Positions 1 through 64,000 of a stretch of DNA of 64,000 nt are shown piece after piece. The DNA lies in the IMG/VR virus record IMGVR_UViG_3300022674_000045, positions 37,628 through 101,627 of that record; one strand, 5' to 3'. A model generated the notes under the pieces. It was not told the DNA's origin, did not search any database, and saw only the letters and a program-made list of their open reading frames with translations. Position 1 is the first letter of the stretch; each line of letters opens with the position of its first letter. Source of the DNA: a virus. A program made the translations under genes and the position numbers.

Positions 1-317
1 TGCATACCAGATGATGCAACATCTGTAAATTTTTGTAAGAATGTTTCACCATATTCATTTGTAAATGAGTCTGTTGGAAAGTTATCAGCTATAAAGGCAA
101 GTCTTATCGGTTGAGTATCTAATTGATATCCAAGAGAATTAAGGATCCCATTATATTTATCCCATGCTTCATTAACTCTAAATAATGTCAAACCAGATTC
201 AAAATGTGGTGTGCATGGAGTAATTTCCATGACTGGCATACTATTTATAATTTCCGTATCGCTTACATGTGATGCTGGAGGCATTCCAAATGTGTTATTA
301 AATGGTGATAGTTTCAT
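1..317 (-). CDS. Unknown protein, N-terminal part (cut by window edge)
   Basis: The first 105 codons of a minus-strand gene are open from an ATG at 317 to the window edge. An AAGGAG sequence lies 13 nt upstream of the ATG, rather far but the only candidate. The visible part is moderately hydrophilic with no signal peptide or recognisable motif. It follows the tape-measure-like gene with an 18-nt gap, so a virion role is plausible by position only. Confidence 0.7.
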   Translation of the reverse strand, partial: MKLSPFNNTFGMPPASHVSDTEIINSMPVMEITPCTPHFESGLTLFRVNEAWDKYNGILNSLGYQLDTQPIRLAFIADNFPTDSFTNEYGETFLQKFTDVASSGM

Positions 318-334
318 AGTATAAATTTATCTCC

Positions 335-3300
335 TTACTGATATGTACCCCTTGCAAGTCTATCTAATGTTGGGTTTGTCATTTTAAATCCTTTTCTTTC
401 TCCAGGTGCAACATTGTTAACTTGTGAGTTAGAAGATACAATAGTATTTGTTGAATTATTTATTTGAGCCCCATATGCCTTAGTTTGAGATTCAATCGCT
501 CTTCTATTTGCTTCAGCTGCCAACATTGCAGCTCTTTCTCTTGAAGCGTTTCTATTTAGTTCTTCTTTTGCATACTGATTCGCAAGAGCTCCTTCATAAT
601 CTAATGATATTGCGGATCTTTCATATACATTTGCTTCACCTAGTGAACCAGCCAAATCTCTTGCTAAAGTGCCACCACTTATTTTCTTTGCGTACTTTTT
701 AGCTTTTCTATATATAAACCCAATACCCCAAGGAAGATTGCTTAACCACTCATCAATGATTAATCCAATTTCTTTGAATCCTCTTATAAGATTTGGAATC
801 GGGAAAAAGAAATCTACAATAGCTTGTTTTAGCGTCTTTTTCCAATCATCTCCACCAAATACTGAACTGATTGTTTGTTTAACCCAGTCACCTATTGATT
901 TGATTCCATCCCATATTGTTGATATTACACCTTTCATTCCTCTCCATATTGGTCCAAGAATTGAAGATCCTTCCATCCATTCATCAATCTTTTTATATAT
1001 ATTTTTTCCTGCCCATTTTACTAATATCCATATACTCTTGATAGCTTCTTGCATAATGTCAAATGGAAACTTTACAACTTTCCAAAGACCACCAATTAAA
1101 TCTTTTACCCCTTCCCATTGTTTTTTTATTGCTTGTGATATGTCTGCTCCGCCAACGAATCCTAATAATCCACCAGCTATTGCTCCGGCAGCTCCACCAA
1201 TTGCTATTCCTATTGGACCTCCAAATGCTCCAAGACCAGCTCCGATCAATCCACCTTTTAATGCTCCACGTTTAGCACCAGTAGCACCAGATTTTGTTCC
1301 ACCCAGGAATCCAGCAATCCCTCTCATAAGCCAATTTTGAACATATCCTTCTGCATCTCCGGACATCATTGCGCTGACCATATCCCATAAACCCATTCCT
1401 CCGCCAATAGCTAATCCAGCGGTGCCAGCAAGAACTGCTCCACCTGCTCCAGCTAATCCTCTTGCTCCCCAGCCTAAAAGACCTCTTACCCCACCACCTG
1501 CCAGGGCGCCTCTTGCACCACCCAGAAGTTTGCCCATTCTTCCACCGGCTCCAATTGTTAATTTTTTACCACCACGACCAAAGAATTTAGCAATACCTCC
1601 AATACCTTTACCCAATACACCAAATACTTTACCAATAGGACCAGTTACTAACCAACTACCAAGTTTTCCAAAACTCATTAAAAGGCCTCTAAGTCTTCCA
1701 CCAATTGTTGTAAGCCAACCAAGTAACATTGGAATCCAGCCCTTAATATCTTTTCTAGTTTTATCTGCTGCTTTGGCTGCTTTCTCTGTAGTGTTTGCTG
1801 TTTTTCTAGCATCTTTTGCCATCTCAGCAATCTTTTTTTGTCTTTCCATTTCAGACTTATATTGTTTTTTAAAGTTTGCTTTTGTTAGCTTGGCTGTTCT
1901 CTTCGCATTTGCCCAAATATATCTAACATTTCTAGCAAGCTTTTTATATAGCCCGAAAGCTTTCTTTTGAAATGTTGCTGTTGTTGCAACATTCTCAGCC
2001 ATACTAGGTGAATGTGGTCCTTCTCTATCTTCTCTATCTCTTTCAGCTTTACTAATTTCTTTTAGATGAGAAACAACTTTTCCAGCAAATGTTTTTGTTG
2101 ATCTTACTGCTGCATCTGAAAACTCTCCAGCAGCTGTCATTCCCCTTTCATATCCACGTTTTGCTCTTTTTGCCATTCCACGTGCTGCAAACTCAGCATC
2201 AAACTTAGCATTCCATGCTGCTTCCTGGGCTGCTGTAACATAATCTTCACCACCCACTTCACCACCGAAGCGGCCTCTGATATTCTCTTTTGTTATTCCC
2301 ATATTTCTTAAGATTGCAGCAGGATTTAATAAATCATTAAAACTATGTATTCCTGCTTCATCAAGGGCAGCTCTGTCAAGACCAAGATTGTCAACAAAAG
2401 TTCCAAATAAATCAGTCTTGCCAAAACTTCTTGTAGTCATAAACTCTTTAATTTTTCCAAATAGAGTATAATGTTTACCACTGGTTGGAGATACCTCTTG
2501 TCCAACTAAAGCTTCAGCTGAAACTTTTGTATATTTCTCTATATTGCGAAGGTATGTCATACCTTTCATATAAATCAATGCTAACATATTAACTTGTTGT
2601 GCATAGATATTACTTGTACTTGTAGCTCTTTTTACATCTCCAGCAAATCCACCCCTAAGTCCAAACAGTGCTTTAAACGGACTTGTTATTACTGATTGCA
2701 ATGTTTGACTGAACATCAACATTGCTCTAAATGTTGGATGTTGTAGCAATGTTCTTTGGAACGCAATTCTAAATCGTGATGCTGTACCAATCATGGCAAC
2801 TTTTAATTCAAGAACAGCTTTTAGCAATCTATCTTGCCATGGTTTTTCTTTATACATTCTAGTTTTTTGAAATTCTTGAATAAATGTGCCAAATATATCT
2901 TTTCTATCTTGATGGATTTCTCCAACAAGTGTTTCCATTCTTACAAGGTTTTGTGATAGTGTATCAAGAACTACACTTAAGCGTTTTGAGATGTCTTCAG
3001 TTTTAACATCATCAATTCGCTTCATAATTTTATCAATTGGGGTGACAACTTCAGCCGCATGAACTTCAACAACACCGCCTTTCTTTACAAAACCACCTTC
3101 CTGCATCTTTGGTAATTCGCCTTCAGCTTGAAGTTCTTTATTTCTTTTAAATACGTTTCCTAAAGATTCTCCTGCTTTAGCTAATGTTCCAGAAACAGAC
3201 TCTTTCATATTTCTTGCCGCTGATTGGAATACATCGGTTTCCATAAATTTAGCAGCAAAATAACCAAACAGCGGTGTGGCTTTAGATAATGCCATTGCCA

Positions 3301-3670
3301 TTGTATTTTGTTTGTTAATACTTATATCTTCACCAATAGCTTTACCGTATTGGCCAATAGCCGCACTTGTTGCTTTTGCAGTATCAGTTGTAATATTTTT
3401 TACACCAACTGATAAATTTTGAATTGCTTTTCCTAAGCTTTTAACAACTCCATTATATGCTGCAGCAGTATCATTTGTAAATTCACTACGTTCCATATCA
3501 AGTTGTTGCATTAACCTTTGTTGCTCTTTTGTTAACGAACTAACCTCATTTGATATTTGTAGTCTTCTTTTATTTTGCTCATGGACAACGCCTTCCACTT
3601 TTTGATGAAGACTATTGATACGGCGAGCTCTATCACTAGACATGTTGATTGGTGGATCTTTGTCTGCCAT
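335..3670 (-). CDS. Tape-measure-like virion protein
   Basis: This 1111-residue protein has the composition of a tail tape measure or internal virion protein. The N-terminal third is charged and helical. Around residues 190-215 there is a GGVVEVHAAEVVTPID segment of a type often seen in tape measure proteins. Residues about 690-840 are a long run of Gly/Ala-rich hydrophobic stretches, followed by Trp-rich amphipathic segments. AAGGAG lies 9 nt before the ATG. It sits next to the terminase block, which fits a structural role. No enzymatic motif is seen. The specific assignment to tape measure is inference from length, composition and context; another membrane-interacting structural protein is possible. 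Confidence 0.6.
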   Translation of the reverse strand: MADKDPPINMSSDRARRINSLHQKVEGVVHEQNKRRLQISNEVSSLTKEQQRLMQQLDMERSEFTNDTAAAYNGVVKSLGKAIQNLSVGVKNITTDTAKATSAAIGQYGKAIGEDISINKQNTMAMALSKATPLFGYFAAKFMETDVFQSAARNMKESVSGTLAKAGESLGNVFKRNKELQAEGELPKMQEGGFVKKGGVVEVHAAEVVTPIDKIMKRIDDVKTEDISKRLSVVLDTLSQNLVRMETLVGEIHQDRKDIFGTFIQEFQKTRMYKEKPWQDRLLKAVLELKVAMIGTASRFRIAFQRTLLQHPTFRAMLMFSQTLQSVITSPFKALFGLRGGFAGDVKRATSTSNIYAQQVNMLALIYMKGMTYLRNIEKYTKVSAEALVGQEVSPTSGKHYTLFGKIKEFMTTRSFGKTDLFGTFVDNLGLDRAALDEAGIHSFNDLLNPAAILRNMGITKENIRGRFGGEVGGEDYVTAAQEAAWNAKFDAEFAARGMAKRAKRGYERGMTAAGEFSDAAVRSTKTFAGKVVSHLKEISKAERDREDREGPHSPSMAENVATTATFQKKAFGLYKKLARNVRYIWANAKRTAKLTKANFKKQYKSEMERQKKIAEMAKDARKTANTTEKAAKAADKTRKDIKGWIPMLLGWLTTIGGRLRGLLMSFGKLGSWLVTGPIGKVFGVLGKGIGGIAKFFGRGGKKLTIGAGGRMGKLLGGARGALAGGGVRGLLGWGARGLAGAGGAVLAGTAGLAIGGGMGLWDMVSAMMSGDAEGYVQNWLMRGIAGFLGGTKSGATGAKRGALKGGLIGAGLGAFGGPIGIAIGGAAGAIAGGLLGFVGGADISQAIKKQWEGVKDLIGGLWKVVKFPFDIMQEAIKSIWILVKWAGKNIYKKIDEWMEGSSILGPIWRGMKGVISTIWDGIKSIGDWVKQTISSVFGGDDWKKTLKQAIVDFFFPIPNLIRGFKEIGLIIDEWLSNLPWGIGFIYRKAKKYAKKISGGTLARDLAGSLGEANVYERSAISLDYEGALANQYAKEELNRNASRERAAMLAAEANRRAIESQTKAYGAQINNSTNTIVSSNSQVNNVAPGERKGFKMTNPTLDRLARGTYQ

Positions 3671-3683
3671 CTACATTATCTCC

Positions 3684-4601
3684 TTACAGCTTATTAATAG
3701 CTTGGTATACTTTTTGATCTGGACTAGATGCAAGTGTCAATAAAGAAATTACTTCTGATGGTGCAAATAATTCCTGATATGCAAATTGATTATCTTTAAG
3801 AGCGTCTATTGTAAAAATTTCTTTATATGCTACATATAATGGACTTACAAGATATTTGAATTTCATTGCAAGATTAATCATCATATGACCTAGTCCGCCA
3901 CCCTCTAATTTTTGTACCAGTTTAATAAAAACTATATATGATGTAACCATTTTAGTAAATTGATCATCCGATAGTGTTGAAGTAGGTTTAAATATTTCAA
4001 ATATTTTATCATAATACTCTTTCAATAGTTTATTGTCTATCATAAAACCTTTTCTACCTTCAATTTTGAAATACAAAAAATTTAAAAAATCTTTCATTTT
4101 GGATTGATCTATATTACTTAGATTACAATTTAACAAACGACAAAAATAAAACTGATAAAAATGAAGTAATTTTTCTTGGAATAAATTAAAAAATACTTTC
4201 GGTTTTGTAAATGAAAGTAAGTGAATTAATTCATGTAATGTAACACTGGCTAATGCATTATTTTGGACGAATGAAAAAAGATTTGCGCTTTGTTCAACAA
4301 AAATATAAACAATCTTCTTCTGTGGTAATGCTGCTCCTGCTATTCCTCTGAATTGAACTGGCTGCAACTTAAACATTGCTCTAAGAATACTTTTACTTTT
4401 ATATACTGGAGTTATTATTGATTTGGATGTTAAATCTTCTATTTTATTAAAAACTGGAGCACCTTTTCCAGATTTTCTAATTGCATTTAGATATTGCTTA
4501 ATTAATTGGGGCGATGTATAAAATGTTTTACCATCGAATCTATCAACGGGCTTTAAGTCTCCATGTGGAAGTCCCATAAATTCCGATAACTGTTTTTCCA
4601 T
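3684..4601 (-). CDS. Putative zinc metallopeptidase (HExxH)
   Basis: The 305-residue protein carries HELIH at residues 123-127 inside the context SVTLHELIHLLSF, the classic zinc-binding helix of gluzincin/metzincin-type peptidases. The rest is not recognisable to me. It lies between the terminase (9 nt downstream of its stop) and the tape-measure-like gene, so it may act on the virion during assembly, on the cell envelope, or on the host. No signal peptide or membrane segment is seen, which argues for a cytoplasmic or virion-packaged enzyme. AGGAG precedes the ATG. The third zinc ligand cannot be assigned by eye. Confidence 0.55.
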   Translation of the reverse strand: MEKQLSEFMGLPHGDLKPVDRFDGKTFYTSPQLIKQYLNAIRKSGKGAPVFNKIEDLTSKSIITPVYKSKSILRAMFKLQPVQFRGIAGAALPQKKIVYIFVEQSANLFSFVQNNALASVTLHELIHLLSFTKPKVFFNLFQEKLLHFYQFYFCRLLNCNLSNIDQSKMKDFLNFLYFKIEGRKGFMIDNKLLKEYYDKIFEIFKPTSTLSDDQFTKMVTSYIVFIKLVQKLEGGGLGHMMINLAMKFKYLVSPLYVAYKEIFTIDALKDNQFAYQELFAPSEVISLLTLASSPDQKVYQAINKL

Positions 4602-4609
4602 TTTAACTC

Positions 4610-6265
4610 CTATCTATTACTATATAATGATAATATATCTACAAACCCTTGCATCTCGCCAATGTGATCTTTTACATGTCTCATAATACCTTCATTTGAA
4701 ATATCTCCAACTGCTCCACTATTACCAGCTATAATATCTGTCATCTCAGACGAAAGCTGTGTAAACTCTTGTGTACTAATCAACATTGGTGGATCATATT
4801 TTCTTACATACATAACACATGATGTACTCAACACTAAGTCATCGTGACAACCTGTATCAGCTTCAACACGACCACTCGTTTTTGTTACTAACCCTGCAAT
4901 CTCCAAAGCTAATCTTTCTGATTTTACACACTGTGGATATTGCGTAATATATGAATATAGGGCATCAATCATTAACGGTCTTGTTTTTGAGTTAGTTGAA
5001 AGACCTGGTAATACTGTTTGTTTACCTCTTTTTTCTTTATAAATCATGTGCCCAAATTCGCTATAGTTTAATTGCTCAACAACCTGGTTACCATATGAGT
5101 TTGATTCTACAACAATCATTCCAGGATATTGTGCGGCCAATACTTTAACAACCTTAACATAATCAAGAACTTTGCATTTTCCTTGATATTCACAAACCTG
5201 CTCCATTGTTTCATAATCCCAAACAGTTACAGCAGATTTATCTGAACCATGTTCAGGTGCGGTATCAACTCCCATTATATAATATCTTCCTGGCACAGCA
5301 TGAGAAAATTTCCAAATTTCTCCATTGAAGATTTTTGTTTTTTCAATTGGTTGTTGTACAGCATCTTGAACTTTTTCAACAGTTTCAGGTTCAAAGAATG
5401 ATCCTTCTGCTGGTAAGAATTTTAACTCAAGCTCTTGTGCGATTTTTCTTTGATCATTATCAAATAGAGCACATTGAGTTTTATACCAATCAGGATCTTC
5501 TGATAACTCAGGAATACTTCTCCAATGAATTACAAATGGTTCAAAAATATCATCTCTTGATACTGCGCTTTGATATCTTTTAAAATACCATTCTCCAATT
5601 CCAACTGTTTTATTTGGAGTTGAAAGAACAACAGTACCATATGGAACATTTGCTTTCTTGGCTTGCATCTGGTTCGTTGATAAAGCTGGAACCATAGAAG
5701 TCCAGGCGGTATCAATATGATGAACAAATGCTGCTTCGTCAATTACCAAGAATGTCAATGCCTTACCACGAAGGGTTTTATCTGGAGCATTTGGATTAAC
5801 AGGAGAAGCATAAACTTTTGATCCGTTTGTTAAAATAAATGATTGTTCTGTTCTCTTTGAAAATCCTTTACCCAGTGGCCCCTTTGGAGGTTTCATCCAA
5901 TCAGGTAATTTTTCAACCATACCACGAATAGCTCTAGCAAAGTCCGTAGCTTCTTTCCCATCCTTTGAAATAATACCAATAACAGCATTATCAAAGAAGT
6001 TTGCCAACCAGGCAGAATAGGCTTGAATTATAGTTGAGATTCCAATCTGACGGCTCTTCAAAACCAATACATAATGTTTTTCTTCAACTAAATTAACAAG
6101 TTCTACCTGTTTTTTATATGGTACAAGATTAATGTCTTTTCCCGGAACTTCGATTAATATATACGTTCGGCAAAAATATTCAAAGTCGGATTTACACCTC
6201 AAGTATTCAGTTACATACTTATCTGCTAATCCTTGTAGATCTTTCGGTGTTTGTATTGATGCCAT
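4610..6265 (-). CDS. terL: Terminase large subunit
   Basis: The 551-residue protein has the two domains of a phage packaging motor. The ATPase domain shows a T4-type Walker A at residues 71-78 (SRQIGIST) and a Walker B at about 174-177 (FLVIDEAAF). The RNase H-like nuclease domain begins near residue 330 with IMGVDTAPE, where the aspartate should bind metal, followed by VVESNSYG and a late acidic stretch (GCHDDLVLS). Length is normal for the T4 gp17 family. The start has AAAGGGAG 6 nt upstream. No small terminase subunit is evident nearby. Confidence 0.93.
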   Translation of the reverse strand: MASIQTPKDLQGLADKYVTEYLRCKSDFEYFCRTYILIEVPGKDINLVPYKKQVELVNLVEEKHYVLVLKSRQIGISTIIQAYSAWLANFFDNAVIGIISKDGKEATDFARAIRGMVEKLPDWMKPPKGPLGKGFSKRTEQSFILTNGSKVYASPVNPNAPDKTLRGKALTFLVIDEAAFVHHIDTAWTSMVPALSTNQMQAKKANVPYGTVVLSTPNKTVGIGEWYFKRYQSAVSRDDIFEPFVIHWRSIPELSEDPDWYKTQCALFDNDQRKIAQELELKFLPAEGSFFEPETVEKVQDAVQQPIEKTKIFNGEIWKFSHAVPGRYYIMGVDTAPEHGSDKSAVTVWDYETMEQVCEYQGKCKVLDYVKVVKVLAAQYPGMIVVESNSYGNQVVEQLNYSEFGHMIYKEKRGKQTVLPGLSTNSKTRPLMIDALYSYITQYPQCVKSERLALEIAGLVTKTSGRVEADTGCHDDLVLSTSCVMYVRKYDPPMLISTQEFTQLSSEMTDIIAGNSGAVGDISNEGIMRHVKDHIGEMQGFVDILSLYSNR

Positions 6266-6308
6266 ACTATTCTCCCTTTGTTTTTTGTTCTAATTATTAG
6301 ATGAGTTC

Positions 6309-6332
6309 TCTATATATATTAATTAATGAAAT
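6309..6332 (+). promoter_or_regulatory. AT-rich phage promoter-like motif, rightward copy
   Basis: The block TCTATATATATTAAT, three variable bases, then TGAAAT occurs here on the plus strand. The same 15-base block with the same spacing to TGAATA occurs on the minus strand at 50421-50444 and 60539-60562, in each case just upstream of a transcription unit. This copy points right, against all surrounding genes, and leads into the small ORF at 6367. The block is partly palindromic, so activity toward the terminase gene is also possible. Confidence 0.5.
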
Positions 6333-6366
6333 GAAAGAATTGTACAAAAAAACAAAGGAGGGAAAT

Positions 6367-6450
6367 ATGAATTTTTTTATCCGTTGTAAAATTGACAGTT
6401 CGATTTCTTCATTGCTGTCGTTTTGTAGATTATATAGAAACGAAAGCTAA
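6367..6450 (+). CDS. 27-residue rightward mini-ORF
   Basis: This is the only plausible plus-strand gene in the window. ATG at 6367 is preceded at 4-5 nt by AAGGAGGG, one of the strongest ribosome binding sites seen here. The peptide starts MNFFIRCKIDSS, is basic with two cysteines, and ends at TAA 6450. A GC hairpin plus T-rich tract follows immediately and the repeated promoter-like motif lies 35 bp upstream, so promoter, Shine-Dalgarno, ORF and terminator are in the right order. I do not recognise the peptide. It could instead be a noncoding antisense or decoy transcript. Confidence 0.45.
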   Translation: MNFFIRCKIDSSISSLLSFCRLYRNES

Positions 6451-6475
6451 GGGGGGACGCCCCCTAGTTCTTTTT
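6451..6475 (+). terminator. Intrinsic terminator of rightward unit
   Basis: GGGGG-ACG-CCCCC is followed by TAGTTCTTTTT on the plus strand. The T-rich tail exists only in the rightward direction, so it ends the mini-ORF transcript. It overlaps the stop of the leftward gene ending at 6464, and the hairpin may also stabilise that mRNA. Confidence 0.55.
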
Positions 6476-7741
6476 GTTGGTTCTATAGAGGTTGATATTT
6501 GCAGTTGTTTGCCAATCAGGCCCACCCCTTACAAAATTAATAATTGAACTGAATAGAATATATTTTCCTTCAAGATCTTGGTACTCAATAGTTTGTGGTT
6601 TAAATTTTACACACTCACCAACATCAATAAGATTTAATACTGGGAGGTTTCTTTCAATATTTAAAGAAATATGTGAAAGATCAGCAAGAGATTTTCCAAA
6701 TCTTGAGTTAAATAATGTTGCTTCTTTTTCGTATCCAGTATCCTCATTATAATATCTTGTTCTTTTTGCTGCTGAGTCAATAAATAAATTGTTATTTCGT
6801 TGACTATATAGTAATGAATAATTTTGTGCAACTGTTTGCAAATCTTGTGAGATTGTTGCCGTAATGGAGTCCTTTGGTTTTATAAGATGATTTATAGAAG
6901 ATCCTAAATCAGCAAATTTAGATGTTCCTAAATATTCAGTTTCTATTGTATCATATGTATAAAAAACATTTCCATCCAGAGCTTCTTCATAAATTTTTTC
7001 TTGAAGTTTAGAATCTCCAGAGGTCGATGCTAATTGGTAAACTGTAAATGTTTGATTTTTTCTTAATTTTCCTGTTAAATTTTTTATATAAACTTTATTA
7101 TCATGCTGACAAAATACCCCAGGAACTCCAGAAAACAACCCAAATCTTTGGTCTAAATACCCATCAAACATATCATCACTTGTTTTGTCATACTCTTTAA
7201 TTATTTTATAAAATGTAGTAGGAGGAATACAAACTTGATCTATCACTGCTTGATTTCTGTTGTAACTATCAAAATCAACAACTGTACCAACGGTAGCTGC
7301 TAATGATGAGACAATATCTGAAAGACGTTGACCAATAAAAACATCATTTACAAGTGTTGACATTGTAGTAAATGGTTTTCTAGCAAGGCATGTAATTGTA
7401 AGTCTAGTTCTATCCTTCATAGTCATTTCAGTCATTTGACCTTTTTCTGTTAACTGAAAATCCGAGTTCAAATACATCAATTCAACATTAATACTTGGAC
7501 CTGGATAGTCTTGTTCTCTATATAAAGTTATTTGTAATTTTATTGGCTCTCCACCGAAAATTTCTTCAACGATTACATCATTTGGGTCTAACAGGAAAGT
7601 AATATCAACAACTTGATATGCTGTTGCAAGGGATGAGGCAAACATTACTTCAAGCGTATCATTGGTATAGTCCAGGTCTTTTATTTTTACTTTTAATTCA
7701 TATAGTTTATTCGGTGTATAATAGCTTTTTTCTTCTGGCAT
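6464..7741 (-). CDS. Unknown protein, probable virion component
   Basis: The 425-residue protein is rich in beta-forming segments with evenly spread aromatic residues, as in tail or baseplate hub proteins. No catalytic motif, signal peptide or membrane segment is visible. It is transcribed ahead of the terminase, separated by a 198-bp region holding a rightward unit. The start ATG has AAAGGGATAGG upstream. The structural assignment is from position and composition only. Confidence 0.6.
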   Translation of the reverse strand: MPEEKSYYTPNKLYELKVKIKDLDYTNDTLEVMFASSLATAYQVVDITFLLDPNDVIVEEIFGGEPIKLQITLYREQDYPGPSINVELMYLNSDFQLTEKGQMTEMTMKDRTRLTITCLARKPFTTMSTLVNDVFIGQRLSDIVSSLAATVGTVVDFDSYNRNQAVIDQVCIPPTTFYKIIKEYDKTSDDMFDGYLDQRFGLFSGVPGVFCQHDNKVYIKNLTGKLRKNQTFTVYQLASTSGDSKLQEKIYEEALDGNVFYTYDTIETEYLGTSKFADLGSSINHLIKPKDSITATISQDLQTVAQNYSLLYSQRNNNLFIDSAAKRTRYYNEDTGYEKEATLFNSRFGKSLADLSHISLNIERNLPVLNLIDVGECVKFKPQTIEYQDLEGKYILFSSIINFVRGGPDWQTTANINLYRTNKKN

Positions 7742-7784
7742 GATCTACCTATCCCTTTTTATTTTTTGTTCCAAAAAAAATAAA

Positions 7785-7904
7785 GTGTGGGCAAAACAAT
7801 ACATTAACAACTGGATGACCAGTCCAGTCTGTATTGTTCCACCCACACCCAACCACCCCGGAATTAACCGGGCACAAAAGGAGGATGCCCTATGGAAAAG
7901 GGCA
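7785..7904 (-). terminator. Three-hairpin 3' UTR with intrinsic terminator
   Basis: Directly after the DUF932-like gene the minus-strand RNA can form three hairpins: a 6-bp stem (7886-7891 with 7899-7904), a CCGG-type 5-bp stem (7857-7861 with 7868-7872), and a long branched hairpin. The long one has outer arms GTGTGGG/CCCACAC (7785-7791, 7842-7848), a 9-bp arm AACAATACA/TGTATTGTT (7795-7803, 7830-7838) and an inner CTGGA/TCCAG stem. A TTTATTTTTTTT run follows at 7773-7784. The structure is larger than an ordinary terminator and could be a stable 3' UTR or a processed small RNA. Confidence 0.75.
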
Positions 7905-8822
7905 CTATGATGATTGAAGTCTTTCTAAGACTTCGAACATCCTTTGAGGAATAACCAAAACACTTTCCGCTGCATTTTCCATCAAGCGTTTTGTGTTCAG
8001 GTTTGGTTCAAAACTACTGTAGCGTACAATAGCTAAGAACATTTGCCATGCAGTTGGAAGTTGGTTTCCAGACTCACGTTGAATTTCATCCAATAATGTG
8101 GAAACAGCTTCCCTTCTCTTTTTACCAAAACCTTCAATGACATCTAACACTGCAAGCATTTCAGTTTCATTTAATGTACTTGAAAAGCTTTGAGTAATCA
8201 TATCAGCGATGCCTGTTGTAAAGGCTTCCATATATGAGTTTACTGCTGACGTTACACTTGTGCTTGAACTTGCAATATGAACTTGCCTTAATTCGCCCAA
8301 GCTAAAACCAAAAGTTACACGGTTACGAGCATAAGCCATTGAAATTCCAAAGGCAACTGAAGCTGCTCTTGTTCCGTTATAGCTATTATTCACAATCATA
8401 ACTGGCAACACATCACCTGCATTTGCAACCTGTTGACCATTTTGAATAATGATCTCATTACGCATACGGGTATTATCATATGTCATGATTGTATTTTCTG
8501 TCATAATTGGCATTCCAACTGACAGAATAGCATCTCTAATTCGTTGATTTAAAACATCATTACCGATGAATTTGTAAAGATTTGAAACATATCCAGCATA
8601 TTGATAATCAGTCCATTCTGGAGCCTTTGTAAATATAGCTATCATGGGTGCCTGTTGACCATCTGTTGGATGAAATAAAGTCGAATCTGAATTGTTTAAT
8701 AATCTTGTAAATAATTCACGATAAACTACTTCACCATATCTATCGGCATATGAATATAATCCTTTTATAGGGTTTGCTTCTAACCCCATATCACTTGCTC
8801 TTTCAGCAAACGATTCACTCAT
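7905..8822 (-). CDS. DUF932-like protein
   Basis: The 305-residue protein has the core pattern of the DUF932 phage/plasmid family: a beta segment with a strongly conserved NNSYNGTRAASVAFG stretch near residues 145-160, followed by AYARNRVTFG. DUF932 proteins are common on plasmids and phages; their function is not established. AAGGTGG lies upstream of the ATG, and the start overlaps the preceding gene by 8 nt. The elaborate structured 3' UTR and terminator suggest an abundant transcript. Confidence 0.55.
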   Translation of the reverse strand: MSESFAERASDMGLEANPIKGLYSYADRYGEVVYRELFTRLLNNSDSTLFHPTDGQQAPMIAIFTKAPEWTDYQYAGYVSNLYKFIGNDVLNQRIRDAILSVGMPIMTENTIMTYDNTRMRNEIIIQNGQQVANAGDVLPVMIVNNSYNGTRAASVAFGISMAYARNRVTFGFSLGELRQVHIASSSTSVTSAVNSYMEAFTTGIADMITQSFSSTLNETEMLAVLDVIEGFGKKRREAVSTLLDEIQRESGNQLPTAWQMFLAIVRYSSFEPNLNTKRLMENAAESVLVIPQRMFEVLERLQSS

Positions 8823-9189
8823 TCAATTCACCACCTTCTAATGGAATTACATCTTCATTTTTCAATAATACATTTTTCATTACTTCAGACAATCTCATAG
8901 ATAATGTATGTTGAAATAATTGATTGGATCCCTGGAATTTAAAATCGGTTAACATTTCAGCACAAATATCAATTGCTTCAGAAAGTGTTTTTTCTCCAGC
9001 TTCTCCGTTTGTATCTTTAATAACTTCAAATACAAAATGTTCTTTTCGTTCGACTGAGCGCTTTAGAAATATTGCTTTAACTGAATAATAAAGTTTTTCT
9101 GTAATAGTGGGACGATTAATCTTATAATTGGCCGTACCACAACTCCCACTTCCTCCACCTTCACTTGTCACTTTGCTGTGCAGTAACAT
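8815..9189 (-). CDS. Unknown 124-residue protein
   Basis: The N-terminal part has a GGGSGSCGT stretch, and the rest is a mixed alpha/beta sequence with an acidic C-terminus. AAAGGA precedes the ATG, and the gene overlaps the DUF932-like gene by 8 nt, so the two are likely coupled. No family is recognised. Confidence 0.6.
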   Translation of the reverse strand: MLLHSKVTSEGGGSGSCGTANYKINRPTITEKLYYSVKAIFLKRSVERKEHFVFEVIKDTNGEAGEKTLSEAIDICAEMLTDFKFQGSNQLFQHTLSMRLSEVMKNVLLKNEDVIPLEGGELNE

Positions 9190-9191
9190 AA

Positions 9192-9806
9192 TTAAATCCT
9201 TTCAATGATTGAACGTAAATAAATACTCCTTCCGTCGAAATCAAAATTTGGATTCTGGCATTTAACTTCGAATCTTCCTTCAAGCTCCCAAAATCTTTTC
9301 ATTCTTTCAAATGTCCAGATTGATGCATGAGGGCATGAAGGTTCATTTAATAACTCGGTTGTCAATAGAATGTTATGTGGTTCAAATTTGAAATCTGGAT
9401 TTTCTTCATATTCATCTTCTTGCAATATCATATTCGCTAATACTTTGTAATTTGGAACTATAACATCAACTTGCCCACCTTTATGCAACACGGTGGAAAC
9501 AAGATAAATAAAATATTCTACTTGTGTAAATGATACATGTTCAAGGAATCTATAGATTACAACTCGGTCGAATGTAATTGATGTTCTTTCCATGAACTCA
9601 AATACATCCATGTTTAAATTTTTTCTTTTTGTTATTCTATCACCATCTTCCGCCCATTGTTCCATGTCTGCTTCGATCATAAATGCTTGTGTTGTTGAGA
9701 AAAATGATGTATCCACATTTAAGATATATCTTGGGTATAGAAGATTTTCATCTGGTGTTAAAGGAAGCGGATCAAATTTACCCGCTGCAATATTCAATAT
9801 TAGCAT
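9192..9806 (-). CDS. SAM-dependent methyltransferase-like protein
   Basis: The 204-residue protein begins LNIAAGKFDPL, resembling motif I of class I methyltransferases. It continues through an acidic ILNVDTS strand end and reaches FDRVVIYRFLEHV followed by YLVSTVLHKGGQVDVIVPNY, the usual post-motif II/III layout of a Rossmann-fold methyltransferase (helix, KGG turn, strand). The glycine motif is degenerate (AAGK instead of GxGxG), so catalytic activity is uncertain. The substrate is unknown. A GTGAGG ribosome site lies upstream and the next gene starts 2 nt from its end. Confidence 0.5.
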   Translation of the reverse strand: MLILNIAAGKFDPLPLTPDENLLYPRYILNVDTSFFSTTQAFMIEADMEQWAEDGDRITKRKNLNMDVFEFMERTSITFDRVVIYRFLEHVSFTQVEYFIYLVSTVLHKGGQVDVIVPNYKVLANMILQEDEYEENPDFKFEPHNILLTTELLNEPSCPHASIWTFERMKRFWELEGRFEVKCQNPNFDFDGRSIYLRSIIERI

Positions 9807-9808
9807 TT

Positions 9809-10540
9809 TTACCTCACAAAATCGACCACAATACTTTTGGTAAAGGGGGCGATATAAAAATTGAAATACCTATCTCGATCAATATCGTTTGGATCCATAA
9901 TCTTCAATGTTGCTTTTGTCACTTCTACTTGCCCGTAACCTTTTAAGAAAATATTGAATTTCTTTTCCCCAACTGGGATTCCAAATAACTTTGCGTTTGT
10001 TGTCGTCATTAGACGATCTTTTATTACTTGAAGATTCCTGAAAATTGATTCTTTATTTGTAAAGTTTATTCTACAAATTGATTCATAGATTTTGTCCATT
10101 TCATCGTACCGAAATGAAACACCTTTAATTGTTGTCTTCATTTCACTATCTAATGCAATATATTTTTTACGATCAATTGACGAGATAAAGATTAGGAAAT
10201 GCTTTCTAATATTCAACGGAATCCCCTTCAGGTCGTTTATACGGAGAGTTCTTGTTGTGATGATACCATCATATTGTCTAAGCAAGATCTCACCGTCTGC
10301 CACATCATTGGCCCGAATATACTCATCTATAATCGACCTTGTGGTGTTCCTTAATAGAGATGTCAGGCGTGGATTTTTTCGCATCATTTTACCAATTTGA
10401 ATGTTGCGCTCGAGTTTATCTTCTTTATTAATTCCTGATAAATCCAATCCCAAATTTTGCATGATTGAATAGTGACAAGATTCAATATCATACAAATATA
10501 CATCTCTTAGAACTAACTTTACATTTTCATTAATATTCAT
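9809..10540 (-). CDS. Unknown protein with polymerase-like motifs
   Basis: The 243-residue protein has YLYDIESCHYSIM near residues 15-27, which looks like motif A of family B DNA polymerases (D..S.Y.SI). A Lys/Arg-rich helix follows, then LLRQYDGII near residue 90, where motif C would be expected. The palm-like order is suggestive, but the protein is too short for a full polymerase and motif C lacks the usual DTD. No Shine-Dalgarno is visible before the ATG; a GC hairpin lies just upstream. This could be a polymerase fragment or an unrelated fold. Confidence 0.5.
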   Translation of the reverse strand: MNINENVKLVLRDVYLYDIESCHYSIMQNLGLDLSGINKEDKLERNIQIGKMMRKNPRLTSLLRNTTRSIIDEYIRANDVADGEILLRQYDGIITTRTLRINDLKGIPLNIRKHFLIFISSIDRKKYIALDSEMKTTIKGVSFRYDEMDKIYESICRINFTNKESIFRNLQVIKDRLMTTTNAKLFGIPVGEKKFNIFLKGYGQVEVTKATLKIMDPNDIDRDRYFNFYIAPFTKSIVVDFVR

Positions 10541-10550
10541 TGTGAATAAT

Positions 10551-10575
10551 GGGGTGAGGTCTTTTCCCCCACCCC
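10551..10575 (-). other. GC-rich hairpin between genes
   Basis: GGGGTG pairs with CACCCC around a 13-nt loop in the transcript after the gene ending at 10583. No T-run follows, so it is a mRNA-stabilising or start-site-occluding hairpin rather than a clear terminator. Confidence 0.4.
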
Positions 10576-10582
10576 AAACTCC

Positions 10583-11353
10583 TTACGCTAACAGACTAAT
10601 AATAACGCCATCAATTTGGACATGATGGTTAATGTCTGTCACATCAGATTGACGTTCTAGCAACCAATCAATAACTGTCTGGTATGTTGACATTTCATCA
10701 ATTGATTTCGCTGATTGTTTATAAAGAAGCTGAACTGTTTCGAGATCAGCATTTTGCCCGAGTCTTTCTGGTAATGGTGACCCTTGTCGATCAACCACTG
10801 TTAGCTCGGTATCTTTTTTCTTCAAACGCTCAATGTGATATGGAATGAGTTTTCCGCCGACCTGAGTACACAGCGTACAGATCAGTCCTGTTTTAACTCC
10901 ATATGTTTTCACAAAGATTGTTTCATTATATTGATGAATAATTCTGAAACCGTTATTATAAACATCCATTGAAACTGCGGGAAGATCTAATACTGGTGTT
11001 TCATCCGCATCATCGAATACTCTCAATGTGCGTTTGTCATTTCCATTTTCATCAACACCTTCCCCATTTTTTACTGCCATGATCAAAGACTTGTTTGCAT
11101 CAACCCCTCTGATCACTACTCTTACTTGATTGATATTATCAAGGGCCGAACCATTTCTATCAAACCAACTTGTGAGGTTTGTAAGAGATACAGAGTTTGC
11201 TGGAGCTACAGCTGGAGCTTCCTCAACTATTGGAGTCTCTGCTGGTGCAGCTTCCTCTTCCTCAATTGGAAGGTCTAAGTCGGTTTCTGAAAAAACCATT
11301 CCATTGTCTTCTGGTGTTGACTCTCTTACCATCTGTGATAAATTCTCATTCAT
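10583..11353 (-). CDS. Unknown acidic-linker protein
   Basis: The protein is 256 residues from the chosen ATG at 11353, which has GAAGGAG about 11 nt upstream. A longer frame from 11389 starts before that Shine-Dalgarno and is less likely. Residues about 25-55 form an acidic Pro/Ala-rich linker. After it comes a compact alpha/beta region with a CTLC pair and a His/Lys-rich helix. No family is recognised. Confidence 0.6.
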   Translation of the reverse strand: MNENLSQMVRESTPEDNGMVFSETDLDLPIEEEEAAPAETPIVEEAPAVAPANSVSLTNLTSWFDRNGSALDNINQVRVVIRGVDANKSLIMAVKNGEGVDENGNDKRTLRVFDDADETPVLDLPAVSMDVYNNGFRIIHQYNETIFVKTYGVKTGLICTLCTQVGGKLIPYHIERLKKKDTELTVVDRQGSPLPERLGQNADLETVQLLYKQSAKSIDEMSTYQTVIDWLLERQSDVTDINHHVQIDGVIISLLA

Positions 11354-11376
11354 GTTTTCATATTCTCCTTCTTTTT

Positions 11377-11718
11377 TTATTCTCTCCATTTTGAAGCATC
11401 ACTTTCTGGATTCTCTCTCCATTTTTCAGGATCAATTATTGTATATGTTTCTAATGCTGCACCTGCAAGAGCCATAACTTTAATTAATTCTTCATATGCC
11501 TTAACCGGTGCAAAACCTCCATTTTCATATTCAACACAAGTTTTCATCCATGGAGGAAGATCCTTATCCCATTTGCCTGCATAAGCGGCTTTAGCTTTTT
11601 CTATGTATTTTTCAAGGAATACCAGAAAGCTTGGAAAACTTAATGAGGGATCGTCCTTGTATTCTCCAAAAACGCATCTCTCATAATCTCGTTCTTTTTC
11701 ATACAATCTTTTTATCAT
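11377..11718 (-). CDS. Unknown helical protein
   Basis: The 113-residue protein contains SFLVFLEKYIEKAKAAYAG, then WMKTCVEYENGG, then a helix ending AALETY. This resembles small helical phage proteins sometimes described as MazG-like nucleotide hydrolase partners, but the metal-binding E..E pattern of MazG is not convincing. It overlaps the preceding gene by 4 nt (ATGA). Confidence 0.55.
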   Translation of the reverse strand: MIKRLYEKERDYERCVFGEYKDDPSLSFPSFLVFLEKYIEKAKAAYAGKWDKDLPPWMKTCVEYENGGFAPVKAYEELIKVMALAGAALETYTIIDPEKWRENPESDASKWRE

Positions 11719-12287
11719 GAGTTACTCCTTCTGAAATGCATATATAGTCTATCTAATAATAAATTTCTTGATGCATTTGAATCATCGTAGTGCATATTTA
11801 AAATTTCTAAAATATTCGTCGGGAGTGCTTTTTGAATATACTTTTGTGTCAAAGGTTTAGGAAATGGAATCTTTAAATCGAATGGTTTACTACTCCAATA
11901 ATGTCTCATGTGACCGGCACTCTCTCCAGTCAACATCATTACAACACAACCATAATCATAGAATGTTCGATATTTAAATTTTATTTTGCGGTAACGCCCA
12001 GCAATTATAGCATATTGATTTACTGCATATCTTGGAACTCTTTTATCCCTTGGATAATATTTCTTTTTATCACCGGGCTTCAAGAACCATCTCTGCCAGT
12101 TATGAGGTAACATTTTTATAAACCCATCATAAAATTTCACAATATCACCTTTTCTTAAATACATTGCTGGATTATCATCAAGATATTCTCTGATATATTG
12201 AACAGACCCGGCACCAGCAAATCTACCATTTCTATGATTTGTATATGCTTGATATGACCCTCTTTCTGATTGTTTATTCCACGGTAA
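11715..12287 (-). CDS. Unknown basic protein
   Basis: The likely start is ATG 12287, two bases after the FolE2 stop, giving 190 residues. An upstream in-frame start at 12377 would overlap folE2 by 86 nt. The protein is very basic and aromatic, with KPGDKKKYYPRDKR and a YRKIKFKYR segment, which suggests nucleic acid binding. No family is recognised. Confidence 0.55.
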   Translation of the reverse strand, partial: LPWNKQSERGSYQAYTNHRNGRFAGAGSVQYIREYLDDNPAMYLRKGDIVKFYDGFIKMLPHNWQRWFLKPGDKKKYYPRDKRVPRYAVNQYAIIAGRYRKIKFKYRTFYDYGCVVMMLTGESAGHMRHYWSSKPFDLKIPFPKPLTQKYIQKALPTNILEILNMHYDDSNASRNLLLDRLYMHFRRSNS

Positions 12288-12291
12288 CATT

Positions 12292-13188
12292 TTACAAATA
12301 CCTTTTTCCACTGAACCCTCCAGGAACTCCCTTCCAATTAATAGCGATAGCTTCAGATGTATGAATGGATTCTTCATGTGAACACTTTACAATCCAATCA
12401 TGAATAGCTGGATTACCATCCAATACATTAGAGATTTCACGAATTGCATCTTCAACAAACATTGGATTTTCAGCCGCAACTCTTGCAATCTCCTGCTCAT
12501 CAACTCTTTTAATTACAGGATATGGTAGGGTTTTAATTCTTGATTCAACTGATTCGATAATGTCCTCCAACCAAAGATAATTTGATTCTTCAACCTCGAC
12601 TAAAATGTCAGCGAATGATCTTTGATTGTGAGGAAACCCTCGACTATTATTTTCTCCTAAATGACTACATAATTCTGCTGAACACGGACAGTAAGATGCA
12701 TATTGTATTCTCACACCCTGATAGAATCTGAATACATCTTCTAATTTATAAACGTCCACTGGTTCAACATTTGTTTTTGTCAATTCTAACTGACCTTCAA
12801 ATCTACATCTGTAGTAAATTGGAAATTGGTTGTCAGATAAAATTGATTTGCGGTTGATCGGCATACGAAATTCAAACCGCATATAACTTGCTATACTTTC
12901 AACATTAACCTTTAAGTCTTCTAATATCTGTTTAATCAATTTGTGTTTCAATGGCAAATCCAAATATGGTTTTAGTGTCAGGAGAAGTCGAGACATTGAA
13001 ATACCTTTGGTATCTTTGTCTAGGTGAGTCCGCATAGAAACATTTGCGTTTAGTTGATGGAATCCTCCGTATTTTGATTCTAATTTAAACGGAACCTCAA
13101 CATTCTCGACCCCCACCTGTTGAATAGGGATGTGGATATTTGGAGATTCGCATTGAATATCTGGTAGACATTCTTTGCTATACGTCAT
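12292..13188 (-). CDS. folE2: GTP cyclohydrolase IB
   Basis: The 298-residue protein matches FolE2 (GTP cyclohydrolase IB), which opens GTP to form dihydroneopterin triphosphate. Signatures in order are GVENVEVPF near residue 28, an ANVSMRTHL stretch, YCPCSAEL with the metal-binding cysteine, GFPHNQRSF, NPMFVEDAIREI and HEESIHTSEA near the C-terminus. Length is normal for the family. GAGGAG is 10 nt before the ATG. With QueD encoded at 35965-36384 it supplies the first two steps of the 7-deazaguanine pathway, used by many large phages for DNA or tRNA modification. QueE and QueC are not visible in this window. Confidence 0.9.
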   Translation of the reverse strand: MTYSKECLPDIQCESPNIHIPIQQVGVENVEVPFKLESKYGGFHQLNANVSMRTHLDKDTKGISMSRLLLTLKPYLDLPLKHKLIKQILEDLKVNVESIASYMRFEFRMPINRKSILSDNQFPIYYRCRFEGQLELTKTNVEPVDVYKLEDVFRFYQGVRIQYASYCPCSAELCSHLGENNSRGFPHNQRSFADILVEVEESNYLWLEDIIESVESRIKTLPYPVIKRVDEQEIARVAAENPMFVEDAIREISNVLDGNPAIHDWIVKCSHEESIHTSEAIAINWKGVPGGFSGKRYL

Positions 13189-13462
13189 GGATTTTATTCT
13201 CCTCTAATATTAATTTGAATATCTCTCTTTCAAATTGCTCCTTCCACTCTTCAAATTCTTCATAACCTTTTTCACCGTATATCGGACCAATATTGTGAGT
13301 CCTATCATTTGAGCAATGAATGTTAAGAGCGGCTTGAACCCAAAGATCTGGGTTTGTATCTCGAACCACTTTACCACTTTCATCAATATAGAAATAATAA
13401 TCAGTTCTTTCATATGTGGCAGCTAATAATCCACCACATGTTTCACAATGTCTATCTTTCAT
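13178..13462 (-). CDS. Small putative zinc-binding protein
   Basis: The 94-residue protein starts with HCETCGGLL, a CxxC knuckle, and has a later HC pair around residue 50 that could complete a zinc site. The C-terminal half is a charged helix. It overlaps folE2 by 11 nt and the upstream gene by 4 nt (ATGA), so it belongs to the same operon. Confidence 0.55.
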   Translation of the reverse strand: MKDRHCETCGGLLAATYERTDYYFYIDESGKVVRDTNPDLWVQAALNIHCSNDRTHNIGPIYGEKGYEEFEEWKEQFEREIFKLILEENKIHDV

Positions 13463-13716
13463 AGGACTAAATCCTTTGGATCAAAATATTGTGGGTCTAC
13501 TGGCTTTTCTTCTTCAACTTTCTTTTCAATTTTTACATCACCAACAATACCTTCTTTTGCTCGTAATTTATCAACCTGTTCGTTTATTGATTTAACTCTT
13601 GCTTTTATTTCTTCGAGTCTTGATCTTGGACCTGCTGGTTGCCAGTCATAAGAAAATGATGAAGTATCTGATGAAGAAGAAGCATAATCGTAATAGTAAT
13701 CACTCAACATTGTCAT
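13459..13716 (-). CDS. Unknown small protein with coiled coil
   Basis: The 85-residue protein has a Tyr/Ser-rich N-terminus, a coiled-coil-like helix (about residues 30-55) and an acidic lysine-rich tail. It overlaps the RNA polymerase beta gene by 4 nt, so it is translated with it. A role as an RNAP accessory factor is possible but rests only on position. Confidence 0.5.
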   Translation of the reverse strand: MTMLSDYYYDYASSSSDTSSFSYDWQPAGPRSRLEEIKARVKSINEQVDKLRAKEGIVGDVKIEKKVEEEKPVDPQYFDPKDLVL

Positions 13717-16700
13717 TTGTGATCAACTCCTATCACTGTGAGATATGAGTTCAATAGCTTTACTGATTCTGGCATTGTATCAAGTTCTTTTGTATCATCC
13801 AGAAGATTTTGCTCAATGAACCCCCTGATATAACTATTTTTCAAATCAATACAATCTGATTTGGTTGTTAAGAACTCAAATAAATTGCATGGAGCATCAT
13901 GACCGATCAAACATGCGGTTTCCATTTCACCACATCTCTGACCGCCCTTATTCTTTCTGCCACCCAATGGTTGAAGCGTTCTTCGTGCATATGCTCCAAT
14001 ACCACGAGCGGCCAATTTCTCTTCTGCAATATGAACCATTCTAAAGAAATAAATATAACCAACAGCAATTTCATTTATAATTTCTGCTGCTGACAATGGG
14101 TCATATAATTTTTGTTTGAAATCTGTCCCTGTATATTCTAATGCCTTTTTAACATCTTCTAAACATGATGATTCAAATGGAGGCTGTATGATTGATAAAT
14201 CTTTAATGAAAGAAACTGTAATCTTTTCTGGCATTTGTTGTTCAAACTGATTGTAATACCATCCACCATTTGTTTTGTCAATAATTTTTATGTAATTCAA
14301 GAGATACTTTTTAATATCACTTTGTTTTTCTTTTGCATTTAACATCTTTAGCATATTGATTTTCAAATCTTGAACTGACATGGCCATATGCAATTCATAA
14401 AGCTGGCCAATGTTCATTCTTGAAATGATACCCAATGGGTTGATACAAATATCAAGATGTCGTCCGTCTTTTAACTTTGGCATTTTTTCATGGGGAACTA
14501 TTCTTGAAATGACACCTTTGTTACCATGTCTATTCGCCATTTTATCACCAACCTGAACTTTACGGAAATGAACACCATACATCTCAATTTTTATTCCTGC
14601 AATTTTTTCTCTTTTAAACTTGTATTTTCCAACATATGAAAATTTATCAAGATTGTTTTCTCGAATTATCTTCAATGCTTCATTTTTCTCAAACGTATCT
14701 TTAATGATTTTTTGAAGATATTTCTCTTTCATTTGTTGTTTGGATATTCTCTTTTCAACCCATTCTTGAAATTGTGGAATTTCATTATTCCATTCATTTG
14801 CAAATAAGTTCACTTCTGAAATGATAAAATTCCTTTTTGCTTCCAGAGTAATTGGTTCCGAGAATACTGAATATTGATCTTCGGAATTTAACTTTTTAAT
14901 TATTGCATATGGGTCGCCTCGATTTATTCTTTCGAGTTCGTCTGGAAGTGGTTTGTATTCGTCTTTTTCTAATGATAATAAAACTTTATCTGGAGTTAAT
15001 GTAAATGATAAATCTTCATAATGAACAGATGTTAAAACATCTTCATCAACCAATCTTTTTGAAATTACAATTCCATCTTCATAATTGTTTCCATAATAGA
15101 CCATGACACCAGTTAATAAATTTTTACCAATGTTAATTTTTCCATCAAAACAAAAATTGCTTTCAGCAAGAATATCCCCAGCTTTAAACTTATCTCCTGG
15201 TTGGACATAAATATTCATTACATCCATATGTTCGACATATATTTTTCTATATGCAACATTGAAAATATCTGGTTGACCATCTGAATACATTACTATAATA
15301 TATTCTTTATCAATGTGAACTACCTCTCCATCTTTTTTTGCTTTTTTAACAAACTGTGTCTGATCAGAATACAATCCTTCACATCCTGAAGCAATCAATG
15401 GTGGATCAAAATTCTTTAACATGATTGATTGGCGCATTTGTGAGGATGCCATTTGTAATCTTGTTTGATCATCATGTTTTAAGAACGGCGTCATTGATAC
15501 AGGAATTGATAATGGTTGCTTTTCACATATCTCCCTTGTAAACCGAAGATCTTCATCTACTTTAACATTGGGTATTAGGTTTTGTAGAACTCCACAATTA
15601 TCACGATCAGGAGTATCTACTGGGCATATACGACCAAACATTGTTGGGCATATATCTCTTAAATGGCTTGGTATGTTTTCTCTTTTAAAACCACCAGGCC
15701 CCAACAGGCTAATTCTTGAAAGCTTTGTTAATTCTTCAACTGGATTAATAGAAAAATCAAATTGAACTATATCAGAAACATTACACTCCGATAAGATTTG
15801 TGTGGTATTTGTACTAAATTTTGGTTGTCTTGCTGTCCGGTTTGAAAAACATAAATCGAATATTATCTTTGAAACTTTTGCACCAACCATATATTCAAAA
15901 CATCTAATTCTTTTATTTGTAAATAATGTATCATCGACAAATCCTTCCTCAATAATATAAAGGATTTCATCTAACAATGTATCTTTGAAGAAGAATTTTC
16001 TGCTTATTGGATCAACTTTTGGAATTAAATCAATAGCATATAAAATATCTTCGCCTTTGGATTTTGCATTATATTTTGAATACTTTCTTCCAAGTTCAGA
16101 AACAAAATCGTCTTGAGTATAACCTCTTGAATTATCCATTATATCGTCAAGGTCAGCTCTTAAAATTTCATATAAATTTTCTGACTTGAGATCAATTGGT
16201 GCTGATAAATTGAACTTGCTTTTTATTTCATCAGCTGTATAATAAGCGCATAATACATTTACTAATGAGATTTTCTTACCAAGAAAACTCATTTTAACAA
16301 ACGGTCTTTCACGAGTGTCAAGAAACAACATAATTGTTGCAACATTTGTCCGAATCTTAATATTCTCACCTCTTGTTACAACCGGAATATCAAATAATTG
16401 AAATAGAGGAACTTTTCTTCTTCCATTGATGATAACATAATTGTTGTCAATCAACTTCGGAATGAAAATGCTCAAATCAATATTTGCACTTCCTTTTTGA
16501 AGTTTGATTGCTAATGTTTGCTTGACTGTTTTTGATAATTCGCCAGATGAAAATCTGGAATCTTTTAAATCTAATTCTGTAATTGTAAATCCAATTTCTT
16601 GTACTGGAGCAACTATTTCTCGGACTAACGGTAAAATTTGGTCATAGTCTTTTCTTCTCATTGTGAAGATGTTATTAGCTTCGTCTTGAAGCTTAAAAGT

Positions 16701-16718
16701 AGGATTAATTATGTCCAA
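13713..16718 (-). CDS. Phage RNA polymerase beta subunit, set 1
   Basis: The 1001-residue protein spans the whole beta core in one chain. LGPGGFKRENIP near residue 335 and TMFGRICPVDTPD just after it match the rifampicin-pocket region. YYGNNYEDGIVISKR matches the conserved active-site approach. GDKMANRHGNKG (about 724-735) with NPLGIISRMNIGQ carries the catalytic-centre lysines. GRKNKGGQRCGEME near the end matches the clamp interface. Translation starts at TTG 16718 with GGGAGG 8 nt upstream. In phiKZ-type phages beta is split into two proteins; here it is intact. It is paired with the beta' gene just upstream at 16914-19634. Confidence 0.93.
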   Translation of the reverse strand: MDIINPTFKLQDEANNIFTMRRKDYDQILPLVREIVAPVQEIGFTITELDLKDSRFSSGELSKTVKQTLAIKLQKGSANIDLSIFIPKLIDNNYVIINGRRKVPLFQLFDIPVVTRGENIKIRTNVATIMLFLDTRERPFVKMSFLGKKISLVNVLCAYYTADEIKSKFNLSAPIDLKSENLYEILRADLDDIMDNSRGYTQDDFVSELGRKYSKYNAKSKGEDILYAIDLIPKVDPISRKFFFKDTLLDEILYIIEEGFVDDTLFTNKRIRCFEYMVGAKVSKIIFDLCFSNRTARQPKFSTNTTQILSECNVSDIVQFDFSINPVEELTKLSRISLLGPGGFKRENIPSHLRDICPTMFGRICPVDTPDRDNCGVLQNLIPNVKVDEDLRFTREICEKQPLSIPVSMTPFLKHDDQTRLQMASSQMRQSIMLKNFDPPLIASGCEGLYSDQTQFVKKAKKDGEVVHIDKEYIIVMYSDGQPDIFNVAYRKIYVEHMDVMNIYVQPGDKFKAGDILAESNFCFDGKINIGKNLLTGVMVYYGNNYEDGIVISKRLVDEDVLTSVHYEDLSFTLTPDKVLLSLEKDEYKPLPDELERINRGDPYAIIKKLNSEDQYSVFSEPITLEAKRNFIISEVNLFANEWNNEIPQFQEWVEKRISKQQMKEKYLQKIIKDTFEKNEALKIIRENNLDKFSYVGKYKFKREKIAGIKIEMYGVHFRKVQVGDKMANRHGNKGVISRIVPHEKMPKLKDGRHLDICINPLGIISRMNIGQLYELHMAMSVQDLKINMLKMLNAKEKQSDIKKYLLNYIKIIDKTNGGWYYNQFEQQMPEKITVSFIKDLSIIQPPFESSCLEDVKKALEYTGTDFKQKLYDPLSAAEIINEIAVGYIYFFRMVHIAEEKLAARGIGAYARRTLQPLGGRKNKGGQRCGEMETACLIGHDAPCNLFEFLTTKSDCIDLKNSYIRGFIEQNLLDDTKELDTMPESVKLLNSYLTVIGVDHK

Positions 16719-16731
16719 GATTTAAACCTCC

Positions 16732-16917
16732 CTATTCTTTATATTCTTTTTGGTACTCATTCAAACATTTTTCTAACTTGTCATCCTCAACATAGTAAGG
16801 ATCTTGATTCATATTTAAAGTGTTCATTATAAGTTGCGTTAGACGGAGATCCGGGTTTGCTACCCAGATCTCACGAATACGCTCTAAAATTCTATTAATT
16901 CTTTTCGGGTCTCTCAC
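16732..16917 (-). CDS. DUF1040-like small protein
   Basis: The 61-residue protein has the pattern RDPKRI..IL..IRE.W..NPDLRLTQLI followed by DPYYVEDDKL. I associate this pattern with a small family of bacterial and phage proteins (DUF1040-like) of unknown function. It starts at GTG 16917, overlapping the beta' stop by 4 nt, and lies between beta' and beta, so it is likely made in step with the polymerase. A small RNAP-associated factor is a reasonable guess. Confidence 0.55.
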   Translation of the reverse strand: MRDPKRINRILERIREIWVANPDLRLTQLIMNTLNMNQDPYYVEDDKLEKCLNEYQKEYKE

Positions 16918-19634
16918 GTTATCTTTTCTCCCTTGAGAATCTTATCCATAACTCCAGAATATCTTCCTTCATATAAGATTCCCTGTAATATTGATCTCTT
17001 TGGATTTGAGAAAGCCATTGCTAATATCCAGCTTTCTTGGTTTGGTACAGATTGAATGCTGTAATAATCGGGTTCAACTACAGCCCTATCATCTTTCAAC
17101 CGCCACTTTCTGTAATTTTTCCACATAAGCTGTGCAACAACACATTCAAAATGTACATGGTATATATCTTTATCATATACTGCAAATAAATCATGAACTA
17201 TGTCTGTATATGTTTTTCCCCTAAATTTGTGTAGTAACTGTGCGACTGATGATAGATCACCAATGATGTCTTTTTGTCTTACCGTTGGATCATTTGGATC
17301 ACTTGGCTCACCTTGTTCGCCTTTGATAACAGCAGATCCAGATGTATGGAATGTTCGCAGAACCAATTGAGTTCCTCTTTCACCAAGGGTTTGTGCTGCA
17401 ATAATTCCTATAAATCTACTGTTCAAACTTTTGTATAAATCTCCGTAACATGTTTTGCATATTTTTGGATTTTTACAAAGTATCGGACTTCTAATTTCAA
17501 TTAGTTTTCCGACCAATTGTTTGTAATTATTTTTTGTTATTAATTGAAGACCATCATTTTCTTTGTAATATCTGTTAACCAACATTCTTGCTTTTCGTTC
17601 TGAATTAACATCGACTTGTAAAAAGTCATCAGTTCCACAATCATCTAATTGATCATCAATCTGTAAATTAGCACATGTAAAAATTAATTTTCTTGAAAGA
17701 TAACCAGATGTTCCTGTATTCAATGCAACATCAAGAAGACCCTTTCTACAACCATATGTTGAAAAGAAAAACTCTTCTGGGGTCAATCCTTCGATTAAGG
17801 AATGTTTAATTGGGGTTGGTAAAATTTCCCCATCAAAATTTGAAATGAAACCACGACTTAAAATTAATTGTTTAACCTGATCCCAAGTACCTCTTGCGCC
17901 TGACTCAATCATATATGCATATTTAAAATGATCTTTCAATTCATTAATCATTTTATCATCTGAAAGAGCTGTTAACTGTTCTCTAAGATCGCCTTTTGAA
18001 AAAACTTCATCTCTTATCTCTTGTGCTCTATCAAGAGAAAAATCATCTAACGACATTGTACAACCATATAATGTTGCATATTTGAATCCAATTTTCTTTA
18101 CATTGTCCAAGATTTGAATTACTTGTTCTGGTGGATATTTATCTTTAACATTATTCAATATTTCCATCAGTCTTCCTTTTGCAATTATTCCTGTTACTAA
18201 AGGATAATCTTCAGGAAGTTGATTATTAAATTCTGCTTCTCCCCATGGAATTTGTTTTCCCTTGCATGTTAATTTCTCTTTTGATTCATTAAATATCGGG
18301 GATGTTAAATAATAAATTCCGAGAATAACATCTTGGCTTGGAGTTGTTGTAAGAGTTTCATTTGCTGGGCTACTTAAATTTTTCACAATAGAAATTTTTG
18401 CTATAACTTCTTCTTTTGCTTCACTTGTAATTGGGACATAAACTGCCATTTGATCTCCATCGAAATCTGCATTGAATGGCGGGCATACTAATGGATGAAT
18501 CTTAATAACATGATCGGTTGTTAATTTAATTTTAAATGCAAGCATCCCTAATTTATGAAGCGATGGTTGTCGGTTTAATACACAATATTCATTTGTAATA
18601 ACTGTTTCGCAAACTCTATAAAGAATCAAATTATCTTTATCAATACATTCATCTACAAAATCAATTGCTTTATTCAACAACTTAAATTTTCCCAACTCAA
18701 TAATTCTTTTAGCTATTGGTAATTTAAATATTTCTAATATCATCAAATATGGTAATTTACATTCATCCAACGCTAATGTTGGGTCAGGAGTAATAACGGC
18801 TCTACCAGAGAAATCAATTCTTTTACCAAGAATATTTCCACGAATCAATCCCTCTTTCTTTGCCATTTTTTCTAAAATCCTTGTGTACAACTCATTGACA
18901 TCTTTCTGTAATTGTTTGAAATATGTATAATACACGGCTTTATCTCTGTGAATATCAATAATTGTATCTTTCATTATTTCTTTTTTCGTTAATATCTGGA
19001 CATAATATCTATTTATTTTGTCCATTAATTGTTTGGCTTCTCCTGAGCTTTTTGATGTTGGTCTTAAATCTGGTGGGAGAACTATAATTTGATCAATTAA
19101 CAAATTATCAATATTCTCCATTACAGTTTCCCATTCCTTTACATTATCAGCTAAAGCATCTTCAGCATATGTTTTGACCAACTGTAGAATTGCATCTGTT
19201 CGCTCCCACCTTTGTGCATCAATGGGGATTGTATCTTCATTCATCGTAACAACAAATTCTTCGTCTGTCATATAAAGAACGCTTTTGTCATTACGCATTA
19301 AATCATCCAATGCTTTTTTGAAATTCTTTCCTGCAATATCAACTAACAAATCATAAAACAATGGATTTACAACTTTAATTGGAATTGTGATTTTAGCAAA
19401 TCTTTTTCTTCGTTCATCACTGTTAACTATGTCCACGCCACATTCTTTACATTGCCCGCCGACTTTTGAAACACCATGATATTTTCCACATTGACATGTA
19501 TAATTTCTCACGGGTCCAAAAATTTGCTCAGAGAATAATCCTTCAGAATGAAATTTTCTTTTTCCGAATGTTTTTAGAGACGTTACTTCGTCTAGGTTTT
19601 CACAAAAAGATGCGTAATCTAAAATCTTTGGCAT
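16914..19634 (-). CDS. Phage RNA polymerase beta' subunit, set 1
   Basis: The 906-residue protein contains the complete catalytic beta' core. An N-terminal zinc knuckle uses C47, C49, C62 and C65. LGKRIDFSGRAVITPDP lies near residues 270-286. NADFDGDQM at 388-396 holds the three catalytic magnesium aspartates. The bridge-helix/trigger region shows GCRKGLLDVALNTGTSGYLSRK. A second CxxxxxCxxC cluster (CKNPKICKTCYG) precedes IIAAQTLGERGTQ. The chain is intact, unlike the split beta' of phiKZ relatives. AGGAG is 9 nt before ATG. No alpha, omega or sigma homologue is visible. Confidence 0.93.
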   Translation of the reverse strand: MPKILDYASFCENLDEVTSLKTFGKRKFHSEGLFSEQIFGPVRNYTCQCGKYHGVSKVGGQCKECGVDIVNSDERRKRFAKITIPIKVVNPLFYDLLVDIAGKNFKKALDDLMRNDKSVLYMTDEEFVVTMNEDTIPIDAQRWERTDAILQLVKTYAEDALADNVKEWETVMENIDNLLIDQIIVLPPDLRPTSKSSGEAKQLMDKINRYYVQILTKKEIMKDTIIDIHRDKAVYYTYFKQLQKDVNELYTRILEKMAKKEGLIRGNILGKRIDFSGRAVITPDPTLALDECKLPYLMILEIFKLPIAKRIIELGKFKLLNKAIDFVDECIDKDNLILYRVCETVITNEYCVLNRQPSLHKLGMLAFKIKLTTDHVIKIHPLVCPPFNADFDGDQMAVYVPITSEAKEEVIAKISIVKNLSSPANETLTTTPSQDVILGIYYLTSPIFNESKEKLTCKGKQIPWGEAEFNNQLPEDYPLVTGIIAKGRLMEILNNVKDKYPPEQVIQILDNVKKIGFKYATLYGCTMSLDDFSLDRAQEIRDEVFSKGDLREQLTALSDDKMINELKDHFKYAYMIESGARGTWDQVKQLILSRGFISNFDGEILPTPIKHSLIEGLTPEEFFFSTYGCRKGLLDVALNTGTSGYLSRKLIFTCANLQIDDQLDDCGTDDFLQVDVNSERKARMLVNRYYKENDGLQLITKNNYKQLVGKLIEIRSPILCKNPKICKTCYGDLYKSLNSRFIGIIAAQTLGERGTQLVLRTFHTSGSAVIKGEQGEPSDPNDPTVRQKDIIGDLSSVAQLLHKFRGKTYTDIVHDLFAVYDKDIYHVHFECVVAQLMWKNYRKWRLKDDRAVVEPDYYSIQSVPNQESWILAMAFSNPKRSILQGILYEGRYSGVMDKILKGEKIT

Positions 19635-19639
19635 GTGTT

Positions 19640-19894
19640 TTATTCTCCTATGGTTCCAAATTTATTAACAAGAAATTCACCTATTTCATAGAAATGTTGT
19701 TTCACCTTGTCTGAAATAATTCGATCTAAGTCTGGCATCAATTCTCGAGCCACAATTCTTATATCATCAATTGCAAGGTCTATTAATCTTTCTCGTAGAG
19801 CTTTATCAATAAGTTTAACAATTTCTTGTTCGAGCATTGAATGTTGTTCTTCTTCCATAATGTCTTTAGGAAATAATATCTTTTTCTCTATCAT
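19640..19894 (-). CDS. Unknown small helical protein
   Basis: The 84-residue protein is almost entirely predicted helix with an E-rich middle and regularly spaced hydrophobics. It is translated just before beta' (5-nt gap) and overlaps the preceding small gene by 29 nt. No motif is seen; an RNAP-associated role is positional guesswork. Confidence 0.5.
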   Translation of the reverse strand: MIEKKILFPKDIMEEEQHSMLEQEIVKLIDKALRERLIDLAIDDIRIVARELMPDLDRIISDKVKQHFYEIGEFLVNKFGTIGE

Positions 19895-20099
19895 TACATT
19901 TCCCTTTTCCTGATATTTTCTCTTTTGCTTTTATTGCATATTTGTCTGCAACATCAGAGAAAACATCTTTTGTTCGCTCTACAAGAGCATCAAATATATC
20001 TCTTGAAGCAGATTTTACTGCTTTTGTTAATTCATCAACAACCCCACAAGCTTTCTCTGTGAGTTGTTCATCCGTTAGTCTCTTATTGTCGTTTGCCAT
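19866..20099 (-). CDS. Unknown small helical protein
   Basis: The 77-residue protein is amphipathic with a lysine-rich C-terminus. It overlaps the E2-like gene by 25 nt and the following gene by 29 nt. GAGG lies upstream of the ATG inside the E2-like gene. Not recognised. Confidence 0.5.
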   Translation of the reverse strand: MANDNKRLTDEQLTEKACGVVDELTKAVKSASRDIFDALVERTKDVFSDVADKYAIKAKEKISGKGKCNDREKDIIS

Positions 20100-20443
20100 G
20101 CTCCTATCACCTCTTGTTTCCTGTATTCTATTTCATCCCAAGGTGTAAAGTAACAATCATCTAAATTAAAGCAACATAGCATCGTTGAAATCATCTTCAA
20201 TGTATTTTCGTTTAATTCTAACTCCCTTAATTTATTTGGAATACAAAATTCACCTGTACCTGGATCAGCATTTGGATGTGGATTATTTAAAAATATATTA
20301 TCTATTTTTCCATCTACTGTTTGAATTTTATATCCGCGAATAACAAACTTTGGATCTAATTTTAATATTTCATGAATTTGATTTCTAAAAATTAACTTGT
20401 AAGGAGTATGAACATTTCTGATTGTTTCAGTTTTTATGTTCAT
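20075..20443 (-). CDS. E2-like ubiquitin-conjugating protein
   Basis: The 122-residue protein carries the E2 active-site signature: HPN at residues 56-58 followed nine residues later by Cys67 in GTGEFCIPN. In eukaryotic E2s the HPN triad precedes the catalytic cysteine by nearly the same distance (HPN-x7-C, here HPN-x8-C). Helical sequence with a CC pair and a TPW turn follows, as in a minimal UBC core. The start codon overlaps the stop of the E1-like gene (TAATG), so the two are coupled. Neighbours include a ubiquitin-like protein, a second E1-like protein and a JAMM protease, which supports the call. The target is unknown. Confidence 0.65.
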   Translation of the reverse strand: MNIKTETIRNVHTPYKLIFRNQIHEILKLDPKFVIRGYKIQTVDGKIDNIFLNNPHPNADPGTGEFCIPNKLRELELNENTLKMISTMLCCFNLDDCYFTPWDEIEYRKQEVIGAWQTTIRD

Positions 20444-21303
20444 TATGCAGCTCCTGTTTCAGGTATCAATTCAATAAAATATTTTCCATCCGTTTGATTT
20501 AAGGCAACCACAAAATTGTTAAATTGACATTGGGTTGCAACGGCTCTCGATAGATTGATTATTATATCCCCACTTGTTCTTAAGGAATTTTTTGGGATTG
20601 AAAACTCTGACATTGGGAATAAACTACTCCCAACAAACACATCTACATCAGCTTGTTTATTTGCTTGTAGAATTGGAACTATTTTTTCCGGAAGGTTAAC
20701 AAATTTTTCTTCATTATCCGGATCTTCATATACAATATCATATGAGCAACTGTCAAGATGTTTTACATGATCCAACTCATATTTTTGAATAGATTGATCT
20801 TTTATGAGTTTTGAAATTGTATCATTATAGACCAACATTAATATTAGACTAGCTGCGTATCTCAAATCTTCTTTTGTTAATTCTGTTAGATACTTGCCCT
20901 CTGATTTGACTCTATACTCAACATTTTTTCTACAATCCACCATAAGATATCTTGAAGAAATATAAAGTCTTGCACTGATTTCTTTTAATCTGTCATATGT
21001 GAAATCTCTGCAATCCAAAACTAAATCACATTTTGGGATTTTAGTTTTTCCTTCAATATATTTCTCATTAAAACTGATTATTGTAACATCAGGATTTTTA
21101 CGAGAAATAATTTCATCTAGGGCGTCTGTCTTTTTCAAACCAACATCAATCTGTCGATATATGGAGTTTTTGAGGTTTTTTGATTCAACTGTATCGTGGT
21201 CTATAACTATTAGAGTTTCAAGAGTTTCAAGATTCGAAACAGCGTTGGCAACAAACCCTCCAAGGGTTCCAATGCCAATTACTGCGATTGATTTATATAC
21301 CAC
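20443..21303 (-). CDS. ThiF/E1-like adenylating protein A
   Basis: The 286-residue protein has a Rossmann ATP-binding motif AVIGIGTLGG at its N-terminus and the E1/ThiF pattern VIDHDTVESKNLKNSIY with a later DVGLKKTDAL (residues about 30-65), where the Asp, Asn, Arg/Lys and Asp of the adenylation site are expected. The CxxC zinc motif of MoeB/ThiF is absent, and no clear catalytic cysteine follows. Translation starts at GTG 21303 with GGGAG 11 nt upstream. It lies between the E2-like gene and a strong hairpin. It may be an inactive partner of the second E1-like protein, as in heterodimeric E1s, or an E1 with a different acceptor. Confidence 0.75.
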   Translation of the reverse strand: MVYKSIAVIGIGTLGGFVANAVSNLETLETLIVIDHDTVESKNLKNSIYRQIDVGLKKTDALDEIISRKNPDVTIISFNEKYIEGKTKIPKCDLVLDCRDFTYDRLKEISARLYISSRYLMVDCRKNVEYRVKSEGKYLTELTKEDLRYAASLILMLVYNDTISKLIKDQSIQKYELDHVKHLDSCSYDIVYEDPDNEEKFVNLPEKIVPILQANKQADVDVFVGSSLFPMSEFSIPKNSLRTSGDIIINLSRAVATQCQFNNFVVALNQTDGKYFIELIPETGAA

Positions 21304-21327
21304 GTCTCAATATTCTCCCTTTCTTAG

Positions 21328-21366
21328 TTCCTTGGTATGGAGAATTTAATCCCCATACCAAGGGAA
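21328..21366 (-). other. Strong intergenic hairpin
   Basis: CCTTGGTATGG (21330-21340) pairs perfectly with CCATACCAAGG (21353-21363) around a 12-nt loop. No T-run follows in the minus-strand transcript, so it is not a simple terminator. It sits between two genes of the ubiquitin-like cassette and just upstream of the E1-like ribosome site, so it may be an RNA processing, stability or translation-control element. Confidence 0.6.
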
Positions 21367-21370
21367 TGTT

Positions 21371-21952
21371 TTATGCTACAATATCTTGCAATTCTATTAG
21401 TTCAAAATCTTTTTTCTTACTATAAGTTCTGACAAACTCAATCTCTGTCGGACCAACAGGTTCTGGTCTGTATTGAGCTTTATATTTAAAATTTTTGTTC
21501 GCTATTTCAACAGGGTATGACAACGGTATTTCATATAAATATTTCTTTATATATTTATTACCTTCAAGCATCTGCATTTGTATGGGAGTATTTGGGTCAA
21601 TTGCCCTAAGCTCAGATACAATTGTTTGTCTAAAAATTGCATCATCTCGCTCATTTCTTATTTTCATCTCCCTCTTTACAAACTCATCTTGACGGCCTTT
21701 ACCATTTATTTTATAGAAATTTTCTTTTCGTTTAAGGGATTTAATAGCACGTCCAAAAGATTTGTTTTTCCCCTTTAAAATATTGAATGAATCTAATAGC
21801 GAACAGATTGAAATTCCTCTTGCTTCAATCCTACCTGCTTCAGAATTGAATAACAAACATACTGTCATTGCATTGCTCATGATTGGAGTTTTTACATTAT
21901 AGAAATTAATTCTATCAACTCCATGTATATCCAAGAAATTTTTATTTAACAT
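21371..21952 (-). CDS. Unknown protein of the ubiquitin-like cassette
   Basis: The 193-residue protein has a beta segment AMTVCLLFNSEAGRIEARG, then a segment CSLLDSFNILKGKNKSFGRAI leading into a basic helix, and a C-terminal beta region. I do not recognise the family with certainty; the D.FN...GR.IA-like pattern is familiar from small phage proteins of unknown role. Its place between the ubiquitin-like gene and E1-like A suggests a cassette component or substrate. Confidence 0.5.
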   Translation of the reverse strand: MLNKNFLDIHGVDRINFYNVKTPIMSNAMTVCLLFNSEAGRIEARGISICSLLDSFNILKGKNKSFGRAIKSLKRKENFYKINGKGRQDEFVKREMKIRNERDDAIFRQTIVSELRAIDPNTPIQMQMLEGNKYIKKYLYEIPLSYPVEIANKNFKYKAQYRPEPVGPTEIEFVRTYSKKKDFELIELQDIVA

Positions 21953-21972
21953 GCTAATACCCCTTTGTTTGT

Positions 21973-21990
21973 GGGGGTCCGAAGACCCCC
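21973..21990 (-). other. UUCG-tetraloop hairpin after ubiquitin-like gene
   Basis: In the minus-strand RNA GGGGGUC pairs with GACCCCC around a UUCG tetraloop, an exceptionally stable hairpin, 16 nt after the stop codon. There is no T-run, so it probably shields the 3' end of the upstream message from nucleases rather than terminating. Confidence 0.65.
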
Positions 21991-22006
21991 CATATTCAAC
22001 TCTATA

Positions 22007-22486
22007 CTAGCAACCCTTTTTGCCTGCGGGTTTCAGGAACTCAAGGTTGTCACCTTGCTTCAACACATAATCACCGCCAACGTCTTTGCCGCTGACCAGA
22101 CCGGTGGAAAGTTTGTCCACGTTCAGGACTTCCCGAAGGAACTCGCCCACCTGTTTCACACTACGACCCACGACTGGGAAGTTACCGGAAGAGGCACCGC
22201 ATGAAACATGAATGGTTGTGGTTGTGCGGCTTCCAAATTCACCGCTTGGTTTGGTGATAACGCTGCGACCTGTAAATTCAACACCAGCAATAGCACCAGT
22301 GCCTGTAGCAGGAGCCGCTTTGGTGATACTAACGGCCGAACGACCGAACTGACTAAGGATGGACGCAATCACGTCTTCCTTCGGACGTTTGGTGACTCCA
22401 ACAATACCCAACTCATCGACACACATACGTTTCAACTCTTTAGAGGTCTTCGCTTCCAATTCTTCTCTGGTAAAGTATGTACCCAT
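22007..22486 (-). CDS. SAP-domain / ubiquitin-like fusion protein
   Basis: The protein is 159 residues from ATG 22486, which has AAGGAG 9 nt upstream; a GTG at 22507 lies before the ribosome site. Residues about 5-42 match a SAP/HeH-type helix-extended-helix (TSKELKRMCVDELGI). A Ser/Thr/Gly-rich linker follows. The last ~60 residues resemble a ThiS/PRTRC-C type beta-grasp domain ending GDNLEFLKPAGKKGC, with a near-terminal Gly followed by one Cys. It is flanked by E1-like B and the rest of the cassette. Codons are visibly GC-richer than in neighbouring genes and a UUCG hairpin follows, both consistent with very high expression or recent transfer. Confidence 0.65.
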   Translation of the reverse strand: MGTYFTREELEAKTSKELKRMCVDELGIVGVTKRPKEDVIASILSQFGRSAVSITKAAPATGTGAIAGVEFTGRSVITKPSGEFGSRTTTTIHVSCGASSGNFPVVGRSVKQVGEFLREVLNVDKLSTGLVSGKDVGGDYVLKQGDNLEFLKPAGKKGC

Positions 22487-22507
22487 GTTACAATTCTCCT
22501 TTTTCAC

Positions 22508-23191
22508 TTAGTTGATTGCTCTAATTTTAGAGCTTGCGTTCATTGACAGAATATCAAAATAGATTTCTGATCTTTCATAGGACTCTTTAACTACTGCGTT
22601 ATAAAAAGTCCAACACATGATTGTTGCGACCCCCAAATTTGTAAAATATAGCTGGGGGTCAGAGTTAGCTAATTCTTCACATGACATCTCATTTGGTAAC
22701 TTGTCGGTTGGATTTGCAATCTCAGGATGGTATCTGCACAAATCAGGTGTAAGGTCTTTTCCTTCCTTACGAACATACAATTGTACATTTCCATCAGTAA
22801 ATTCATTTCCTCCGGAGATCAAAACAACATTTTTTAATTCTTTACAATAATTCCCTACTATCATCCGGGTCTTATGATTGTCAACGCCCATAAACACAAT
22901 ATCGCCTTCTAGAATAACTTCCGAAATGTTTTCCGGAGTTACATATTCTTCAAAGGCCTCCAACCTCAATTTAGGATACTTCATCTGGAGCTCACCGGCT
23001 TTAATATCAGCTTTATTCCCGAGTCTAACAAACTCTTGTCTTTCATAATTTTTTGCTTCGTATTTGTCTCCATCTACAAGCAAGATATCAGCTGATAAAT
23101 CATTTGAATAATTTAGAAATCGGCACAATCTTTCTATAAGGATTGAACCGACCCCGCCGAGCCCTATCACAACAATACCCATTTTATTCAT
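22508..23191 (-). CDS. ThiF/E1-like protein B (PRTRC ThiF-like)
   Basis: The 227-residue protein begins GIVVIGLGGVGS, an ATP-binding glycine loop, then ILLVDGDKYEAKNYERQEF with the E1 Asp, Asn and Arg positions. FMGVDNHKTR is the usual strand that follows. Near residue 178, EMSCEELANSDPQLYFTN matches the PRTRC-type ThiF pattern SC..A....QD.F.N, making this cysteine the likely thioester or thiocarboxylate acceptor. No zinc CxxC pair is present. It is encoded between the JAMM protease (2-nt gap) and the ubiquitin-like protein, which it presumably activates. Confidence 0.8.
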   Translation of the reverse strand: MNKMGIVVIGLGGVGSILIERLCRFLNYSNDLSADILLVDGDKYEAKNYERQEFVRLGNKADIKAGELQMKYPKLRLEAFEEYVTPENISEVILEGDIVFMGVDNHKTRMIVGNYCKELKNVVLISGGNEFTDGNVQLYVRKEGKDLTPDLCRYHPEIANPTDKLPNEMSCEELANSDPQLYFTNLGVATIMCWTFYNAVVKESYERSEIYFDILSMNASSKIRAIN

Positions 23192-23193
23192 TG

Positions 23194-24873
23194 TTACTTC
23201 TCCTTCCCAAACACACGTTTAAACATTGCAAATAATGTATCTTCCCGTTTTTGAGCAGAGGGTGGTTCCGGGATTGGTTTGCTTGCTCCATTTGGTTCAG
23301 GAATTCTTTCAATAGTCTGATCGGATTTTATCGCCTCTTGAAGAGCTACACGATTAATCTCTTCAGTTTCCGCTGATAAATATTCACCTGAGTCAGTTCT
23401 ACTCTGTTCAATCAGTTGTGCTTCTTGTGAATAGCAGGCACTTCCCCCACGTATTTCATCCGGTGGGCTGTCGATCAGTGAATAACAGAACGGGCATTGT
23501 TTCTCATCAGCAAAACGATGAAAACTATTTCCGCAAGATGGACATGTAATAAAAGCTGATGGTGGTCTATAACCATCTTCTGGTTTAAGTGGTGAATCGT
23601 CTTCCTTGGTGTAATGATTTGGAAGTTCATCTTCATTTACTAAACTCAAATATTCATCGGTTTTACAATTTGGACATACTGGCAACATAAGAGCGTCTGT
23701 ATTATCCACGACGATTTGTTTACATTTATCACATTTATAAACTTCTGTTTCGTCAAAGTCGTCCTCTGATTGTTCTGCCAGGAATTTATGACCTCTGAAT
23801 ACACATGTCTTGCAGGGAAAGAACTCATCGTCTGCGCCATCGAATACCACATCATGTTTTGGAAACTCAATAGGTTTAACTTTTACGCCCACATTAAATG
23901 GACTGGCTGCTCTATTATCCATTCCTGGAAGTGGCAGCTGTTTTTGAGTTGGAGTTGTTCTGGCAGGAGCTGTATATCTTCCTGCTTGGTTCCACAATGA
24001 GGCATCGAAATTTCGACCCCATCCTGGACTCTGACTTCTATGTTGACCATAAACTCCATACCCATAGTTGTATCCGTAATTATTATATTGATATTGATAT
24101 GTGCCTTTTTCAACCATTCCCATCCACTCGGATGGAACTTTATGATACTTTTCGGATACATTAACCACATAGCGTTTGTCATATCTTCTATAAGAATATG
24201 AAAACTGATTGGTTGCTTCTTTAACTTCTTCCATCTTGCCATTGATCCATCTATAGACACGTCTGGTTGGCCTCTGCTCCACTTCATCAATGTCTTTTGT
24301 TTTGATCAATCGCTCTACATAGTCTTCTGGTTCGACAACAAATCTATGACCATTGGCAACAATTGAAGCTGTAATGCTAACCTCATCGTTATTGACATTA
24401 CCAACGGTGATATGTAATCCATCAAAATGTTCTTCATCTTTATCATCCGTTCCTGAATGAAATGCTGACATGCTGGCATGACTATGAATTGTGCCAACCA
24501 TTGTCATTCCTTCTATGGTAATAGCTTTGTTATAATCACATGCTGCACCTGTCACTTTTTGATGCGGGGGAACAATTTTATAAACTCTTTTTGTTTCATC
24601 ATAAAATAAAAGGACAATTGATTCCCCATAATATTCTTTATATACCTCTCTGAAAAATGCAACAACTCTAGCAAATTGCCCGCCAGGAATCTTTTTAATG
24701 TTCATACGGGCCATCTTTTCAACACTCTCCAAAATGGAAATATTCTGAACTGGAGCGATACTTTCCATAATTCCCATTTTCTTCTTTAGAAAAATCCCCT
24801 CTTTCGCTACGATATAACATATATCATCATCCGGGATGGGGGAAGTCCCATCATTCACATGAATCTTGAACAT
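23194..24873 (-). CDS. JAMM/JAB metalloprotease with zinc ribbons
   Basis: The chosen start ATG 24873 has GAGGAG 8 nt upstream and gives 559 residues; the frame extends further upstream without a ribosome site. The JAMM motif is present at about residues 130-143: HSH, seven residues, then SGTD (HxHx7SxxD), with an upstream glutamate available as the fourth ligand. A Tyr/Gly-rich linker lies near residues 245-300. The C-terminal half has at least two CxxC zinc ribbons (CKTC, CDKC with CPNC, CPSC with CPFC). JAMM proteases remove or mature ubiquitin-like tags; PRTRC protein A belongs to the same superfamily. It overlaps the E2_D-like gene by 23 nt. Confidence 0.8.
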   Translation of the reverse strand: MFKIHVNDGTSPIPDDDICYIVAKEGIFLKKKMGIMESIAPVQNISILESVEKMARMNIKKIPGGQFARVVAFFREVYKEYYGESIVLLFYDETKRVYKIVPPHQKVTGAACDYNKAITIEGMTMVGTIHSHASMSAFHSGTDDKDEEHFDGLHITVGNVNNDEVSITASIVANGHRFVVEPEDYVERLIKTKDIDEVEQRPTRRVYRWINGKMEEVKEATNQFSYSYRRYDKRYVVNVSEKYHKVPSEWMGMVEKGTYQYQYNNYGYNYGYGVYGQHRSQSPGWGRNFDASLWNQAGRYTAPARTTPTQKQLPLPGMDNRAASPFNVGVKVKPIEFPKHDVVFDGADDEFFPCKTCVFRGHKFLAEQSEDDFDETEVYKCDKCKQIVVDNTDALMLPVCPNCKTDEYLSLVNEDELPNHYTKEDDSPLKPEDGYRPPSAFITCPSCGNSFHRFADEKQCPFCYSLIDSPPDEIRGGSACYSQEAQLIEQSRTDSGEYLSAETEEINRVALQEAIKSDQTIERIPEPNGASKPIPEPPSAQKREDTLFAMFKRVFGKEK

Positions 24874-27487
24874 GAAGGAAACTCCTCTCTTCTTGTAAAA
24901 ATTGAAGTTGTGATAATGAATTTTCAATAAACAATCCATGGAAATTAGGAAATGCCCATGTGGCTTCCATTTTAGATTGCTCTGTTGGACTTATTCTTGG
25001 ATTTGGAATACAATCCAATACTGTGTGGTTCTTTACATAATTGTCTATTGTATATGTTTCTGGATACGATGTGTAATATCCAAGAGACATCATTCTTGGG
25101 GTTTTGCTTTCATTAGTTCTTATAACTAACCACCCAAATGAATTTTGATAATCCCCACCAACACCTGTTAAAATATCACCAGGTTGTGGTTTAATCTTTG
25201 TAATGTCAATTGGAGCGTGGGCTAATGTTGCCCATTTTTTCGACTTCATCCCCACTCTTTTAAATTTCTCCATCATATCACTATACCACAATGTACAACA
25301 ATTTGAGCATAGAACTAATGGTTCATCTCCACCCGTATCTGTGATAAATCCAATAATAATATTTACATCTTTCTTTGGGAAATGTGGAATATAACCATGT
25401 TGTGCAATAATCTTAGTTCCAGCTGTAACTCTATCGAATTTGTTGGTTATCTTTCTAATTTTGCCAACACTTATTATTGATGAACCTCTACTACCTGATA
25501 TACCCTTCACATATTCAACTTGTGTTAAAGCTCCATCTTTATCACTTAACACAAAATTCAATGTGCCTTTAGCTTCATCTATCGTGAATGCTGTGATTGT
25601 TCTTACCATCAGCATATTAATTGGGTTATTCCAATCAGAAAATACGACCTTATCTCCAAGATCAAACCTAATGTTGAGATCAAAACTTTCAACTTCAAAT
25701 GTAAGGCCATCATTTTTGATTAGATGTTCTGCTACTTGTTTAATATCGGGGGTTGATGTAGAGTGATTATTATCATAAACAACTCCGCCTGGTGTTGCCC
25801 AACAATAACTCTCAACTCCAGCATGCCTCATATCAGTCTGAGATAATAACTTTCTCCCAACACGAAATACTTGTGGTAATGGTCTGATTTCATCTGCTGT
25901 AAATAATCTTCTTTGCTTTCGACCAAGCATTGACATTCTTCTAGATGAACTATCTCGTACCTGTAAATTATATCGTTGATCTTGGGGTGAGTACGATTTG
26001 TCTGTTCCCACAAATGAAAATTTCAAAGTTCCATCTTCACGAACATCAAGACCAGTATATTGAGCATTACTTCCAGCATGATATGGCCCAGAGTTTACTG
26101 AACGGATAATAACGTAATTTTCTTCTTTGTTCAATATAATATTATCATATTTCGGAGTATCTAAATTAAAAAGTTCTCCTTCTGTATTTTCAAGAATATA
26201 AAATGAATTACCTATTCTTGCTTCCGTAACTCCATCTCTTGCATTTCTAATGAAATGAACTTTTCTGTAACTTGGATTTCCATACCCATCTTTGACGACT
26301 ATAATATCGCCTTCTTTAATAACTGTCCCATTTTTCATTGTGCCTTGTTCATCATATCTTAATTTTTTGGCACCTGCATGGATGAAATCCTTAACTTTTG
26401 TATTAAACTTAACTTTGATTAATTTTTCATTATCTAACTGAAGTCTTATTTCACGAATAACATCTGTTTCTGTAAAACCAATGAAAGAATCAATATAGGC
26501 TATATGTTTACCCCAAGGAATAGGATCTCCAACATGGACATAGAACGTACTGTCTAAATAAATTCCTTGTGCAATATCATAATATAATCTGATCTTTTTT
26601 CTTGATCTTGAATAAGGAAGAGCGTCCTTTCCTGTATCTCCAGGTGATGTAAAAAGATGCTCTAATTCTTTATACCCAAGATGTGTCATTGGCATATTAT
26701 GATGTTGATCTTTCAAATGCTGGAGAGTTTGGTATATATTTTTATCCATTTTGATCCAATCAACACTATAGATAAACATTGGATCAATTTGTGATAATGC
26801 TTGCCATCCTAGATATGTGCTAACTCCAGGAACATCTTTATATGCTGTATAATTATATGTATAGTCGGAATTAAATGTTGCTGACCAAAACACCATAATA
26901 GTGTTTTCAATTGCATCATGCAATGTATTGAAATCTCCATGTGCTTTATCACCAAAACAAATATGTTGGTTGCTGCTAATATTCATCAATGGAGCTTTCA
27001 ATAGATAGTCGCTAAGGCCTGCCAATCTAGCATTTCTTAAATATGATTGACCAGCTATAAGATGATTCACTTCATCAAACATCAAAATGAAGATAACATA
27101 CGGAAATGCAAGATTAAATTTAAACGGAGCATTAGTGAAATCAGAATAATATTTTGTGTCTATGTTCCATTCTTCAATTTTTCCTTCTGATTTCAATTTT
27201 GCTATTTCTTGCTCCATCGGATAACCAACACTAATGGTTCTATATGCTGGTGGTTCCTCAATAACAACAATATATCCATTTCTTAATTTTTCAATATATC
27301 TACAATTTGGAGGTAACACAGATGCTCCACCAAAACCTGAAGTGATCTTTTGTAAATAATTTTTTGTTAAATGGACACTTCTTCTTACTTTTGGGGTTGA
27401 TGGTTGATCCAACCCCTCAGGATATTCTGAATGTAATAATTGAACGTACTTTGGGTTAATTCTTATTTCCTCTACAGTTTCAGGCAT
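24851..27487 (-). CDS. Large PRTRC-B / Prok-E2_D-like protein
   Basis: The 878-residue protein has an N-terminal region that resembles PRTRC protein B and the prokaryotic E2 family D. LPPNCRYIEKL begins near residue 58, EEPPAYRTI follows, FNLAFPYVIF begins near residue 123, and about 50 residues on comes YLLKAPLMNISSNQHICFGD, where families of this type have PxxNv...G.iC.G. That cysteine is the candidate active-site residue. A segment like the family's FxxSxF helix follows. The remaining ~600 residues are beta-rich with a CSNCC pair and are not recognised. The start is coupled to the upstream gene by TAATG. The E2-like assignment comes from pattern memory. Confidence 0.55.
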   Translation of the reverse strand: MPETVEEIRINPKYVQLLHSEYPEGLDQPSTPKVRRSVHLTKNYLQKITSGFGGASVLPPNCRYIEKLRNGYIVVIEEPPAYRTISVGYPMEQEIAKLKSEGKIEEWNIDTKYYSDFTNAPFKFNLAFPYVIFILMFDEVNHLIAGQSYLRNARLAGLSDYLLKAPLMNISSNQHICFGDKAHGDFNTLHDAIENTIMVFWSATFNSDYTYNYTAYKDVPGVSTYLGWQALSQIDPMFIYSVDWIKMDKNIYQTLQHLKDQHHNMPMTHLGYKELEHLFTSPGDTGKDALPYSRSRKKIRLYYDIAQGIYLDSTFYVHVGDPIPWGKHIAYIDSFIGFTETDVIREIRLQLDNEKLIKVKFNTKVKDFIHAGAKKLRYDEQGTMKNGTVIKEGDIIVVKDGYGNPSYRKVHFIRNARDGVTEARIGNSFYILENTEGELFNLDTPKYDNIILNKEENYVIIRSVNSGPYHAGSNAQYTGLDVREDGTLKFSFVGTDKSYSPQDQRYNLQVRDSSSRRMSMLGRKQRRLFTADEIRPLPQVFRVGRKLLSQTDMRHAGVESYCWATPGGVVYDNNHSTSTPDIKQVAEHLIKNDGLTFEVESFDLNIRFDLGDKVVFSDWNNPINMLMVRTITAFTIDEAKGTLNFVLSDKDGALTQVEYVKGISGSRGSSIISVGKIRKITNKFDRVTAGTKIIAQHGYIPHFPKKDVNIIIGFITDTGGDEPLVLCSNCCTLWYSDMMEKFKRVGMKSKKWATLAHAPIDITKIKPQPGDILTGVGGDYQNSFGWLVIRTNESKTPRMMSLGYYTSYPETYTIDNYVKNHTVLDCIPNPRISPTEQSKMEATWAFPNFHGLFIENSLSQLQFLQEERSFLHVQDSCE

Positions 27488-27858
27488 TATTCACCTCTTA
27501 AAAATTTGTATTGTTTCGCATAATGAGTTAATATCTTTTCTGGACGATCATCTGGAATCTCCCATACTTTTTGTCTCTTTAATGATGAATCGTCTTTTGA
27601 TATTTGGGCAATTGACATGGAATAAAGAATTGTAAGATATAGATCAGCCGTTTCTCTCTCTAGTGTTAGAAAGGCGATCTCTTTTTTAGTTCGACCAGGA
27701 ACTTCTAATGCGAGGAAAATATTAGGACCCTTCGGAAGCTGTTTAATATGTGTAATGTTGGTCTGTTCCTCCTTTTGAATCTGGTCGCACAGCTCCCTTA
27801 CTTTTTGTGTTTTATCGTCTGTTTTTATTTCTGCTAAAATGCTTTGGAGTATTGTCAA
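27487..27858 (-). CDS. Unknown 123-residue protein
   Basis: It starts at TTG 27858 with AAGGAG 7 nt upstream. The protein is alpha/beta with ALEVPGRTKKEIAFLTLE in the middle. The stop overlaps the next start (TAATG), so it is coupled to the large E2_D-like gene. Not recognised. Confidence 0.6.
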   Translation of the reverse strand: MTILQSILAEIKTDDKTQKVRELCDQIQKEEQTNITHIKQLPKGPNIFLALEVPGRTKKEIAFLTLERETADLYLTILYSMSIAQISKDDSSLKRQKVWEIPDDRPEKILTHYAKQYKFLRGE

Positions 27859-27861
27859 AGT

Positions 27862-28200
27862 TTATCTCCTTTTCTTTGTGTAATATCTCCTATCTGCGGT
27901 ATCCATATATTCGACTCTTTCAAATGGAACCGATCTCCATGCTTTCTTTTCAAGGTCATAGACATGCATGATTTTATTCTTTTGAATAAGTTTCAAAATG
28001 TGTTGAATGTTTACACCTTTTGGATGATCTTTTACAGGAATCTTTTTAAAATCCAAGGTACATCTCATGATTCTTTCTGTATCATCCTTTTTTGTAAATT
28101 TTATAACAACATCTTTTTCCTCATAAACCTTCTTCCAAAATTGTAATGCACTAACTATTATATCAGAGTTAATTTTATCTTCTTGGTTATCATCAGGCAT
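27862..28200 (-). CDS. DUF2693-like SH3-fold protein
   Basis: The 112-residue protein contains VVIKFTKKDDTERIMRCTLDF, then a spacer, then MHVYDLEKKAWRSVPFERV. This is the layout I associate with DUF2693, a small beta-barrel domain in phages including T4 relatives; function unknown. GGGAGG precedes the ATG, and the gene follows the radical SAM gene without a gap. Confidence 0.5.
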   Translation of the reverse strand: MPDDNQEDKINSDIIVSALQFWKKVYEEKDVVIKFTKKDDTERIMRCTLDFKKIPVKDHPKGVNIQHILKLIQKNKIMHVYDLEKKAWRSVPFERVEYMDTADRRYYTKKRR

Positions 28201-29253
28201 TTATTTATCCTCCCTCTTATCAATATGAACTAAATCATCTTCCCCATCGCCTGATTCATCAATATACTTGCTCATCATTAAACATGAATGATTGCAGAGT
28301 TTACACATTCTGTTTTTATCGGTTTTGATTGATTCTAAGAATGCCTTGGATACTCTTTCAGGATCCTCTAAATCAAATAGATTCTCCAAACTAAATATCT
28401 GTGGTGTTACTGATCCACGAATCCTCAAACATAATCGAATGCTAGCATCTGCATCAACAGTTATATTGTGAATACCATTCTCTAATTGGCAATCGAAATT
28501 AGATGGTAATGTATCATACATCATTGGAAGTAAGACGTCGGCCATATGAATTAATAGAGTATCATCGTCCATCATGTTATTGAATAACATTGCCAATTCA
28601 AATGTTGGTTTCACTAAAGGGGAATAATCTGTAATATTTGAAAAATCATAATATATGTTTTTTGCGATATCTACGAATGTAATATCACTATATATTCCTG
28701 CATCGCTTAACTCTCCCACAAGATCATATAGGAGGTGTTTGTTATGATTCATGACTGTGATCTCTGCAACAACATCTTTTACGAAACCACTGTCCTGCAT
28801 CATTTTTAATCTCTTTAAACCTTCAACACTCTTTTTAACACGATCTTCACTTGAACCAATTTCATTAAATACAGGATCTACTGAACTTGTAAACCCTTCA
28901 AGATAATCGGTCTCTCTCATTAGCTTTTTAATCAAGGGTTGAATTTCCGGAGTGTTGTTGCTAATGATCGTATAGAAGATTTTGTTTTCATTACAATAAT
29001 TGATTATTATTGATAAATCTTTTCTCAATAACGGCTCTCCGCCATAGAATATATGAAATGCATTTGGGTTATGAATTTTAAATGCTCTAAGACCAGCTAT
29101 AACCATTTCTGTTGACATTTCATTTTTAATATAATGTGCCATGTCAGGATAACTACCTGGTTTGTTCGGGTAATTCTTGACTATGGCACAATATTCACAT
29201 TTAAGATTACATCGTCTTGTCAATATCCAATTGACTATTCGGATTTTACTCAT
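28201..29253 (-). CDS. Radical SAM/SPASM-like enzyme
   Basis: The protein is 350 residues from ATG 29253, which overlaps the upstream stop as TAATG with GGGAG 8 nt upstream. The 4Fe-4S motif CNLKCEYC (C15, C19, C22) defines a radical SAM enzyme. FYGGEPLLRKDL near residue 75 is the SAM-binding GGE motif. The C-terminal CKLCNHSCLMM near residue 320 resembles a SPASM/twitch auxiliary cluster, typical of peptide-modifying enzymes. It is too long and differently arranged for QueE. The two genes directly upstream encode proteins with the shared DFVTNSSS N-terminal tag, which are candidate substrates. Confidence 0.8.
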   Translation of the reverse strand: MSKIRIVNWILTRRCNLKCEYCAIVKNYPNKPGSYPDMAHYIKNEMSTEMVIAGLRAFKIHNPNAFHIFYGGEPLLRKDLSIIINYCNENKIFYTIISNNTPEIQPLIKKLMRETDYLEGFTSSVDPVFNEIGSSEDRVKKSVEGLKRLKMMQDSGFVKDVVAEITVMNHNKHLLYDLVGELSDAGIYSDITFVDIAKNIYYDFSNITDYSPLVKPTFELAMLFNNMMDDDTLLIHMADVLLPMMYDTLPSNFDCQLENGIHNITVDADASIRLCLRIRGSVTPQIFSLENLFDLEDPERVSKAFLESIKTDKNRMCKLCNHSCLMMSKYIDESGDGEDDLVHIDKREDK

Positions 29254-29618
29254 TAGGCTTGCTCCCATACACGAAGTATTCCACCTTGATCTTTTATTTC
29301 TTGCTCAAAAGTTCTCCACTCTCTATGCTGATTAGCTTCTGCAAAAACGGCTATCTTTCCGTCTAATATTACTTTCAGGCAGTCTTCATACTGTTTTGAA
29401 GTTAGGCGTGCCCACTCTTTCGGTCCACGAGCAAGATCAATCCAATCACAAGGATCTGCTTGGGTATAAGATATAAGATGTTCTTTTGTTTTGAAGCTTC
29501 TTAATCTTTCCCATTTTACAAACTTCCATTCCAAATGATCTCTACAAATCGGGTGGTCTGCTTCAAATACAAAACAAATAGATGAACTGTTTGTAACGAA
29601 ATCAAATTTGATTTTCAT
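29253..29618 (-). CDS. DFVTNSSS-tag protein B
   Basis: The 121-residue protein begins MKIKFDFVTNSSSICFV, one of five near-identical N-termini in this window. The rest is acidic and aromatic, with no similarity to the other family members visible beyond the tag. Both ends are coupled: its ATG overlaps the stop of tag protein A (TAATG) and its stop overlaps the start of the radical SAM gene. The tag is not a Sec signal: it lacks a hydrophobic core. Confidence 0.75.
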   Translation of the reverse strand: MKIKFDFVTNSSSICFVFEADHPICRDHLEWKFVKWERLRSFKTKEHLISYTQADPCDWIDLARGPKEWARLTSKQYEDCLKVILDGKIAVFAEANQHREWRTFEQEIKDQGGILRVWEQA

Positions 29619-30001
29619 TATGAAAGTTCCTCAGCAACCATATCAATATACTTTGATCTTTCAAATTCATCACATGCTTGATAATCAACTGCACAATATA
29701 CCGCAACGTGCTCTTCATCTACAACCTCTTTTATTTTCAAATATAACTCTTTATCAAGGTTATGGAATCGAAGGCCTCCCATTGGTTTAGATGCCCAATC
29801 ATATGGACGCCCATTTGTCCAGTCTTGAAGTTCTTGTAAATTATAGAAAACCCGATATATTCCAACACCTTCATTTTGATAATTAGGATTTTCATTTAAT
29901 TTAGCTACGTATTCTTCAAATTGCGGAACTTCATCTGGTGGGAGACTCATAATGTAACAAGCCGATGAACTGTTTGTTACAAAATCAGATTTTATCCTCA
30001 T
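29618..30001 (-). CDS. DFVTNSSS-tag protein A
   Basis: The 127-residue protein begins MRIKSDFVTNSSSACYI. The remainder is an acidic alpha/beta sequence. AGGAG lies upstream of the ATG, 8 nt after the SbcC-like stop. It is first in a coupled run with tag protein B and the radical SAM gene. Confidence 0.75.
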   Translation of the reverse strand: MRIKSDFVTNSSSACYIMSLPPDEVPQFEEYVAKLNENPNYQNEGVGIYRVFYNLQELQDWTNGRPYDWASKPMGGLRFHNLDKELYLKIKEVVDEEHVAVYCAVDYQACDEFERSKYIDMVAEELS

Positions 30002-30009
30002 ACTTTCTC

Positions 30010-32202
30010 CTAACTAAATGCTAATGTTTGATCAGCTTCCAAATGATCTTGATGTTGATGTGAAATGATATAAATACATTTCCCTATCTTTATTTTCGAT
30101 AATACCTTTGATACATACTGAATATTTTGCTCATCTAATGCATCAAATATTTCATCAAACAGAAGTATGTTAAATGAGATGTTTTGAATATTCGATAACA
30201 AATCCCCAAGAGTTAAAATGATTGCAATATCAATTATTCTTGTTTGACCTCCTGATAATTGTACTCGAGAATTTGCTCTTGTTTGTGTGTCAAGAACATG
30301 AACCGAAATTTTATCTCTGAACTCTCCAGCTTTTGTCTCGGCTAATGTATCAAATGAAACAACATATCTTCCATTTGTTAGCATATCAAGATAATGTTCT
30401 ACACGCTCATTCATAAATGGAACAGCTTCATCAATTAACATAGAAGGAATGCCTGTTGCAGAGAAACCTGTTTTCCAGAATGATGCCACTTCTTGTAATT
30501 CATCAAACCTAGAAACTCTTTCTTTTGCTGTTTTAATTGCAATCTTATATTCTCTTTCTTTTTTCATGTAATTATTCAATTGAGATTCATCATATTCAGA
30601 AGCTTCAATCTCTTTTATTCTTTGTTCTGATTGTTTAATATCATTCTGAATATTTCTAACATTTTCTTTTATAGATTCAATTTCAGAAAGTTTTTCCTCT
30701 TGAATCTTTCTTTTTTCAAGTAATTCGTTCTTTTGTTCTTGCAATTCACTACTTTTGGTATTTTCTTCTTGTTTAATATTTTGTTCCTCTTGTTTGGCCA
30801 ATTCGAGAACCTTACTCGTTGCTGTTTCAAGCTTGTCTCTGATTGCAGAATATTCTTCCTGTTGTGCTCTCTTAACAGCATTTTGCTCGCTATCATTATG
30901 TTTTAACTCATCATTTGCTTTGTTGCTTTCTTCAGATAGCTTACGGTTCACTTCTGTAATCTTTGTATTAAACTGACCAATCTCTTGTAGATATTGTTTA
31001 ATTTCTTGTCTATATCCTGCAATTTTATCTTCAAGAGTTTTTATCGTTACTTCATCAACCGTTTGTTCACATAATGGACATTCTGATATATCATGATCAA
31101 TCACATGAGTTTGTATTTCTTCAATGCGACCATCCAATGAACTACATGAATTTTCTAATCTATTCTTTTTAATTTCAAGTTCATGTTTTTCTTCTTGAAG
31201 CTCTGCAATCTTGTCAGAAAGTGCCTGTTTGATTTCAACTCTCTTATCTTGCAATTGAACTAAAAGTGTCATATGTTTATCTTTAATCTCTACTTCAGCG
31301 TTCTGTGCGGCACCTTTTAATTCAAGAATCTTGGTTTGCTTTCTATTATCAAGATCTTTAAACCTTTGTGAAAACACTTGTGCCAAATCTTTTAATGTAC
31401 TTTCTATTGTTGCAAGATTTGTTATTGTATCTTCTAACTTAATATCATGATTTTTCTCTAAACCTTCAAGACTCTTTGTCCACTGATTCAGTAGTCTTGT
31501 TGATTCCTCAATTGATTTATTCTTTTCAGCAATGCGTTCTTCTTTTTGCTTGAAGAAATCAACCTTTGATTTTTTCAATAATTCAATTTGCTCTTTTGTA
31601 TCTTCCAACAATCCAATATTAATTTGGATTCTTTTATCAAGTTCAGATCTTTGTTCATTTACATCTTTATATGCCTGATCCGCAAATTTGTAATATGTGA
31701 GAAACATTTCCAGATCTAAAACTTTTCTGAATATTTCTTTCTTTTGTGAGTCAGGAAGATCCGTAAAGAAGTCTTTCACCTTTTGCCCAAACATCAATGC
31801 GTTCATAAATGCTTTTTGCGGACAAATGATTCTTTCAATCAATGGCAATACTTCTTTATGACCCTGTTTAATATCAACACCATTTAAATTTACAATTACG
31901 GTGTTGTTATATTTTGTATATTTGTGGTATCGGGTTACCTTATATTTATCATCATTGACTTTGAATTTGACCCATGTCTTGCAATTTTTTCCGATTTTAT
32001 TATTAACAACATCATCACCTCTAGCTCCCTTAGAAGTGACTCCATACAGAGTAAACGGAATTGCATCTATGGCCATTGTTTTCCCAATACCATTTGGCCC
32101 TGTGATCAATGTAAGCTTATCACTTTCAAATGTCAGGACCATTGGGTCGATATAAGGTCCATAATTTTTCATCCCTACTTCTAAAAAGGTTATGTTTTTC
32201 AT
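30010..32202 (-). CDS. SbcC/Rad50-like recombination ATPase (T4 gp46-like)
   Basis: The 730-residue SMC-like protein has Walker A GPNGIGKT at residues 35-42, two long coiled coils separated by a CPLC zinc hook near residue 375, the signature LSGGQTRI, and Walker B NILLFDEIFDALDEQN near the C-terminus. It forms the SbcCD/Mre11-Rad50-type complex with the product of the gene immediately upstream, which overlaps by 4 nt. The complex processes DNA ends for recombination-dependent replication and degrades host DNA in T4. Confidence 0.9.
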   Translation of the reverse strand: MKNITFLEVGMKNYGPYIDPMVLTFESDKLTLITGPNGIGKTMAIDAIPFTLYGVTSKGARGDDVVNNKIGKNCKTWVKFKVNDDKYKVTRYHKYTKYNNTVIVNLNGVDIKQGHKEVLPLIERIICPQKAFMNALMFGQKVKDFFTDLPDSQKKEIFRKVLDLEMFLTYYKFADQAYKDVNEQRSELDKRIQINIGLLEDTKEQIELLKKSKVDFFKQKEERIAEKNKSIEESTRLLNQWTKSLEGLEKNHDIKLEDTITNLATIESTLKDLAQVFSQRFKDLDNRKQTKILELKGAAQNAEVEIKDKHMTLLVQLQDKRVEIKQALSDKIAELQEEKHELEIKKNRLENSCSSLDGRIEEIQTHVIDHDISECPLCEQTVDEVTIKTLEDKIAGYRQEIKQYLQEIGQFNTKITEVNRKLSEESNKANDELKHNDSEQNAVKRAQQEEYSAIRDKLETATSKVLELAKQEEQNIKQEENTKSSELQEQKNELLEKRKIQEEKLSEIESIKENVRNIQNDIKQSEQRIKEIEASEYDESQLNNYMKKEREYKIAIKTAKERVSRFDELQEVASFWKTGFSATGIPSMLIDEAVPFMNERVEHYLDMLTNGRYVVSFDTLAETKAGEFRDKISVHVLDTQTRANSRVQLSGGQTRIIDIAIILTLGDLLSNIQNISFNILLFDEIFDALDEQNIQYVSKVLSKIKIGKCIYIISHQHQDHLEADQTLAFS

Positions 32203-33236
32203 GCTAGAGATTCTTCCCCTTTTCTGATTATTTCCATAGCGATTTGCATGTAAAGATCATGTTTGTCTTCCGGAATTTCTTTGATCTCCAAATATCTTTT
32301 CAATTTGTCTTCCGTTGACATATTACTTGTAATACCACGATCAGTTATATCTCTATCTGTTTTATCAATTACATTAAATTCCCCTTTAATATCAGATAGA
32401 TCAACTGTTTCTTTCATGATAACTTTAACATGATCTCCAGCTTCCTTTGCCTGCCTTGCCTGTTTAATAGCTTCATCTTTATTATCAGATGTTATTTCAA
32501 TTTGAATATGTTTCTTGTATTTGGTGATTGGGATACTGTCAACTTGTAATGTATCAGAATCAACAATCAAAAATCTTTTCTCGTCCTGCCGCTCTCCCCA
32601 ATCCAATTGAATTAATGAACCAACATAAAATAACCTTACTCCATGCATTGTTATTTCTTGTGGTTTATGATAATGCCCCAACAATACCAATTCGTATTTC
32701 CCTTGTAAATCTTTCATTGATATATTGGATACAATACTCATTCCAGAATTTAATACGCCCTCACTTAATCCAAAATGTGAAATTAATATTCTGGATTTAT
32801 TATATTTTACTTCTTCGGGAACATTATAAGAATATGGAACTAAAAGAATATTCTCATTTTCGATTTGATGTGTATCTTTGAAGCTAACCCAATTGACATT
32901 TGAAATATCTTCCAATGGTCTCAAAGCTGAAACAACATCAGATCCTTTTCCCGATAGATCGTGGTTTCCATCAATAACATAAAATGTTATCAGGTGCGCC
33001 CAATCTTTAAAATATTGAATCATTATATCCTGAGCGATTGCATGAATTATTGATTTGCCATGCAAAACATCCCCACCAATAATGATGGTAAACACATTAT
33101 TTTTTATACAATATTGTGCAACTTCGTATAATGCATTTTTTATACTGCTCAACCGCTCAGGAAGATTCGTTTGGTCCTCGACTTTGTCTTGACCATACCG
33201 TGACAAATGAATGTCTGCAATAAAGGCAAATCTCAT
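32199..33236 (-). CDS. SbcD/Mre11-like nuclease (T4 gp47-like)
   Basis: The 345-residue metallophosphoesterase shows DIHLS at the N-terminus, GGDVLHG, DGNHD, SHFG and LLGHYH in order, the five metal-binding motifs of Mre11/SbcD. It overlaps its SbcC partner by 4 nt and the prepilin-like gene by 4 nt (ATGA). Length is typical. Confidence 0.92.
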   Translation of the reverse strand: MRFAFIADIHLSRYGQDKVEDQTNLPERLSSIKNALYEVAQYCIKNNVFTIIIGGDVLHGKSIIHAIAQDIMIQYFKDWAHLITFYVIDGNHDLSGKGSDVVSALRPLEDISNVNWVSFKDTHQIENENILLVPYSYNVPEEVKYNKSRILISHFGLSEGVLNSGMSIVSNISMKDLQGKYELVLLGHYHKPQEITMHGVRLFYVGSLIQLDWGERQDEKRFLIVDSDTLQVDSIPITKYKKHIQIEITSDNKDEAIKQARQAKEAGDHVKVIMKETVDLSDIKGEFNVIDKTDRDITDRGITSNMSTEDKLKRYLEIKEIPEDKHDLYMQIAMEIIRKGEESLA

Positions 33237-33469
33237 AATTTTTTTAGATCTCCTTTTTCCTCTATTGGTTGTTCTGGTGGTTCTTCTTTTTGCTCTATAG
33301 CATCCCTTTGTTTCTCTTGCTCTTGTGTGATAACTTCAATATTCTGTATATTTTCTTTAAAGCTATCGGACACATTGATTGCTGTTGGAATAACTATAGC
33401 TGCCATAATTAGAACTATAACTATAGCAACCAATAACTCCACAAGAGTAAACCCTTTTTTATTCAACAT
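33233..33469 (-). CDS. Type IV prepilin-like protein
   Basis: The protein is 78 residues from ATG 33469 (AAAAGGAG 8 nt upstream; an ATG 21 nt further up lies before that site). It begins MLNKKGFTLVELLVAIVIVL, a textbook class III signal: Lys-Lys-Gly, cleavage before Phe, Glu at +5, then a hydrophobic helix. The mature part is short and highly charged, ending in a Glu/Pro/Lys-rich tail, so it cannot form a full globular pilin head. The gene is locked between a tag protein and SbcD by overlaps. Prepilin-like proteins are unusual in phages; it could use or disturb the host prepilin peptidase or pilus, or simply be a small membrane protein. Confidence 0.75.
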   Translation of the reverse strand: MLNKKGFTLVELLVAIVIVLIMAAIVIPTAINVSDSFKENIQNIEVITQEQEKQRDAIEQKEEPPEQPIEEKGDLKKL

Positions 33470-33914
33470 CTTTATCACTCCTTTTAACATTACAAAATGT
33501 ACTTAAATCAATATGATTTAATAATATATTAAGAACTTTCTCCTGTTGAATACCCATGATAATATCTTCGCTACTTGATGAAATATCGACAGACGAAACT
33601 AAAAGATCTTTATCCCCAAGATAATTCATTAGAACTTCGTATGTTCTACTATCAAGACCAAGACCATCCCCATATTCACCCCTATAAAGAGATTCTCCAC
33701 TTTTTAATTCTTCAATACAGCCAATAATATCTTGAGGAATCATTTCTATAAATATTTCTCTTTCATCATCTGCCATTTCATCAAAGTCTGCCCATTTAAG
33801 CATTTCTTCGATTGCGGGTTTAATATCATCACGTCTCACTTCAAAATCATTTGGAATGAAAACTATATAACAGGTGGATGAACTATTTGTTACAAAATCA
33901 GATTTTATTTTCAT
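33459..33914 (-). CDS. DFVTNSSS-tag protein C
   Basis: The protein is 151 residues from ATG 33914 (GAAGGA 8 nt upstream, overlapping the upstream stop as TAATG). It begins MKIKSDFVTNSSSTCYI. The body is acidic and ends VKRSDKDVE. The last 11 nt overlap the prepilin-like gene. Confidence 0.75.
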   Translation of the reverse strand: MKIKSDFVTNSSSTCYIVFIPNDFEVRRDDIKPAIEEMLKWADFDEMADDEREIFIEMIPQDIIGCIEELKSGESLYRGEYGDGLGLDSRTYEVLMNYLGDKDLLVSSVDISSSSEDIIMGIQQEKVLNILLNHIDLSTFCNVKRSDKDVE

Positions 33915-34219
33915 TAGTAACATCCTTCATGATGAATATGATCTTCATCTATCCCCATGTTAATTAGAAATTTTATCATATCAAAATTGTCCATTGAGGT
34001 TTCTCCTGCAATGTTGTTTTCAGTTTCTGTAATTTTCCAAGCATCATATTTACTCCAAGACCAATTTGCATTAGGGTCTTCATTTCGTCCACCATAATAT
34101 TGCTCGGCAATTTTCATATGATTGTGGATCATGAATATTTGTAGATCTGTCAGATGTTTTTTCTGAATAACAAAACTTGCACATGAACTGTTTGTTACAA
34201 AATCTGTTTTTAATTTCAT
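33914..34219 (-). CDS. DFVTNSSS-tag protein D
   Basis: The protein is 101 residues from ATG 34219, with GAGG 9 nt upstream; an upstream in-frame ATG precedes the ribosome site. It begins MKLKTDFVTNSSCASFV, where the third serine is replaced by cysteine. The body has a His-rich C-terminus (DHIHHEGCY). Confidence 0.72.
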   Translation of the reverse strand: MKLKTDFVTNSSCASFVIQKKHLTDLQIFMIHNHMKIAEQYYGGRNEDPNANWSWSKYDAWKITETENNIAGETSMDNFDMIKFLINMGIDEDHIHHEGCY

Positions 34220-34224
34220 TTTTT

Positions 34225-34566
34225 CTACCTCAGATATTCTTCGAACCTCCAATCAAAATTTTCAGATGATCCTCCATCTCGAAGAATATAATCAAATACA
34301 CGACCGATCAATGTTCCCTGTTCATCACCGAATACTATATATTTCGCTTCACCTGGTTTGAAGAACTCATTGTTTTCTTGTGCTGACATAAGAAGATTTT
34401 CTTGTGTATATTCTTCTTCATTACACTTATACATCTCAACAAATTCTTTAATCAGTTGTGGGTTTTCTTCCACAAAATTAAATAGAGATAATTTTTTGTC
34501 AGATGTGTTTTGAATAATAAAAGCTGTTGAACTACTATTGGTGACAAAATCAATTTTAAATTTCAT
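34225..34566 (-). CDS. DFVTNSSS-tag protein E
   Basis: The 113-residue protein begins MKFKIDFVTNSSSTAFI. The body is acidic and helical with an FDYILRDGG segment. GGAGGG lies upstream within the end of the helicase gene. It is the first of three consecutive tag genes (E, D, C) in transcription order. Confidence 0.75.
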   Translation of the reverse strand: MKFKIDFVTNSSSTAFIIQNTSDKKLSLFNFVEENPQLIKEFVEMYKCNEEEYTQENLLMSAQENNEFFKPGEAKYIVFGDEQGTLIGRVFDYILRDGGSSENFDWRFEEYLR

Positions 34567-34567
34567 A

Positions 34568-35965
34568 TCATTTACCCTCCAATATATTAAAGGCCACGTC
34601 CTTGTCTATTTTATTTAATTTGTTATTTGCGAATAACAAATATTGAACTGGCCATTTCTTCATTTCATAAAAATTCACTCTACTATATAATGTCCTTGCA
34701 ATTTCAGGACAATCGTAATCGACCATATCAATGATGATTGGTGTTTGTTTCCCTGGATATGATCTCAAAACACGTCCACTTAATTGATCAATGTTTGATA
34801 TTGGAGATGTTGTAATGATTGCATCTTTCCACGGAGCATCAATTCCATCCCTACATTTTCCAGGTGTTGCAAATGTAAAATGTTGATTTAATTCTTTAAG
34901 ACTTGCAGATTTATAAAACTTTGATTTACTTGGAAATACAAGCCAATCATAAAATTCATCAATCAGCTTTGTTCTCTCAAGAATCATTATTGCATGTCTA
35001 TCATGTTTTATTTTATTCATTAACCCTTGAGCTAATGTTACAAATGTTTGTGACTTTTTCATTTGGTTTAAATATCGTGCTCTTTGAAATTGCCCGCCCC
35101 ATCGGATATATCCTCCACTCTTTGATGATATACCATAATCAGCTAAGATGACTGTTACTCTTGCATCCATTGTTCCTTCCGTATCATCATCTATAAATAT
35201 ATCACCCAAATGAAATTCAATGATGTCTCCATTCCCATCATATCTGTATGGGGTTGCGCTTAAACCATATGTATATTTTGATGGCATATGTATTGAGCAT
35301 TCTGAAAATGTTGGAGCTCCAACTGATGTATGAACTTCATCAGCTACAAATATTCCAATATTCGCTTCATGCAATGCCTTTAAAAATTCCATTCTATTTC
35401 TATTTAACAATGAAATGAATGTTTGAGTCGTTGAAATAATAATTGGTTTCTTTAAATCTTCTTCAAATGTTGCTGATGTGATTCTTGATATATCATCAAA
35501 TGATATATTTGTGAAATCTGTAAATCGTTTTTTCCATTGCTCTGCTAAACTATCACGGTGAACTAAAATTAATGATTTTCTTTTTCGTGTTGCAATCATG
35601 TAGATTGTAATAACAGTTTTTCCAACACCAGGCGATAGCTGCAAAATTCCATTTTCATTCGATAATATATACTGAATTGCTTTTTCTTGGGTAACACTTC
35701 TTGGCTTGATAATATGTTTAATATCAATTACTTCCCCATCATGAGTTCGGTCTTCTATTTTATAATCAAATAGAAATTGTTGAATCGGGAAGTTCCTAGG
35801 AATCAAAAGGAACTTCTCCGACTCAATATAGAATTTGTTTACAACAAATGTTGATCTGTTATATTCTTTTGACCGGCGCTCTAAGAATTCTCTTATTTTA
35901 ATGTAGAACTCTTTATATTCGTGTTCCTTTGAAATTAACAATCCAGAGCGCTTTATGATATTCAT
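34568..35965 (-). CDS. SF2 DNA helicase (UvsW-like)
   Basis: The protein is 465 residues from ATG 35965, which overlaps the queD stop as TAATG; a longer frame would overlap queD by 82 nt. Superfamily 2 motifs are LQLSPGVGKT (I), LVHRDSL (Ia), VADEVH (II) and GLSATPYR (III), with a C-terminal RecA-like domain (LSGRVLRSYPGKQ, motif VI). An N-terminal domain of ~120 residues precedes motif I, as in UvsW/ComFA-type helicases. It probably acts in recombination and fork remodelling with the nearby SbcCD complex. Confidence 0.88.
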   Translation of the reverse strand: MNIIKRSGLLISKEHEYKEFYIKIREFLERRSKEYNRSTFVVNKFYIESEKFLLIPRNFPIQQFLFDYKIEDRTHDGEVIDIKHIIKPRSVTQEKAIQYILSNENGILQLSPGVGKTVITIYMIATRKRKSLILVHRDSLAEQWKKRFTDFTNISFDDISRITSATFEEDLKKPIIISTTQTFISLLNRNRMEFLKALHEANIGIFVADEVHTSVGAPTFSECSIHMPSKYTYGLSATPYRYDGNGDIIEFHLGDIFIDDDTEGTMDARVTVILADYGISSKSGGYIRWGGQFQRARYLNQMKKSQTFVTLAQGLMNKIKHDRHAIMILERTKLIDEFYDWLVFPSKSKFYKSASLKELNQHFTFATPGKCRDGIDAPWKDAIITTSPISNIDQLSGRVLRSYPGKQTPIIIDMVDYDCPEIARTLYSRVNFYEMKKWPVQYLLFANNKLNKIDKDVAFNILEGK

Positions 35966-36384
35966 TATTCTGTATATGTCGCCTTGGAATTTTCGTTTTC
36001 GTAAACTGTTACATAATCCATCATAACGCCGGGATGTTTTAAGCAAAGAACAACTGCTAAATTTCTATATAAGCTTTCTGATAATCTTTCCGCCGTTGGA
36101 TCATAATGAACAAGCATTGTTCGCATTCCCATACTGTCCAACTGATCTGCTATCTCTTTATCTTTGTCATTCAATAAAAGACAATGATCAAAAGTATCAA
36201 GATATGCATTAACCATTGATTTCAATTCAGCAAAATCCAATACCATATCATTATCATTTAATTCTTTAGCTTTTAACCCGACTAACACCGTGAAATTGTG
36301 ACCATGAATTGAGAAACAACGACCTTTATGTTTACTCAATCTATGACCAATCGGCAATGTGAATCTTTTTTCTATTTTAAACAT
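35965..36384 (-). CDS. queD: 6-carboxytetrahydropterin synthase
   Basis: The 139-residue protein belongs to the 6-pyruvoyl-tetrahydropterin synthase/QueD fold. GHRL near residue 13 supplies the first zinc histidine, and CFSIHGHNF near residues 23-31 gives the catalytic cysteine and the HxH zinc ligands. LDFAELK and FDHCLLLND follow, and the catalytic glutamate (PTAERLSE) is in place. It converts the FolE2 product (dihydroneopterin triphosphate) toward preQ0. Length is normal. Confidence 0.9.
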   Translation of the reverse strand: MFKIEKRFTLPIGHRLSKHKGRCFSIHGHNFTVLVGLKAKELNDNDMVLDFAELKSMVNAYLDTFDHCLLLNDKDKEIADQLDSMGMRTMLVHYDPTAERLSESLYRNLAVVLCLKHPGVMMDYVTVYENENSKATYTE

Positions 36385-36755
36385 TAACTTCCTCCTCCAT
36401 TATAGGGTGAAACTGAATGAACGTGGCCTCCAAGATTAGAAGGAGAAATGGTATACATTCGATCATGATAACCACCAGGATTACTTTTAACATTAACCGA
36501 TATATCCATCCCAATCTTTCTACCTTCTTCATAAATCATTTGAATAAGTTTTTGAATATTTGAATACACAACGGTTCCTCTGAGATTTGGATCTATATCA
36601 TCATATCGTCCCATTGCATTTTGAACCCAATCACGTCCACCAGCTCCATGACATTCTGGGCAAACATCATATAAACTTCCACAAATTTTTGATGGAATTA
36701 CTTTGTTCCCTCTGCATGTTTCACAATCATGCCATGCTTTTTTATTAGAATCCAT
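36384..36755 (-). CDS. DnaJ-type zinc-finger protein
   Basis: The protein is 123 residues from ATG 36755 (GGAG 7 nt upstream). It has CETCRGNK near residue 11 and CPECHGAGG near residue 32, two CxxCxG knuckles like a single DnaJ zinc-binding repeat. A Gly/His-rich C-terminus follows. It overlaps the topoisomerase gene by 11 nt and queD by 1 nt. The zinc knuckle may bind protein or nucleic acid; the exact role is unknown. Confidence 0.6.
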   Translation of the reverse strand: MDSNKKAWHDCETCRGNKVIPSKICGSLYDVCPECHGAGGRDWVQNAMGRYDDIDPNLRGTVVYSNIQKLIQMIYEEGRKIGMDISVNVKSNPGGYHDRMYTISPSNLGGHVHSVSPYNGGGS

Positions 36756-38043
36756 TGTACTGCTCCAATACAAATTTATCCAATTCTGCAAGATGTGTTT
36801 GTAATTCGTTTTTCTTATTATTTAAATCAGATGTATCTGTATCAATGGTTAATAATTTATTGATCTTATATTTATTCATCAACCCTTGTGCAATTTCTTT
36901 TGATACATCTGTTTGTTTTTCAATTTGGTCAAGTATTTTATCTGCTGTCAATTTGGTTGCAATTCCGCTTGCAATAATCGGCCTTATTTTGATTAATGCT
37001 TGATACTCTAATATGTTTGAGTTAATCTTTTCAATTTCATGATTCAACATCAATTCATTCGTTTTGGAAAACATATTGTATGTATCTAATAGCATATTAT
37101 CAACTGACTTTGTTGATACTGTTTGATTTGCATCAACAACTACAACTTCAAATGAAATGAATCCCTTTACAGCTTCATTTAAAGTTTCTATAAAATCTTT
37201 AAATATTCGATCTCTATTTCTTTCACGAATAACTTGAAACACAATGTTTGTTTCATTAACTGACAAATCCGTAAACCCAATCATCCCATCATTTAATTCT
37301 TTTGAGAATTTATTTAAGAATGACTGGAACCTTTTTCCTGGAGGCCATGATTTCAAAGTTGCTGTATTTGTTCGGACATCAATATCAACAATTCCTTCGA
37401 CTTCAATTTTGGCCTTACCTGTTGTTAGTAACTTTTCTAAATCTTTACTATCTGACAATATTCTGCAATCTGTCAATGGTGCAATTATTGGTTGTCTCTT
37501 TCGTATATCCAATAACCACAACAATCTTTGATAAAGATCTTTCAATGCATAACAAGGAATATATGTCTTAAAACCAAATCCGATTCCCTGTGTGTATTCC
37601 GTACCCATTAAACAAAATGGAAACATCGTTGGCAAATGAATTGGTTCACGATCTCCCAACTCACTATCAATCCACGGAGCATGTTCAACATATTTAAATG
37701 CCATGTCAACTGTTTTTGGATGCATTTGACATTCTGTATATCTTGGAGCGGCTGGACCAACAGGTTCAACTCCAACATTTGTGCCAAAATTGCCTTGTCC
37801 AATTAAAAATCCTTGACGAACTAATTGAACAATTGTTCCATAACATTCACCATGCGGATGATAATGACCAATCGTATATGCGTCTACCTGTCTCGATTTT
37901 ACAAACTTTTGTCTTGCAATTTTATATGCTGACAACAATACCCTTCTCTCAACAGGTTTCAGTCCATCAATGTCTAATGGAAAGTTTCGATAATTTGAAT
38001 ATGCACCATAGTCCTTATACAGCCTCGGTAGGTTGTAATCCAT
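36745..38043 (-). CDS. Topoisomerase II subunit A (GyrA/T4 gp52-like)
   Basis: The 432-residue protein is the cleavage subunit of a type IIA topoisomerase. It shows LKPVERRVLLSAY, GHYHPHGECYG and GQGNFGTNVG, and APRYTECQM carries the catalytic tyrosine. The chain stops after the coiled-coil gate and lacks the GyrA C-terminal pinwheel, the length of T4 gp52. It therefore should relax and decatenate DNA rather than wrap and supercoil it. The partner ATPase is at 40954-42744. Confidence 0.92.
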   Translation of the reverse strand: MDYNLPRLYKDYGAYSNYRNFPLDIDGLKPVERRVLLSAYKIARQKFVKSRQVDAYTIGHYHPHGECYGTIVQLVRQGFLIGQGNFGTNVGVEPVGPAAPRYTECQMHPKTVDMAFKYVEHAPWIDSELGDREPIHLPTMFPFCLMGTEYTQGIGFGFKTYIPCYALKDLYQRLLWLLDIRKRQPIIAPLTDCRILSDSKDLEKLLTTGKAKIEVEGIVDIDVRTNTATLKSWPPGKRFQSFLNKFSKELNDGMIGFTDLSVNETNIVFQVIRERNRDRIFKDFIETLNEAVKGFISFEVVVVDANQTVSTKSVDNMLLDTYNMFSKTNELMLNHEIEKINSNILEYQALIKIRPIIASGIATKLTADKILDQIEKQTDVSKEIAQGLMNKYKINKLLTIDTDTSDLNNKKNELQTHLAELDKFVLEQYNGF

Positions 38044-38455
38044 ATCGTTTTATAAGCTCCTCTGTTTCTTCTTTTGATGCGTCTCTCATAATGGGGAATT
38101 TCGGCCTTCCAATACCTACGTCTGCGCCGATCATATCTTCCCCTTGTAATATTTTGATTGGGTCCACTAAATTACTTGCAAAATTTGTCATGAAGACTTT
38201 TCCTTGACCGGTATCAAAGATATAAGAATAATCTGTCATGCGACTATCACTCCATAACCACGGCCATGGATCTCCATTATCTTTTATGATCCCATCCTCT
38301 TTTAAAAAATCAAGAACCATTTCTTCAAACATGATCTTTGTATTTTGAATAAGGATTTTAAGATTTATTCCATCAGGATACCCATCATGTGGTATACTCC
38401 CCAACCATTCTAATGAACCATCATGATCCATTATGTAGAAGTCAGCTTTTGTCAT
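38015..38455 (-). CDS. Unknown 146-residue protein
   Basis: The protein is alpha/beta with an N-terminal DFYIMDHDGSLEWLGS stretch and a late VGIGRPKFPIMR. It overlaps the topoisomerase gene by 29 nt. GAGAG lies upstream of the ATG. Not recognised. Confidence 0.6.
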   Translation of the reverse strand: MTKADFYIMDHDGSLEWLGSIPHDGYPDGINLKILIQNTKIMFEEMVLDFLKEDGIIKDNGDPWPWLWSDSRMTDYSYIFDTGQGKVFMTNFASNLVDPIKILQGEDMIGADVGIGRPKFPIMRDASKEETEELIKRYGLQPTEAV

Positions 38456-38471
38456 TGTGAAACTCTCTTTC

Positions 38472-38765
38472 TTAGGACTCGTTAATGATTTCCAATATTT
38501 TCATAAAGGACGGAACATCTCCATTTTGAACAATCTTTTTATCTTCGTAGGGATTCAACAATCTTCTTCTTAATTCACATTCAGCATCATGAACTGCATC
38601 TATCCATTCTGATACATTTGTGTATGATATCTTTTCACTTAAAATAACTCTCCCTACCAGCTCACATATTGCATAGTTGAGGTCGCCTTTACTTTCAATA
38701 AACATAAATAAATCATTGATTGCATCAGACATCTCATATTTTTGTTCATCTTTGATATAAGGCAT
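38472..38765 (-). CDS. Unknown 97-residue helical protein
   Basis: The protein is mainly helical and acidic, with ECELRRRLLNPYEDKK near the middle. AAGGAG lies about 12 nt before the ATG, within the end of the small cysteine-containing ORF upstream. Not recognised. Confidence 0.6.
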   Translation of the reverse strand: MPYIKDEQKYEMSDAINDLFMFIESKGDLNYAICELVGRVILSEKISYTNVSEWIDAVHDAECELRRRLLNPYEDKKIVQNGDVPSFMKILEIINES

Positions 38766-38766
38766 A

Positions 38767-38910
38767 TTACTTCTTCTCCTTAATCAAATTGCATGTCAAG
38801 GGTTTCTTTCCCTTTTGTGGTTCTAGAATCTTTTTGGTTTTCTTTCCCCATGCACAAACCATTTGGTTCATGTCATTCTTTTCCATCTTGTCACATGCAA
38901 GACAATCCAT
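38767..38910 (-). CDS. 47-residue cysteine-containing protein
   Basis: A short ORF from ATG 38910 to TAA 38767 encodes a lysine-rich peptide beginning MDCLACDKMEK, with further cysteines at positions 19 and 40; the four cysteines could bind zinc. It exactly fills a 158-bp gap between two genes and ends 1 nt before the next start. The ribosome site is weak, so the start is uncertain. Confidence 0.5.
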   Translation of the reverse strand: MDCLACDKMEKNDMNQMVCAWGKKTKKILEPQKGKKPLTCNLIKEKK

Positions 38911-38923
38911 CGTTAAAGTTTTC

Positions 38924-39148
38924 TTATATGTTCCCAATGTCTACATCTCCTTGATCAACAATATTTATTTCGACTGGTCCCTCAAGACTATAATCCCATT
39001 GCCAATCACGTTTCCCAAATCCTGCACCAGTATCAAATGTGATACCAATCTCTTGAAGCTTCTTTTCAATTTCAAATAGAGTTTTGAGACCATCCTGACC
39101 AAGGGCCTCCATATCAAATGAGATTATAACACCCATTTTGTTTCTCAT
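38924..39148 (-). CDS. Unknown 74-residue protein
   Basis: The small alpha/beta protein begins MRNKMGVIISFDMEALGQ and has GGGAG upstream. The start overlaps the preceding stop by 1 nt. Not recognised. Confidence 0.55.
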   Translation of the reverse strand: MRNKMGVIISFDMEALGQDGLKTLFEIEKKLQEIGITFDTGAGFGKRDWQWDYSLEGPVEINIVDQGDVDIGNI

Positions 39149-39507
39149 TATCTTCTCCCTATTTCCCTTGCTTTTTTATAAATAAGGTTTCTCATCTTAT
39201 TTTTACTCCCAGATGAGCATTTGTATTCATCAATATATTCATCAATAAATTTTGATGCTGTTCTAATTGTTCTCCCTTTAAATTTAATATCCAACTCTTC
39301 TTCTATATCTTTTATAAGTCTTAGTTGTTTACCTGTTGGTGGGAACCGTTTATTCAGATCTAATTTGATCTGTTTGTTTTCTTCTGCATGTTCTTTAATA
39401 AATAGATCAGCATCTTTCCTTGTTGGATTCCCTTCAAATTCAACTCCAACATTTTTTTCGATATCCCTAACATAATTCTTTTGAAGATTTGTCCATAATG
39501 CCATCAT
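39148..39507 (-). CDS. Protein with two tandem helical repeats
   Basis: The 119-residue protein contains two related units: VRDIEKNVGVEFEGNPTRKD followed by ADLFIKEHAEE, and IKDIEEELDIKFKGRTIRTA followed by SKFIDEYIDEY. The unit (helix, G.tF.G.T...A..fI.E) is a short helical repeat known from replication-associated and SSB-linked proteins in Firmicutes and phages. AAGGAAAG precedes two adjacent ATGs, so the start is ambiguous by one codon. Confidence 0.55.
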   Translation of the reverse strand: MMALWTNLQKNYVRDIEKNVGVEFEGNPTRKDADLFIKEHAEENKQIKLDLNKRFPPTGKQLRLIKDIEEELDIKFKGRTIRTASKFIDEYIDEYKCSSGSKNKMRNLIYKKAREIGRR

Positions 39508-39549
39508 TCTTTCCTTAATTGCTAATGTTTTTATACACTGTCAATCCCT

Positions 39550-39801
39550 TCAATCAAACTTGGTTACTTGTTTCTTTTTAGGAGGTGGGTTATCAAGAGC
39601 TGATATATATGACTGGCATATTTGTCGAACTAAATCTGCAGATCTTCTACTACTTACCCAAGCACTATTAGAAATCCCTTCAATGCAGGTTATTATATGG
39701 TTTGTTATTTCTTTTTGCATTTCTGGTTGTCCCTTATACATTGTATCGTATTCAATCAAATTAGTTGCAACTTCGACTAATAGAAGTTTGTTTTTGTTCA
39801 T
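39550..39801 (-). CDS. Unknown 83-residue helical protein
   Basis: The protein is all-helical with a basic PPPKKKQVTKFD tail. AAAGGAG lies upstream. Not recognised. Confidence 0.55.
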   Translation of the reverse strand: MNKNKLLLVEVATNLIEYDTMYKGQPEMQKEITNHIITCIEGISNSAWVSSRRSADLVRQICQSYISALDNPPPKKKQVTKFD

Positions 39802-39814
39802 TAAGGTGTCTCCT

Positions 39815-40054
39815 TTATACTAAACCGTTGACAAATTCTTCCCATCCTTCTTCAAATATGGTTTCTTCAATTTCTTCTAATTTTTCCAGGTATTTATTGC
39901 ATACGAAATTGAATGAATCATTAGAAACAAATCCTGGTGAAAATATTTTACCTCCAGGATATCTTTTCTTTCTTTTTGGTCTTTCTATTATCGGTAAATT
40001 TTGTTCAATGTCTTCTTCGACATCTTCTATTTGTAATTTTTTAGTTTTAGGCAT
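39815..40054 (-). CDS. Unknown small acidic/basic protein
   Basis: It is 79 residues from ATG 40054 or 83 from ATG 40066. The N-terminal half is strongly charged (KTKKLQIEDVEEDIEQ, then RPKRKKRYPGG) and the C-terminal half is an acidic helix. No good ribosome site is seen for either start. Not recognised. Confidence 0.45.
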   Translation of the reverse strand: MPKTKKLQIEDVEEDIEQNLPIIERPKRKKRYPGGKIFSPGFVSNDSFNFVCNKYLEKLEEIEETIFEEGWEEFVNGLV

Positions 40055-40079
40055 GTTAATCACCATCTAAAGTTAAGTG

Positions 40080-40343
40080 TTATTCGCTTTTCCCTTTATA
40101 TCTTCCTTTTTCATCATAGTATCGTGTACCATATTTATTCTTTATAGCGTACCCTTGATATTGACCATGTTCATTATAAAATCTTATTCGATTACTCTTT
40201 TGTCTTTGTTGTGAGTATCCTTTATAATGACCTTGATCATCATAATATCTTTCTCTTTGATAATAAGAATCTGTATAGACTGGAGAGATCGTGCATGAAC
40301 ATAAAAATAATATCAATGAACTAAGAATTAAAATTCTTTTCAT
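40080..40343 (-). CDS. Putative lipoprotein with YxG repeats
   Basis: The protein is 87 residues from ATG 40343 (AAAAGGAG 7 nt upstream). MKRILILSSLILFLCSC is a signal peptide ending in a lipobox-like LCSC, so it should be lipidated and exported. The mature part has three copies of a ~12-residue unit (YYDDQGHYKGYS, FYNEHGQYQGYA, YYDEKGRYKGKS) resembling MORN-like or YD-type beta repeats. Phage lipoproteins of this kind often block superinfection, but that is inference. Confidence 0.65.
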   Translation of the reverse strand: MKRILILSSLILFLCSCTISPVYTDSYYQRERYYDDQGHYKGYSQQRQKSNRIRFYNEHGQYQGYAIKNKYGTRYYDEKGRYKGKSE

Positions 40344-40347
40344 AATA

Positions 40348-40518
40348 TTACTCCTTTTCTTTATAAAGATCTCCATCAATACAAATCATATAAGTTGACC
40401 ATATGGCAGCTTCTTCTGTTGCGCTAATAACTTCTTCTCTGGTCATACCAAATTCTTTCATCATTTCTTCGATTGATAGAGAGTCTGCTTTAGCATACTC
40501 TATTCCATCTTTAATCAT
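40348..40518 (-). CDS. Unknown 56-residue protein
   Basis: A short ORF (ATG 40518, TAA 40348) overlaps the upstream stop as ATGA and ends 4 nt before the lipoprotein start. The peptide starts MIKDGIEYAKADS and is acidic and helical with several methionines. It fills the only gap in this stretch, and the overlap supports translation by coupling. Confidence 0.6.
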   Translation of the reverse strand: MIKDGIEYAKADSLSIEEMMKEFGMTREEVISATEEAAIWSTYMICIDGDLYKEKE

Positions 40519-40949
40519 TCCCCATTTCCTAACATAAATAACATAAATGCTTTAAACTGTTCTTCTGATAATTTGACTGGAGGTAATTTATTACTTCCAA
40601 CAACAAAATGCTCTCGATTCCATCTTTTTCCATAAATTTCTTTTATCATTTCATATGACATAAATTTATTTGACAATGATTTGAATTTTATTAAACCATA
40701 ATAATTTCTATCGAGCCATATATGTTCTACAACTTTTCCAGGTATTTGTTTTTCTGTTATTATTCCCAATCCATGTAATCCGTGAACACCAGGAGTTTCT
40801 TTTTCAGTACAATATATAGTTATAAAATCTCCTTTAATGTTTCTTCCTTCATTAAAGTTAAGATTTTCTTCTCTGAATGCCCATGCTCCTTTTTGGTGAG
40901 CTGCTAAAATATTACTGTATGAATCTGATAAAGCTAAAACAATACTCAT
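40515..40949 (-). CDS. EVE/ASCH-like PUA-fold protein (tentative)
   Basis: The 144-residue protein has GDFITIYCTEKE, a GIITEKQI strand, HIWLDRNYYGLIKFKSL and a C-terminal helix. This order resembles PUA-fold EVE or ASCH domains, which read modified bases or RNA. The match is by layout only and no diagnostic residue is certain. Confidence 0.5.
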   Translation of the reverse strand: MSIVLALSDSYSNILAAHQKGAWAFREENLNFNEGRNIKGDFITIYCTEKETPGVHGLHGLGIITEKQIPGKVVEHIWLDRNYYGLIKFKSLSNKFMSYEMIKEIYGKRWNREHFVVGSNKLPPVKLSEEQFKAFMLFMLGNGE

Positions 40950-40953
40950 CTTT

Positions 40954-42744
40954 TTATCCTTCCGTCACTAACTTTCTCTTTTCCTCTGCACTTGAAAACA
41001 ATTCAATCAATGCATCAATGTTTTCACTATATTGAATAGGGATCAAATTTCTTGTTCCTTCATCCAATAGACATATCCTTAGTTGATGTGGAGATAATTC
41101 TCCAAGGCCTTTGAATCGTGTAATCTTACGACCCTTCTCTCGTGCCTTTTCTAACTCCTCATCACTCCATAATGGGATAAATGTTTTCCCTTCATTGATT
41201 GCAAATAGAGGTGTCTGGGCAATAAAATATTTCCCTGCTTGTACCACTTCTGGAATCAAGATACCCATTACCATACTAACCAGACAGGCAATGTGATTTC
41301 CGTCATGATCAGCATCCGTTGAACAGATGATCTTATCATAACGTAATTTCTCAATGTCAAATTCTGGCCCCACCCCTGTGCCAAGAGCTCTAATCAATTC
41401 ACCCACTTCTTTATTATCCAAGATATTTTTCTTGGTTGTAATGTTGGGTATTGATTTTCCTCTTAGGGGAAGGATAGCATGTAACTTAGGGTCTCTTGAT
41501 TGTATTATTGATCCGCCAGCTGAATCTCCTTCAACGATAAACAACTCGCCGTTTCGATTCGTGCAGTCTCGTAATTTTGTGAATTGTGTGGATGCCCTTC
41601 TGCCACCTGAACCATTAACTTTTAATTTTTTTGCATCTAATGTTTTTCTATACTCTGAAAACTTTTCCAGGTATTCAATTAACAATGATTCTTTTTGTTG
41701 AGCGAATTGCTCTAATTGAAGTTTAAAATCTCTAACAAATTTATCGAAATCTGTTTTTCGATTTGTGAGTTTATCTTTTGTTTGTCCTGAAAACTTTGGC
41801 TCTATTAGGCTCAGCATTAAATAAGCTCTTAATCTCAACAATGCATCATTCGGTTGAAATTTCAGATCATACTTTTTGCCCTTTGCCATAAAGAAATCTT
41901 TCAATACATCAAAGATTGCAATTACATGTGTTCCACCAGAGTCAACAGGTAATAGATTTACTGATGATATTACTTTTGGAGCTACAGGTCCTTCTTTCTC
42001 ATATGCAAATAACATATGAAATTTTTCAGGTTTCTTGTCTGATTGCAATAGTGTAGCTTCAACTTTTTCTTTTCCTGTTAAACAATTAAATTTGAAATGA
42101 TCTTCTTTACTTAATTGGAATACTTCTTTCTTATCATTTATAATTAAAACGAAGCTAATATCATTTGGCATTTCTGCTGATGCAGTCGTTAACCTTCTCC
42201 GTATTCTATTCAAATCTGGTTCCAATGTTTCAAAGAATTTCGGATCAGGTGTAAACTCGACCTTTGTAGCGAATGGTCGACTTTCTGTATATTTCTCTAT
42301 AACAGATTGCTTTAACTTTGTATTTTTAAATAAATACTTAGCATGCTGTTCATCCCGGTATACTTCTACTGTATAATCTGTGCTTAATGCATTTATGGCA
42401 ACGAGACCAACTCCATGAAGACCGGAGCTGATCTCATATGCCGATTTTTTATCTTGGAACTTAGCACCTGAAAACAATTTCATAGAGACGGTGATAGGGG
42501 TATCACCTTCAATAGGAATACCCCTACCATCATCAAGGACCGAGAACTTATTAAGCTTTGTATCAATAACGACTGCGATGATTTTAGCATGGCCAGCAAG
42601 AGCTTCGTCAAGAGCATTATCCAAAGCTTCTTCAATCAAATGTACAGGATTGTTTGTTTCCCCAATGTACATCCCAGGATTTAACCTGATATGTTCAACT
42701 TCTTCTAATACTCTTACATCTTTTGCACCATACTTACTCGTCAT
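40954..42744 (-). CDS. Topoisomerase II ATPase subunit (GyrB/T4 gp39-like)
   Basis: The 596-residue protein contains a GHKL ATPase domain (LDNALDEALAGHA, LDDGRGIPIE, SSGLHGVGLVAINAL), a transducer domain, and a TOPRIM domain with FIVEGDSAGGS and CSTDADHDGNH, the magnesium-binding acidic triad. It pairs with the GyrA-like subunit at 36745-38043. Several small genes separate the two. Confidence 0.92.
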   Translation of the reverse strand: MTSKYGAKDVRVLEEVEHIRLNPGMYIGETNNPVHLIEEALDNALDEALAGHAKIIAVVIDTKLNKFSVLDDGRGIPIEGDTPITVSMKLFSGAKFQDKKSAYEISSGLHGVGLVAINALSTDYTVEVYRDEQHAKYLFKNTKLKQSVIEKYTESRPFATKVEFTPDPKFFETLEPDLNRIRRRLTTASAEMPNDISFVLIINDKKEVFQLSKEDHFKFNCLTGKEKVEATLLQSDKKPEKFHMLFAYEKEGPVAPKVISSVNLLPVDSGGTHVIAIFDVLKDFFMAKGKKYDLKFQPNDALLRLRAYLMLSLIEPKFSGQTKDKLTNRKTDFDKFVRDFKLQLEQFAQQKESLLIEYLEKFSEYRKTLDAKKLKVNGSGGRRASTQFTKLRDCTNRNGELFIVEGDSAGGSIIQSRDPKLHAILPLRGKSIPNITTKKNILDNKEVGELIRALGTGVGPEFDIEKLRYDKIICSTDADHDGNHIACLVSMVMGILIPEVVQAGKYFIAQTPLFAINEGKTFIPLWSDEELEKAREKGRKITRFKGLGELSPHQLRICLLDEGTRNLIPIQYSENIDALIELFSSAEEKRKLVTEG

Positions 42745-42922
42745 CCAAATCCTCCATTGGTTTTGATTTAAACGCTGGAAAGAACACTACGCACATCAGA
42801 TACGCTAAACAGATTGCAAGAAACAATGTTCCCACACTTTGTATCTGACCTGCATATTGAGCGAGCCTCCAGATTTGCATCCATAGTAACAATACAATTA
42901 AAAATCTAGTTGTTTTTGACAT
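42734..42922 (-). CDS. Small membrane protein
   Basis: The 62-residue protein has two hydrophobic segments (about residues 7-22 and 30-49) joined by a polar loop, with an acidic tail. GAGGA lies upstream. It overlaps the topoisomerase ATPase gene by 11 nt. A holin or membrane regulator is conceivable but unsupported. Confidence 0.6.
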   Translation of the reverse strand: MSKTTRFLIVLLLWMQIWRLAQYAGQIQSVGTLFLAICLAYLMCVVFFPAFKSKPMEDLDDE

Positions 42923-42924
42923 AA

Positions 42925-44202
42925 TTAAATCCTCACAACATAACCCGTTTGGTTAACAGATTTAGCTGTTCCGTTGGGAGTAATAACCCAGATAAGCTTT
43001 TTGGGTAAAAGCTTTCTTGGAATACTATTGATATCTTCAGTATACCCATCTGTAAATGCAAGGCATACATCACAATTCAATTCTTTTGCTCTATCAAGAC
43101 CGGGTTTTAGAGATGTTCCACCACGACCTTTAATATCAAATTGAATGTCACGAATCTTTTTGACCGCGTATTCCTTCTCTACTGCGGCATCTACTTCCAA
43201 TACGGTCGTATAGCAGTGACGGTCTTTTTCGATTATGTTCTTAACACCAGAGAGACCTTCCCGAACATCATCATCACTCATGCTTCCAGATGTATCAATC
43301 AAGACACAAATATCAAATGTCATGTCTCTCATCTTACCAGGAAACGGGGATATCTCTGGAATACAATCGTCACCTATTGTAAAAACATATGTCCGTTTAC
43401 GATTGATTCTTGTTGGGGATCTTTTAAACTTACTGAATCTTGTCCCTCTTACGAGTTTTCGTATTAGCTGATAATAGGGTGCCTTCGGTGGAGCAAGAGC
43501 ACCCTCTATCAACTGAGCTATATGAGCGGGAATTTTTCCTCGATCCTTATTAAAGCTTTTTACTGATTCCTTAATAATATTTTGTAGATGCTGATCTACT
43601 TTTCTTGAGAGAGCACTAATGTCAGAAACACCCTTAACATTTTCCATCCATTGTTTATGATCGTTAAAGGCACTACCTTTTCCATCCCCTGCACCACCAG
43701 GCATTTTGATCTCGATTACCTTTGCATCTTTCATCAATTCCAAGAAGTATTCTTCTGTTAGCTTTCCTTCTTCGAGATCCCATCGTGCTGGCAATTGTGG
43801 AGGCCAGGGTTTTCCATCAATAACAATTGGCTCTCTAATATTAGCTTGAACATTCACAGAACAATCTGTTGCAATATTCCATACTTTAATTTTAAGTTTT
43901 TGGCGAGAAACATTAACTTCATTTGCCAAAATCCTTAATAGACGTGAGATATGCTTATTCAACAAATGCATACCTTCATGCTCGATTATTTTGAGGATCT
44001 CTTTATCATCTGTTCTCTCAACCAGATCAGGTTCATATATTAATGATATTGTTCCATCAGTCTCTGGTTGAACCCCCATTATCGAACCGAAATTCTTTGC
44101 TGGTTTCCTTCTTATCCGCGAAAACAGATACCCCCAGTAATTATATTTTAATACGAATCTAGCAATTAAATGTTTTAATCTTTCGCCAGAGTTCTGTTCC
44201 AT
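42925..44202 (-). CDS. VWA protein with metallopeptidase-like domain (DUF2201-like)
   Basis: The protein is 425 residues from ATG 44202 (AAGGAG 6 nt upstream); a longer frame overlaps the ATPase gene. An HEGMH motif near residue 83 (IEHEGMHLLNKH) marks a DUF2201-type putative metallopeptidase domain. The C-terminal von Willebrand A domain has DTSGSM near residue 310 and a late FTDGYT, giving an intact metal-dependent adhesion site. It follows a MoxR-type ATPase, the usual partner of such VWA proteins. Confidence 0.78.
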   Translation of the reverse strand: MEQNSGERLKHLIARFVLKYNYWGYLFSRIRRKPAKNFGSIMGVQPETDGTISLIYEPDLVERTDDKEILKIIEHEGMHLLNKHISRLLRILANEVNVSRQKLKIKVWNIATDCSVNVQANIREPIVIDGKPWPPQLPARWDLEEGKLTEEYFLELMKDAKVIEIKMPGGAGDGKGSAFNDHKQWMENVKGVSDISALSRKVDQHLQNIIKESVKSFNKDRGKIPAHIAQLIEGALAPPKAPYYQLIRKLVRGTRFSKFKRSPTRINRKRTYVFTIGDDCIPEISPFPGKMRDMTFDICVLIDTSGSMSDDDVREGLSGVKNIIEKDRHCYTTVLEVDAAVEKEYAVKKIRDIQFDIKGRGGTSLKPGLDRAKELNCDVCLAFTDGYTEDINSIPRKLLPKKLIWVITPNGTAKSVNQTGYVVRI

Positions 44203-44212
44203 TGGCATCTCC

Positions 44213-45481
44213 TTATGATAAGGTACCCTCGCCAGCGGCAACAATCGGATCATAGAAATTTTGTTTGTATTTCTTTGACCCCTTCAGAAGGCTCAGATGG
44301 ATTTTTGTCATATACATGAAGGCTTTAGAAGACCGATCAAATGTATCAATCTGCGAAATGAATAATGCAGCTGTATCAATCGGCATCATCAATAGAAAAT
44401 CAAGCACATTCTGCAATTTCTTATCGTCATACTCGGGCATTGTGGTTGTCATGTATGTACAAAACCCAACCATCAATTCACCAAGCTTTGCATTATCATT
44501 GTTTTTCAATAGATCTTGAATTGCAGGTTTCACTTTATTGAATGACAAGAAAACATCTTTTGGGTTAATGTCTTTCTTATCTCTTGCAAACTCAATAAAC
44601 ATACGAGTCATGTGTGTATTTAACAAACCCGATGCTTTGATTTCAACTTCATCGAAGTCAATTGTGTTTCTGCGAATCTCCATCTTCCACAAATGATCCG
44701 ACAATTTCTCATAACTTGCTGGGTTTGCATATACCGACCCCAATTTTTGTGCTCGGAAATCATATAGATACTCCGGATGTGTCTGAATGAACTCGACAAC
44801 GAACGGATGAAAATCTTGTTCAATTGCATAATCCAAGAAATCAATTGCACTAACTTCCGTGTACACATGCAGCTGCCGTCTAAGACCTGCGGCATCTTCC
44901 AGGTTGTCCATTGAATATTCCGAATCGTCTGGGTTGTCGATTGAGATTACAAACCACCCTTTTGGAAATTGATGACGATGTACAGCATACTCATTTTGAA
45001 CCTGCCATAACAATTGCTGCAATTGATGGTCACCACGTGAGAACTCGTCAATTACAAATATTCCATATGTATCTTTATGCTTCGGAACGAAATCTGAATA
45101 CAACATTTTAAATGAATAATCTTCTGACCCCTCTTTCTTTACAGGGAATGGAATGATGAAATCATCCCTGGCTAAAACAGGAGATTTAACCATAATGCAT
45201 CCGAAGTCTTTTTTATTCTGTGGATTCTTTTCATTATGTGCACCGAAGATTTCTTGTGTTAGCTCTTCAGCAATTTGATAACAGATCTGTGTTTTGCCGA
45301 CGCCTGCTGGACCAATGACATGATAACATTGTTTGTCGACTTCACGACCTCTCGTCCACGCAGCAATCGTGTCCATAATATCATTTTTAATCAAGGTCTT
45401 AATTCGAGCGATTGACAAAACAGAAATGTTCAATCGCTCGAAATACTTTAATTCAGCTTCTTTCTTTGCGTCGTCTGACAT
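44213..45481 (-). CDS. MoxR-like AAA+ ATPase
   Basis: The 422-residue AAA+ protein shows Walker A GPAGVGKT at residues 57-64, Walker B GIFVIDEFSRG near residue 145, sensor 1 in FVISIDNP, and a DAAGLRRQ arginine-finger region. These match the MoxR branch. MoxR ATPases act with VWA proteins as chaperone-like machines, and the downstream gene encodes one. Confidence 0.85.
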   Translation of the reverse strand: MSDDAKKEAELKYFERLNISVLSIARIKTLIKNDIMDTIAAWTRGREVDKQCYHVIGPAGVGKTQICYQIAEELTQEIFGAHNEKNPQNKKDFGCIMVKSPVLARDDFIIPFPVKKEGSEDYSFKMLYSDFVPKHKDTYGIFVIDEFSRGDHQLQQLLWQVQNEYAVHRHQFPKGWFVISIDNPDDSEYSMDNLEDAAGLRRQLHVYTEVSAIDFLDYAIEQDFHPFVVEFIQTHPEYLYDFRAQKLGSVYANPASYEKLSDHLWKMEIRRNTIDFDEVEIKASGLLNTHMTRMFIEFARDKKDINPKDVFLSFNKVKPAIQDLLKNNDNAKLGELMVGFCTYMTTTMPEYDDKKLQNVLDFLLMMPIDTAALFISQIDTFDRSSKAFMYMTKIHLSLLKGSKKYKQNFYDPIVAAGEGTLS

Positions 45482-45514
45482 TACTTAACTCCTTTTGTTT
45501 GGTTGTGTAATTGT

Positions 45515-46462
45515 TTAGAAATCTATATCATCAAAACTGAATGTCTTCTTTCCTGGTGCAGCTTCTTCTGCTGGAGCTGCTTCTTGTTTCGGAGCTTCAT
45601 CAACTGATTCTCCTATTTCAAGAATGCCCTCCGGTGGTTTCTTTGTTCCGTAACCAGTTGTTGCACCCTTACCTTTTGACCAATCGAATTTATCATTGAA
45701 CTTATCAAGAGTGTCCTTGGTGAGCTTCAATATTTTCATTACTGCTTCATTTGGAATTTGAACTCCCTTTTCAAGTACGAATACATTAACATCATTTCCA
45801 TATGATGATGTTGCTGAACCCTTTGTAAGCTTGGTCACAAAGCGTTTGTTATTTACTACAGACTTCTCAAATTGTTTGCTCTGCTCTGTCACCGGAGTGA
45901 ATACAGGATCCAAATCTTCATTATAGCGATCATTCAAATATTCTGAAACATTTGAATATCTCATTCCCTTGCCACGAATGAATATAAATATTGGTTTCTT
46001 TTCCTCTGTTAAAATTGGACTTCCATTTGCATCACAGAAGATACCTGCAACCAAAATCTGTGCCCGGCAAGGATTGCAAAAATCATTTGCGGCACGCTCT
46101 GCTGATGTTAGAGGACAGGCACGTTTGTCTCCATTTGGCAAATTTGATGTTCCGTACCACGGAGCTGCTCCCTCTTTGTAAGAGAAACATTCAATTGTAT
46201 CACCTTTTCCTCTTTCGGTTTTAATCTTGGCAAGAATGTCTTTCGTATGTGTGATAACCATATGAACTTCATCTAAATTGTATTGCACACCACGAACTTG
46301 AAGCTTACCTGCTTGTTCTTCAACATTGATATGATTCTTTCTTGTTTTCCCAGCGATATATACACTGTGGAAAAATTCATCTTCCGGAGTTGTTGTTTCT
46401 CCGCTGCCGCCTTGAAACCCCATTCCTGAAAGGTCTTGAAAATCTTCAAACGATTCTACCAT
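45515..46462 (-). CDS. Candidate single-stranded DNA-binding protein
   Basis: The 315-residue protein ends in an acidic low-complexity tail closing with FSFDDIDF, the kind of C-terminus used by SSB, T4 gp32 and T7 gp2.5 to recruit partners. The core has a Cys cluster (CPLTSAERAANDFCNPC, then FC) that could bind zinc as in gp32. The N-terminal ~30 residues are Gly/acidic. GGAGG lies upstream. The core fold is not recognised, so the call rests on the tail and cysteines. Confidence 0.45.
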   Translation of the reverse strand: MVESFEDFQDLSGMGFQGGSGETTTPEDEFFHSVYIAGKTRKNHINVEEQAGKLQVRGVQYNLDEVHMVITHTKDILAKIKTERGKGDTIECFSYKEGAAPWYGTSNLPNGDKRACPLTSAERAANDFCNPCRAQILVAGIFCDANGSPILTEEKKPIFIFIRGKGMRYSNVSEYLNDRYNEDLDPVFTPVTEQSKQFEKSVVNNKRFVTKLTKGSATSSYGNDVNVFVLEKGVQIPNEAVMKILKLTKDTLDKFNDKFDWSKGKGATTGYGTKKPPEGILEIGESVDEAPKQEAAPAEEAAPGKKTFSFDDIDF

Positions 46463-46482
46463 AATTACTTTTCCTCCGTCTT

Positions 46483-47058
46483 TTATTTATTTGGTACCAA
46501 GCACCAATTTTGACCGTTACGATCTTCTGGTATTGTAACAATCGAAAACTCATTATTAAACCAACAACGAATATATTGATCTAACAAATCACTTGAAATA
46601 AATTCACAAATTTTTTCATAAGCTGGCAGCTCGATTAATTCCGGATCTTCAATTGTAATCGGATTAATCTTTCTGACTTTTGAATCTGTTATTTCGCCTG
46701 TGATCAATTTTGGATGTGGGCAATAAACAATCACCAAACGCTTACCAACCATACGATAGATCTCATTTCTAAAAAGATAAACATTTGTATCTAAATCGTA
46801 TGCAACACTTTTAGCATTTAAAACTCTGTCGATTGAGGTATGCTGCCGACACAAGATCCCTTCTGGTGCTTTTTCCTTACAAATTTCACAATCAGAATGA
46901 TCAACCGTGTATTTAACTCTTAGCTCGAAAGCTTCATCAGCAGCCTTTGAAAAATACGAAAGTATTCTTCGCTTGTTCAATAAAAACTTCACAATAGTAA
47001 TTGGGTATACCTCTGCTCCCAATTTTTCAATGAACTTTTCTACTGAAACTTGTTTCAT
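46483..47058 (-). CDS. Unknown protein with possible zinc knuckle
   Basis: The protein is 191 residues from ATG 47058 (AAGGAG 7 nt upstream); an upstream TTG/ATG extension would run into the inverted repeat at 47122. DCEICKEKAPEGILCRQH near residue 60 gives C-x2-C-x9-C-x2-H, a plausible zinc site. Not recognised otherwise. Confidence 0.55.
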   Translation of the reverse strand: MKQVSVEKFIEKLGAEVYPITIVKFLLNKRRILSYFSKAADEAFELRVKYTVDHSDCEICKEKAPEGILCRQHTSIDRVLNAKSVAYDLDTNVYLFRNEIYRMVGKRLVIVYCPHPKLITGEITDSKVRKINPITIEDPELIELPAYEKICEFISSDLLDQYIRCWFNNEFSIVTIPEDRNGQNWCLVPNK

Positions 47059-47121
47059 TAAATAACTCCTTATCTGTCGTTTTGAGAACAAAAAACCTTT
47101 TAAATTCCTTTCCTCTAGGAC

Positions 47122-47167
47122 TGTTGACATAATATTTTATCCATAGTGAATAAAACTTATGTCAACA
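47122..47167 (-). promoter_or_regulatory. Perfect inverted repeat with sigma70-like promoter
   Basis: TGTTGACATAA (47122-47132) and its exact complement TTATGTCAACA (47157-47167) flank a 24-bp AT-rich centre. Each arm contains TTGACA, a consensus -35 element. On the minus strand a GGATAA lies 17 bp downstream as a weak -10; the plus strand has a similar arrangement. The element lies upstream of the gene starting at 47058 and could be an early promoter with an operator or, in RNA, a long hairpin. Confidence 0.5.
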
Positions 47168-47204
47168 ATCACTAGAGTGACAGGACGTAATGTTTATTCG
47201 ATCA

Positions 47205-47220
47205 AGCGATTTCTATCGCT
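47205..47220 (-). other. Short hairpin after ARPP-1-like gene
   Basis: AGCGAT-TTCT-ATCGCT forms a 6-bp hairpin 3 nt after the stop codon. No T-run follows. Weak terminator or stability element. Confidence 0.35.
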
Positions 47221-47222
47221 CA

Positions 47223-48197
47223 TTAAAGAACCAATGACAAATACACAGGAACCCCACCTTGTTCGATCAAATCACCACCTCCACCGGACGTAGTATTGAC
47301 AAGGGTTGTTCTCAATGATCCATCTTGGCTCACTTGGTTTTGAGATTTAACATCAATAGACTCTAATATCGGAAGAATTTCCTGACGTAGATGTTGTGTA
47401 AAATCCTCCAACTGTTTTTTAACCTGATCTAATGTAGCATCGGCTGGAATATCAGGTAATATCAATGCAGATGGTTTCAACTTTCCCAGCATTTTCAACC
47501 GAAGCATTTCTGCTCCATAACAGCCGCGGATCAACAACTTCCAATATGCTTCCCAATGCTCACTACTTGGCATTATTTCAATACCAACAGGAACACCAGA
47601 GAACATAATGATTGCACCGATCTGACCATCAACAGGTTCAAACTCTGCTGCAAAGTCTTCAAGTGCATTTTTGATTTCTGGGGTATCATAGAAATAACGA
47701 AGATGCCCTCTATTTCCACCATAACCTGATCGTTGAACCGGAAGCCCTTCAAGCCAATTCTTAATACTACTCCACAACTTACCGTAACTATTGGCTTGTC
47801 TCAATGACGGCTTCAACAGGGCCTTTCTCAATGCGATTGGCAAAACATCTTCTTCTTCAGCACCATGCAAAAACCCACCTTGAGTTTCTTCAATACAACA
47901 TGCTGTGTTGAAGCTTTTTGACGAATGGCTTGCAACCACTCCAGACCCTGCCATGGCATGATCCTGTGCTCCCTTGCCTCTTACCATTATATTTGCTGGA
48001 ACAATTCCGGGCAAAGAGGCATCAGAGTTTTCAAATACCATGGTTCCATAACTTGTTGTTCTTCTAAACTTGAGAGTTTCCGGACCAGCTACCTCACCTC
48101 TGTTTTCCCCAAGAATAGGAACAACGGTCATCTGATCGACCGATTGAACATTGCCGATCTCAATACCACTGAATTTCAATTTATCGAAAATTGTCAT
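47223..48197 (-). CDS. ARPP-1-like protein (Ro operon)
   Basis: The 324-residue protein has GNVQSVDQMTVVPIL at the N-terminus, then a beta-rich region with VFENSDASLPGIVP, GKGAQDHAMAG and CIEETQGGF, then a C-terminal domain ending GVPVYLSLVL. This order resembles the ARPP-1 (DUF6569) domain, but I am not certain. The gene follows the Ro60-like gene with a 14-nt gap and a strong AAGGAGG site, so it is probably a partner in the same RNA-binding system. Confidence 0.5.
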   Translation of the reverse strand: MTIFDKLKFSGIEIGNVQSVDQMTVVPILGENRGEVAGPETLKFRRTTSYGTMVFENSDASLPGIVPANIMVRGKGAQDHAMAGSGVVASHSSKSFNTACCIEETQGGFLHGAEEEDVLPIALRKALLKPSLRQANSYGKLWSSIKNWLEGLPVQRSGYGGNRGHLRYFYDTPEIKNALEDFAAEFEPVDGQIGAIIMFSGVPVGIEIMPSSEHWEAYWKLLIRGCYGAEMLRLKMLGKLKPSALILPDIPADATLDQVKKQLEDFTQHLRQEILPILESIDVKSQNQVSQDGSLRTTLVNTTSGGGGDLIEQGGVPVYLSLVL

Positions 48198-48211
48198 TTG
48201 TGATGACCTCC

Positions 48212-49732
48212 TTATCCAATTAGTTTTTGATATTTCTGCACAAGCAGCTTCCGAACCAAATCACGATTTTCAACCATCCGTTTAAAGATGATTTCCGTTT
48301 CAAGGAATTTATAATCCGCTAATGGCATCGGTTCTACATCTTGTGCCAATCTTCGTGCTGTTCCCTGTTTAGCATCTGCGGAGAATACAGGGTTCAGGTG
48401 CATAATATTAAAATCGTGCCCTGCATTTTTCAAATGATTGTAGGTATGTTCAAACATACCTTTTACTTCATTCTCATACCCATCTGAAATAACAATGATG
48501 TTTTTAACTCCGCTGGCAACAGCATCAACCAATCCTCTCCACAATGGAGTTGCATTTGATGGAATTAATGCTTGGATTTGGTTTTTACTTGGGGTGCTCA
48601 TAACCTTCCCTCCGACATAGAAAACATCTTTAACATTATCTAATGCCGAAACTAAACAAAGGGACGTTAGGAACGGGTGTAACGGTCTCTGATCGCTACC
48701 GACCATTGATCTTGAAGCATCAATAACTACAACACATTCACCAATATCAACACGATCCTGTTTTTCACCTTTAAGTGTAATAGCTTCCATAATATCATCC
48801 ATATTATCAGGATCACCGGTCAACAATTTGTGATAAAAAGCTTTCCACAAATCATAAAGATCTTGGGCCTTGTAATTGACCGTAAACTTTTTCGACCCAC
48901 TTTTCTTTGCTGCAGACTCCAACTGAATGCTTTCTTTTGTAGAAGTCTTTGCCGTGTCATAGATTTCTGATTTGTCGATGGCCAGCTTATATGTGTTTCT
49001 GAAACCCATAACTGTTCTCTGTGGCATGTCTTTCATCAGCTTGCGAAACTCATCCACATTACCCGTTTGTGCTGCATCTCTCAATGCCCAATACTTATCA
49101 ATAAGTGGGTAATATGCTGATAGACCATGACGGACTGGTTCTTTGTCGAATATATGACGAACGACTGGATATGATTTTTCATTATATCGACCAATCCACT
49201 TCGAGAACAATTTCAAATCTCCATTAAGAATCTTGTAGAGATCTTGTTTACCAAGAGCATGACGAATAAGAGTTTTCAATTTCCCCTTGAAATTGACTGC
49301 TAGGGAATCCAACTCTCTACTATCACGATTAAAAATGTAATCTAATATAAGCTTTCTTGTTCGTGCATTGTTAACCTTATTGAATCCTTCTGCTCCAGTC
49401 AGCATCAGGAGGTTTTTAAGGGCGCGTGGCACTCGTTCTTTAATAAGGTTATACAATATCACCTTTGACTCATAATCCACAGCAAGCCCAGCAGGGACCG
49501 GCAGGGAGGCGGAATTGACAGGATTTCCAAGAAGCATATGACTCATTGCCCCTTTAGAAAATCCGGTTCCTGCCAATAAGGTTGTTAAACAGAAAAGTGT
49601 CCGATCATAATTGAATAGATCAACCCACATCTCAACAACCCTGTTAAATTGTTCATCTGCATCTTCATAAAATGCACCTTTTGGAACATATTGAAGGATG
49701 CCTGAATCTAGTTGTAATTCTTTTTTTGCCAT
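48212..49732 (-). CDS. Ro60/TROVE-like RNA-binding protein
   Basis: The 506-residue protein has an N-terminal all-helical region (about 1-310), including NARTRKLILDYIF and a KLKTLIRHALGKQDLYKIL segment. A C-terminal von Willebrand A domain follows, with VVVIDASRSM near residue 338 (intact DxSxS site) and IIVISDGYE. Helical ring plus VWA is the domain plan of Ro60 and bacterial Rsr. The strongest support is context: the 730-bp leader on the same strand is filled with tandem Y-RNA-like structures, the RNA partners of Ro. A different helical-VWA family (for example one working with MoxR) remains possible. AAGGAGG precedes the ATG. Confidence 0.6.
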   Translation of the reverse strand: MAKKELQLDSGILQYVPKGAFYEDADEQFNRVVEMWVDLFNYDRTLFCLTTLLAGTGFSKGAMSHMLLGNPVNSASLPVPAGLAVDYESKVILYNLIKERVPRALKNLLMLTGAEGFNKVNNARTRKLILDYIFNRDSRELDSLAVNFKGKLKTLIRHALGKQDLYKILNGDLKLFSKWIGRYNEKSYPVVRHIFDKEPVRHGLSAYYPLIDKYWALRDAAQTGNVDEFRKLMKDMPQRTVMGFRNTYKLAIDKSEIYDTAKTSTKESIQLESAAKKSGSKKFTVNYKAQDLYDLWKAFYHKLLTGDPDNMDDIMEAITLKGEKQDRVDIGECVVVIDASRSMVGSDQRPLHPFLTSLCLVSALDNVKDVFYVGGKVMSTPSKNQIQALIPSNATPLWRGLVDAVASGVKNIIVISDGYENEVKGMFEHTYNHLKNAGHDFNIMHLNPVFSADAKQGTARRLAQDVEPMPLADYKFLETEIIFKRMVENRDLVRKLLVQKYQKLIG

Positions 49733-49803
49733 TGTTCACAGTCCTCCTTGTTCAAGTTTTGTTTCCAACGTGGGAGATTCATATCCAATTTTTTAGTAGA
49801 TTG

Positions 49804-49828
49804 AAAAAATTAAAATCAAATAGATTTT
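49804..49828 (-). terminator. Possible terminator at the end of the RNA array
   Basis: AAAATC-TATTT-GATTTT is followed by AATTTTTTC on the minus strand, after the last Y-like RNA and before the Ro-like gene. It may end most short transcripts while letting some continue into the protein gene. Confidence 0.45.
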
Positions 49829-49836
49829 CCTTTAAA

Positions 49837-49910
49837 TTGTTTTGGGAGAGATAAATGTGATCCGTTGAATTTTCGCCATTCTGAAATCACATTCAGTCTC
49901 CCATAGACAA
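49837..49910 (-). ncRNA. Y-RNA-like element 5 (short type)
   Basis: The outer stem TGGGAG/CTCCCA (49898-49903 with 49843-49848) may extend with TTGT/ACAA. An internal loop has ACTGA on the 5' side and TTATCT on the 3' side. The perfect inner stem is ATGTGAT/ATCACAT (49886-49892 with 49855-49861). The top is a small hairpin (GAAT/ATTC). It has no tRNA-like module. The 5' strand repeats the array consensus ACTTGATGTGATTTCAG. Confidence 0.6.
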
Positions 49911-49924
49911 TTTTTGAAGGTTTT

Positions 49925-50048
49925 CCCCAAAGGTAGAAATGTAATATTTTGGTTTGAAAAACAGGGATTGAACCTGCTACCTATTGCGCCAATTGCAATT
50001 GCTCTACCAAATGAGCTATTTTCAGAAATTACAAAAAGTCCTTTGAGG
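49925..50048 (-). ncRNA. Y-RNA-like element 4 with complete tRNA-like module
   Basis: The outer stem CCTCAAAGG/CCTTTGGGG (9 pairs, one G-U), an internal loop ACTTTT/TTTCTA and the inner stem TGTAAT/ATTACA enclose a 76-nt tRNA-like module at 49950-50025 with encoded CCA. The module has a 7-bp acceptor with C1-A72 unpaired, a 4-bp D arm with GG in the loop, a perfect 5-bp anticodon stem, a 5-nt variable region and a T arm with TTCAATC. The anticodon loop reads AATTGGC, so the universal U33 is missing. A tRNA mimic inside a closing stem is the hallmark of bacterial YrlA-type Y RNAs. Confidence 0.65.
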
Positions 50049-50059
50049 GAAATTATTAA

Positions 50060-50141
50060 AAATTAGAAGTAGCAAATGTAGAAGATGATGGCGTCATTTC
50101 CACAATGATATTATCTGAATCTACATCAAGTCTTCTAATTT
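50060..50141 (-). ncRNA. Y-RNA-like element 3 (short type)
   Basis: The outer stem is AAATTAGAAG/CTTCTAATTT (10 pairs). The internal loop is ACTTG/TTGCTA and the perfect inner stem is ATGTAGA/TCTACAT (50120-50126 with 50076-50082). An inner TCATT/AATGA hairpin caps it. The outer 3' strand runs into a T-tract. It shares the ACTTGATGT..ATTCAG consensus of the array. Confidence 0.6.
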
Positions 50142-50152
50142 ATTTGTTTGGA

Positions 50153-50262
50153 GCCCGAAGTGATAGTTGTATTTAAGTGAGGGATTTGAACCCTATACGT
50201 TTGCTTTCAAGGCAAATGATGAACCAATCATCGTTCTGAAAATACAGACAAGTCTTCTGGGC
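50153..50262 (-). ncRNA. Y-RNA-like element 2 with tRNA-like module
   Basis: The outer stem GCCC(A)GAAG/CTTCGGGC has one bulged A. The internal loop is ACTTGTC/ACTATCA, and a 7-bp stem TGTATTT/AAATACA follows. Inside are a D-like arm GATGA-TTGGT-TCATC, an anticodon-like arm TTTGC-CTTGAAA-GCAAA (anticodon position TGA with U33) and a T-like arm AGGG-TTCAAAT-CCCT. Extra linkers between acceptor and arms make it a poor tRNA but a good tRNA mimic. No CCA is encoded. There is no long variable arm as a true tRNA-Ser(UGA) would need. Confidence 0.6.
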
Positions 50263-50269
50263 ATAAAAG

Positions 50270-50341
50270 AAGGGAGGGAGATGTGACACTTTAGTTACAT
50301 TTTCACGGCAATGTTGTATCAGAAATCACATCAAGTCCCTT
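50270..50341 (-). ncRNA. Y-RNA-like element 1 (short type)
   Basis: The outer stem is AAGGG/CCCTT (50337-50341 with 50270-50274), the internal loop ACTTG/CTCCCT, the perfect inner stem ATGTGA/TCACAT (50326-50331 with 50281-50286), and an inner ACATT/AATGT hairpin caps it. The 5' strand reads ACTTGATGTGATTTCTG, close to element 5 at the other end of the array. Confidence 0.55.
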
Positions 50342-50351
50342 TAAAATTTAC

Positions 50352-50419
50352 AATAAATTTGAGGGAGTCGAACCCTCATCTCACTACATTAATATGTATG
50401 AGTCAACCGATAATTTATT
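50352..50419 (-). ncRNA. tRNA-like RNA at head of array
   Basis: AATAAATT pairs with AATTTATT as an acceptor-like 8-bp stem. A T arm GAGGG-TTCGACT-CCCTC is perfect. The middle is one long hairpin (CTCATACAT with ATGTAGTGAG, one bulged G) instead of separate D and anticodon arms, so it cannot be a normal tRNA. It lacks the ACTTGATGT consensus. It begins only a few bases after the promoter-like motif at 50421-50444, so it would be the 5' end of the array transcript. Confidence 0.5.
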
Positions 50420-50420
50420 T

Positions 50421-50444
50421 TATTCAGATATTAATATATATAGA
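50421..50444 (-). promoter_or_regulatory. AT-rich phage promoter-like motif before RNA array
   Basis: TCTATATATATTAAT, three bases, TGAATA on the minus strand. It matches the copies at 6309-6332 (plus) and 60539-60562 (minus) in sequence and spacing. It lies between the gene ending at 50464 and the Y-like RNA array. Confidence 0.55.
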
Positions 50445-50463
50445 TATTAAAACTTTAAATGAA

Positions 50464-50724
50464 TTAGGTTGCGTCAACTAATGCGGGTTGTCGTGGATTA
50501 TCCAAGTCAAAAATAAGCTTTTTGCCAGGGTAGCTATCAGCTGTATTTTTAATTACATTTTTAATTCCTGATTGCATAAAATTGTTAGTATAATAAATTT
50601 GAATACCACCTTTGAAATTAAAAGCTACTCCATCATGAGTTTCAGAAACATCAACTAACTCACTTCTAGGAACAGTTATTTTCATTTCTCCACGTTTAAT
50701 TGTAATTGTAGCGTCTTCAGCCAT
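50464..50724 (-). CDS. Unknown 86-residue protein
   Basis: The protein is beta-rich (ITIKRGEMKITVPRSELVDV, VAFNFKGGIQIYY) with an acidic end. GAGGAG lies upstream of the ATG. It is the last gene of the RNA polymerase set 2 unit before the RNA array. Not recognised. Confidence 0.6.
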   Translation of the reverse strand: MAEDATITIKRGEMKITVPRSELVDVSETHDGVAFNFKGGIQIYYTNNFMQSGIKNVIKNTADSYPGKKLIFDLDNPRQPALVDAT

Positions 50725-50728
50725 TCGT

Positions 50729-51343
50729 TTACTCCTCTCTTAAAGCTAATAATATGGAAACATATAAAGCTTTTGATTTTTCACAAAACCATTCAATAAG
50801 TTTCTCTTTATCATATGTTCTAAAAAAATCAGTAATTAACTCGGAATAATGATGGGTGTCCAACTGTTCTTCAATCTCCCTAAGTATTTTAGGAATATTT
50901 TGTTCGCAAAACTTTTGAAGTTGGAATGAGTTTAAATCTGGGTTTAAATATTTCCATACATCAGTTATAAATTTTTCGTGCTTAAATTCTACAAACTCTA
51001 TAAAGTCAAAAAGTTCGTTAATATCCTCCTGATTATAAAACGGATTTACTTTAACTGAAAATTCAAATCCATATTTCTCTGGAAGTTTTTGTACAATTGC
51101 AAATGCTAAATATTGTTGGTTCTTTAAAGTATGTCTTTTAATATGAGAGATTACAGAATTATAATTTTCTTTAAATTCCGGTTTGCCCATATAATCTGTT
51201 ATATTCACAAAATAATATTGCATCAATCCAGCATCAACCACTGGAGTTGTCGTATTACCCTCAATCATTTCATCTTCATAATCATATTCTGGTAGTGGAA
51301 ATGTATTTCCACACAAAACTTTTAGTTCTTCAGAGTCGTACAT
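50729..51343 (-). CDS. Unknown 204-residue protein after RNAP beta
   Basis: The protein is acidic, helical and aromatic, with no recognised motif. It starts 1 nt after the set 2 beta stop with GAGGG upstream. Co-translation with the polymerase suggests an accessory role, by position only. Confidence 0.55.
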   Translation of the reverse strand: MYDSEELKVLCGNTFPLPEYDYEDEMIEGNTTTPVVDAGLMQYYFVNITDYMGKPEFKENYNSVISHIKRHTLKNQQYLAFAIVQKLPEKYGFEFSVKVNPFYNQEDINELFDFIEFVEFKHEKFITDVWKYLNPDLNSFQLQKFCEQNIPKILREIEEQLDTHHYSELITDFFRTYDKEKLIEWFCEKSKALYVSILLALREE

Positions 51344-51344
51344 T

Positions 51345-54300
51345 TTAATCCCTCGTTAACATTAATGAAATAAAATATGAGTTTAATAAATCTTTGGCCG
51401 GAGAAACCTTGGCTTCACGATATCCGGCATTTCCATTTTTAATAATATCTGCTAAAATTTCCTCTTTTGTTACATAATCATCTGATAGAGGTCCCATAAA
51501 TTCAGAAAGTACTGCTGGACAATTATAGGATATAAATGAATATGTATCAAGCTCTCCCAATCTTTGACCACCTTCATTTCGTTTACCCGCTGTTGGTTGG
51601 CTTGTTTTTCCAGAGACAGGGCCAGTTGATCGTCCATAGATTTTTGCATCACTCATATGTTCAAGTTTTGCAATATACATATACCCAACAGGAACAGCTT
51701 TGGCTGTTTTGGTATTAAACTCTGGTAAAGTCAATTTATATGCAGTTTTTAATCCCAAAACATTTAATGATGTTTTAATATCATTATGACTTGGAGCTTT
51801 AAATGGGGGTATAATAATTGGATAAAAACCTGTTTTCTTAACTTGTGCCACAAGTTCATTATATCTAGCTGTTGATAATCTGCTTAAGTTAGCAATCAAT
51901 CTTGTTGTTGCTTTTTTGTTTGGAGATTTATCAAGAGGCCCATAAACTTTTTTGATCAATTCTATTGCTTTTGGTTTTGTAAGAGTTGGAATTAATCTTC
52001 CCAACTCTCTTGCCATAAGACCACAATACATTTCATATAATTGACCAATATTCATTCTACCCAACAACCCTAATGGGTTTAATACAATATCAACTCTTTC
52101 ACCGTTTGGAAGTCGCGGCATTAATTCATCTTTTTCAACTAATGATATAATACCCTTATTTCCATAGCGATTGCATAGTTTATCTCCGAATCCAACTCTC
52201 AATTCCTGTTCGATTCTAAATCTGATAAGAACTCCTTTAACAGAAACTCCCTTCACCATAAATTTATCTTTCGGTGGTTTAGGATATTTTTTGTTTGTTC
52301 TATTTATCAATTCTTTCAACTCTGGAAATTTATTATCTTCCACATTTGAGAATACTTGAATATCAACTATTCTCCCTCCCGGACTCTTTTTAATATATTG
52401 TCCAGCAAAAAGATCTGTTGTTTCGTCATCCTCAAACCCAATAATGTCTTCAATATCACCAAATGTTTTTCTTAGTAAAGGTTGTCCTTTTTCAATAGGT
52501 TCTCCAATCTTTGCTATATATAACAACCTATCATTTTCTGCTAACATTACTTCTTCTTCAACACCATGTAAAGATGTCAACATATCGTTGTTTGCTACTC
52601 TTTCATTAATAACAGCACCATCTTCAAAATTAAACCCCTTATACGGCATTAGAGCTGCTAATAATGGCCTTCCCAATGAGATTGATCCTTGTGACATACA
52701 AGCGCCTTCTGCAATAACATCACCTTCTTTAACATTTTGACCAGGTTTAACAATAGCATTAAAAACACTTAATGTATTTTTACCTGAACCTGAACGAAGG
52801 TGTACAGGCGATATATCAACCACATCAGACCGTCTTTGACCGCATTGTACTTTAATTGCATCCTTTGTTACACTTAATATCTTTCCTGTGCATGGAGCGC
52901 GTTTTACGAAGTTCTCTGATAATACATCAGTTAATATTGATTCATAACCAGATTGAACAACAGGAGGTTGTGGATTCTTCAACGGCAACATTTGTTTAGC
53001 TTGATTTGCAAGCATGATAACACGAGCACCATCTGTATTTTCTAAAAATGGAACCATACATGTCGAAGTTGAAAGCATTCCAGACCCTTCTTTATCATCT
53101 AATTGTTTTGTGCCAAACAATCCACGAGATGATGAAATAAGAGCATCAATCGTTAGTTGTTGAACAATTCCAATGTTTCCACCTTCAGGTGTATCCAATG
53201 GGTCAATATTTCCAAAATATGTTGGGTGTATATTACGAGCTACAGCATGTATAGCTCTTTTATCAGGAATACCACCAACCTTTTTACCGACTGGGGAAAT
53301 TCTTGTCATTGTTGACATTTCTTCAATTGGATTTGCATATTCCATATCAACAACCAACTCGGTCATTAAGAAATCACTTAATACTTTTGTTTGAGGAACT
53401 TCAAATTGAGCTTCTGTATTTCCTGATAATACTTGACTTCTATATGTAGTATATGCTGCGAGAATCTGTTTTTGTGCAAGGTGAACAAGAACCTCTGAGT
53501 TTCTAATACGTTGATTAGATAGATCATTTCTTTCAATCACAAATCCTTGTACAACTTTTTCCGTCATATACTGCATAATCAAATCTAATGTAGTGGGTAA
53601 CTGTTTTGTTTTTAATACTTGTTTAACAACAGGATCAACAATATTTTGTAGGTTTTGACTGATCAAAAATGGAGCATTGATTCGACCAGTTAATTGAATT
53701 ATTAGATCCTCAAAATACTCGGTCGTTGGAAATTCTTTTTCAATTTTATATTGCTCAGGTTTCCCATGCATAAAACCTTTACATAATTGTTTTTTAAGAT
53801 CTGTGTCAACATTTGTAAATATCACATATTGATCGTTTTTAATTTTACCAAAAAATTCAACGTTATCAGGCTTACTAGAAACAATATCATATGTTATTTT
53901 ATATTGTTTACAGGTTTCTCTAAAACCAAAACTAAATGCTAATAAAAAGAATAGAGGCATTTTATATGACATAAATGATTCAAGATATTTTACACGTCTT
54001 AAATCTTTTACATAAATTCTAAATACTGAATATGAACTTTCAAATCTTGAATGACCAGGCTTTGGGAATGTTATTGGATCCTGTACAATTTGATTTGTAA
54101 GGCATTTTTGTTTTCCGTTTAGTCGGAACACTCCAGTATCAGGATCAATTCTTGGAAGTTCAATTTTTACATTGTGCGTATTTCCAAAATCATCTTTTAA
54201 AACAATCGTTGCAATATTTAGATCGGACTTCATAATTTCACCTGGTCTTCCTGGTTTAGGTGCAATAGTAAAATTCTCTATTCTTAGAGGAATATCTTTT

Positions 54301-55430
54301 GTTTCCAATACCTTAAATGAGTTCGTCAGATCTTTTTTCAAATTTGTTTGAAAATCCACCTGTCTCTTTTTAAATATATGACCTGGAGATTTTCCATCTG
54401 TCATTGCAGTAGGATCATATACTGAAATAGTTTCATCAGTTGAAAGAGCAACTGCCTTTTCTGGTTGCAGTAAATCACCTGCCAAACTTTTATCAACAGC
54501 TTGTAATGCTTTTAATTTATTTTTTGATGAAATATTTTTAGATAGTAATTTTGATCTTTCCAAATCCCCACTTGTTTTATAAAAGATTGATGCAGTTGCA
54601 ACATCTTTAATATCATCCACTGTTGCGTCACCAGAAACTATTTTCTCTGCTTGATCTGGATCCGTTGATAAAAATGATTGAATAGCCGCTTTAATTTTCC
54701 CTTTATTTTCAGGTTCAAGATGTTTATCAAGAGCTTTTACGACAACATTGGCGGCTTTGTTGCTTTCTTCTTCTTGTTCTTCTTCTGTAGGAACTCCTTT
54801 TAATGTACGCATATAGTTAACTATTCTCTGAAATTTAAATTCTTTATCTTTAACCAATAGTCTATATGCTGGGTTTCCATGTGACATTGTATTTAACATC
54901 ATAGCATCAAATGGAAAATTTCCATCTTTCATATCTCTAATAAAAGGAAATATTTTTCTATTAACAAATGAATTTACATCTTTATTGAGATCAACTGCAT
55001 ATAAAAGAATTTTCTGATAGTTTCCAGGAAACTGGTTCGCTGCTGTCATTAAAGCATTTTTCAAAAGAAATCCGGCTCTTTGACGATAATTAGTTGGCTT
55101 ATACATTACATCAATAGCGTTGACATATTGTGATAAATCAAGTATAGCATTCTTTCCGGCTGGAACTTTTTGTCTTATTGAATATGGAATTAAATTCAAT
55201 GAACGATATAATCTCACAAGATCAGGTGTTAATCTGGTTCTTGGAATTGTTGTCATTGGAACAGAAACAACTCTAAAATCTACTTTCATTATATTCATCT
55301 TACTATATTCTTCTATAAGATTTGTGTTTTCGGGAAAGTATATCAATAGAAATGGTTCTTTTGTATTAATGGGGAACCTTACCCCATTGACAACATGAGT
55401 ATATTGTCTCCAACTTTTAAATTGAATCAT
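51345..55430 (-). CDS. Phage RNA polymerase beta subunit, set 2
   Basis: The 1361-residue protein is a second full-length beta subunit. It has a ~350-residue N-terminal extension relative to set 1. RISPVGKKVGG near residue 707 and TYFGNIDPLDTPEGGNIG cover the rifampicin-pocket region. GFNFEDGAVINER, GDKLCNRYGNKG near residue 1080 with NPLGLLGRMNIGQ, and KRNEGGQRLGELD near the end complete the core. It is transcribed after its beta' partner (17-nt gap). It is very diverged from set 1, so the two are not recent duplicates. The extension contains an acidic coiled segment near 215-235. Confidence 0.93.
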   Translation of the reverse strand: MIQFKSWRQYTHVVNGVRFPINTKEPFLLIYFPENTNLIEEYSKMNIMKVDFRVVSVPMTTIPRTRLTPDLVRLYRSLNLIPYSIRQKVPAGKNAILDLSQYVNAIDVMYKPTNYRQRAGFLLKNALMTAANQFPGNYQKILLYAVDLNKDVNSFVNRKIFPFIRDMKDGNFPFDAMMLNTMSHGNPAYRLLVKDKEFKFQRIVNYMRTLKGVPTEEEQEEESNKAANVVVKALDKHLEPENKGKIKAAIQSFLSTDPDQAEKIVSGDATVDDIKDVATASIFYKTSGDLERSKLLSKNISSKNKLKALQAVDKSLAGDLLQPEKAVALSTDETISVYDPTAMTDGKSPGHIFKKRQVDFQTNLKKDLTNSFKVLETKDIPLRIENFTIAPKPGRPGEIMKSDLNIATIVLKDDFGNTHNVKIELPRIDPDTGVFRLNGKQKCLTNQIVQDPITFPKPGHSRFESSYSVFRIYVKDLRRVKYLESFMSYKMPLFFLLAFSFGFRETCKQYKITYDIVSSKPDNVEFFGKIKNDQYVIFTNVDTDLKKQLCKGFMHGKPEQYKIEKEFPTTEYFEDLIIQLTGRINAPFLISQNLQNIVDPVVKQVLKTKQLPTTLDLIMQYMTEKVVQGFVIERNDLSNQRIRNSEVLVHLAQKQILAAYTTYRSQVLSGNTEAQFEVPQTKVLSDFLMTELVVDMEYANPIEEMSTMTRISPVGKKVGGIPDKRAIHAVARNIHPTYFGNIDPLDTPEGGNIGIVQQLTIDALISSSRGLFGTKQLDDKEGSGMLSTSTCMVPFLENTDGARVIMLANQAKQMLPLKNPQPPVVQSGYESILTDVLSENFVKRAPCTGKILSVTKDAIKVQCGQRRSDVVDISPVHLRSGSGKNTLSVFNAIVKPGQNVKEGDVIAEGACMSQGSISLGRPLLAALMPYKGFNFEDGAVINERVANNDMLTSLHGVEEEVMLAENDRLLYIAKIGEPIEKGQPLLRKTFGDIEDIIGFEDDETTDLFAGQYIKKSPGGRIVDIQVFSNVEDNKFPELKELINRTNKKYPKPPKDKFMVKGVSVKGVLIRFRIEQELRVGFGDKLCNRYGNKGIISLVEKDELMPRLPNGERVDIVLNPLGLLGRMNIGQLYEMYCGLMARELGRLIPTLTKPKAIELIKKVYGPLDKSPNKKATTRLIANLSRLSTARYNELVAQVKKTGFYPIIIPPFKAPSHNDIKTSLNVLGLKTAYKLTLPEFNTKTAKAVPVGYMYIAKLEHMSDAKIYGRSTGPVSGKTSQPTAGKRNEGGQRLGELDTYSFISYNCPAVLSEFMGPLSDDYVTKEEILADIIKNGNAGYREAKVSPAKDLLNSYFISLMLTRD

Positions 55431-55447
55431 TATAATTCTCCGTCAAT

Positions 55448-58400
55448 TTATCGCTTTTTAATCTCCACTAAATTGCCTGTCAACACTCTTTCAAGAATGC
55501 TTTCTTCACCAACATCTTCAGTAACGAGACCGGTCTTAATGGCTTCATTAATATTTTCAAATGCCAACCCTTGAATGAAACTTGATTTGAATACAATTTT
55601 CTTGATGTTTATCATTACAGGATCCCATTTTTTACCAAGTCTTGCTGGAAGGCTTTGATTAGTTCTATCTCTTAAAGCTTGGGATAATAGTATTTCAAGG
55701 TGAACAGAATCAATGTCTCTTAGAGGCCCATATATTGCAAATAGTTTTAAGAATAAATGGTCTGCATCTTTGTATATTTCACGACCTCCCAATAATCTTT
55801 TTACATAATTGATTTGTGCTTTTGTATCATCTGTTTGCATTGGAACTTCTAGAATTGTACTGTCTTTGGTAAATACTAATTTTAAAGTATCTTTTCCTTC
55901 ATAGGAAAAATCATAAGCTTTTAGTATTGCTGGGTAGTCCAATATAATATTAAATATAGCATCATCAAATTCAACTTTACATACTAACGATTTAACATAG
56001 ATTTCTGTTTCATCATCACCCCAAACTAAATCATCTGGTAGTGGATAATCATCAAGTGATATTGACATTACCATATCTTTTTTAGCAAATAATTCAGTAC
56101 TATTTTGACCCAAACATCTAGATACAATGTCTTGTGTTGTTAATGGATCATTTTGGACAATATCATATTTAATATTACGTTCTTGAATCTTTACTGCTCC
56201 ACCCGTATGAAAGGTTTTCATGATTGTTTGAGTTCCAGCTTCACCTACAAGCTGTGCCGCAAGAACACCAGCATATGGAGTTCTATGTCTTAATAATAAA
56301 TCTCCGTAACAGGTATGACAAATCTTTTGAGATTCACATAACATCGGTGATCTTAAATTTACAACATCACCTATTTTTGTTCCTGCTGGATCAAATTTTT
56401 CAATCTTATTTCCTTTTAAAACATATCGTCCGTTGAATCTTCCTTGCATTTCTTTATTCATTCTGAATCTTAACACACGATTTGTTTTACAATCTTTTAA
56501 ATTATGATCAATTTCAACACTATTTAAAACATATGCTAATTGTCTTGAAAAATATCCTGTATCAGCTGTATTCAAAACACGGTCACTAATACCCTTTCTT
56601 GCACCTGAGGACGCTTCAAAATATTCGGTGTTAGTCAATCCATCAGCAAATGATCCTTCAATTGGAGGTATAACTTTTCCTTGTGGATCAGCGATCAATC
56701 CTTTTGCAACCAAAATTTGCATTGGTTGCGTCCATCCTTTTCCGGCCCCTGATTCAACCAAATCATACAACCCTGTATTTTTTAAATGCTCAACTAATAA
56801 TTTTTGTGCTTGTTTTAATAATGCTGCAGTTTCCTCGGTTGATGCATTTTTCAATTTCTTTTTTAATGCAAGGATTGAATCTGGTAATTGAATATCATCA
56901 AGTGATAGTGTAGGTGCCATTATTGTTGCAAATTTAAAAGCAATAGTTTTTAATGCAGAAAATGTATTAACCGCTTGTTCCTGACCATATTTTCTTAGAA
57001 TTACTGGAATTAAACTGTTTGCAAATTTCTTTGTCACAACTTGCTCTATAAATGGGAATGAAGTCGGAAAGGCACTATTAAATATTGCCTTTCCCATTGT
57101 TGTAACATGACCACGATATTTTACTGGAATATATGGGTCAGTTGCGGATTCTAAATCTTTATCAAATACTTGTATTGGAGATTGTGCCTTCTTTACATCT
57201 TTTGTTAATGTGTATAAACCAGCTGCCATCTCTTTTGATAATTCAAATGTTATTGCTGAATCACTATCTCCGGCTTCTCCCTTCATCATTTTATTTTTAA
57301 CATCCTCTTGTGCTTCATTTGTAATTGGATGATAAATGGCCATTGTATCACCATCAAAGTCAGCATTGAACCCACCAACCTGTAATGTACACAACTGAAT
57401 AGAGTTTCCTGAAACTAAAATTGGTTTAAACCCACGAACTGATTCTGGTCTAAGTGCTGGGTCACGTTTCAATAAAACGTATCTTCCCATCATTGCAACT
57501 TCTGCGGCATCCCATATTATATTATATAAATCTTTAGGGATGTTATCATCGTTTTTAATTCCCTTGAATATTAGTTTTATACTATCAATGGATAATTCAA
57601 ATCCTGTATATGATTTTACAGAATCTTCTAGTTTCTTTTGATCAACTTTCCCAGAATGAAACAATCTATAAATAATAAACGGTTCAAATAAACTAACGGC
57701 TAATCTTAGTGGAACCCCAACTTCATTTACTTTTAATGATGGACCTGGAGTAATAACAGCACGGCCAGTAAAATCAGCACGTTTTGCTAGCAAACTTGAA
57801 CGTATAATACCGCTTTTCTTTTGAATTAGCTTGCGAATAAAATTATCATGCTCTATAACAGCTTTTTGTAACTGATAATTTAAAAGATCAAATAATGGTC
57901 CCTTTCCAGTACTTTTAATCTGATATGAACGTCTCAACAATGCCCAATAATATTCATTCAAAGGATTTACAATCCACATTCCTTTGGCATCTTGATATGC
58001 AGTTCTTTGCTCTGGTGGAATGACTGGGATCATATCAATAAATAAATTTCCTTCTTTGGATGCCTGCTCAATCTTTTTAATGAATTTTTCTCTTGTGTCT
58101 GTTCCACCTCTGAATTTTATTTTTGGAATAGCCTGCATAAATTCAGAGATTCCTGTAACTCCATTTGGATCTTCTTGTAGTGATCCCGCATCAGTGACGC
58201 TAAAAGAGCTTTCAGTTGATAAATACTTTTCAATTTTTCTATCTAATTGAATCAAAAGCAAATATGCAGATGGATGAATTACTTGAGCATTCAAATTAAT
58301 ATATGAAAAAGTTTTCTTTCTTTCCGGAGACTCCTCCGGTCCAAAGATGATTTCGGAGAATACTCCTTCTGGATGCCACTCTCCTGGTTTTGAAAGCATC

Positions 58401-58462
58401 TGCGTTGAAGTTACGGGTTTCAAACCCTTTTTAAAATTCTTGGTGTCTAAAAATTGTATCAT
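55448..58462 (-). CDS. Phage RNA polymerase beta' subunit, set 2
   Basis: The 1004-residue protein is a second intact beta' core. LLAKRADFTGRAVITPGPS lies near residues 224-242. NADFDGDTM at about 366-374 is the catalytic magnesium site. SSGARKGISDRVLNTADTGYFSRQ covers the bridge-helix region, and CESQKICHTCYG precedes LAAQLVGEAGTQ. The N-terminal zinc knuckle seen in set 1 is absent; the equivalent stretch near residues 40-55 has no cysteine pairs. The protein has a longer C-terminal region than set 1. Confidence 0.93.
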   Translation of the reverse strand: MIQFLDTKNFKKGLKPVTSTQMLSKPGEWHPEGVFSEIIFGPEESPERKKTFSYINLNAQVIHPSAYLLLIQLDRKIEKYLSTESSFSVTDAGSLQEDPNGVTGISEFMQAIPKIKFRGGTDTREKFIKKIEQASKEGNLFIDMIPVIPPEQRTAYQDAKGMWIVNPLNEYYWALLRRSYQIKSTGKGPLFDLLNYQLQKAVIEHDNFIRKLIQKKSGIIRSSLLAKRADFTGRAVITPGPSLKVNEVGVPLRLAVSLFEPFIIYRLFHSGKVDQKKLEDSVKSYTGFELSIDSIKLIFKGIKNDDNIPKDLYNIIWDAAEVAMMGRYVLLKRDPALRPESVRGFKPILVSGNSIQLCTLQVGGFNADFDGDTMAIYHPITNEAQEDVKNKMMKGEAGDSDSAITFELSKEMAAGLYTLTKDVKKAQSPIQVFDKDLESATDPYIPVKYRGHVTTMGKAIFNSAFPTSFPFIEQVVTKKFANSLIPVILRKYGQEQAVNTFSALKTIAFKFATIMAPTLSLDDIQLPDSILALKKKLKNASTEETAALLKQAQKLLVEHLKNTGLYDLVESGAGKGWTQPMQILVAKGLIADPQGKVIPPIEGSFADGLTNTEYFEASSGARKGISDRVLNTADTGYFSRQLAYVLNSVEIDHNLKDCKTNRVLRFRMNKEMQGRFNGRYVLKGNKIEKFDPAGTKIGDVVNLRSPMLCESQKICHTCYGDLLLRHRTPYAGVLAAQLVGEAGTQTIMKTFHTGGAVKIQERNIKYDIVQNDPLTTQDIVSRCLGQNSTELFAKKDMVMSISLDDYPLPDDLVWGDDETEIYVKSLVCKVEFDDAIFNIILDYPAILKAYDFSYEGKDTLKLVFTKDSTILEVPMQTDDTKAQINYVKRLLGGREIYKDADHLFLKLFAIYGPLRDIDSVHLEILLSQALRDRTNQSLPARLGKKWDPVMINIKKIVFKSSFIQGLAFENINEAIKTGLVTEDVGEESILERVLTGNLVEIKKR

Positions 58463-58464
58463 TA

Positions 58465-58914
58465 TTAGTTGCCTTTATACATATCTAGGTGTTGTTTGAT
58501 ATTTTTAAACATTCTTGTTACTTTAGCTTTTCTTGCTCCTGCTGACATGGGTTTTGGAACTTCTTTAGATAAAACACTATGTCTGTGATTCAATTGATTT
58601 AAAATTTTTTGAATATCATTAGAATCAAACATATCTGCTTTTTGCGCCATAAGTTTTTGAACCATTTTAATTGCAACAGCAATAACTTTTGGATCTTCTA
58701 TCCCAGCTCTGTTACATAATGGAATTAAGTATGGAGCTGTATCTCGACCAATTGGAAGTAGCTGTAAGAAACATTTTGGTTTCTCTCCATATAGTCTATC
58801 TCTTAAATCTTTGTTTTGTAAATATGAAAGACTATCTTCTGGATTAATTAACTCGTTTGCTTTTCTAATTAGTTCTGATAAGTGGTGAATATCTTTCTTC
58901 AATTTTGTACTCAT
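58465..58914 (-). CDS. Unknown protein heading RNAP set 2 operon
   Basis: It is 149 residues from ATG 58914 (GGAGGG 9 nt upstream); the longer frame to 59010 runs through the terminator region. The protein is basic and helical, with LQLLPIGRDTAPYLIPLC in the middle and an Arg/Lys-rich C-terminus. It is first in the beta'-beta operon after a strong terminator. Possible RNAP-associated factor; not recognised. Confidence 0.6.
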   Translation of the reverse strand: MSTKLKKDIHHLSELIRKANELINPEDSLSYLQNKDLRDRLYGEKPKCFLQLLPIGRDTAPYLIPLCNRAGIEDPKVIAVAIKMVQKLMAQKADMFDSNDIQKILNQLNHRHSVLSKEVPKPMSAGARKAKVTRMFKNIKQHLDMYKGN

Positions 58915-58954
58915 TTTAATAAACCCTCCGTATCGTGGGTGTACATACCTCTTT

Positions 58955-58982
58955 GTAATTTGTTCTAAAAAATATATAGTTA
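58955..58982 (-). promoter_or_regulatory. AT-rich promoter-like region of RNAP set 2 operon
   Basis: Between the terminator and the first gene the minus strand reads CTAACTATATATTTTTTAG, a weaker relative of the repeated TCTATATATATTAAT motif. It is at the expected place for a promoter but does not match the full motif, so it may use different specificity. Confidence 0.3.
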
Positions 58983-59020
58983 GAAAAAATAAATTGGGGG
59001 AGTGTTTCATCCCCCAATTT
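58983..59020 (-). terminator. Strong intrinsic terminator
   Basis: AAATTGGGGG and CCCCCAATTT (58991-59020) form a perfect 10-bp stem around a 10-nt loop, followed by ATTTTTTC on the minus strand. It begins 3 nt after the stop of the gene ending at 59023. Confidence 0.9.
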
Positions 59021-59022
59021 AT

Positions 59023-60474
59023 TTAAAAATCAGCGTTCATCAACTTGGTCATCTCAGAGATTTGCTTCTCAACTTTCCCAGCGAAATACAATGTATAGAA
59101 TTGAACCATACTTTGCTCAATTTTTGATAATGGAATACCACCAAGTTTCTTACCTGTCAGAATATCACAGAAATCAACTCGTGAAATTCTTCCAACATAA
59201 TGACACAACAATGCATGAGGGAGTATCTTTCCATTGAAACCATAAAAATTCTGATGCTCATCTTGAATTGCTATATACTCATGTATTGATTTGATTTTAT
59301 ATGTTGTCGATAACGATGGACTTTTTAACGGATAGAAATTCAGCAATGCGAATAAATCTTTGTAATCTGTACCGAATACTTTTCTGAATAGATTTTGCAT
59401 GTAGACTGAAATAACTGCTGCATGCTCAGGTGATAGTGTCCGAAAATGATGATAAGGTATTTGCGTCATACTAGCCAATATTGGAAACACCAAAGTTTCA
59501 CATAGGGGCGAAACATACTCAATTTCCGATGCTCTTTCATGAAATGAAATTATATTTTCATCCCCTGCATTACTATTACTGTTTTCCATTGTTATTGTGC
59601 TTATACGCTGCAACATCTCATAAACTTTTTCGTATGCAATACCTTTTAATCTTCCAAGAGTATCATTATAACTGTACGTTTTTAAATTGTCAGTATTGAT
59701 CCCTTGAATGTCCTCTGTTGAAATACTATCATCATAAACAATTGATCCCTTATAAACTGATCTAAGGAACCACTTTACCGATTCATCTATTACCCCCACA
59801 AAATAGGTAATCGGATTCTTGTCTTCTTCACAAAGGATTAAAATGTGATTCATAATAAAATTAAAAATTTCAATTACATGAACTCCAATATCTTTACCTT
59901 GAACATTTTTAATATATTCCCACATAAATCTATCTGTGAGATTATATCTGAATGTCTTGGTCTTAATAACATCGTAAATTTTTCTGATAACATCTGTTTC
60001 AACAATTTCTGATGCTAACTTGTTATATACTTCACGATGTAATGTTTGCCCTAACTTCAATTGATCGTTATTTGATATTACTGAATAAATTTTCAAATAA
60101 CATGACAATCGAATAATCTTTTCAATTTCATCGGGCATAAAAAGAATTGAATTTTTCTTGACCTTGGTAACATCGACAAATTGTGAAAAATCAATCTGTC
60201 TTGATTGTAAATATGCATCTGCATATTTTTTGATCTGTGGAATGTTATCAATGATTGTCTGAGGCTTTCGATCCTCATCTTGACAATCAATTAGCAATTG
60301 CACAAACCAGTCGCTGAACTCTTCTCCGCAACATTCAGCAACGCCCTCTATAAATTTTGTCACAATAAAATATTTATTGGTGACAGAAGAAGATAAGAGC
60401 ATGAGTTTTATTGGTTCGTGTTTTTCATCAATTACTGTCCATTCCTTCGGGCCATTCTGTTCAATTCGCAGCAA
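59023..60474 (-). CDS. Unknown 483-residue protein
   Basis: The protein is mainly helical and aromatic without recognisable motifs. AGGAGG sits 7 nt before TTG 60474, which I take as the start; a GTG nine bases upstream overlaps the ribosome site itself and is unlikely. It is a single-gene unit, with the AT-rich promoter motif about 65 nt upstream and a strong terminator just downstream. A role as a specificity or accessory factor for a phage polymerase is possible by analogy with the extra subunit of phiKZ polymerases, but nothing in the sequence proves it. Confidence 0.6.
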   Translation of the reverse strand: MLRIEQNGPKEWTVIDEKHEPIKLMLLSSSVTNKYFIVTKFIEGVAECCGEEFSDWFVQLLIDCQDEDRKPQTIIDNIPQIKKYADAYLQSRQIDFSQFVDVTKVKKNSILFMPDEIEKIIRLSCYLKIYSVISNNDQLKLGQTLHREVYNKLASEIVETDVIRKIYDVIKTKTFRYNLTDRFMWEYIKNVQGKDIGVHVIEIFNFIMNHILILCEEDKNPITYFVGVIDESVKWFLRSVYKGSIVYDDSISTEDIQGINTDNLKTYSYNDTLGRLKGIAYEKVYEMLQRISTITMENSNSNAGDENIISFHERASEIEYVSPLCETLVFPILASMTQIPYHHFRTLSPEHAAVISVYMQNLFRKVFGTDYKDLFALLNFYPLKSPSLSTTYKIKSIHEYIAIQDEHQNFYGFNGKILPHALLCHYVGRISRVDFCDILTGKKLGGIPLSKIEQSMVQFYTLYFAGKVEKQISEMTKLMNADF

Positions 60475-60538
60475 AAAATACACCTCCTACTTGATTTAGT
60501 TTTTGTGGGGACACAATAAATAACGAACACTTCTCATC

Positions 60539-60562
60539 TATTCATAAATTAATATATATAGA
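60539..60562 (-). promoter_or_regulatory. AT-rich phage promoter-like motif, third copy
   Basis: TCTATATATATTAAT, three bases, TGAATA on the minus strand, in the 97-bp gap before the unit 59023-60474. Identical 15-base block and spacing to the copies at 6309 and 50421. Confidence 0.55.
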
Positions 60563-60580
60563 TTGAAGTGTTATAACTGG

Positions 60581-60880
60581 TTAGACTTTTTTGAGTGGAG
60601 TTTGATGTTTCATTCCCCTTTTATTCATTTCATCAACAAAAGTATTATGTAAATCAACAATTGAGTTTACAAACTGTTTGTTTACTGGATTTCTCTTGAC
60701 ATTCCCTGCATATAACATATGAGTTTTTTTGTGGTAATCTAAAAGTTGTTTATCTTTTAGCGACGAAGGAATCTTCCCCTTCATACTTCTTGCAATCTTT
60801 AGTTGTTCTATTTCAAACAATCGTCTTTGCATTATTTTTTTAACCTTTGGATTTATTTTCTTTTTACATCCACAGGGCAT
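60581..60880 (-). CDS. Unknown small basic protein
   Basis: The 99-residue protein is lysine/arginine-rich and helical, beginning MPCGCKKKINPKVKK. The CGC pair may bind metal. It likely binds nucleic acid or is packaged in the virion. AGGA lies upstream of the ATG. Confidence 0.55.
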   Translation of the reverse strand: MPCGCKKKINPKVKKIMQRRLFEIEQLKIARSMKGKIPSSLKDKQLLDYHKKTHMLYAGNVKRNPVNKQFVNSIVDLHNTFVDEMNKRGMKHQTPLKKV

Positions 60881-60883
60881 TTT

Positions 60884-61372
60884 TTATAATCCTGTTTTTT
60901 TCTTCCATCCTTGTTTGGCTCTTAGTGCAAATAAAAGTTTTCCCATTTTTTCTTTATTGCCTGGTTTTCCTTTAAGTGCTTCAATTTCTTTTTTAAGTTC
61001 TTCTTCTGTTTTTCCAGCATTTTCTCCTGTTGATTTAACATCAACATCTTTGGACCATTTTTCCATTAATTCAGATTCATTCGTTGCTTCTTCACTAAAT
61101 TCATCATGAAGTTTATTTTGCATTTTGTCTGCCCATTTTGAAAGAGATGGATTCTTTTCCTTATTCCATACAATCAAATTGGTAAGAGCTTTTGCAATTT
61201 CACCATATCCTTTTTTCTTTGCTAATGCTGCAAAATGTGAATAAGGTAGATCTTCAACATCTTTTCCTTCTGGGACTTCTAAAACTCCAGGATGTTTAAC
61301 AGGAATTTTAACTCCAGCAGCTTCTTTTAAAATACTTAAGTAATCATTTTCATTATTTAGATAATCACGCAT
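60884..61372 (-). CDS. Unknown 162-residue protein
   Basis: The protein is helical and lysine/glutamate-rich. It has a GYGEIAKALTNLI segment and a C-terminal basic helix ending RAKQGWKKKTGL. AGGAGG is 8 nt before ATG, within the end of the heptose-kinase-like gene. Not recognised. Confidence 0.6.
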   Translation of the reverse strand: MRDYLNNENDYLSILKEAAGVKIPVKHPGVLEVPEGKDVEDLPYSHFAALAKKKGYGEIAKALTNLIVWNKEKNPSLSKWADKMQNKLHDEFSEEATNESELMEKWSKDVDVKSTGENAGKTEEELKKEIEALKGKPGNKEKMGKLLFALRAKQGWKKKTGL

Positions 61373-61373
61373 C

Positions 61374-62288
61374 TTATTTTCCTCCTAAGATACAATTGAG
61401 GTTCCTCATGAATATGTTCTGAGGAACAGTGGACGTCCCGGTTTTTGTTACAACATATCCGGCACATTTATTTGCAACTTTAGCTGCTTGTAAAGCACTT
61501 AACTCCATTGAGAGGCAAACTGCCATTACAGCTACGACCGTATCTCCAGCTCCTGAAACATTATAAACATCTACAGGTTCAGCAGGGATTGACTCAATTA
61601 ATTCAAACTCATTATCAATCAGATTCATTCCCTTATTACCCTTTGTTTCAAGAATATATTTGACATTGTTTAAAGTATATGCAGATGAAAACATCATCTG
61701 TTCCCACTCTTTTTCATTTGGGGTAATCATAAATACTCCATTATAGATCCCACCATTCTTTGGTTTTGGGTCTACAATGATATCCGCATTTTGTTCAAAT
61801 TTTAAAAATTCCATTAGACCATGAGTAACCATTCCCTTTGCATAATCAGAAATAACTACCATGTCATAAACGTCTCTGCACATTCTTGTAAATATTTCAA
61901 TTGGTAATTTCGGATCAATCTCTGTAACTTGTTCACGATCAATTCTTAACATTTGAACTTTTCTTTGATCAGCAATTATACGCTCTTTAACAGTTGTTTG
62001 TTTTGAACCATAGAATAAGCATGAACGAATACCAAGTTGTTTCAATTCATCAGCTATTATTTCACCATCAATATCAATACCAATTGAAGCTAAGCAATCA
62101 ACCTTACACCCTAATTCAGAAATGTTTCTTGCAACATTTCCACAACCACCTAATGTTCTATATTCTTCTGTAACATGTACGATTGGAACTGGGGCTTCTG
62201 GAGATATGCGTTGTACATCACCAACAACATATTTGTCAAGCATTATATCACCAACGACTAAAATTCTTAATTGTTCAAGCTGTTTCAT
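61374..62288 (-). CDS. hldE: HldE/RfaE-type sugar kinase
   Basis: The protein is 304 residues from ATG 62288 (AAAGG 9 nt upstream). It matches the PfkB-family kinase domain of HldE, which phosphorylates D-glycero-beta-D-manno-heptose 7-phosphate at C1 in the lipopolysaccharide core pathway. Signatures are VVGDIMLDKYV, ISPEAPVPIV, GGCGNVARNI near residue 50, and VSGAGDTVVAVMA with the catalytic aspartate near residue 252. The C-terminal nucleotidyltransferase half of bifunctional HldE is missing, so only the kinase is present. It may modify the cell surface or make heptose metabolites; a related ribokinase-like specificity cannot be excluded. Confidence 0.82.
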   Translation of the reverse strand: MKQLEQLRILVVGDIMLDKYVVGDVQRISPEAPVPIVHVTEEYRTLGGCGNVARNISELGCKVDCLASIGIDIDGEIIADELKQLGIRSCLFYGSKQTTVKERIIADQRKVQMLRIDREQVTEIDPKLPIEIFTRMCRDVYDMVVISDYAKGMVTHGLMEFLKFEQNADIIVDPKPKNGGIYNGVFMITPNEKEWEQMMFSSAYTLNNVKYILETKGNKGMNLIDNEFELIESIPAEPVDVYNVSGAGDTVVAVMAVCLSMELSALQAAKVANKCAGYVVTKTGTSTVPQNIFMRNLNCILGGK

Positions 62289-62323
62289 ATGATTCATCCT
62301 TTCAATAATATAAGCAAAAAAAT

Positions 62324-62378
62324 AAAAGGGGTGAGAGTCGCAGAGACAGCTAAGCGACTCTCCACCCTCACCCCTTTT
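62324..62378 (-). terminator. Long two-tier terminator hairpin
   Basis: The outer stem GGGGTGA/TCACCCC and the inner stem GAGAGTCGC/GCGACTCTC form a ~55-nt hairpin, followed on the minus strand by TTTTATTTTTTT. The plus-strand side also has a T-rich flank. It ends the GC-rich secreted-protein gene. Confidence 0.85.
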
Positions 62379-62411
62379 TATTTTGTTCTAACTAACTCGA
62401 CGGACGTCTAA

Positions 62412-63290
62412 TTACGACTTCGGTTTGTGATTCCCAGTTTGGGCCGGGGCAGGAGCCGGGGCCGTAACGGGAGCTTCATCCAACGTCGGATAAACCAGAT
62501 TGGCGTCGATCAGACCGAAACCCTGCAACCAAGGAAGATCACGGGTACCGGCTTTGGCACTCGAGTAACCAAACCCACCAGAGGAGATGTTCCCCTTGGA
62601 CAGATCACCGGTGTAAACCTGGGCCTGAGTCGTATTGAACCCAATTCCCCAACCGCTGGTCATAACGTCACGCACGGCACCCTGAGCGGTGAAGTGAATC
62701 ACGTTGCAGCCATTCTTCAGAGCGGTAAGAGCGGCTTTGGCCATGACTTCGGTCATGGTGGTGTCTATGTTTTCGGATTTCGCGGTAATGAAACCCTTCA
62801 GTTTGCCTTCTTGCTTGTCACGGCTGATGATGATTTTGATCCAACGGGTTGCACCATCTTCAGCAGTTTTCGCATCGGCGATGTTCTTGTTGGCAACTTT
62901 GAACTCGGCGTCCGCGGACTCCACACCCTTCAGCATGGACTCAAGGGAACCCTCGGTGAACCAGCAGCTGTACATAAGAAGCTGCTCAACCGGCTGAAAA
63001 CCTTCGGAGGGAAGCGGTTGACCAAAGTAGTTGATGACCGGACCATACTGCACGTCGCCCGGAATGGGGAAACCACGACCATTGTTCAGATCGGCGGCTT
63101 CATTGACACGGTTGTCCACGGAAAGAGGACCATTGATGGCCTGAGTCTGACCTTGACCTTGACCCTGAGCGGTATTGCCAAAACCAATCGCCGCGGCACC
63201 ACTTGCATTGTTGGTTGTCTGTTGAGCACTGGCCATCCCAGCGGTAACCAGAAAACACACTACTGTTGCAATCGTAAGAAACTTCTTCAT
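62412..63290 (-). CDS. Secreted GC-rich protein
   Basis: The protein is 292 residues from ATG 63290 (AAGGA 7 nt upstream). MKKFLTIATVVCFLVTAG followed by MASAQQ is a clear Sec signal peptide with an ASA cleavage site. The mature part starts Asn/Gly/Gln-rich (GNTAQGQGQGQTQ), has a conserved-looking alpha/beta core with CNVIHFTAQG, and ends in a Pro/Ala-rich tail. The gene is markedly GC-richer than most of the window. It may be host-derived or codon-adapted for high expression. I do not recognise the family. Confidence 0.75.
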   Translation of the reverse strand: MKKFLTIATVVCFLVTAGMASAQQTTNNASGAAAIGFGNTAQGQGQGQTQAINGPLSVDNRVNEAADLNNGRGFPIPGDVQYGPVINYFGQPLPSEGFQPVEQLLMYSCWFTEGSLESMLKGVESADAEFKVANKNIADAKTAEDGATRWIKIIISRDKQEGKLKGFITAKSENIDTTMTEVMAKAALTALKNGCNVIHFTAQGAVRDVMTSGWGIGFNTTQAQVYTGDLSKGNISSGGFGYSSAKAGTRDLPWLQGFGLIDANLVYPTLDEAPVTAPAPAPAQTGNHKPKS

Positions 63291-63328
63291 TTGTAAATCC
63301 TTTCTTTTAATTAATGAATGTTGTGAGA

Positions 63329-63358
63329 TGCCCCAACCTCGACGTTGAGATTGGGGCA
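63329..63358 (-). other. Stable hairpin after the edge gene
   Basis: TGCCCCAA pairs with TTGGGGCA with an inner CTC/GAG stem, 30 nt after the stop at 63389. No T-run follows, so it is likely a 3' stabiliser or processing site between the two GC-rich genes. Confidence 0.55.
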
Positions 63359-63388
63359 CATGTTAAACGACCAGGTAACGATTAAAGA

Positions 63389-64000
63389 TTAGTTCGGAAC
63401 GTTATTCGTTGCGGTCACTGCCATTCCAGCAGATGAAGAAACGATGGCACCTGAGCCACCCTTCAACGTCAGAATTTGAGTCTGGGTATACCCATCGGCG
63501 CTTCCCTGGAAATTACAATTCAATTTACCAGCACCAGAATATACGCCGACTGTTTTGGCAACACCAAACCCGCCTTCAACGGCCTGAACTGTCATACTTG
63601 CAGCACCACCGGCGGCAATATACCCACCGTCTACGTACCCAAGGGACAGCCCACAATCACGATCACGGCCGTATGTCAAAACCGTAGTATTTGCACCTAC
63701 GTTAGTTCCCATGGTTTCGACCTTGTATCCACCACCCAACCAATCAATGGCACGATAAGATTCGGAGTAGTTGTTGCCGATCATGTAAACGTCACCCTCG
63801 GCTGACGAGGCACCGAACAGAAGAGCACCGGCTCCACCAACAACGTATCCACCTGCAAGCTGACCAGACACACCAGCGGAAAACCCTTTGCTATCCCAAC
63901 CATATTTCGGTGAGGGACCAATAAGAGACCCACCAAGTGTGGCTTCTCCAGCAACTGCACCAAAAGTTCCTTCGGCACCTGAAAAACCAAAGGCCTTCAG
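63389..64000 (-). CDS. Glycine-rich GC-rich protein, C-terminal part (cut by window edge)
   Basis: The frame is open from the right window edge to TAA 63389, giving the last 203 residues. The sequence is a Gly/Ala/Val-rich beta pattern (AGGYVVGGAGALLFG, GGYIAAGGAASMTV) with two lone cysteines, ending TATNNVPN, as in exported or surface beta-solenoid-like proteins. GC-rich codons match the next gene, 62412-63290. The N-terminus and any signal peptide are outside the window. Confidence 0.7.
   Translation of the reverse strand: MKAFGFSGAEGTFGAVAGEATLGGSLIGPSPKYGWDSKGFSAGVSGQLAGGYVVGGAGALLFGASSAEGDVYMIGNNYSESYRAIDWLGGGYKVETMGTNVGANTTVLTYGRDRDCGLSLGYVDGGYIAAGGAASMTVQAVEGGFGVAKTVGVYSGAGKLNCNFQGSADGYTQTQILTLKGGSGAIVSSSAGMAVTATNNVPN

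What the first reader, a model, noticed from the sequence alone, without database searches (positions are those of the whole stretch)
28201..34566. Five proteins with a near-identical N-terminal tag DFVTNSSS, coupled to a radical SAM gene
Genes at 29253, 29618, 33459, 33914 and 34225 all start M(K/R)(I/L/F)KxDFVTNSS(S/C)x(C/S/A)(F/Y)(I/V), while their bodies differ. The DNA of the tag is also conserved (TGTTACAAAATC and similar on the plus strand). Two of them are joined to the radical SAM/SPASM gene by TAATG overlaps. I recall similar DFVTNSSSSSF-type starts in many bacterial proteins without known function. The tag could be a leader or sorting signal recognised by a modifying enzyme, with the radical SAM protein the obvious candidate.
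Basis: partly seen in the sequence, partly recalled or inferred. Interest (0 to 1): 0.9.

Follow-up and report, generated by a model that had tools for sequence, protein, structure and literature searches.

The report
Radical-SAM-linked N-terminal protein tag in phages
Many large phages and some bacteria carry otherwise unlike proteins that all begin with the same 18-residue tail, almost always together with one dedicated family of radical SAM enzymes, which suggests an undescribed system in which the enzyme recognises and probably modifies that tail.

Summary
Five minus-strand genes in the window start M(K/R)xKxDFVTNSS(S/C). The contig is a phage fragment with two more such genes outside the window, beside a second radical SAM gene ("family B"). 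The motif occurs on hundreds of proteins in IMG/VR phages. It is sharply conserved at residues 1-18 and then stops. Bodies fall into 35 sequence clusters, and profile comparison finds almost no homology between the larger ones. AlphaFold puts residues 1-10 in a disordered tail.

The partner is chiefly family B (SPASM/twitch type; nearest solved relatives SkfB, BtrN, PqqE). It occurs in 26 of 27 large phage records chosen by tag alone, and in exactly the same 10 of 398 Bacillota_A genomes as the tag, adjacent in all ten. It co-occurs with two tag genes in about 174 isolate phages (RB16, RB43, KP15). Alphaproteobacterial plasmids place tag and enzyme behind a defence-type STAND NTPase. Tag residue 4 is K in 94/95 tags near one phage B subtype and R in 72/72 near the other. 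The window's own enzyme (family A) is linked more weakly.

I infer a recognition-and-modification tag. The chemistry is unproven. I found no description of the pairing.

The parts
28201..29253 (-). Radical SAM protein of family A (start ATG at 29253 in a TAATG overlap; the longest ORF starts at 29268)
   Evidence: PF04055 E=6.6e-13; family alignment A3 with invariant C15/C19/C22 and C-terminal Cys; homologues in 49 viral loci
29253..29618 (-). Tag protein, MKIKFDFVTNSSSICFVF..., 121 aa; tag = 29565-29618
   Evidence: TAATG overlap with the rSAM gene; body cluster 2
29618..30001 (-). Tag protein, MRIKSDFVTNSSSACYIM..., 127 aa; tag = 29948-30001
   Evidence: TAATG overlap with the next tag gene; body cluster 2
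33459..33914 (-). Tag protein, MKIKSDFVTNSSSTCYIV..., 151 aa; tag = 33861-33914
   Evidence: body cluster 1
33914..34216 (-). Tag protein, MKLKTDFVTNSSCASFVI..., 100 aa; tag = 34163-34216
   Evidence: body cluster 3; AlphaFold model with residues 1-9 disordered and a strand at 12-18
34225..34566 (-). Tag protein, MKFKIDFVTNSSSTAFII..., 113 aa; tag = 34513-34566
   Evidence: body cluster 5
27862..28200 (-). WYL_2/phrog_1086 protein, the usual downstream neighbour of family A
   Evidence: Pfam WYL_2 1.4e-6, phrog_1086 5.6e-13; same neighbour in most of the family-A loci inspected
24851..27487 (-). Large Prok-E2-like protein, conserved neighbour of family A; not a tag protein
   Evidence: Prok-E2_D E=1.3e-4, just under its cut-off; similar genes in family-A loci

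Best explanation
The 18-residue N-terminus MK(I)(K/R)x(D/G)FV(T/S)NSSSxSF(I/V)(I/V) is a portable tag for a dedicated radical SAM enzyme. Residues 1 to about 12 form an exposed flexible tail on a folded small protein, and residues about 13-18 form its first beta-strand. A family-B SPASM/twitch radical SAM enzyme, encoded in the same operon or phage, reads the tail (residue 4, K or R, looks like a specificity determinant in phages). It most likely alters one or more residues in F7-S13, so that several unlike proteins receive the same modification from one enzyme. Family A, the window enzyme, is probably a second enzyme acting on a subset of tagged proteins. Shown here: the motif, its boundaries, its attachment to many bodies, its co-occurrence and linkage with family B, and the residue-4 code. 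Inferred: direct binding, that the tag is the substrate, which residue is modified, and the biological effect (host takeover or counter-defence in phages; part of STAND-type immunity in some bacteria).
For: Sharp conservation of residues 1-18 only, at protein level. Family B in 26/27 phage records of at least 100 kb chosen by tag alone. Same 10 of 398 Bacillota_A genomes hold tag and family B, adjacent in every case. Family-B loci fetched without using the tag: 49/80 have a tag within 1 kb, 65/65 tags on the same strand. About 174 isolate phages carry the enzyme and both tag genes. Residue 4 K in 94/95 tags at B1 loci and R in 72/72 at B2 loci, also inside shared body clusters, with no such shift at K2 or in the bodies. 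Tail disordered in two independent AlphaFold models. Nearest solved relatives SkfB and PqqE modify peptides.
Against: No modification has been observed. 31 of 80 family-B loci lack a canonical tag in the fetched stretch, although some are cut short and some have variant tags. 25 of 49 family-A loci lack a canonical tag nearby. L250/L251 carry a tag-less relative of a tag body next to a B enzyme. The K/R rule does not hold among cellular relatives. Phage lineages are related, so counts overstate independent events.
Confidence: 0.6

Rival explanations
1. The tag is only a docking leader. The enzyme binds it and modifies residues in the bodies or C-termini of the tagged proteins.
For: Leader-dependent radical SAM enzymes exist, for example streptide maturation (PMC8326336). 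The K4/R4 rule concerns recognition only.
Against: Bodies fall into 35 clusters with almost no detectable common feature, so one enzyme would need many targets. The strongest invariance lies at F7-S13, beyond the residue-4 contact.
Confidence: 0.16
2. The tag proteins are partners or adaptors of the enzyme, not substrates. They bind it through the tail and steer it to another substrate, or regulate it.
For: Some family-A loci have no tag. Tag genes can be 20 kb from the enzyme gene. Tag bodies are folded domains.
Against: Up to seven tag proteins accompany one enzyme. Adaptors would be expected to keep a common body, and they do not.
Confidence: 0.14
3. The tag is a sorting or packaging signal (such as the capsid-targeting N-terminus of T4 internal proteins), and the radical SAM genes merely travel in the same gene blocks.
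For: Many small phage proteins share one N-terminus. Phage genes are often clustered by expression time.
Against: Bacterial loci without any phage genes keep the pair. Residue 4 follows the enzyme subtype.
Confidence: 0.06
4. The similarity is a DNA-level element (recombination hotspot or regulatory site) at gene starts.
For: Copies share 5' ends while bodies differ.
Against: Invariant Ser11-13 use both unrelated codon families (TCN/AGY 130/171, 134/167, 191/104), and other codons vary synonymously.
Confidence: 0.01

Closest known systems
Radical SAM/SPASM peptide maturases of RiPP pathways (SkfB, PqqE, CteB, StrB, MftC)
   Same: Radical SAM core with twitch/SPASM C-terminus, gene next to its presumed peptide substrate; SkfB and PqqE are the nearest solved relatives of family B
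   Different: Here the presumed target is an N-terminal tail on folded proteins of about 80-500 aa, several per enzyme; no core peptide, exporter or leader protease was seen at the phage loci
Anaerobic sulfatase-maturating enzymes (anSME)
   Same: SPASM radical SAM enzymes that modify a short motif in full-size proteins (established knowledge)
   Different: anSME targets C/S-x-P/A-x-R inside sulfatases; the tag has no such motif, and family B was not matched to an anSME model among the hits listed
Sortase/LPXTG and exosortase/PEP-CTERM systems
   Same: One short sorting motif on many unrelated proteins, found through co-occurrence with one processing enzyme (established knowledge)
   Different: The motif is N-terminal, not a C-terminal membrane signal, and the enzyme is a radical SAM protein
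AVAST (Avs) STAND defence systems
   Same: Some cellular tag-rSAM pairs sit behind an Avs1a-like MBL gene and a trypsin-STAND gene, or a SMEK-NACHT gene
   Different: Tag and rSAM genes match no PADLOC system model in full (weak pVip matches of the rSAM only); the pair also occurs without any STAND gene
Prokaryotic viperins (pVip)
   Same: Radical SAM, antiviral context in some cases; weak PADLOC pVip matches
   Different: NCBIfam viperin score of the window enzyme 41 against a cut-off of 180; viperins act on nucleotides and have no tag partner

Membership tests
RiPP system with radical SAM/SPASM maturase | Radical SAM enzyme with SPASM or twitch domain next to a substrate gene | tested here: met
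   PF04055 plus SPASM PF13186 in L136 and L137 enzymes; B1 enzymes lack the last SPASM cysteines; adjacency
RiPP system with radical SAM/SPASM maturase | Short precursor peptide with leader and core | tested here: not met
   Tag proteins have a median of 134 aa and fold as domains, pLDDT 91 and 80
RiPP system with radical SAM/SPASM maturase | RRE (PqqD-like) leader-binding domain | tested here: inconclusive
   No PqqD-like Pfam hit in the enzymes, but RRE domains are easily missed by Pfam
Sactipeptide/ranthipeptide maturation | Conserved Cys in the substrate for thioether formation | tested here: not met
   No conserved Cys in the tag; Cys only occasional at positions 14, 15 and 18
Prokaryotic viperin | Passes curated family cut-off | tested here: not met
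   41 bits against 180 for the window enzyme
AVAST type 1/2 defence system | Full-length match to Avs proteins in the same operon | tested here: inconclusive
   Avs1a-like MBL 4e-77; STAND proteins match Avs1b only in the protease part and Avs2 only in the NTPase part; phage loci have none
T4-type capsid-targeting N-terminus of internal proteins | Presence in virion and cleavage by prohead protease | not testable with these tools
   Needs virion proteomics

The most novel reading that the evidence does not exclude
A general protein-tagging system in which one radical SAM enzyme installs the same radical-chemistry modification on the N-terminal tails of many unlike folded proteins, used by phages during infection and independently by bacterial STAND defence operons (possibly as bait or trigger), with a one-residue enzyme-tag specificity code in phages.
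Probability: 0.4. Interest if true: 0.95.

Novelty: new variant of a known kind. Interest (0 to 1): 0.85.

Why it matters
Radical SAM enzymes are well known as makers of small modified peptides. A family dedicated to a shared N-terminal tag on many full-size, folded proteins would be a new layer of protein modification, present in cultivable Escherichia and Klebsiella phages (RB16, RB43, KP15, KP27) and so directly testable. It would give a handle on hundreds of phage proteins of unknown function, link a phage modification system to AVAST-like immunity, and could give a portable enzymatic tag for biotechnology.

Tried and rejected
Literature searches for the motif and for the pairing found nothing relevant. 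No PDB chain matches a tag consensus. No Pfam or NCBIfam family covers the window tag proteins; phrog_7397 matches residues 1-24 or 1-32 of two of them only weakly. The window rSAM (family A) has no relative in the 50,697-record phage set at E 1e-5. A 20-aa tag query was too short to find the isolate tags by tblastn; the HMM found them. Comparing all larger body clusters with each other for a common domain gave no convincing result. Foldseek of two tag-protein models gave no significant hit. The DNA-motif idea was rejected by Ser codon switching. The idea that K4/R4 reflects general lysine/arginine usage was rejected: bodies have R/(K+R) of 0.35 at B1 and 0.31 at B2 loci. A strict DNA pattern scan of genome contigs found one locus only, so cellular distribution was sampled only in Bacillota_A (398 genomes) and in plasmid records; other phyla remain unsampled.

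Full report
Observation. The window is positions 37,628-101,627 of a 101.6-kb IMG/VR phage contig. It contains five minus-strand genes whose products start M(K/R)xKxDFVTNSS(S/C), at the coordinates given. The TAATG junctions at 29618 and 29253 are real. The same contig has two further tag genes outside the window (contig about 25.0-25.9 kb). They sit directly beside a second, different radical SAM gene (contig 25908-26900, L014 7409-8401).

The motif. In 245 tags with the standard spacing, positions 6-13 carry near-maximal information, and conservation drops to background after residue 18. That set is biased at the start by the pattern used. Bodies of 304 unique tag proteins fall into 35 clusters after HMM merging. 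Among the 16 clusters with at least four members, profile-profile comparison finds almost no homology between bodies; the best pair reaches 28% probability. Cluster 4 has a Cys-rich, zinc-ribbon-like body. Two AlphaFold models, for clusters 0 and 3, agree that residues 1 to about 10 are disordered (pLDDT 52 and 44). The SxF(I/V)(I/V) part starts the first beta-strand of a folded domain. Ser11-13 are encoded by both serine codon families, so selection acts on the protein.

The partner enzyme. Two radical SAM families lie near tags. Family A, the window enzyme (A3), is most like MoaA in the PDB. Family B (A2) includes the second enzyme of this phage; its nearest solved relatives are SkfB, BtrN and PqqE. 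Most tag-selected loci contain B or A. The reverse test used loci fetched by enzyme sequence alone. For B, 49/80 have a canonical tag within 1 kb, always on the same strand. For A, 24/49 have one in the fetched stretch and 21/49 within 1 kb. Some tag-less cases carry variant tags the regex missed (DFNTNSSS, RGFVTNSSS, IGFVTNSSS), and others have tags elsewhere in the record. On the B tree, tag adjacency is found on all deep branches; the tag-less loci form several nested groups, and some lack downstream sequence.

Genome-level tests. Of 27 phage records of at least 100 kb chosen by tag alone, 26 have family B and 7 have a full family-A enzyme. Among 19 family-A records of at least 80 kb, all nine with B have tags, against five of ten without B. 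In 398 Bacillota_A genomes, the tag HMM and the B HMM pick out exactly the same ten genomes, with enzyme and tag adjacent in all ten; in the tenth (L136) a 276-aa gene lies between them. If genomes were independent, such a match would have a probability of about 1 in 2.5e19. They are not fully independent (L287 and L288 are near relatives), but at least three distinct gene contexts are represented.

Isolates. Escherichia phage RB16 has a distant B enzyme (RB16p156) and, about 20 kb away, two tag proteins starting MKIRSGFVSNSSSSSFI (RB16p106 and p111). RB16p111 belongs to the same body cluster as a tag protein of the window phage. Across 50,697 phage records, the enzyme and the two tag proteins are found in 174, 174 and 175 records with near-identical taxon counts. 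I compared counts, not the full lists of accessions. These phages form one related group, so they count as few independent events.

Cellular contexts. Alphaproteobacterial plasmids (Agrobacterium pAt, Rhizobium, Rhodobacter) carry a SMEK-NACHT STAND NTPase, usually a small protein of about 120 aa, a tag protein (MKIKxDFVSNSSSTSFVYI) and a family B enzyme. Two Bacillota genomes have an Avs1a-like MBL gene, a trypsin-STAND gene, a protein of about 135 aa, tag and enzyme. The enzymes of these two defence-type contexts form one clade (support 100/96; some branches are long). Other Bacillota put the pair next to a FecCD permease and a periplasmic binding protein gene. Others carry a tag protein of about 480-510 aa.

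Specificity code. At B1 loci residue 4 of the tag is K in 94/95 tags. At B2 loci it is R in 72/72. The rule holds inside three body clusters common to both, while K2 and overall K/R use in bodies do not differ. Concerted change of one tail residue with enzyme subtype, regardless of body, is what direct recognition predicts. Shared descent of phage lineages is an alternative, but it would need parallel change in several tag families. Cellular relatives show both residues, so the rule is shown only for phages.

Mechanism. I commit to this reading: the tail is read by the enzyme and modified within F7-S13, giving one modification to many proteins. Direct evidence of modification is absent. Cysteine-based thioether chemistry on the tag is unlikely, since the tag has no conserved Cys. 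Epimerisation, carbon-carbon or ether cross-linking, and serine oxidation remain possible (established chemistries of such enzymes; the choice among them is open). Family A is probably a second enzyme for a subset of tag proteins and belongs to a different conserved neighbourhood (WYL_2, about 123 aa, and a large Prok-E2-like protein).

Novelty. No held paper contains the motif or was found to describe the pairing. No Pfam or NCBIfam model covers the window tag proteins, and the enzymes match only as generic radical SAM or SPASM proteins, below every specific cut-off. I therefore file it as a new variant of radical SAM peptide maturation, with a substantial chance that it is a new kind of protein-tagging system. 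The library held is incomplete (no subscription journals or preprints), so prior description elsewhere cannot be excluded.

Noticed in passing
window 20443-21303, 22508-23191, 24851-27487: Two ThiF/E1-like proteins and a large Prok-E2-like protein: a possible phage ubiquitin-like conjugation cluster, next to family A.
   Followed up: partly
L136, L075, L092, L073 and other B2 enzymes; L268 (RB16): Unusual spacing of the radical SAM cluster cysteines: CX7CX6C in 13 B2 enzymes, C-X-CX3CX3C in 7, and CX7CX2C in RB16, against CX3CX2C in B1.
   Followed up: partly
L089:3795-6131 (+): The family B enzyme carries an in-frame intein with a LAGLIDADG domain.
   Followed up: yes
window 33233-33490 (-): A small phage ORF with a type IV prepilin N-terminal methylation motif (KKGFTLVELLVAIVIV; PF07963 1.2e-8), next to a tag gene.
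   Followed up: partly
L250 and L251, just downstream of the rSAM gene: A relative of a cluster-1 tag body that has lost the tag, beside an intact B1 enzyme, in two different metagenomes.
   Followed up: partly
L284, L287, L288: Tag and enzyme genes lie among FecCD permease and periplasmic binding protein genes of an iron- or cobalamin-type importer.
   Followed up: no
window 35965-36384 and 12292-13188: 6-pyruvoyl-tetrahydropterin synthase (QueD-like) and GTP cyclohydrolase FolE2 genes, suggesting 7-deazaguanine synthesis in the phage.
   Followed up: no
window 61374-64000: A PfkB-family kinase that looks like the HldE heptose kinase, followed by a rise in G+C to 0.48 in the last 2 kb of the window.
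   Followed up: no
L136:5735-5851 (+): The tag ORF of the Clostridia MAG ends after about 37 residues, so it may be a decayed or minimal tag protein.
   Followed up: no
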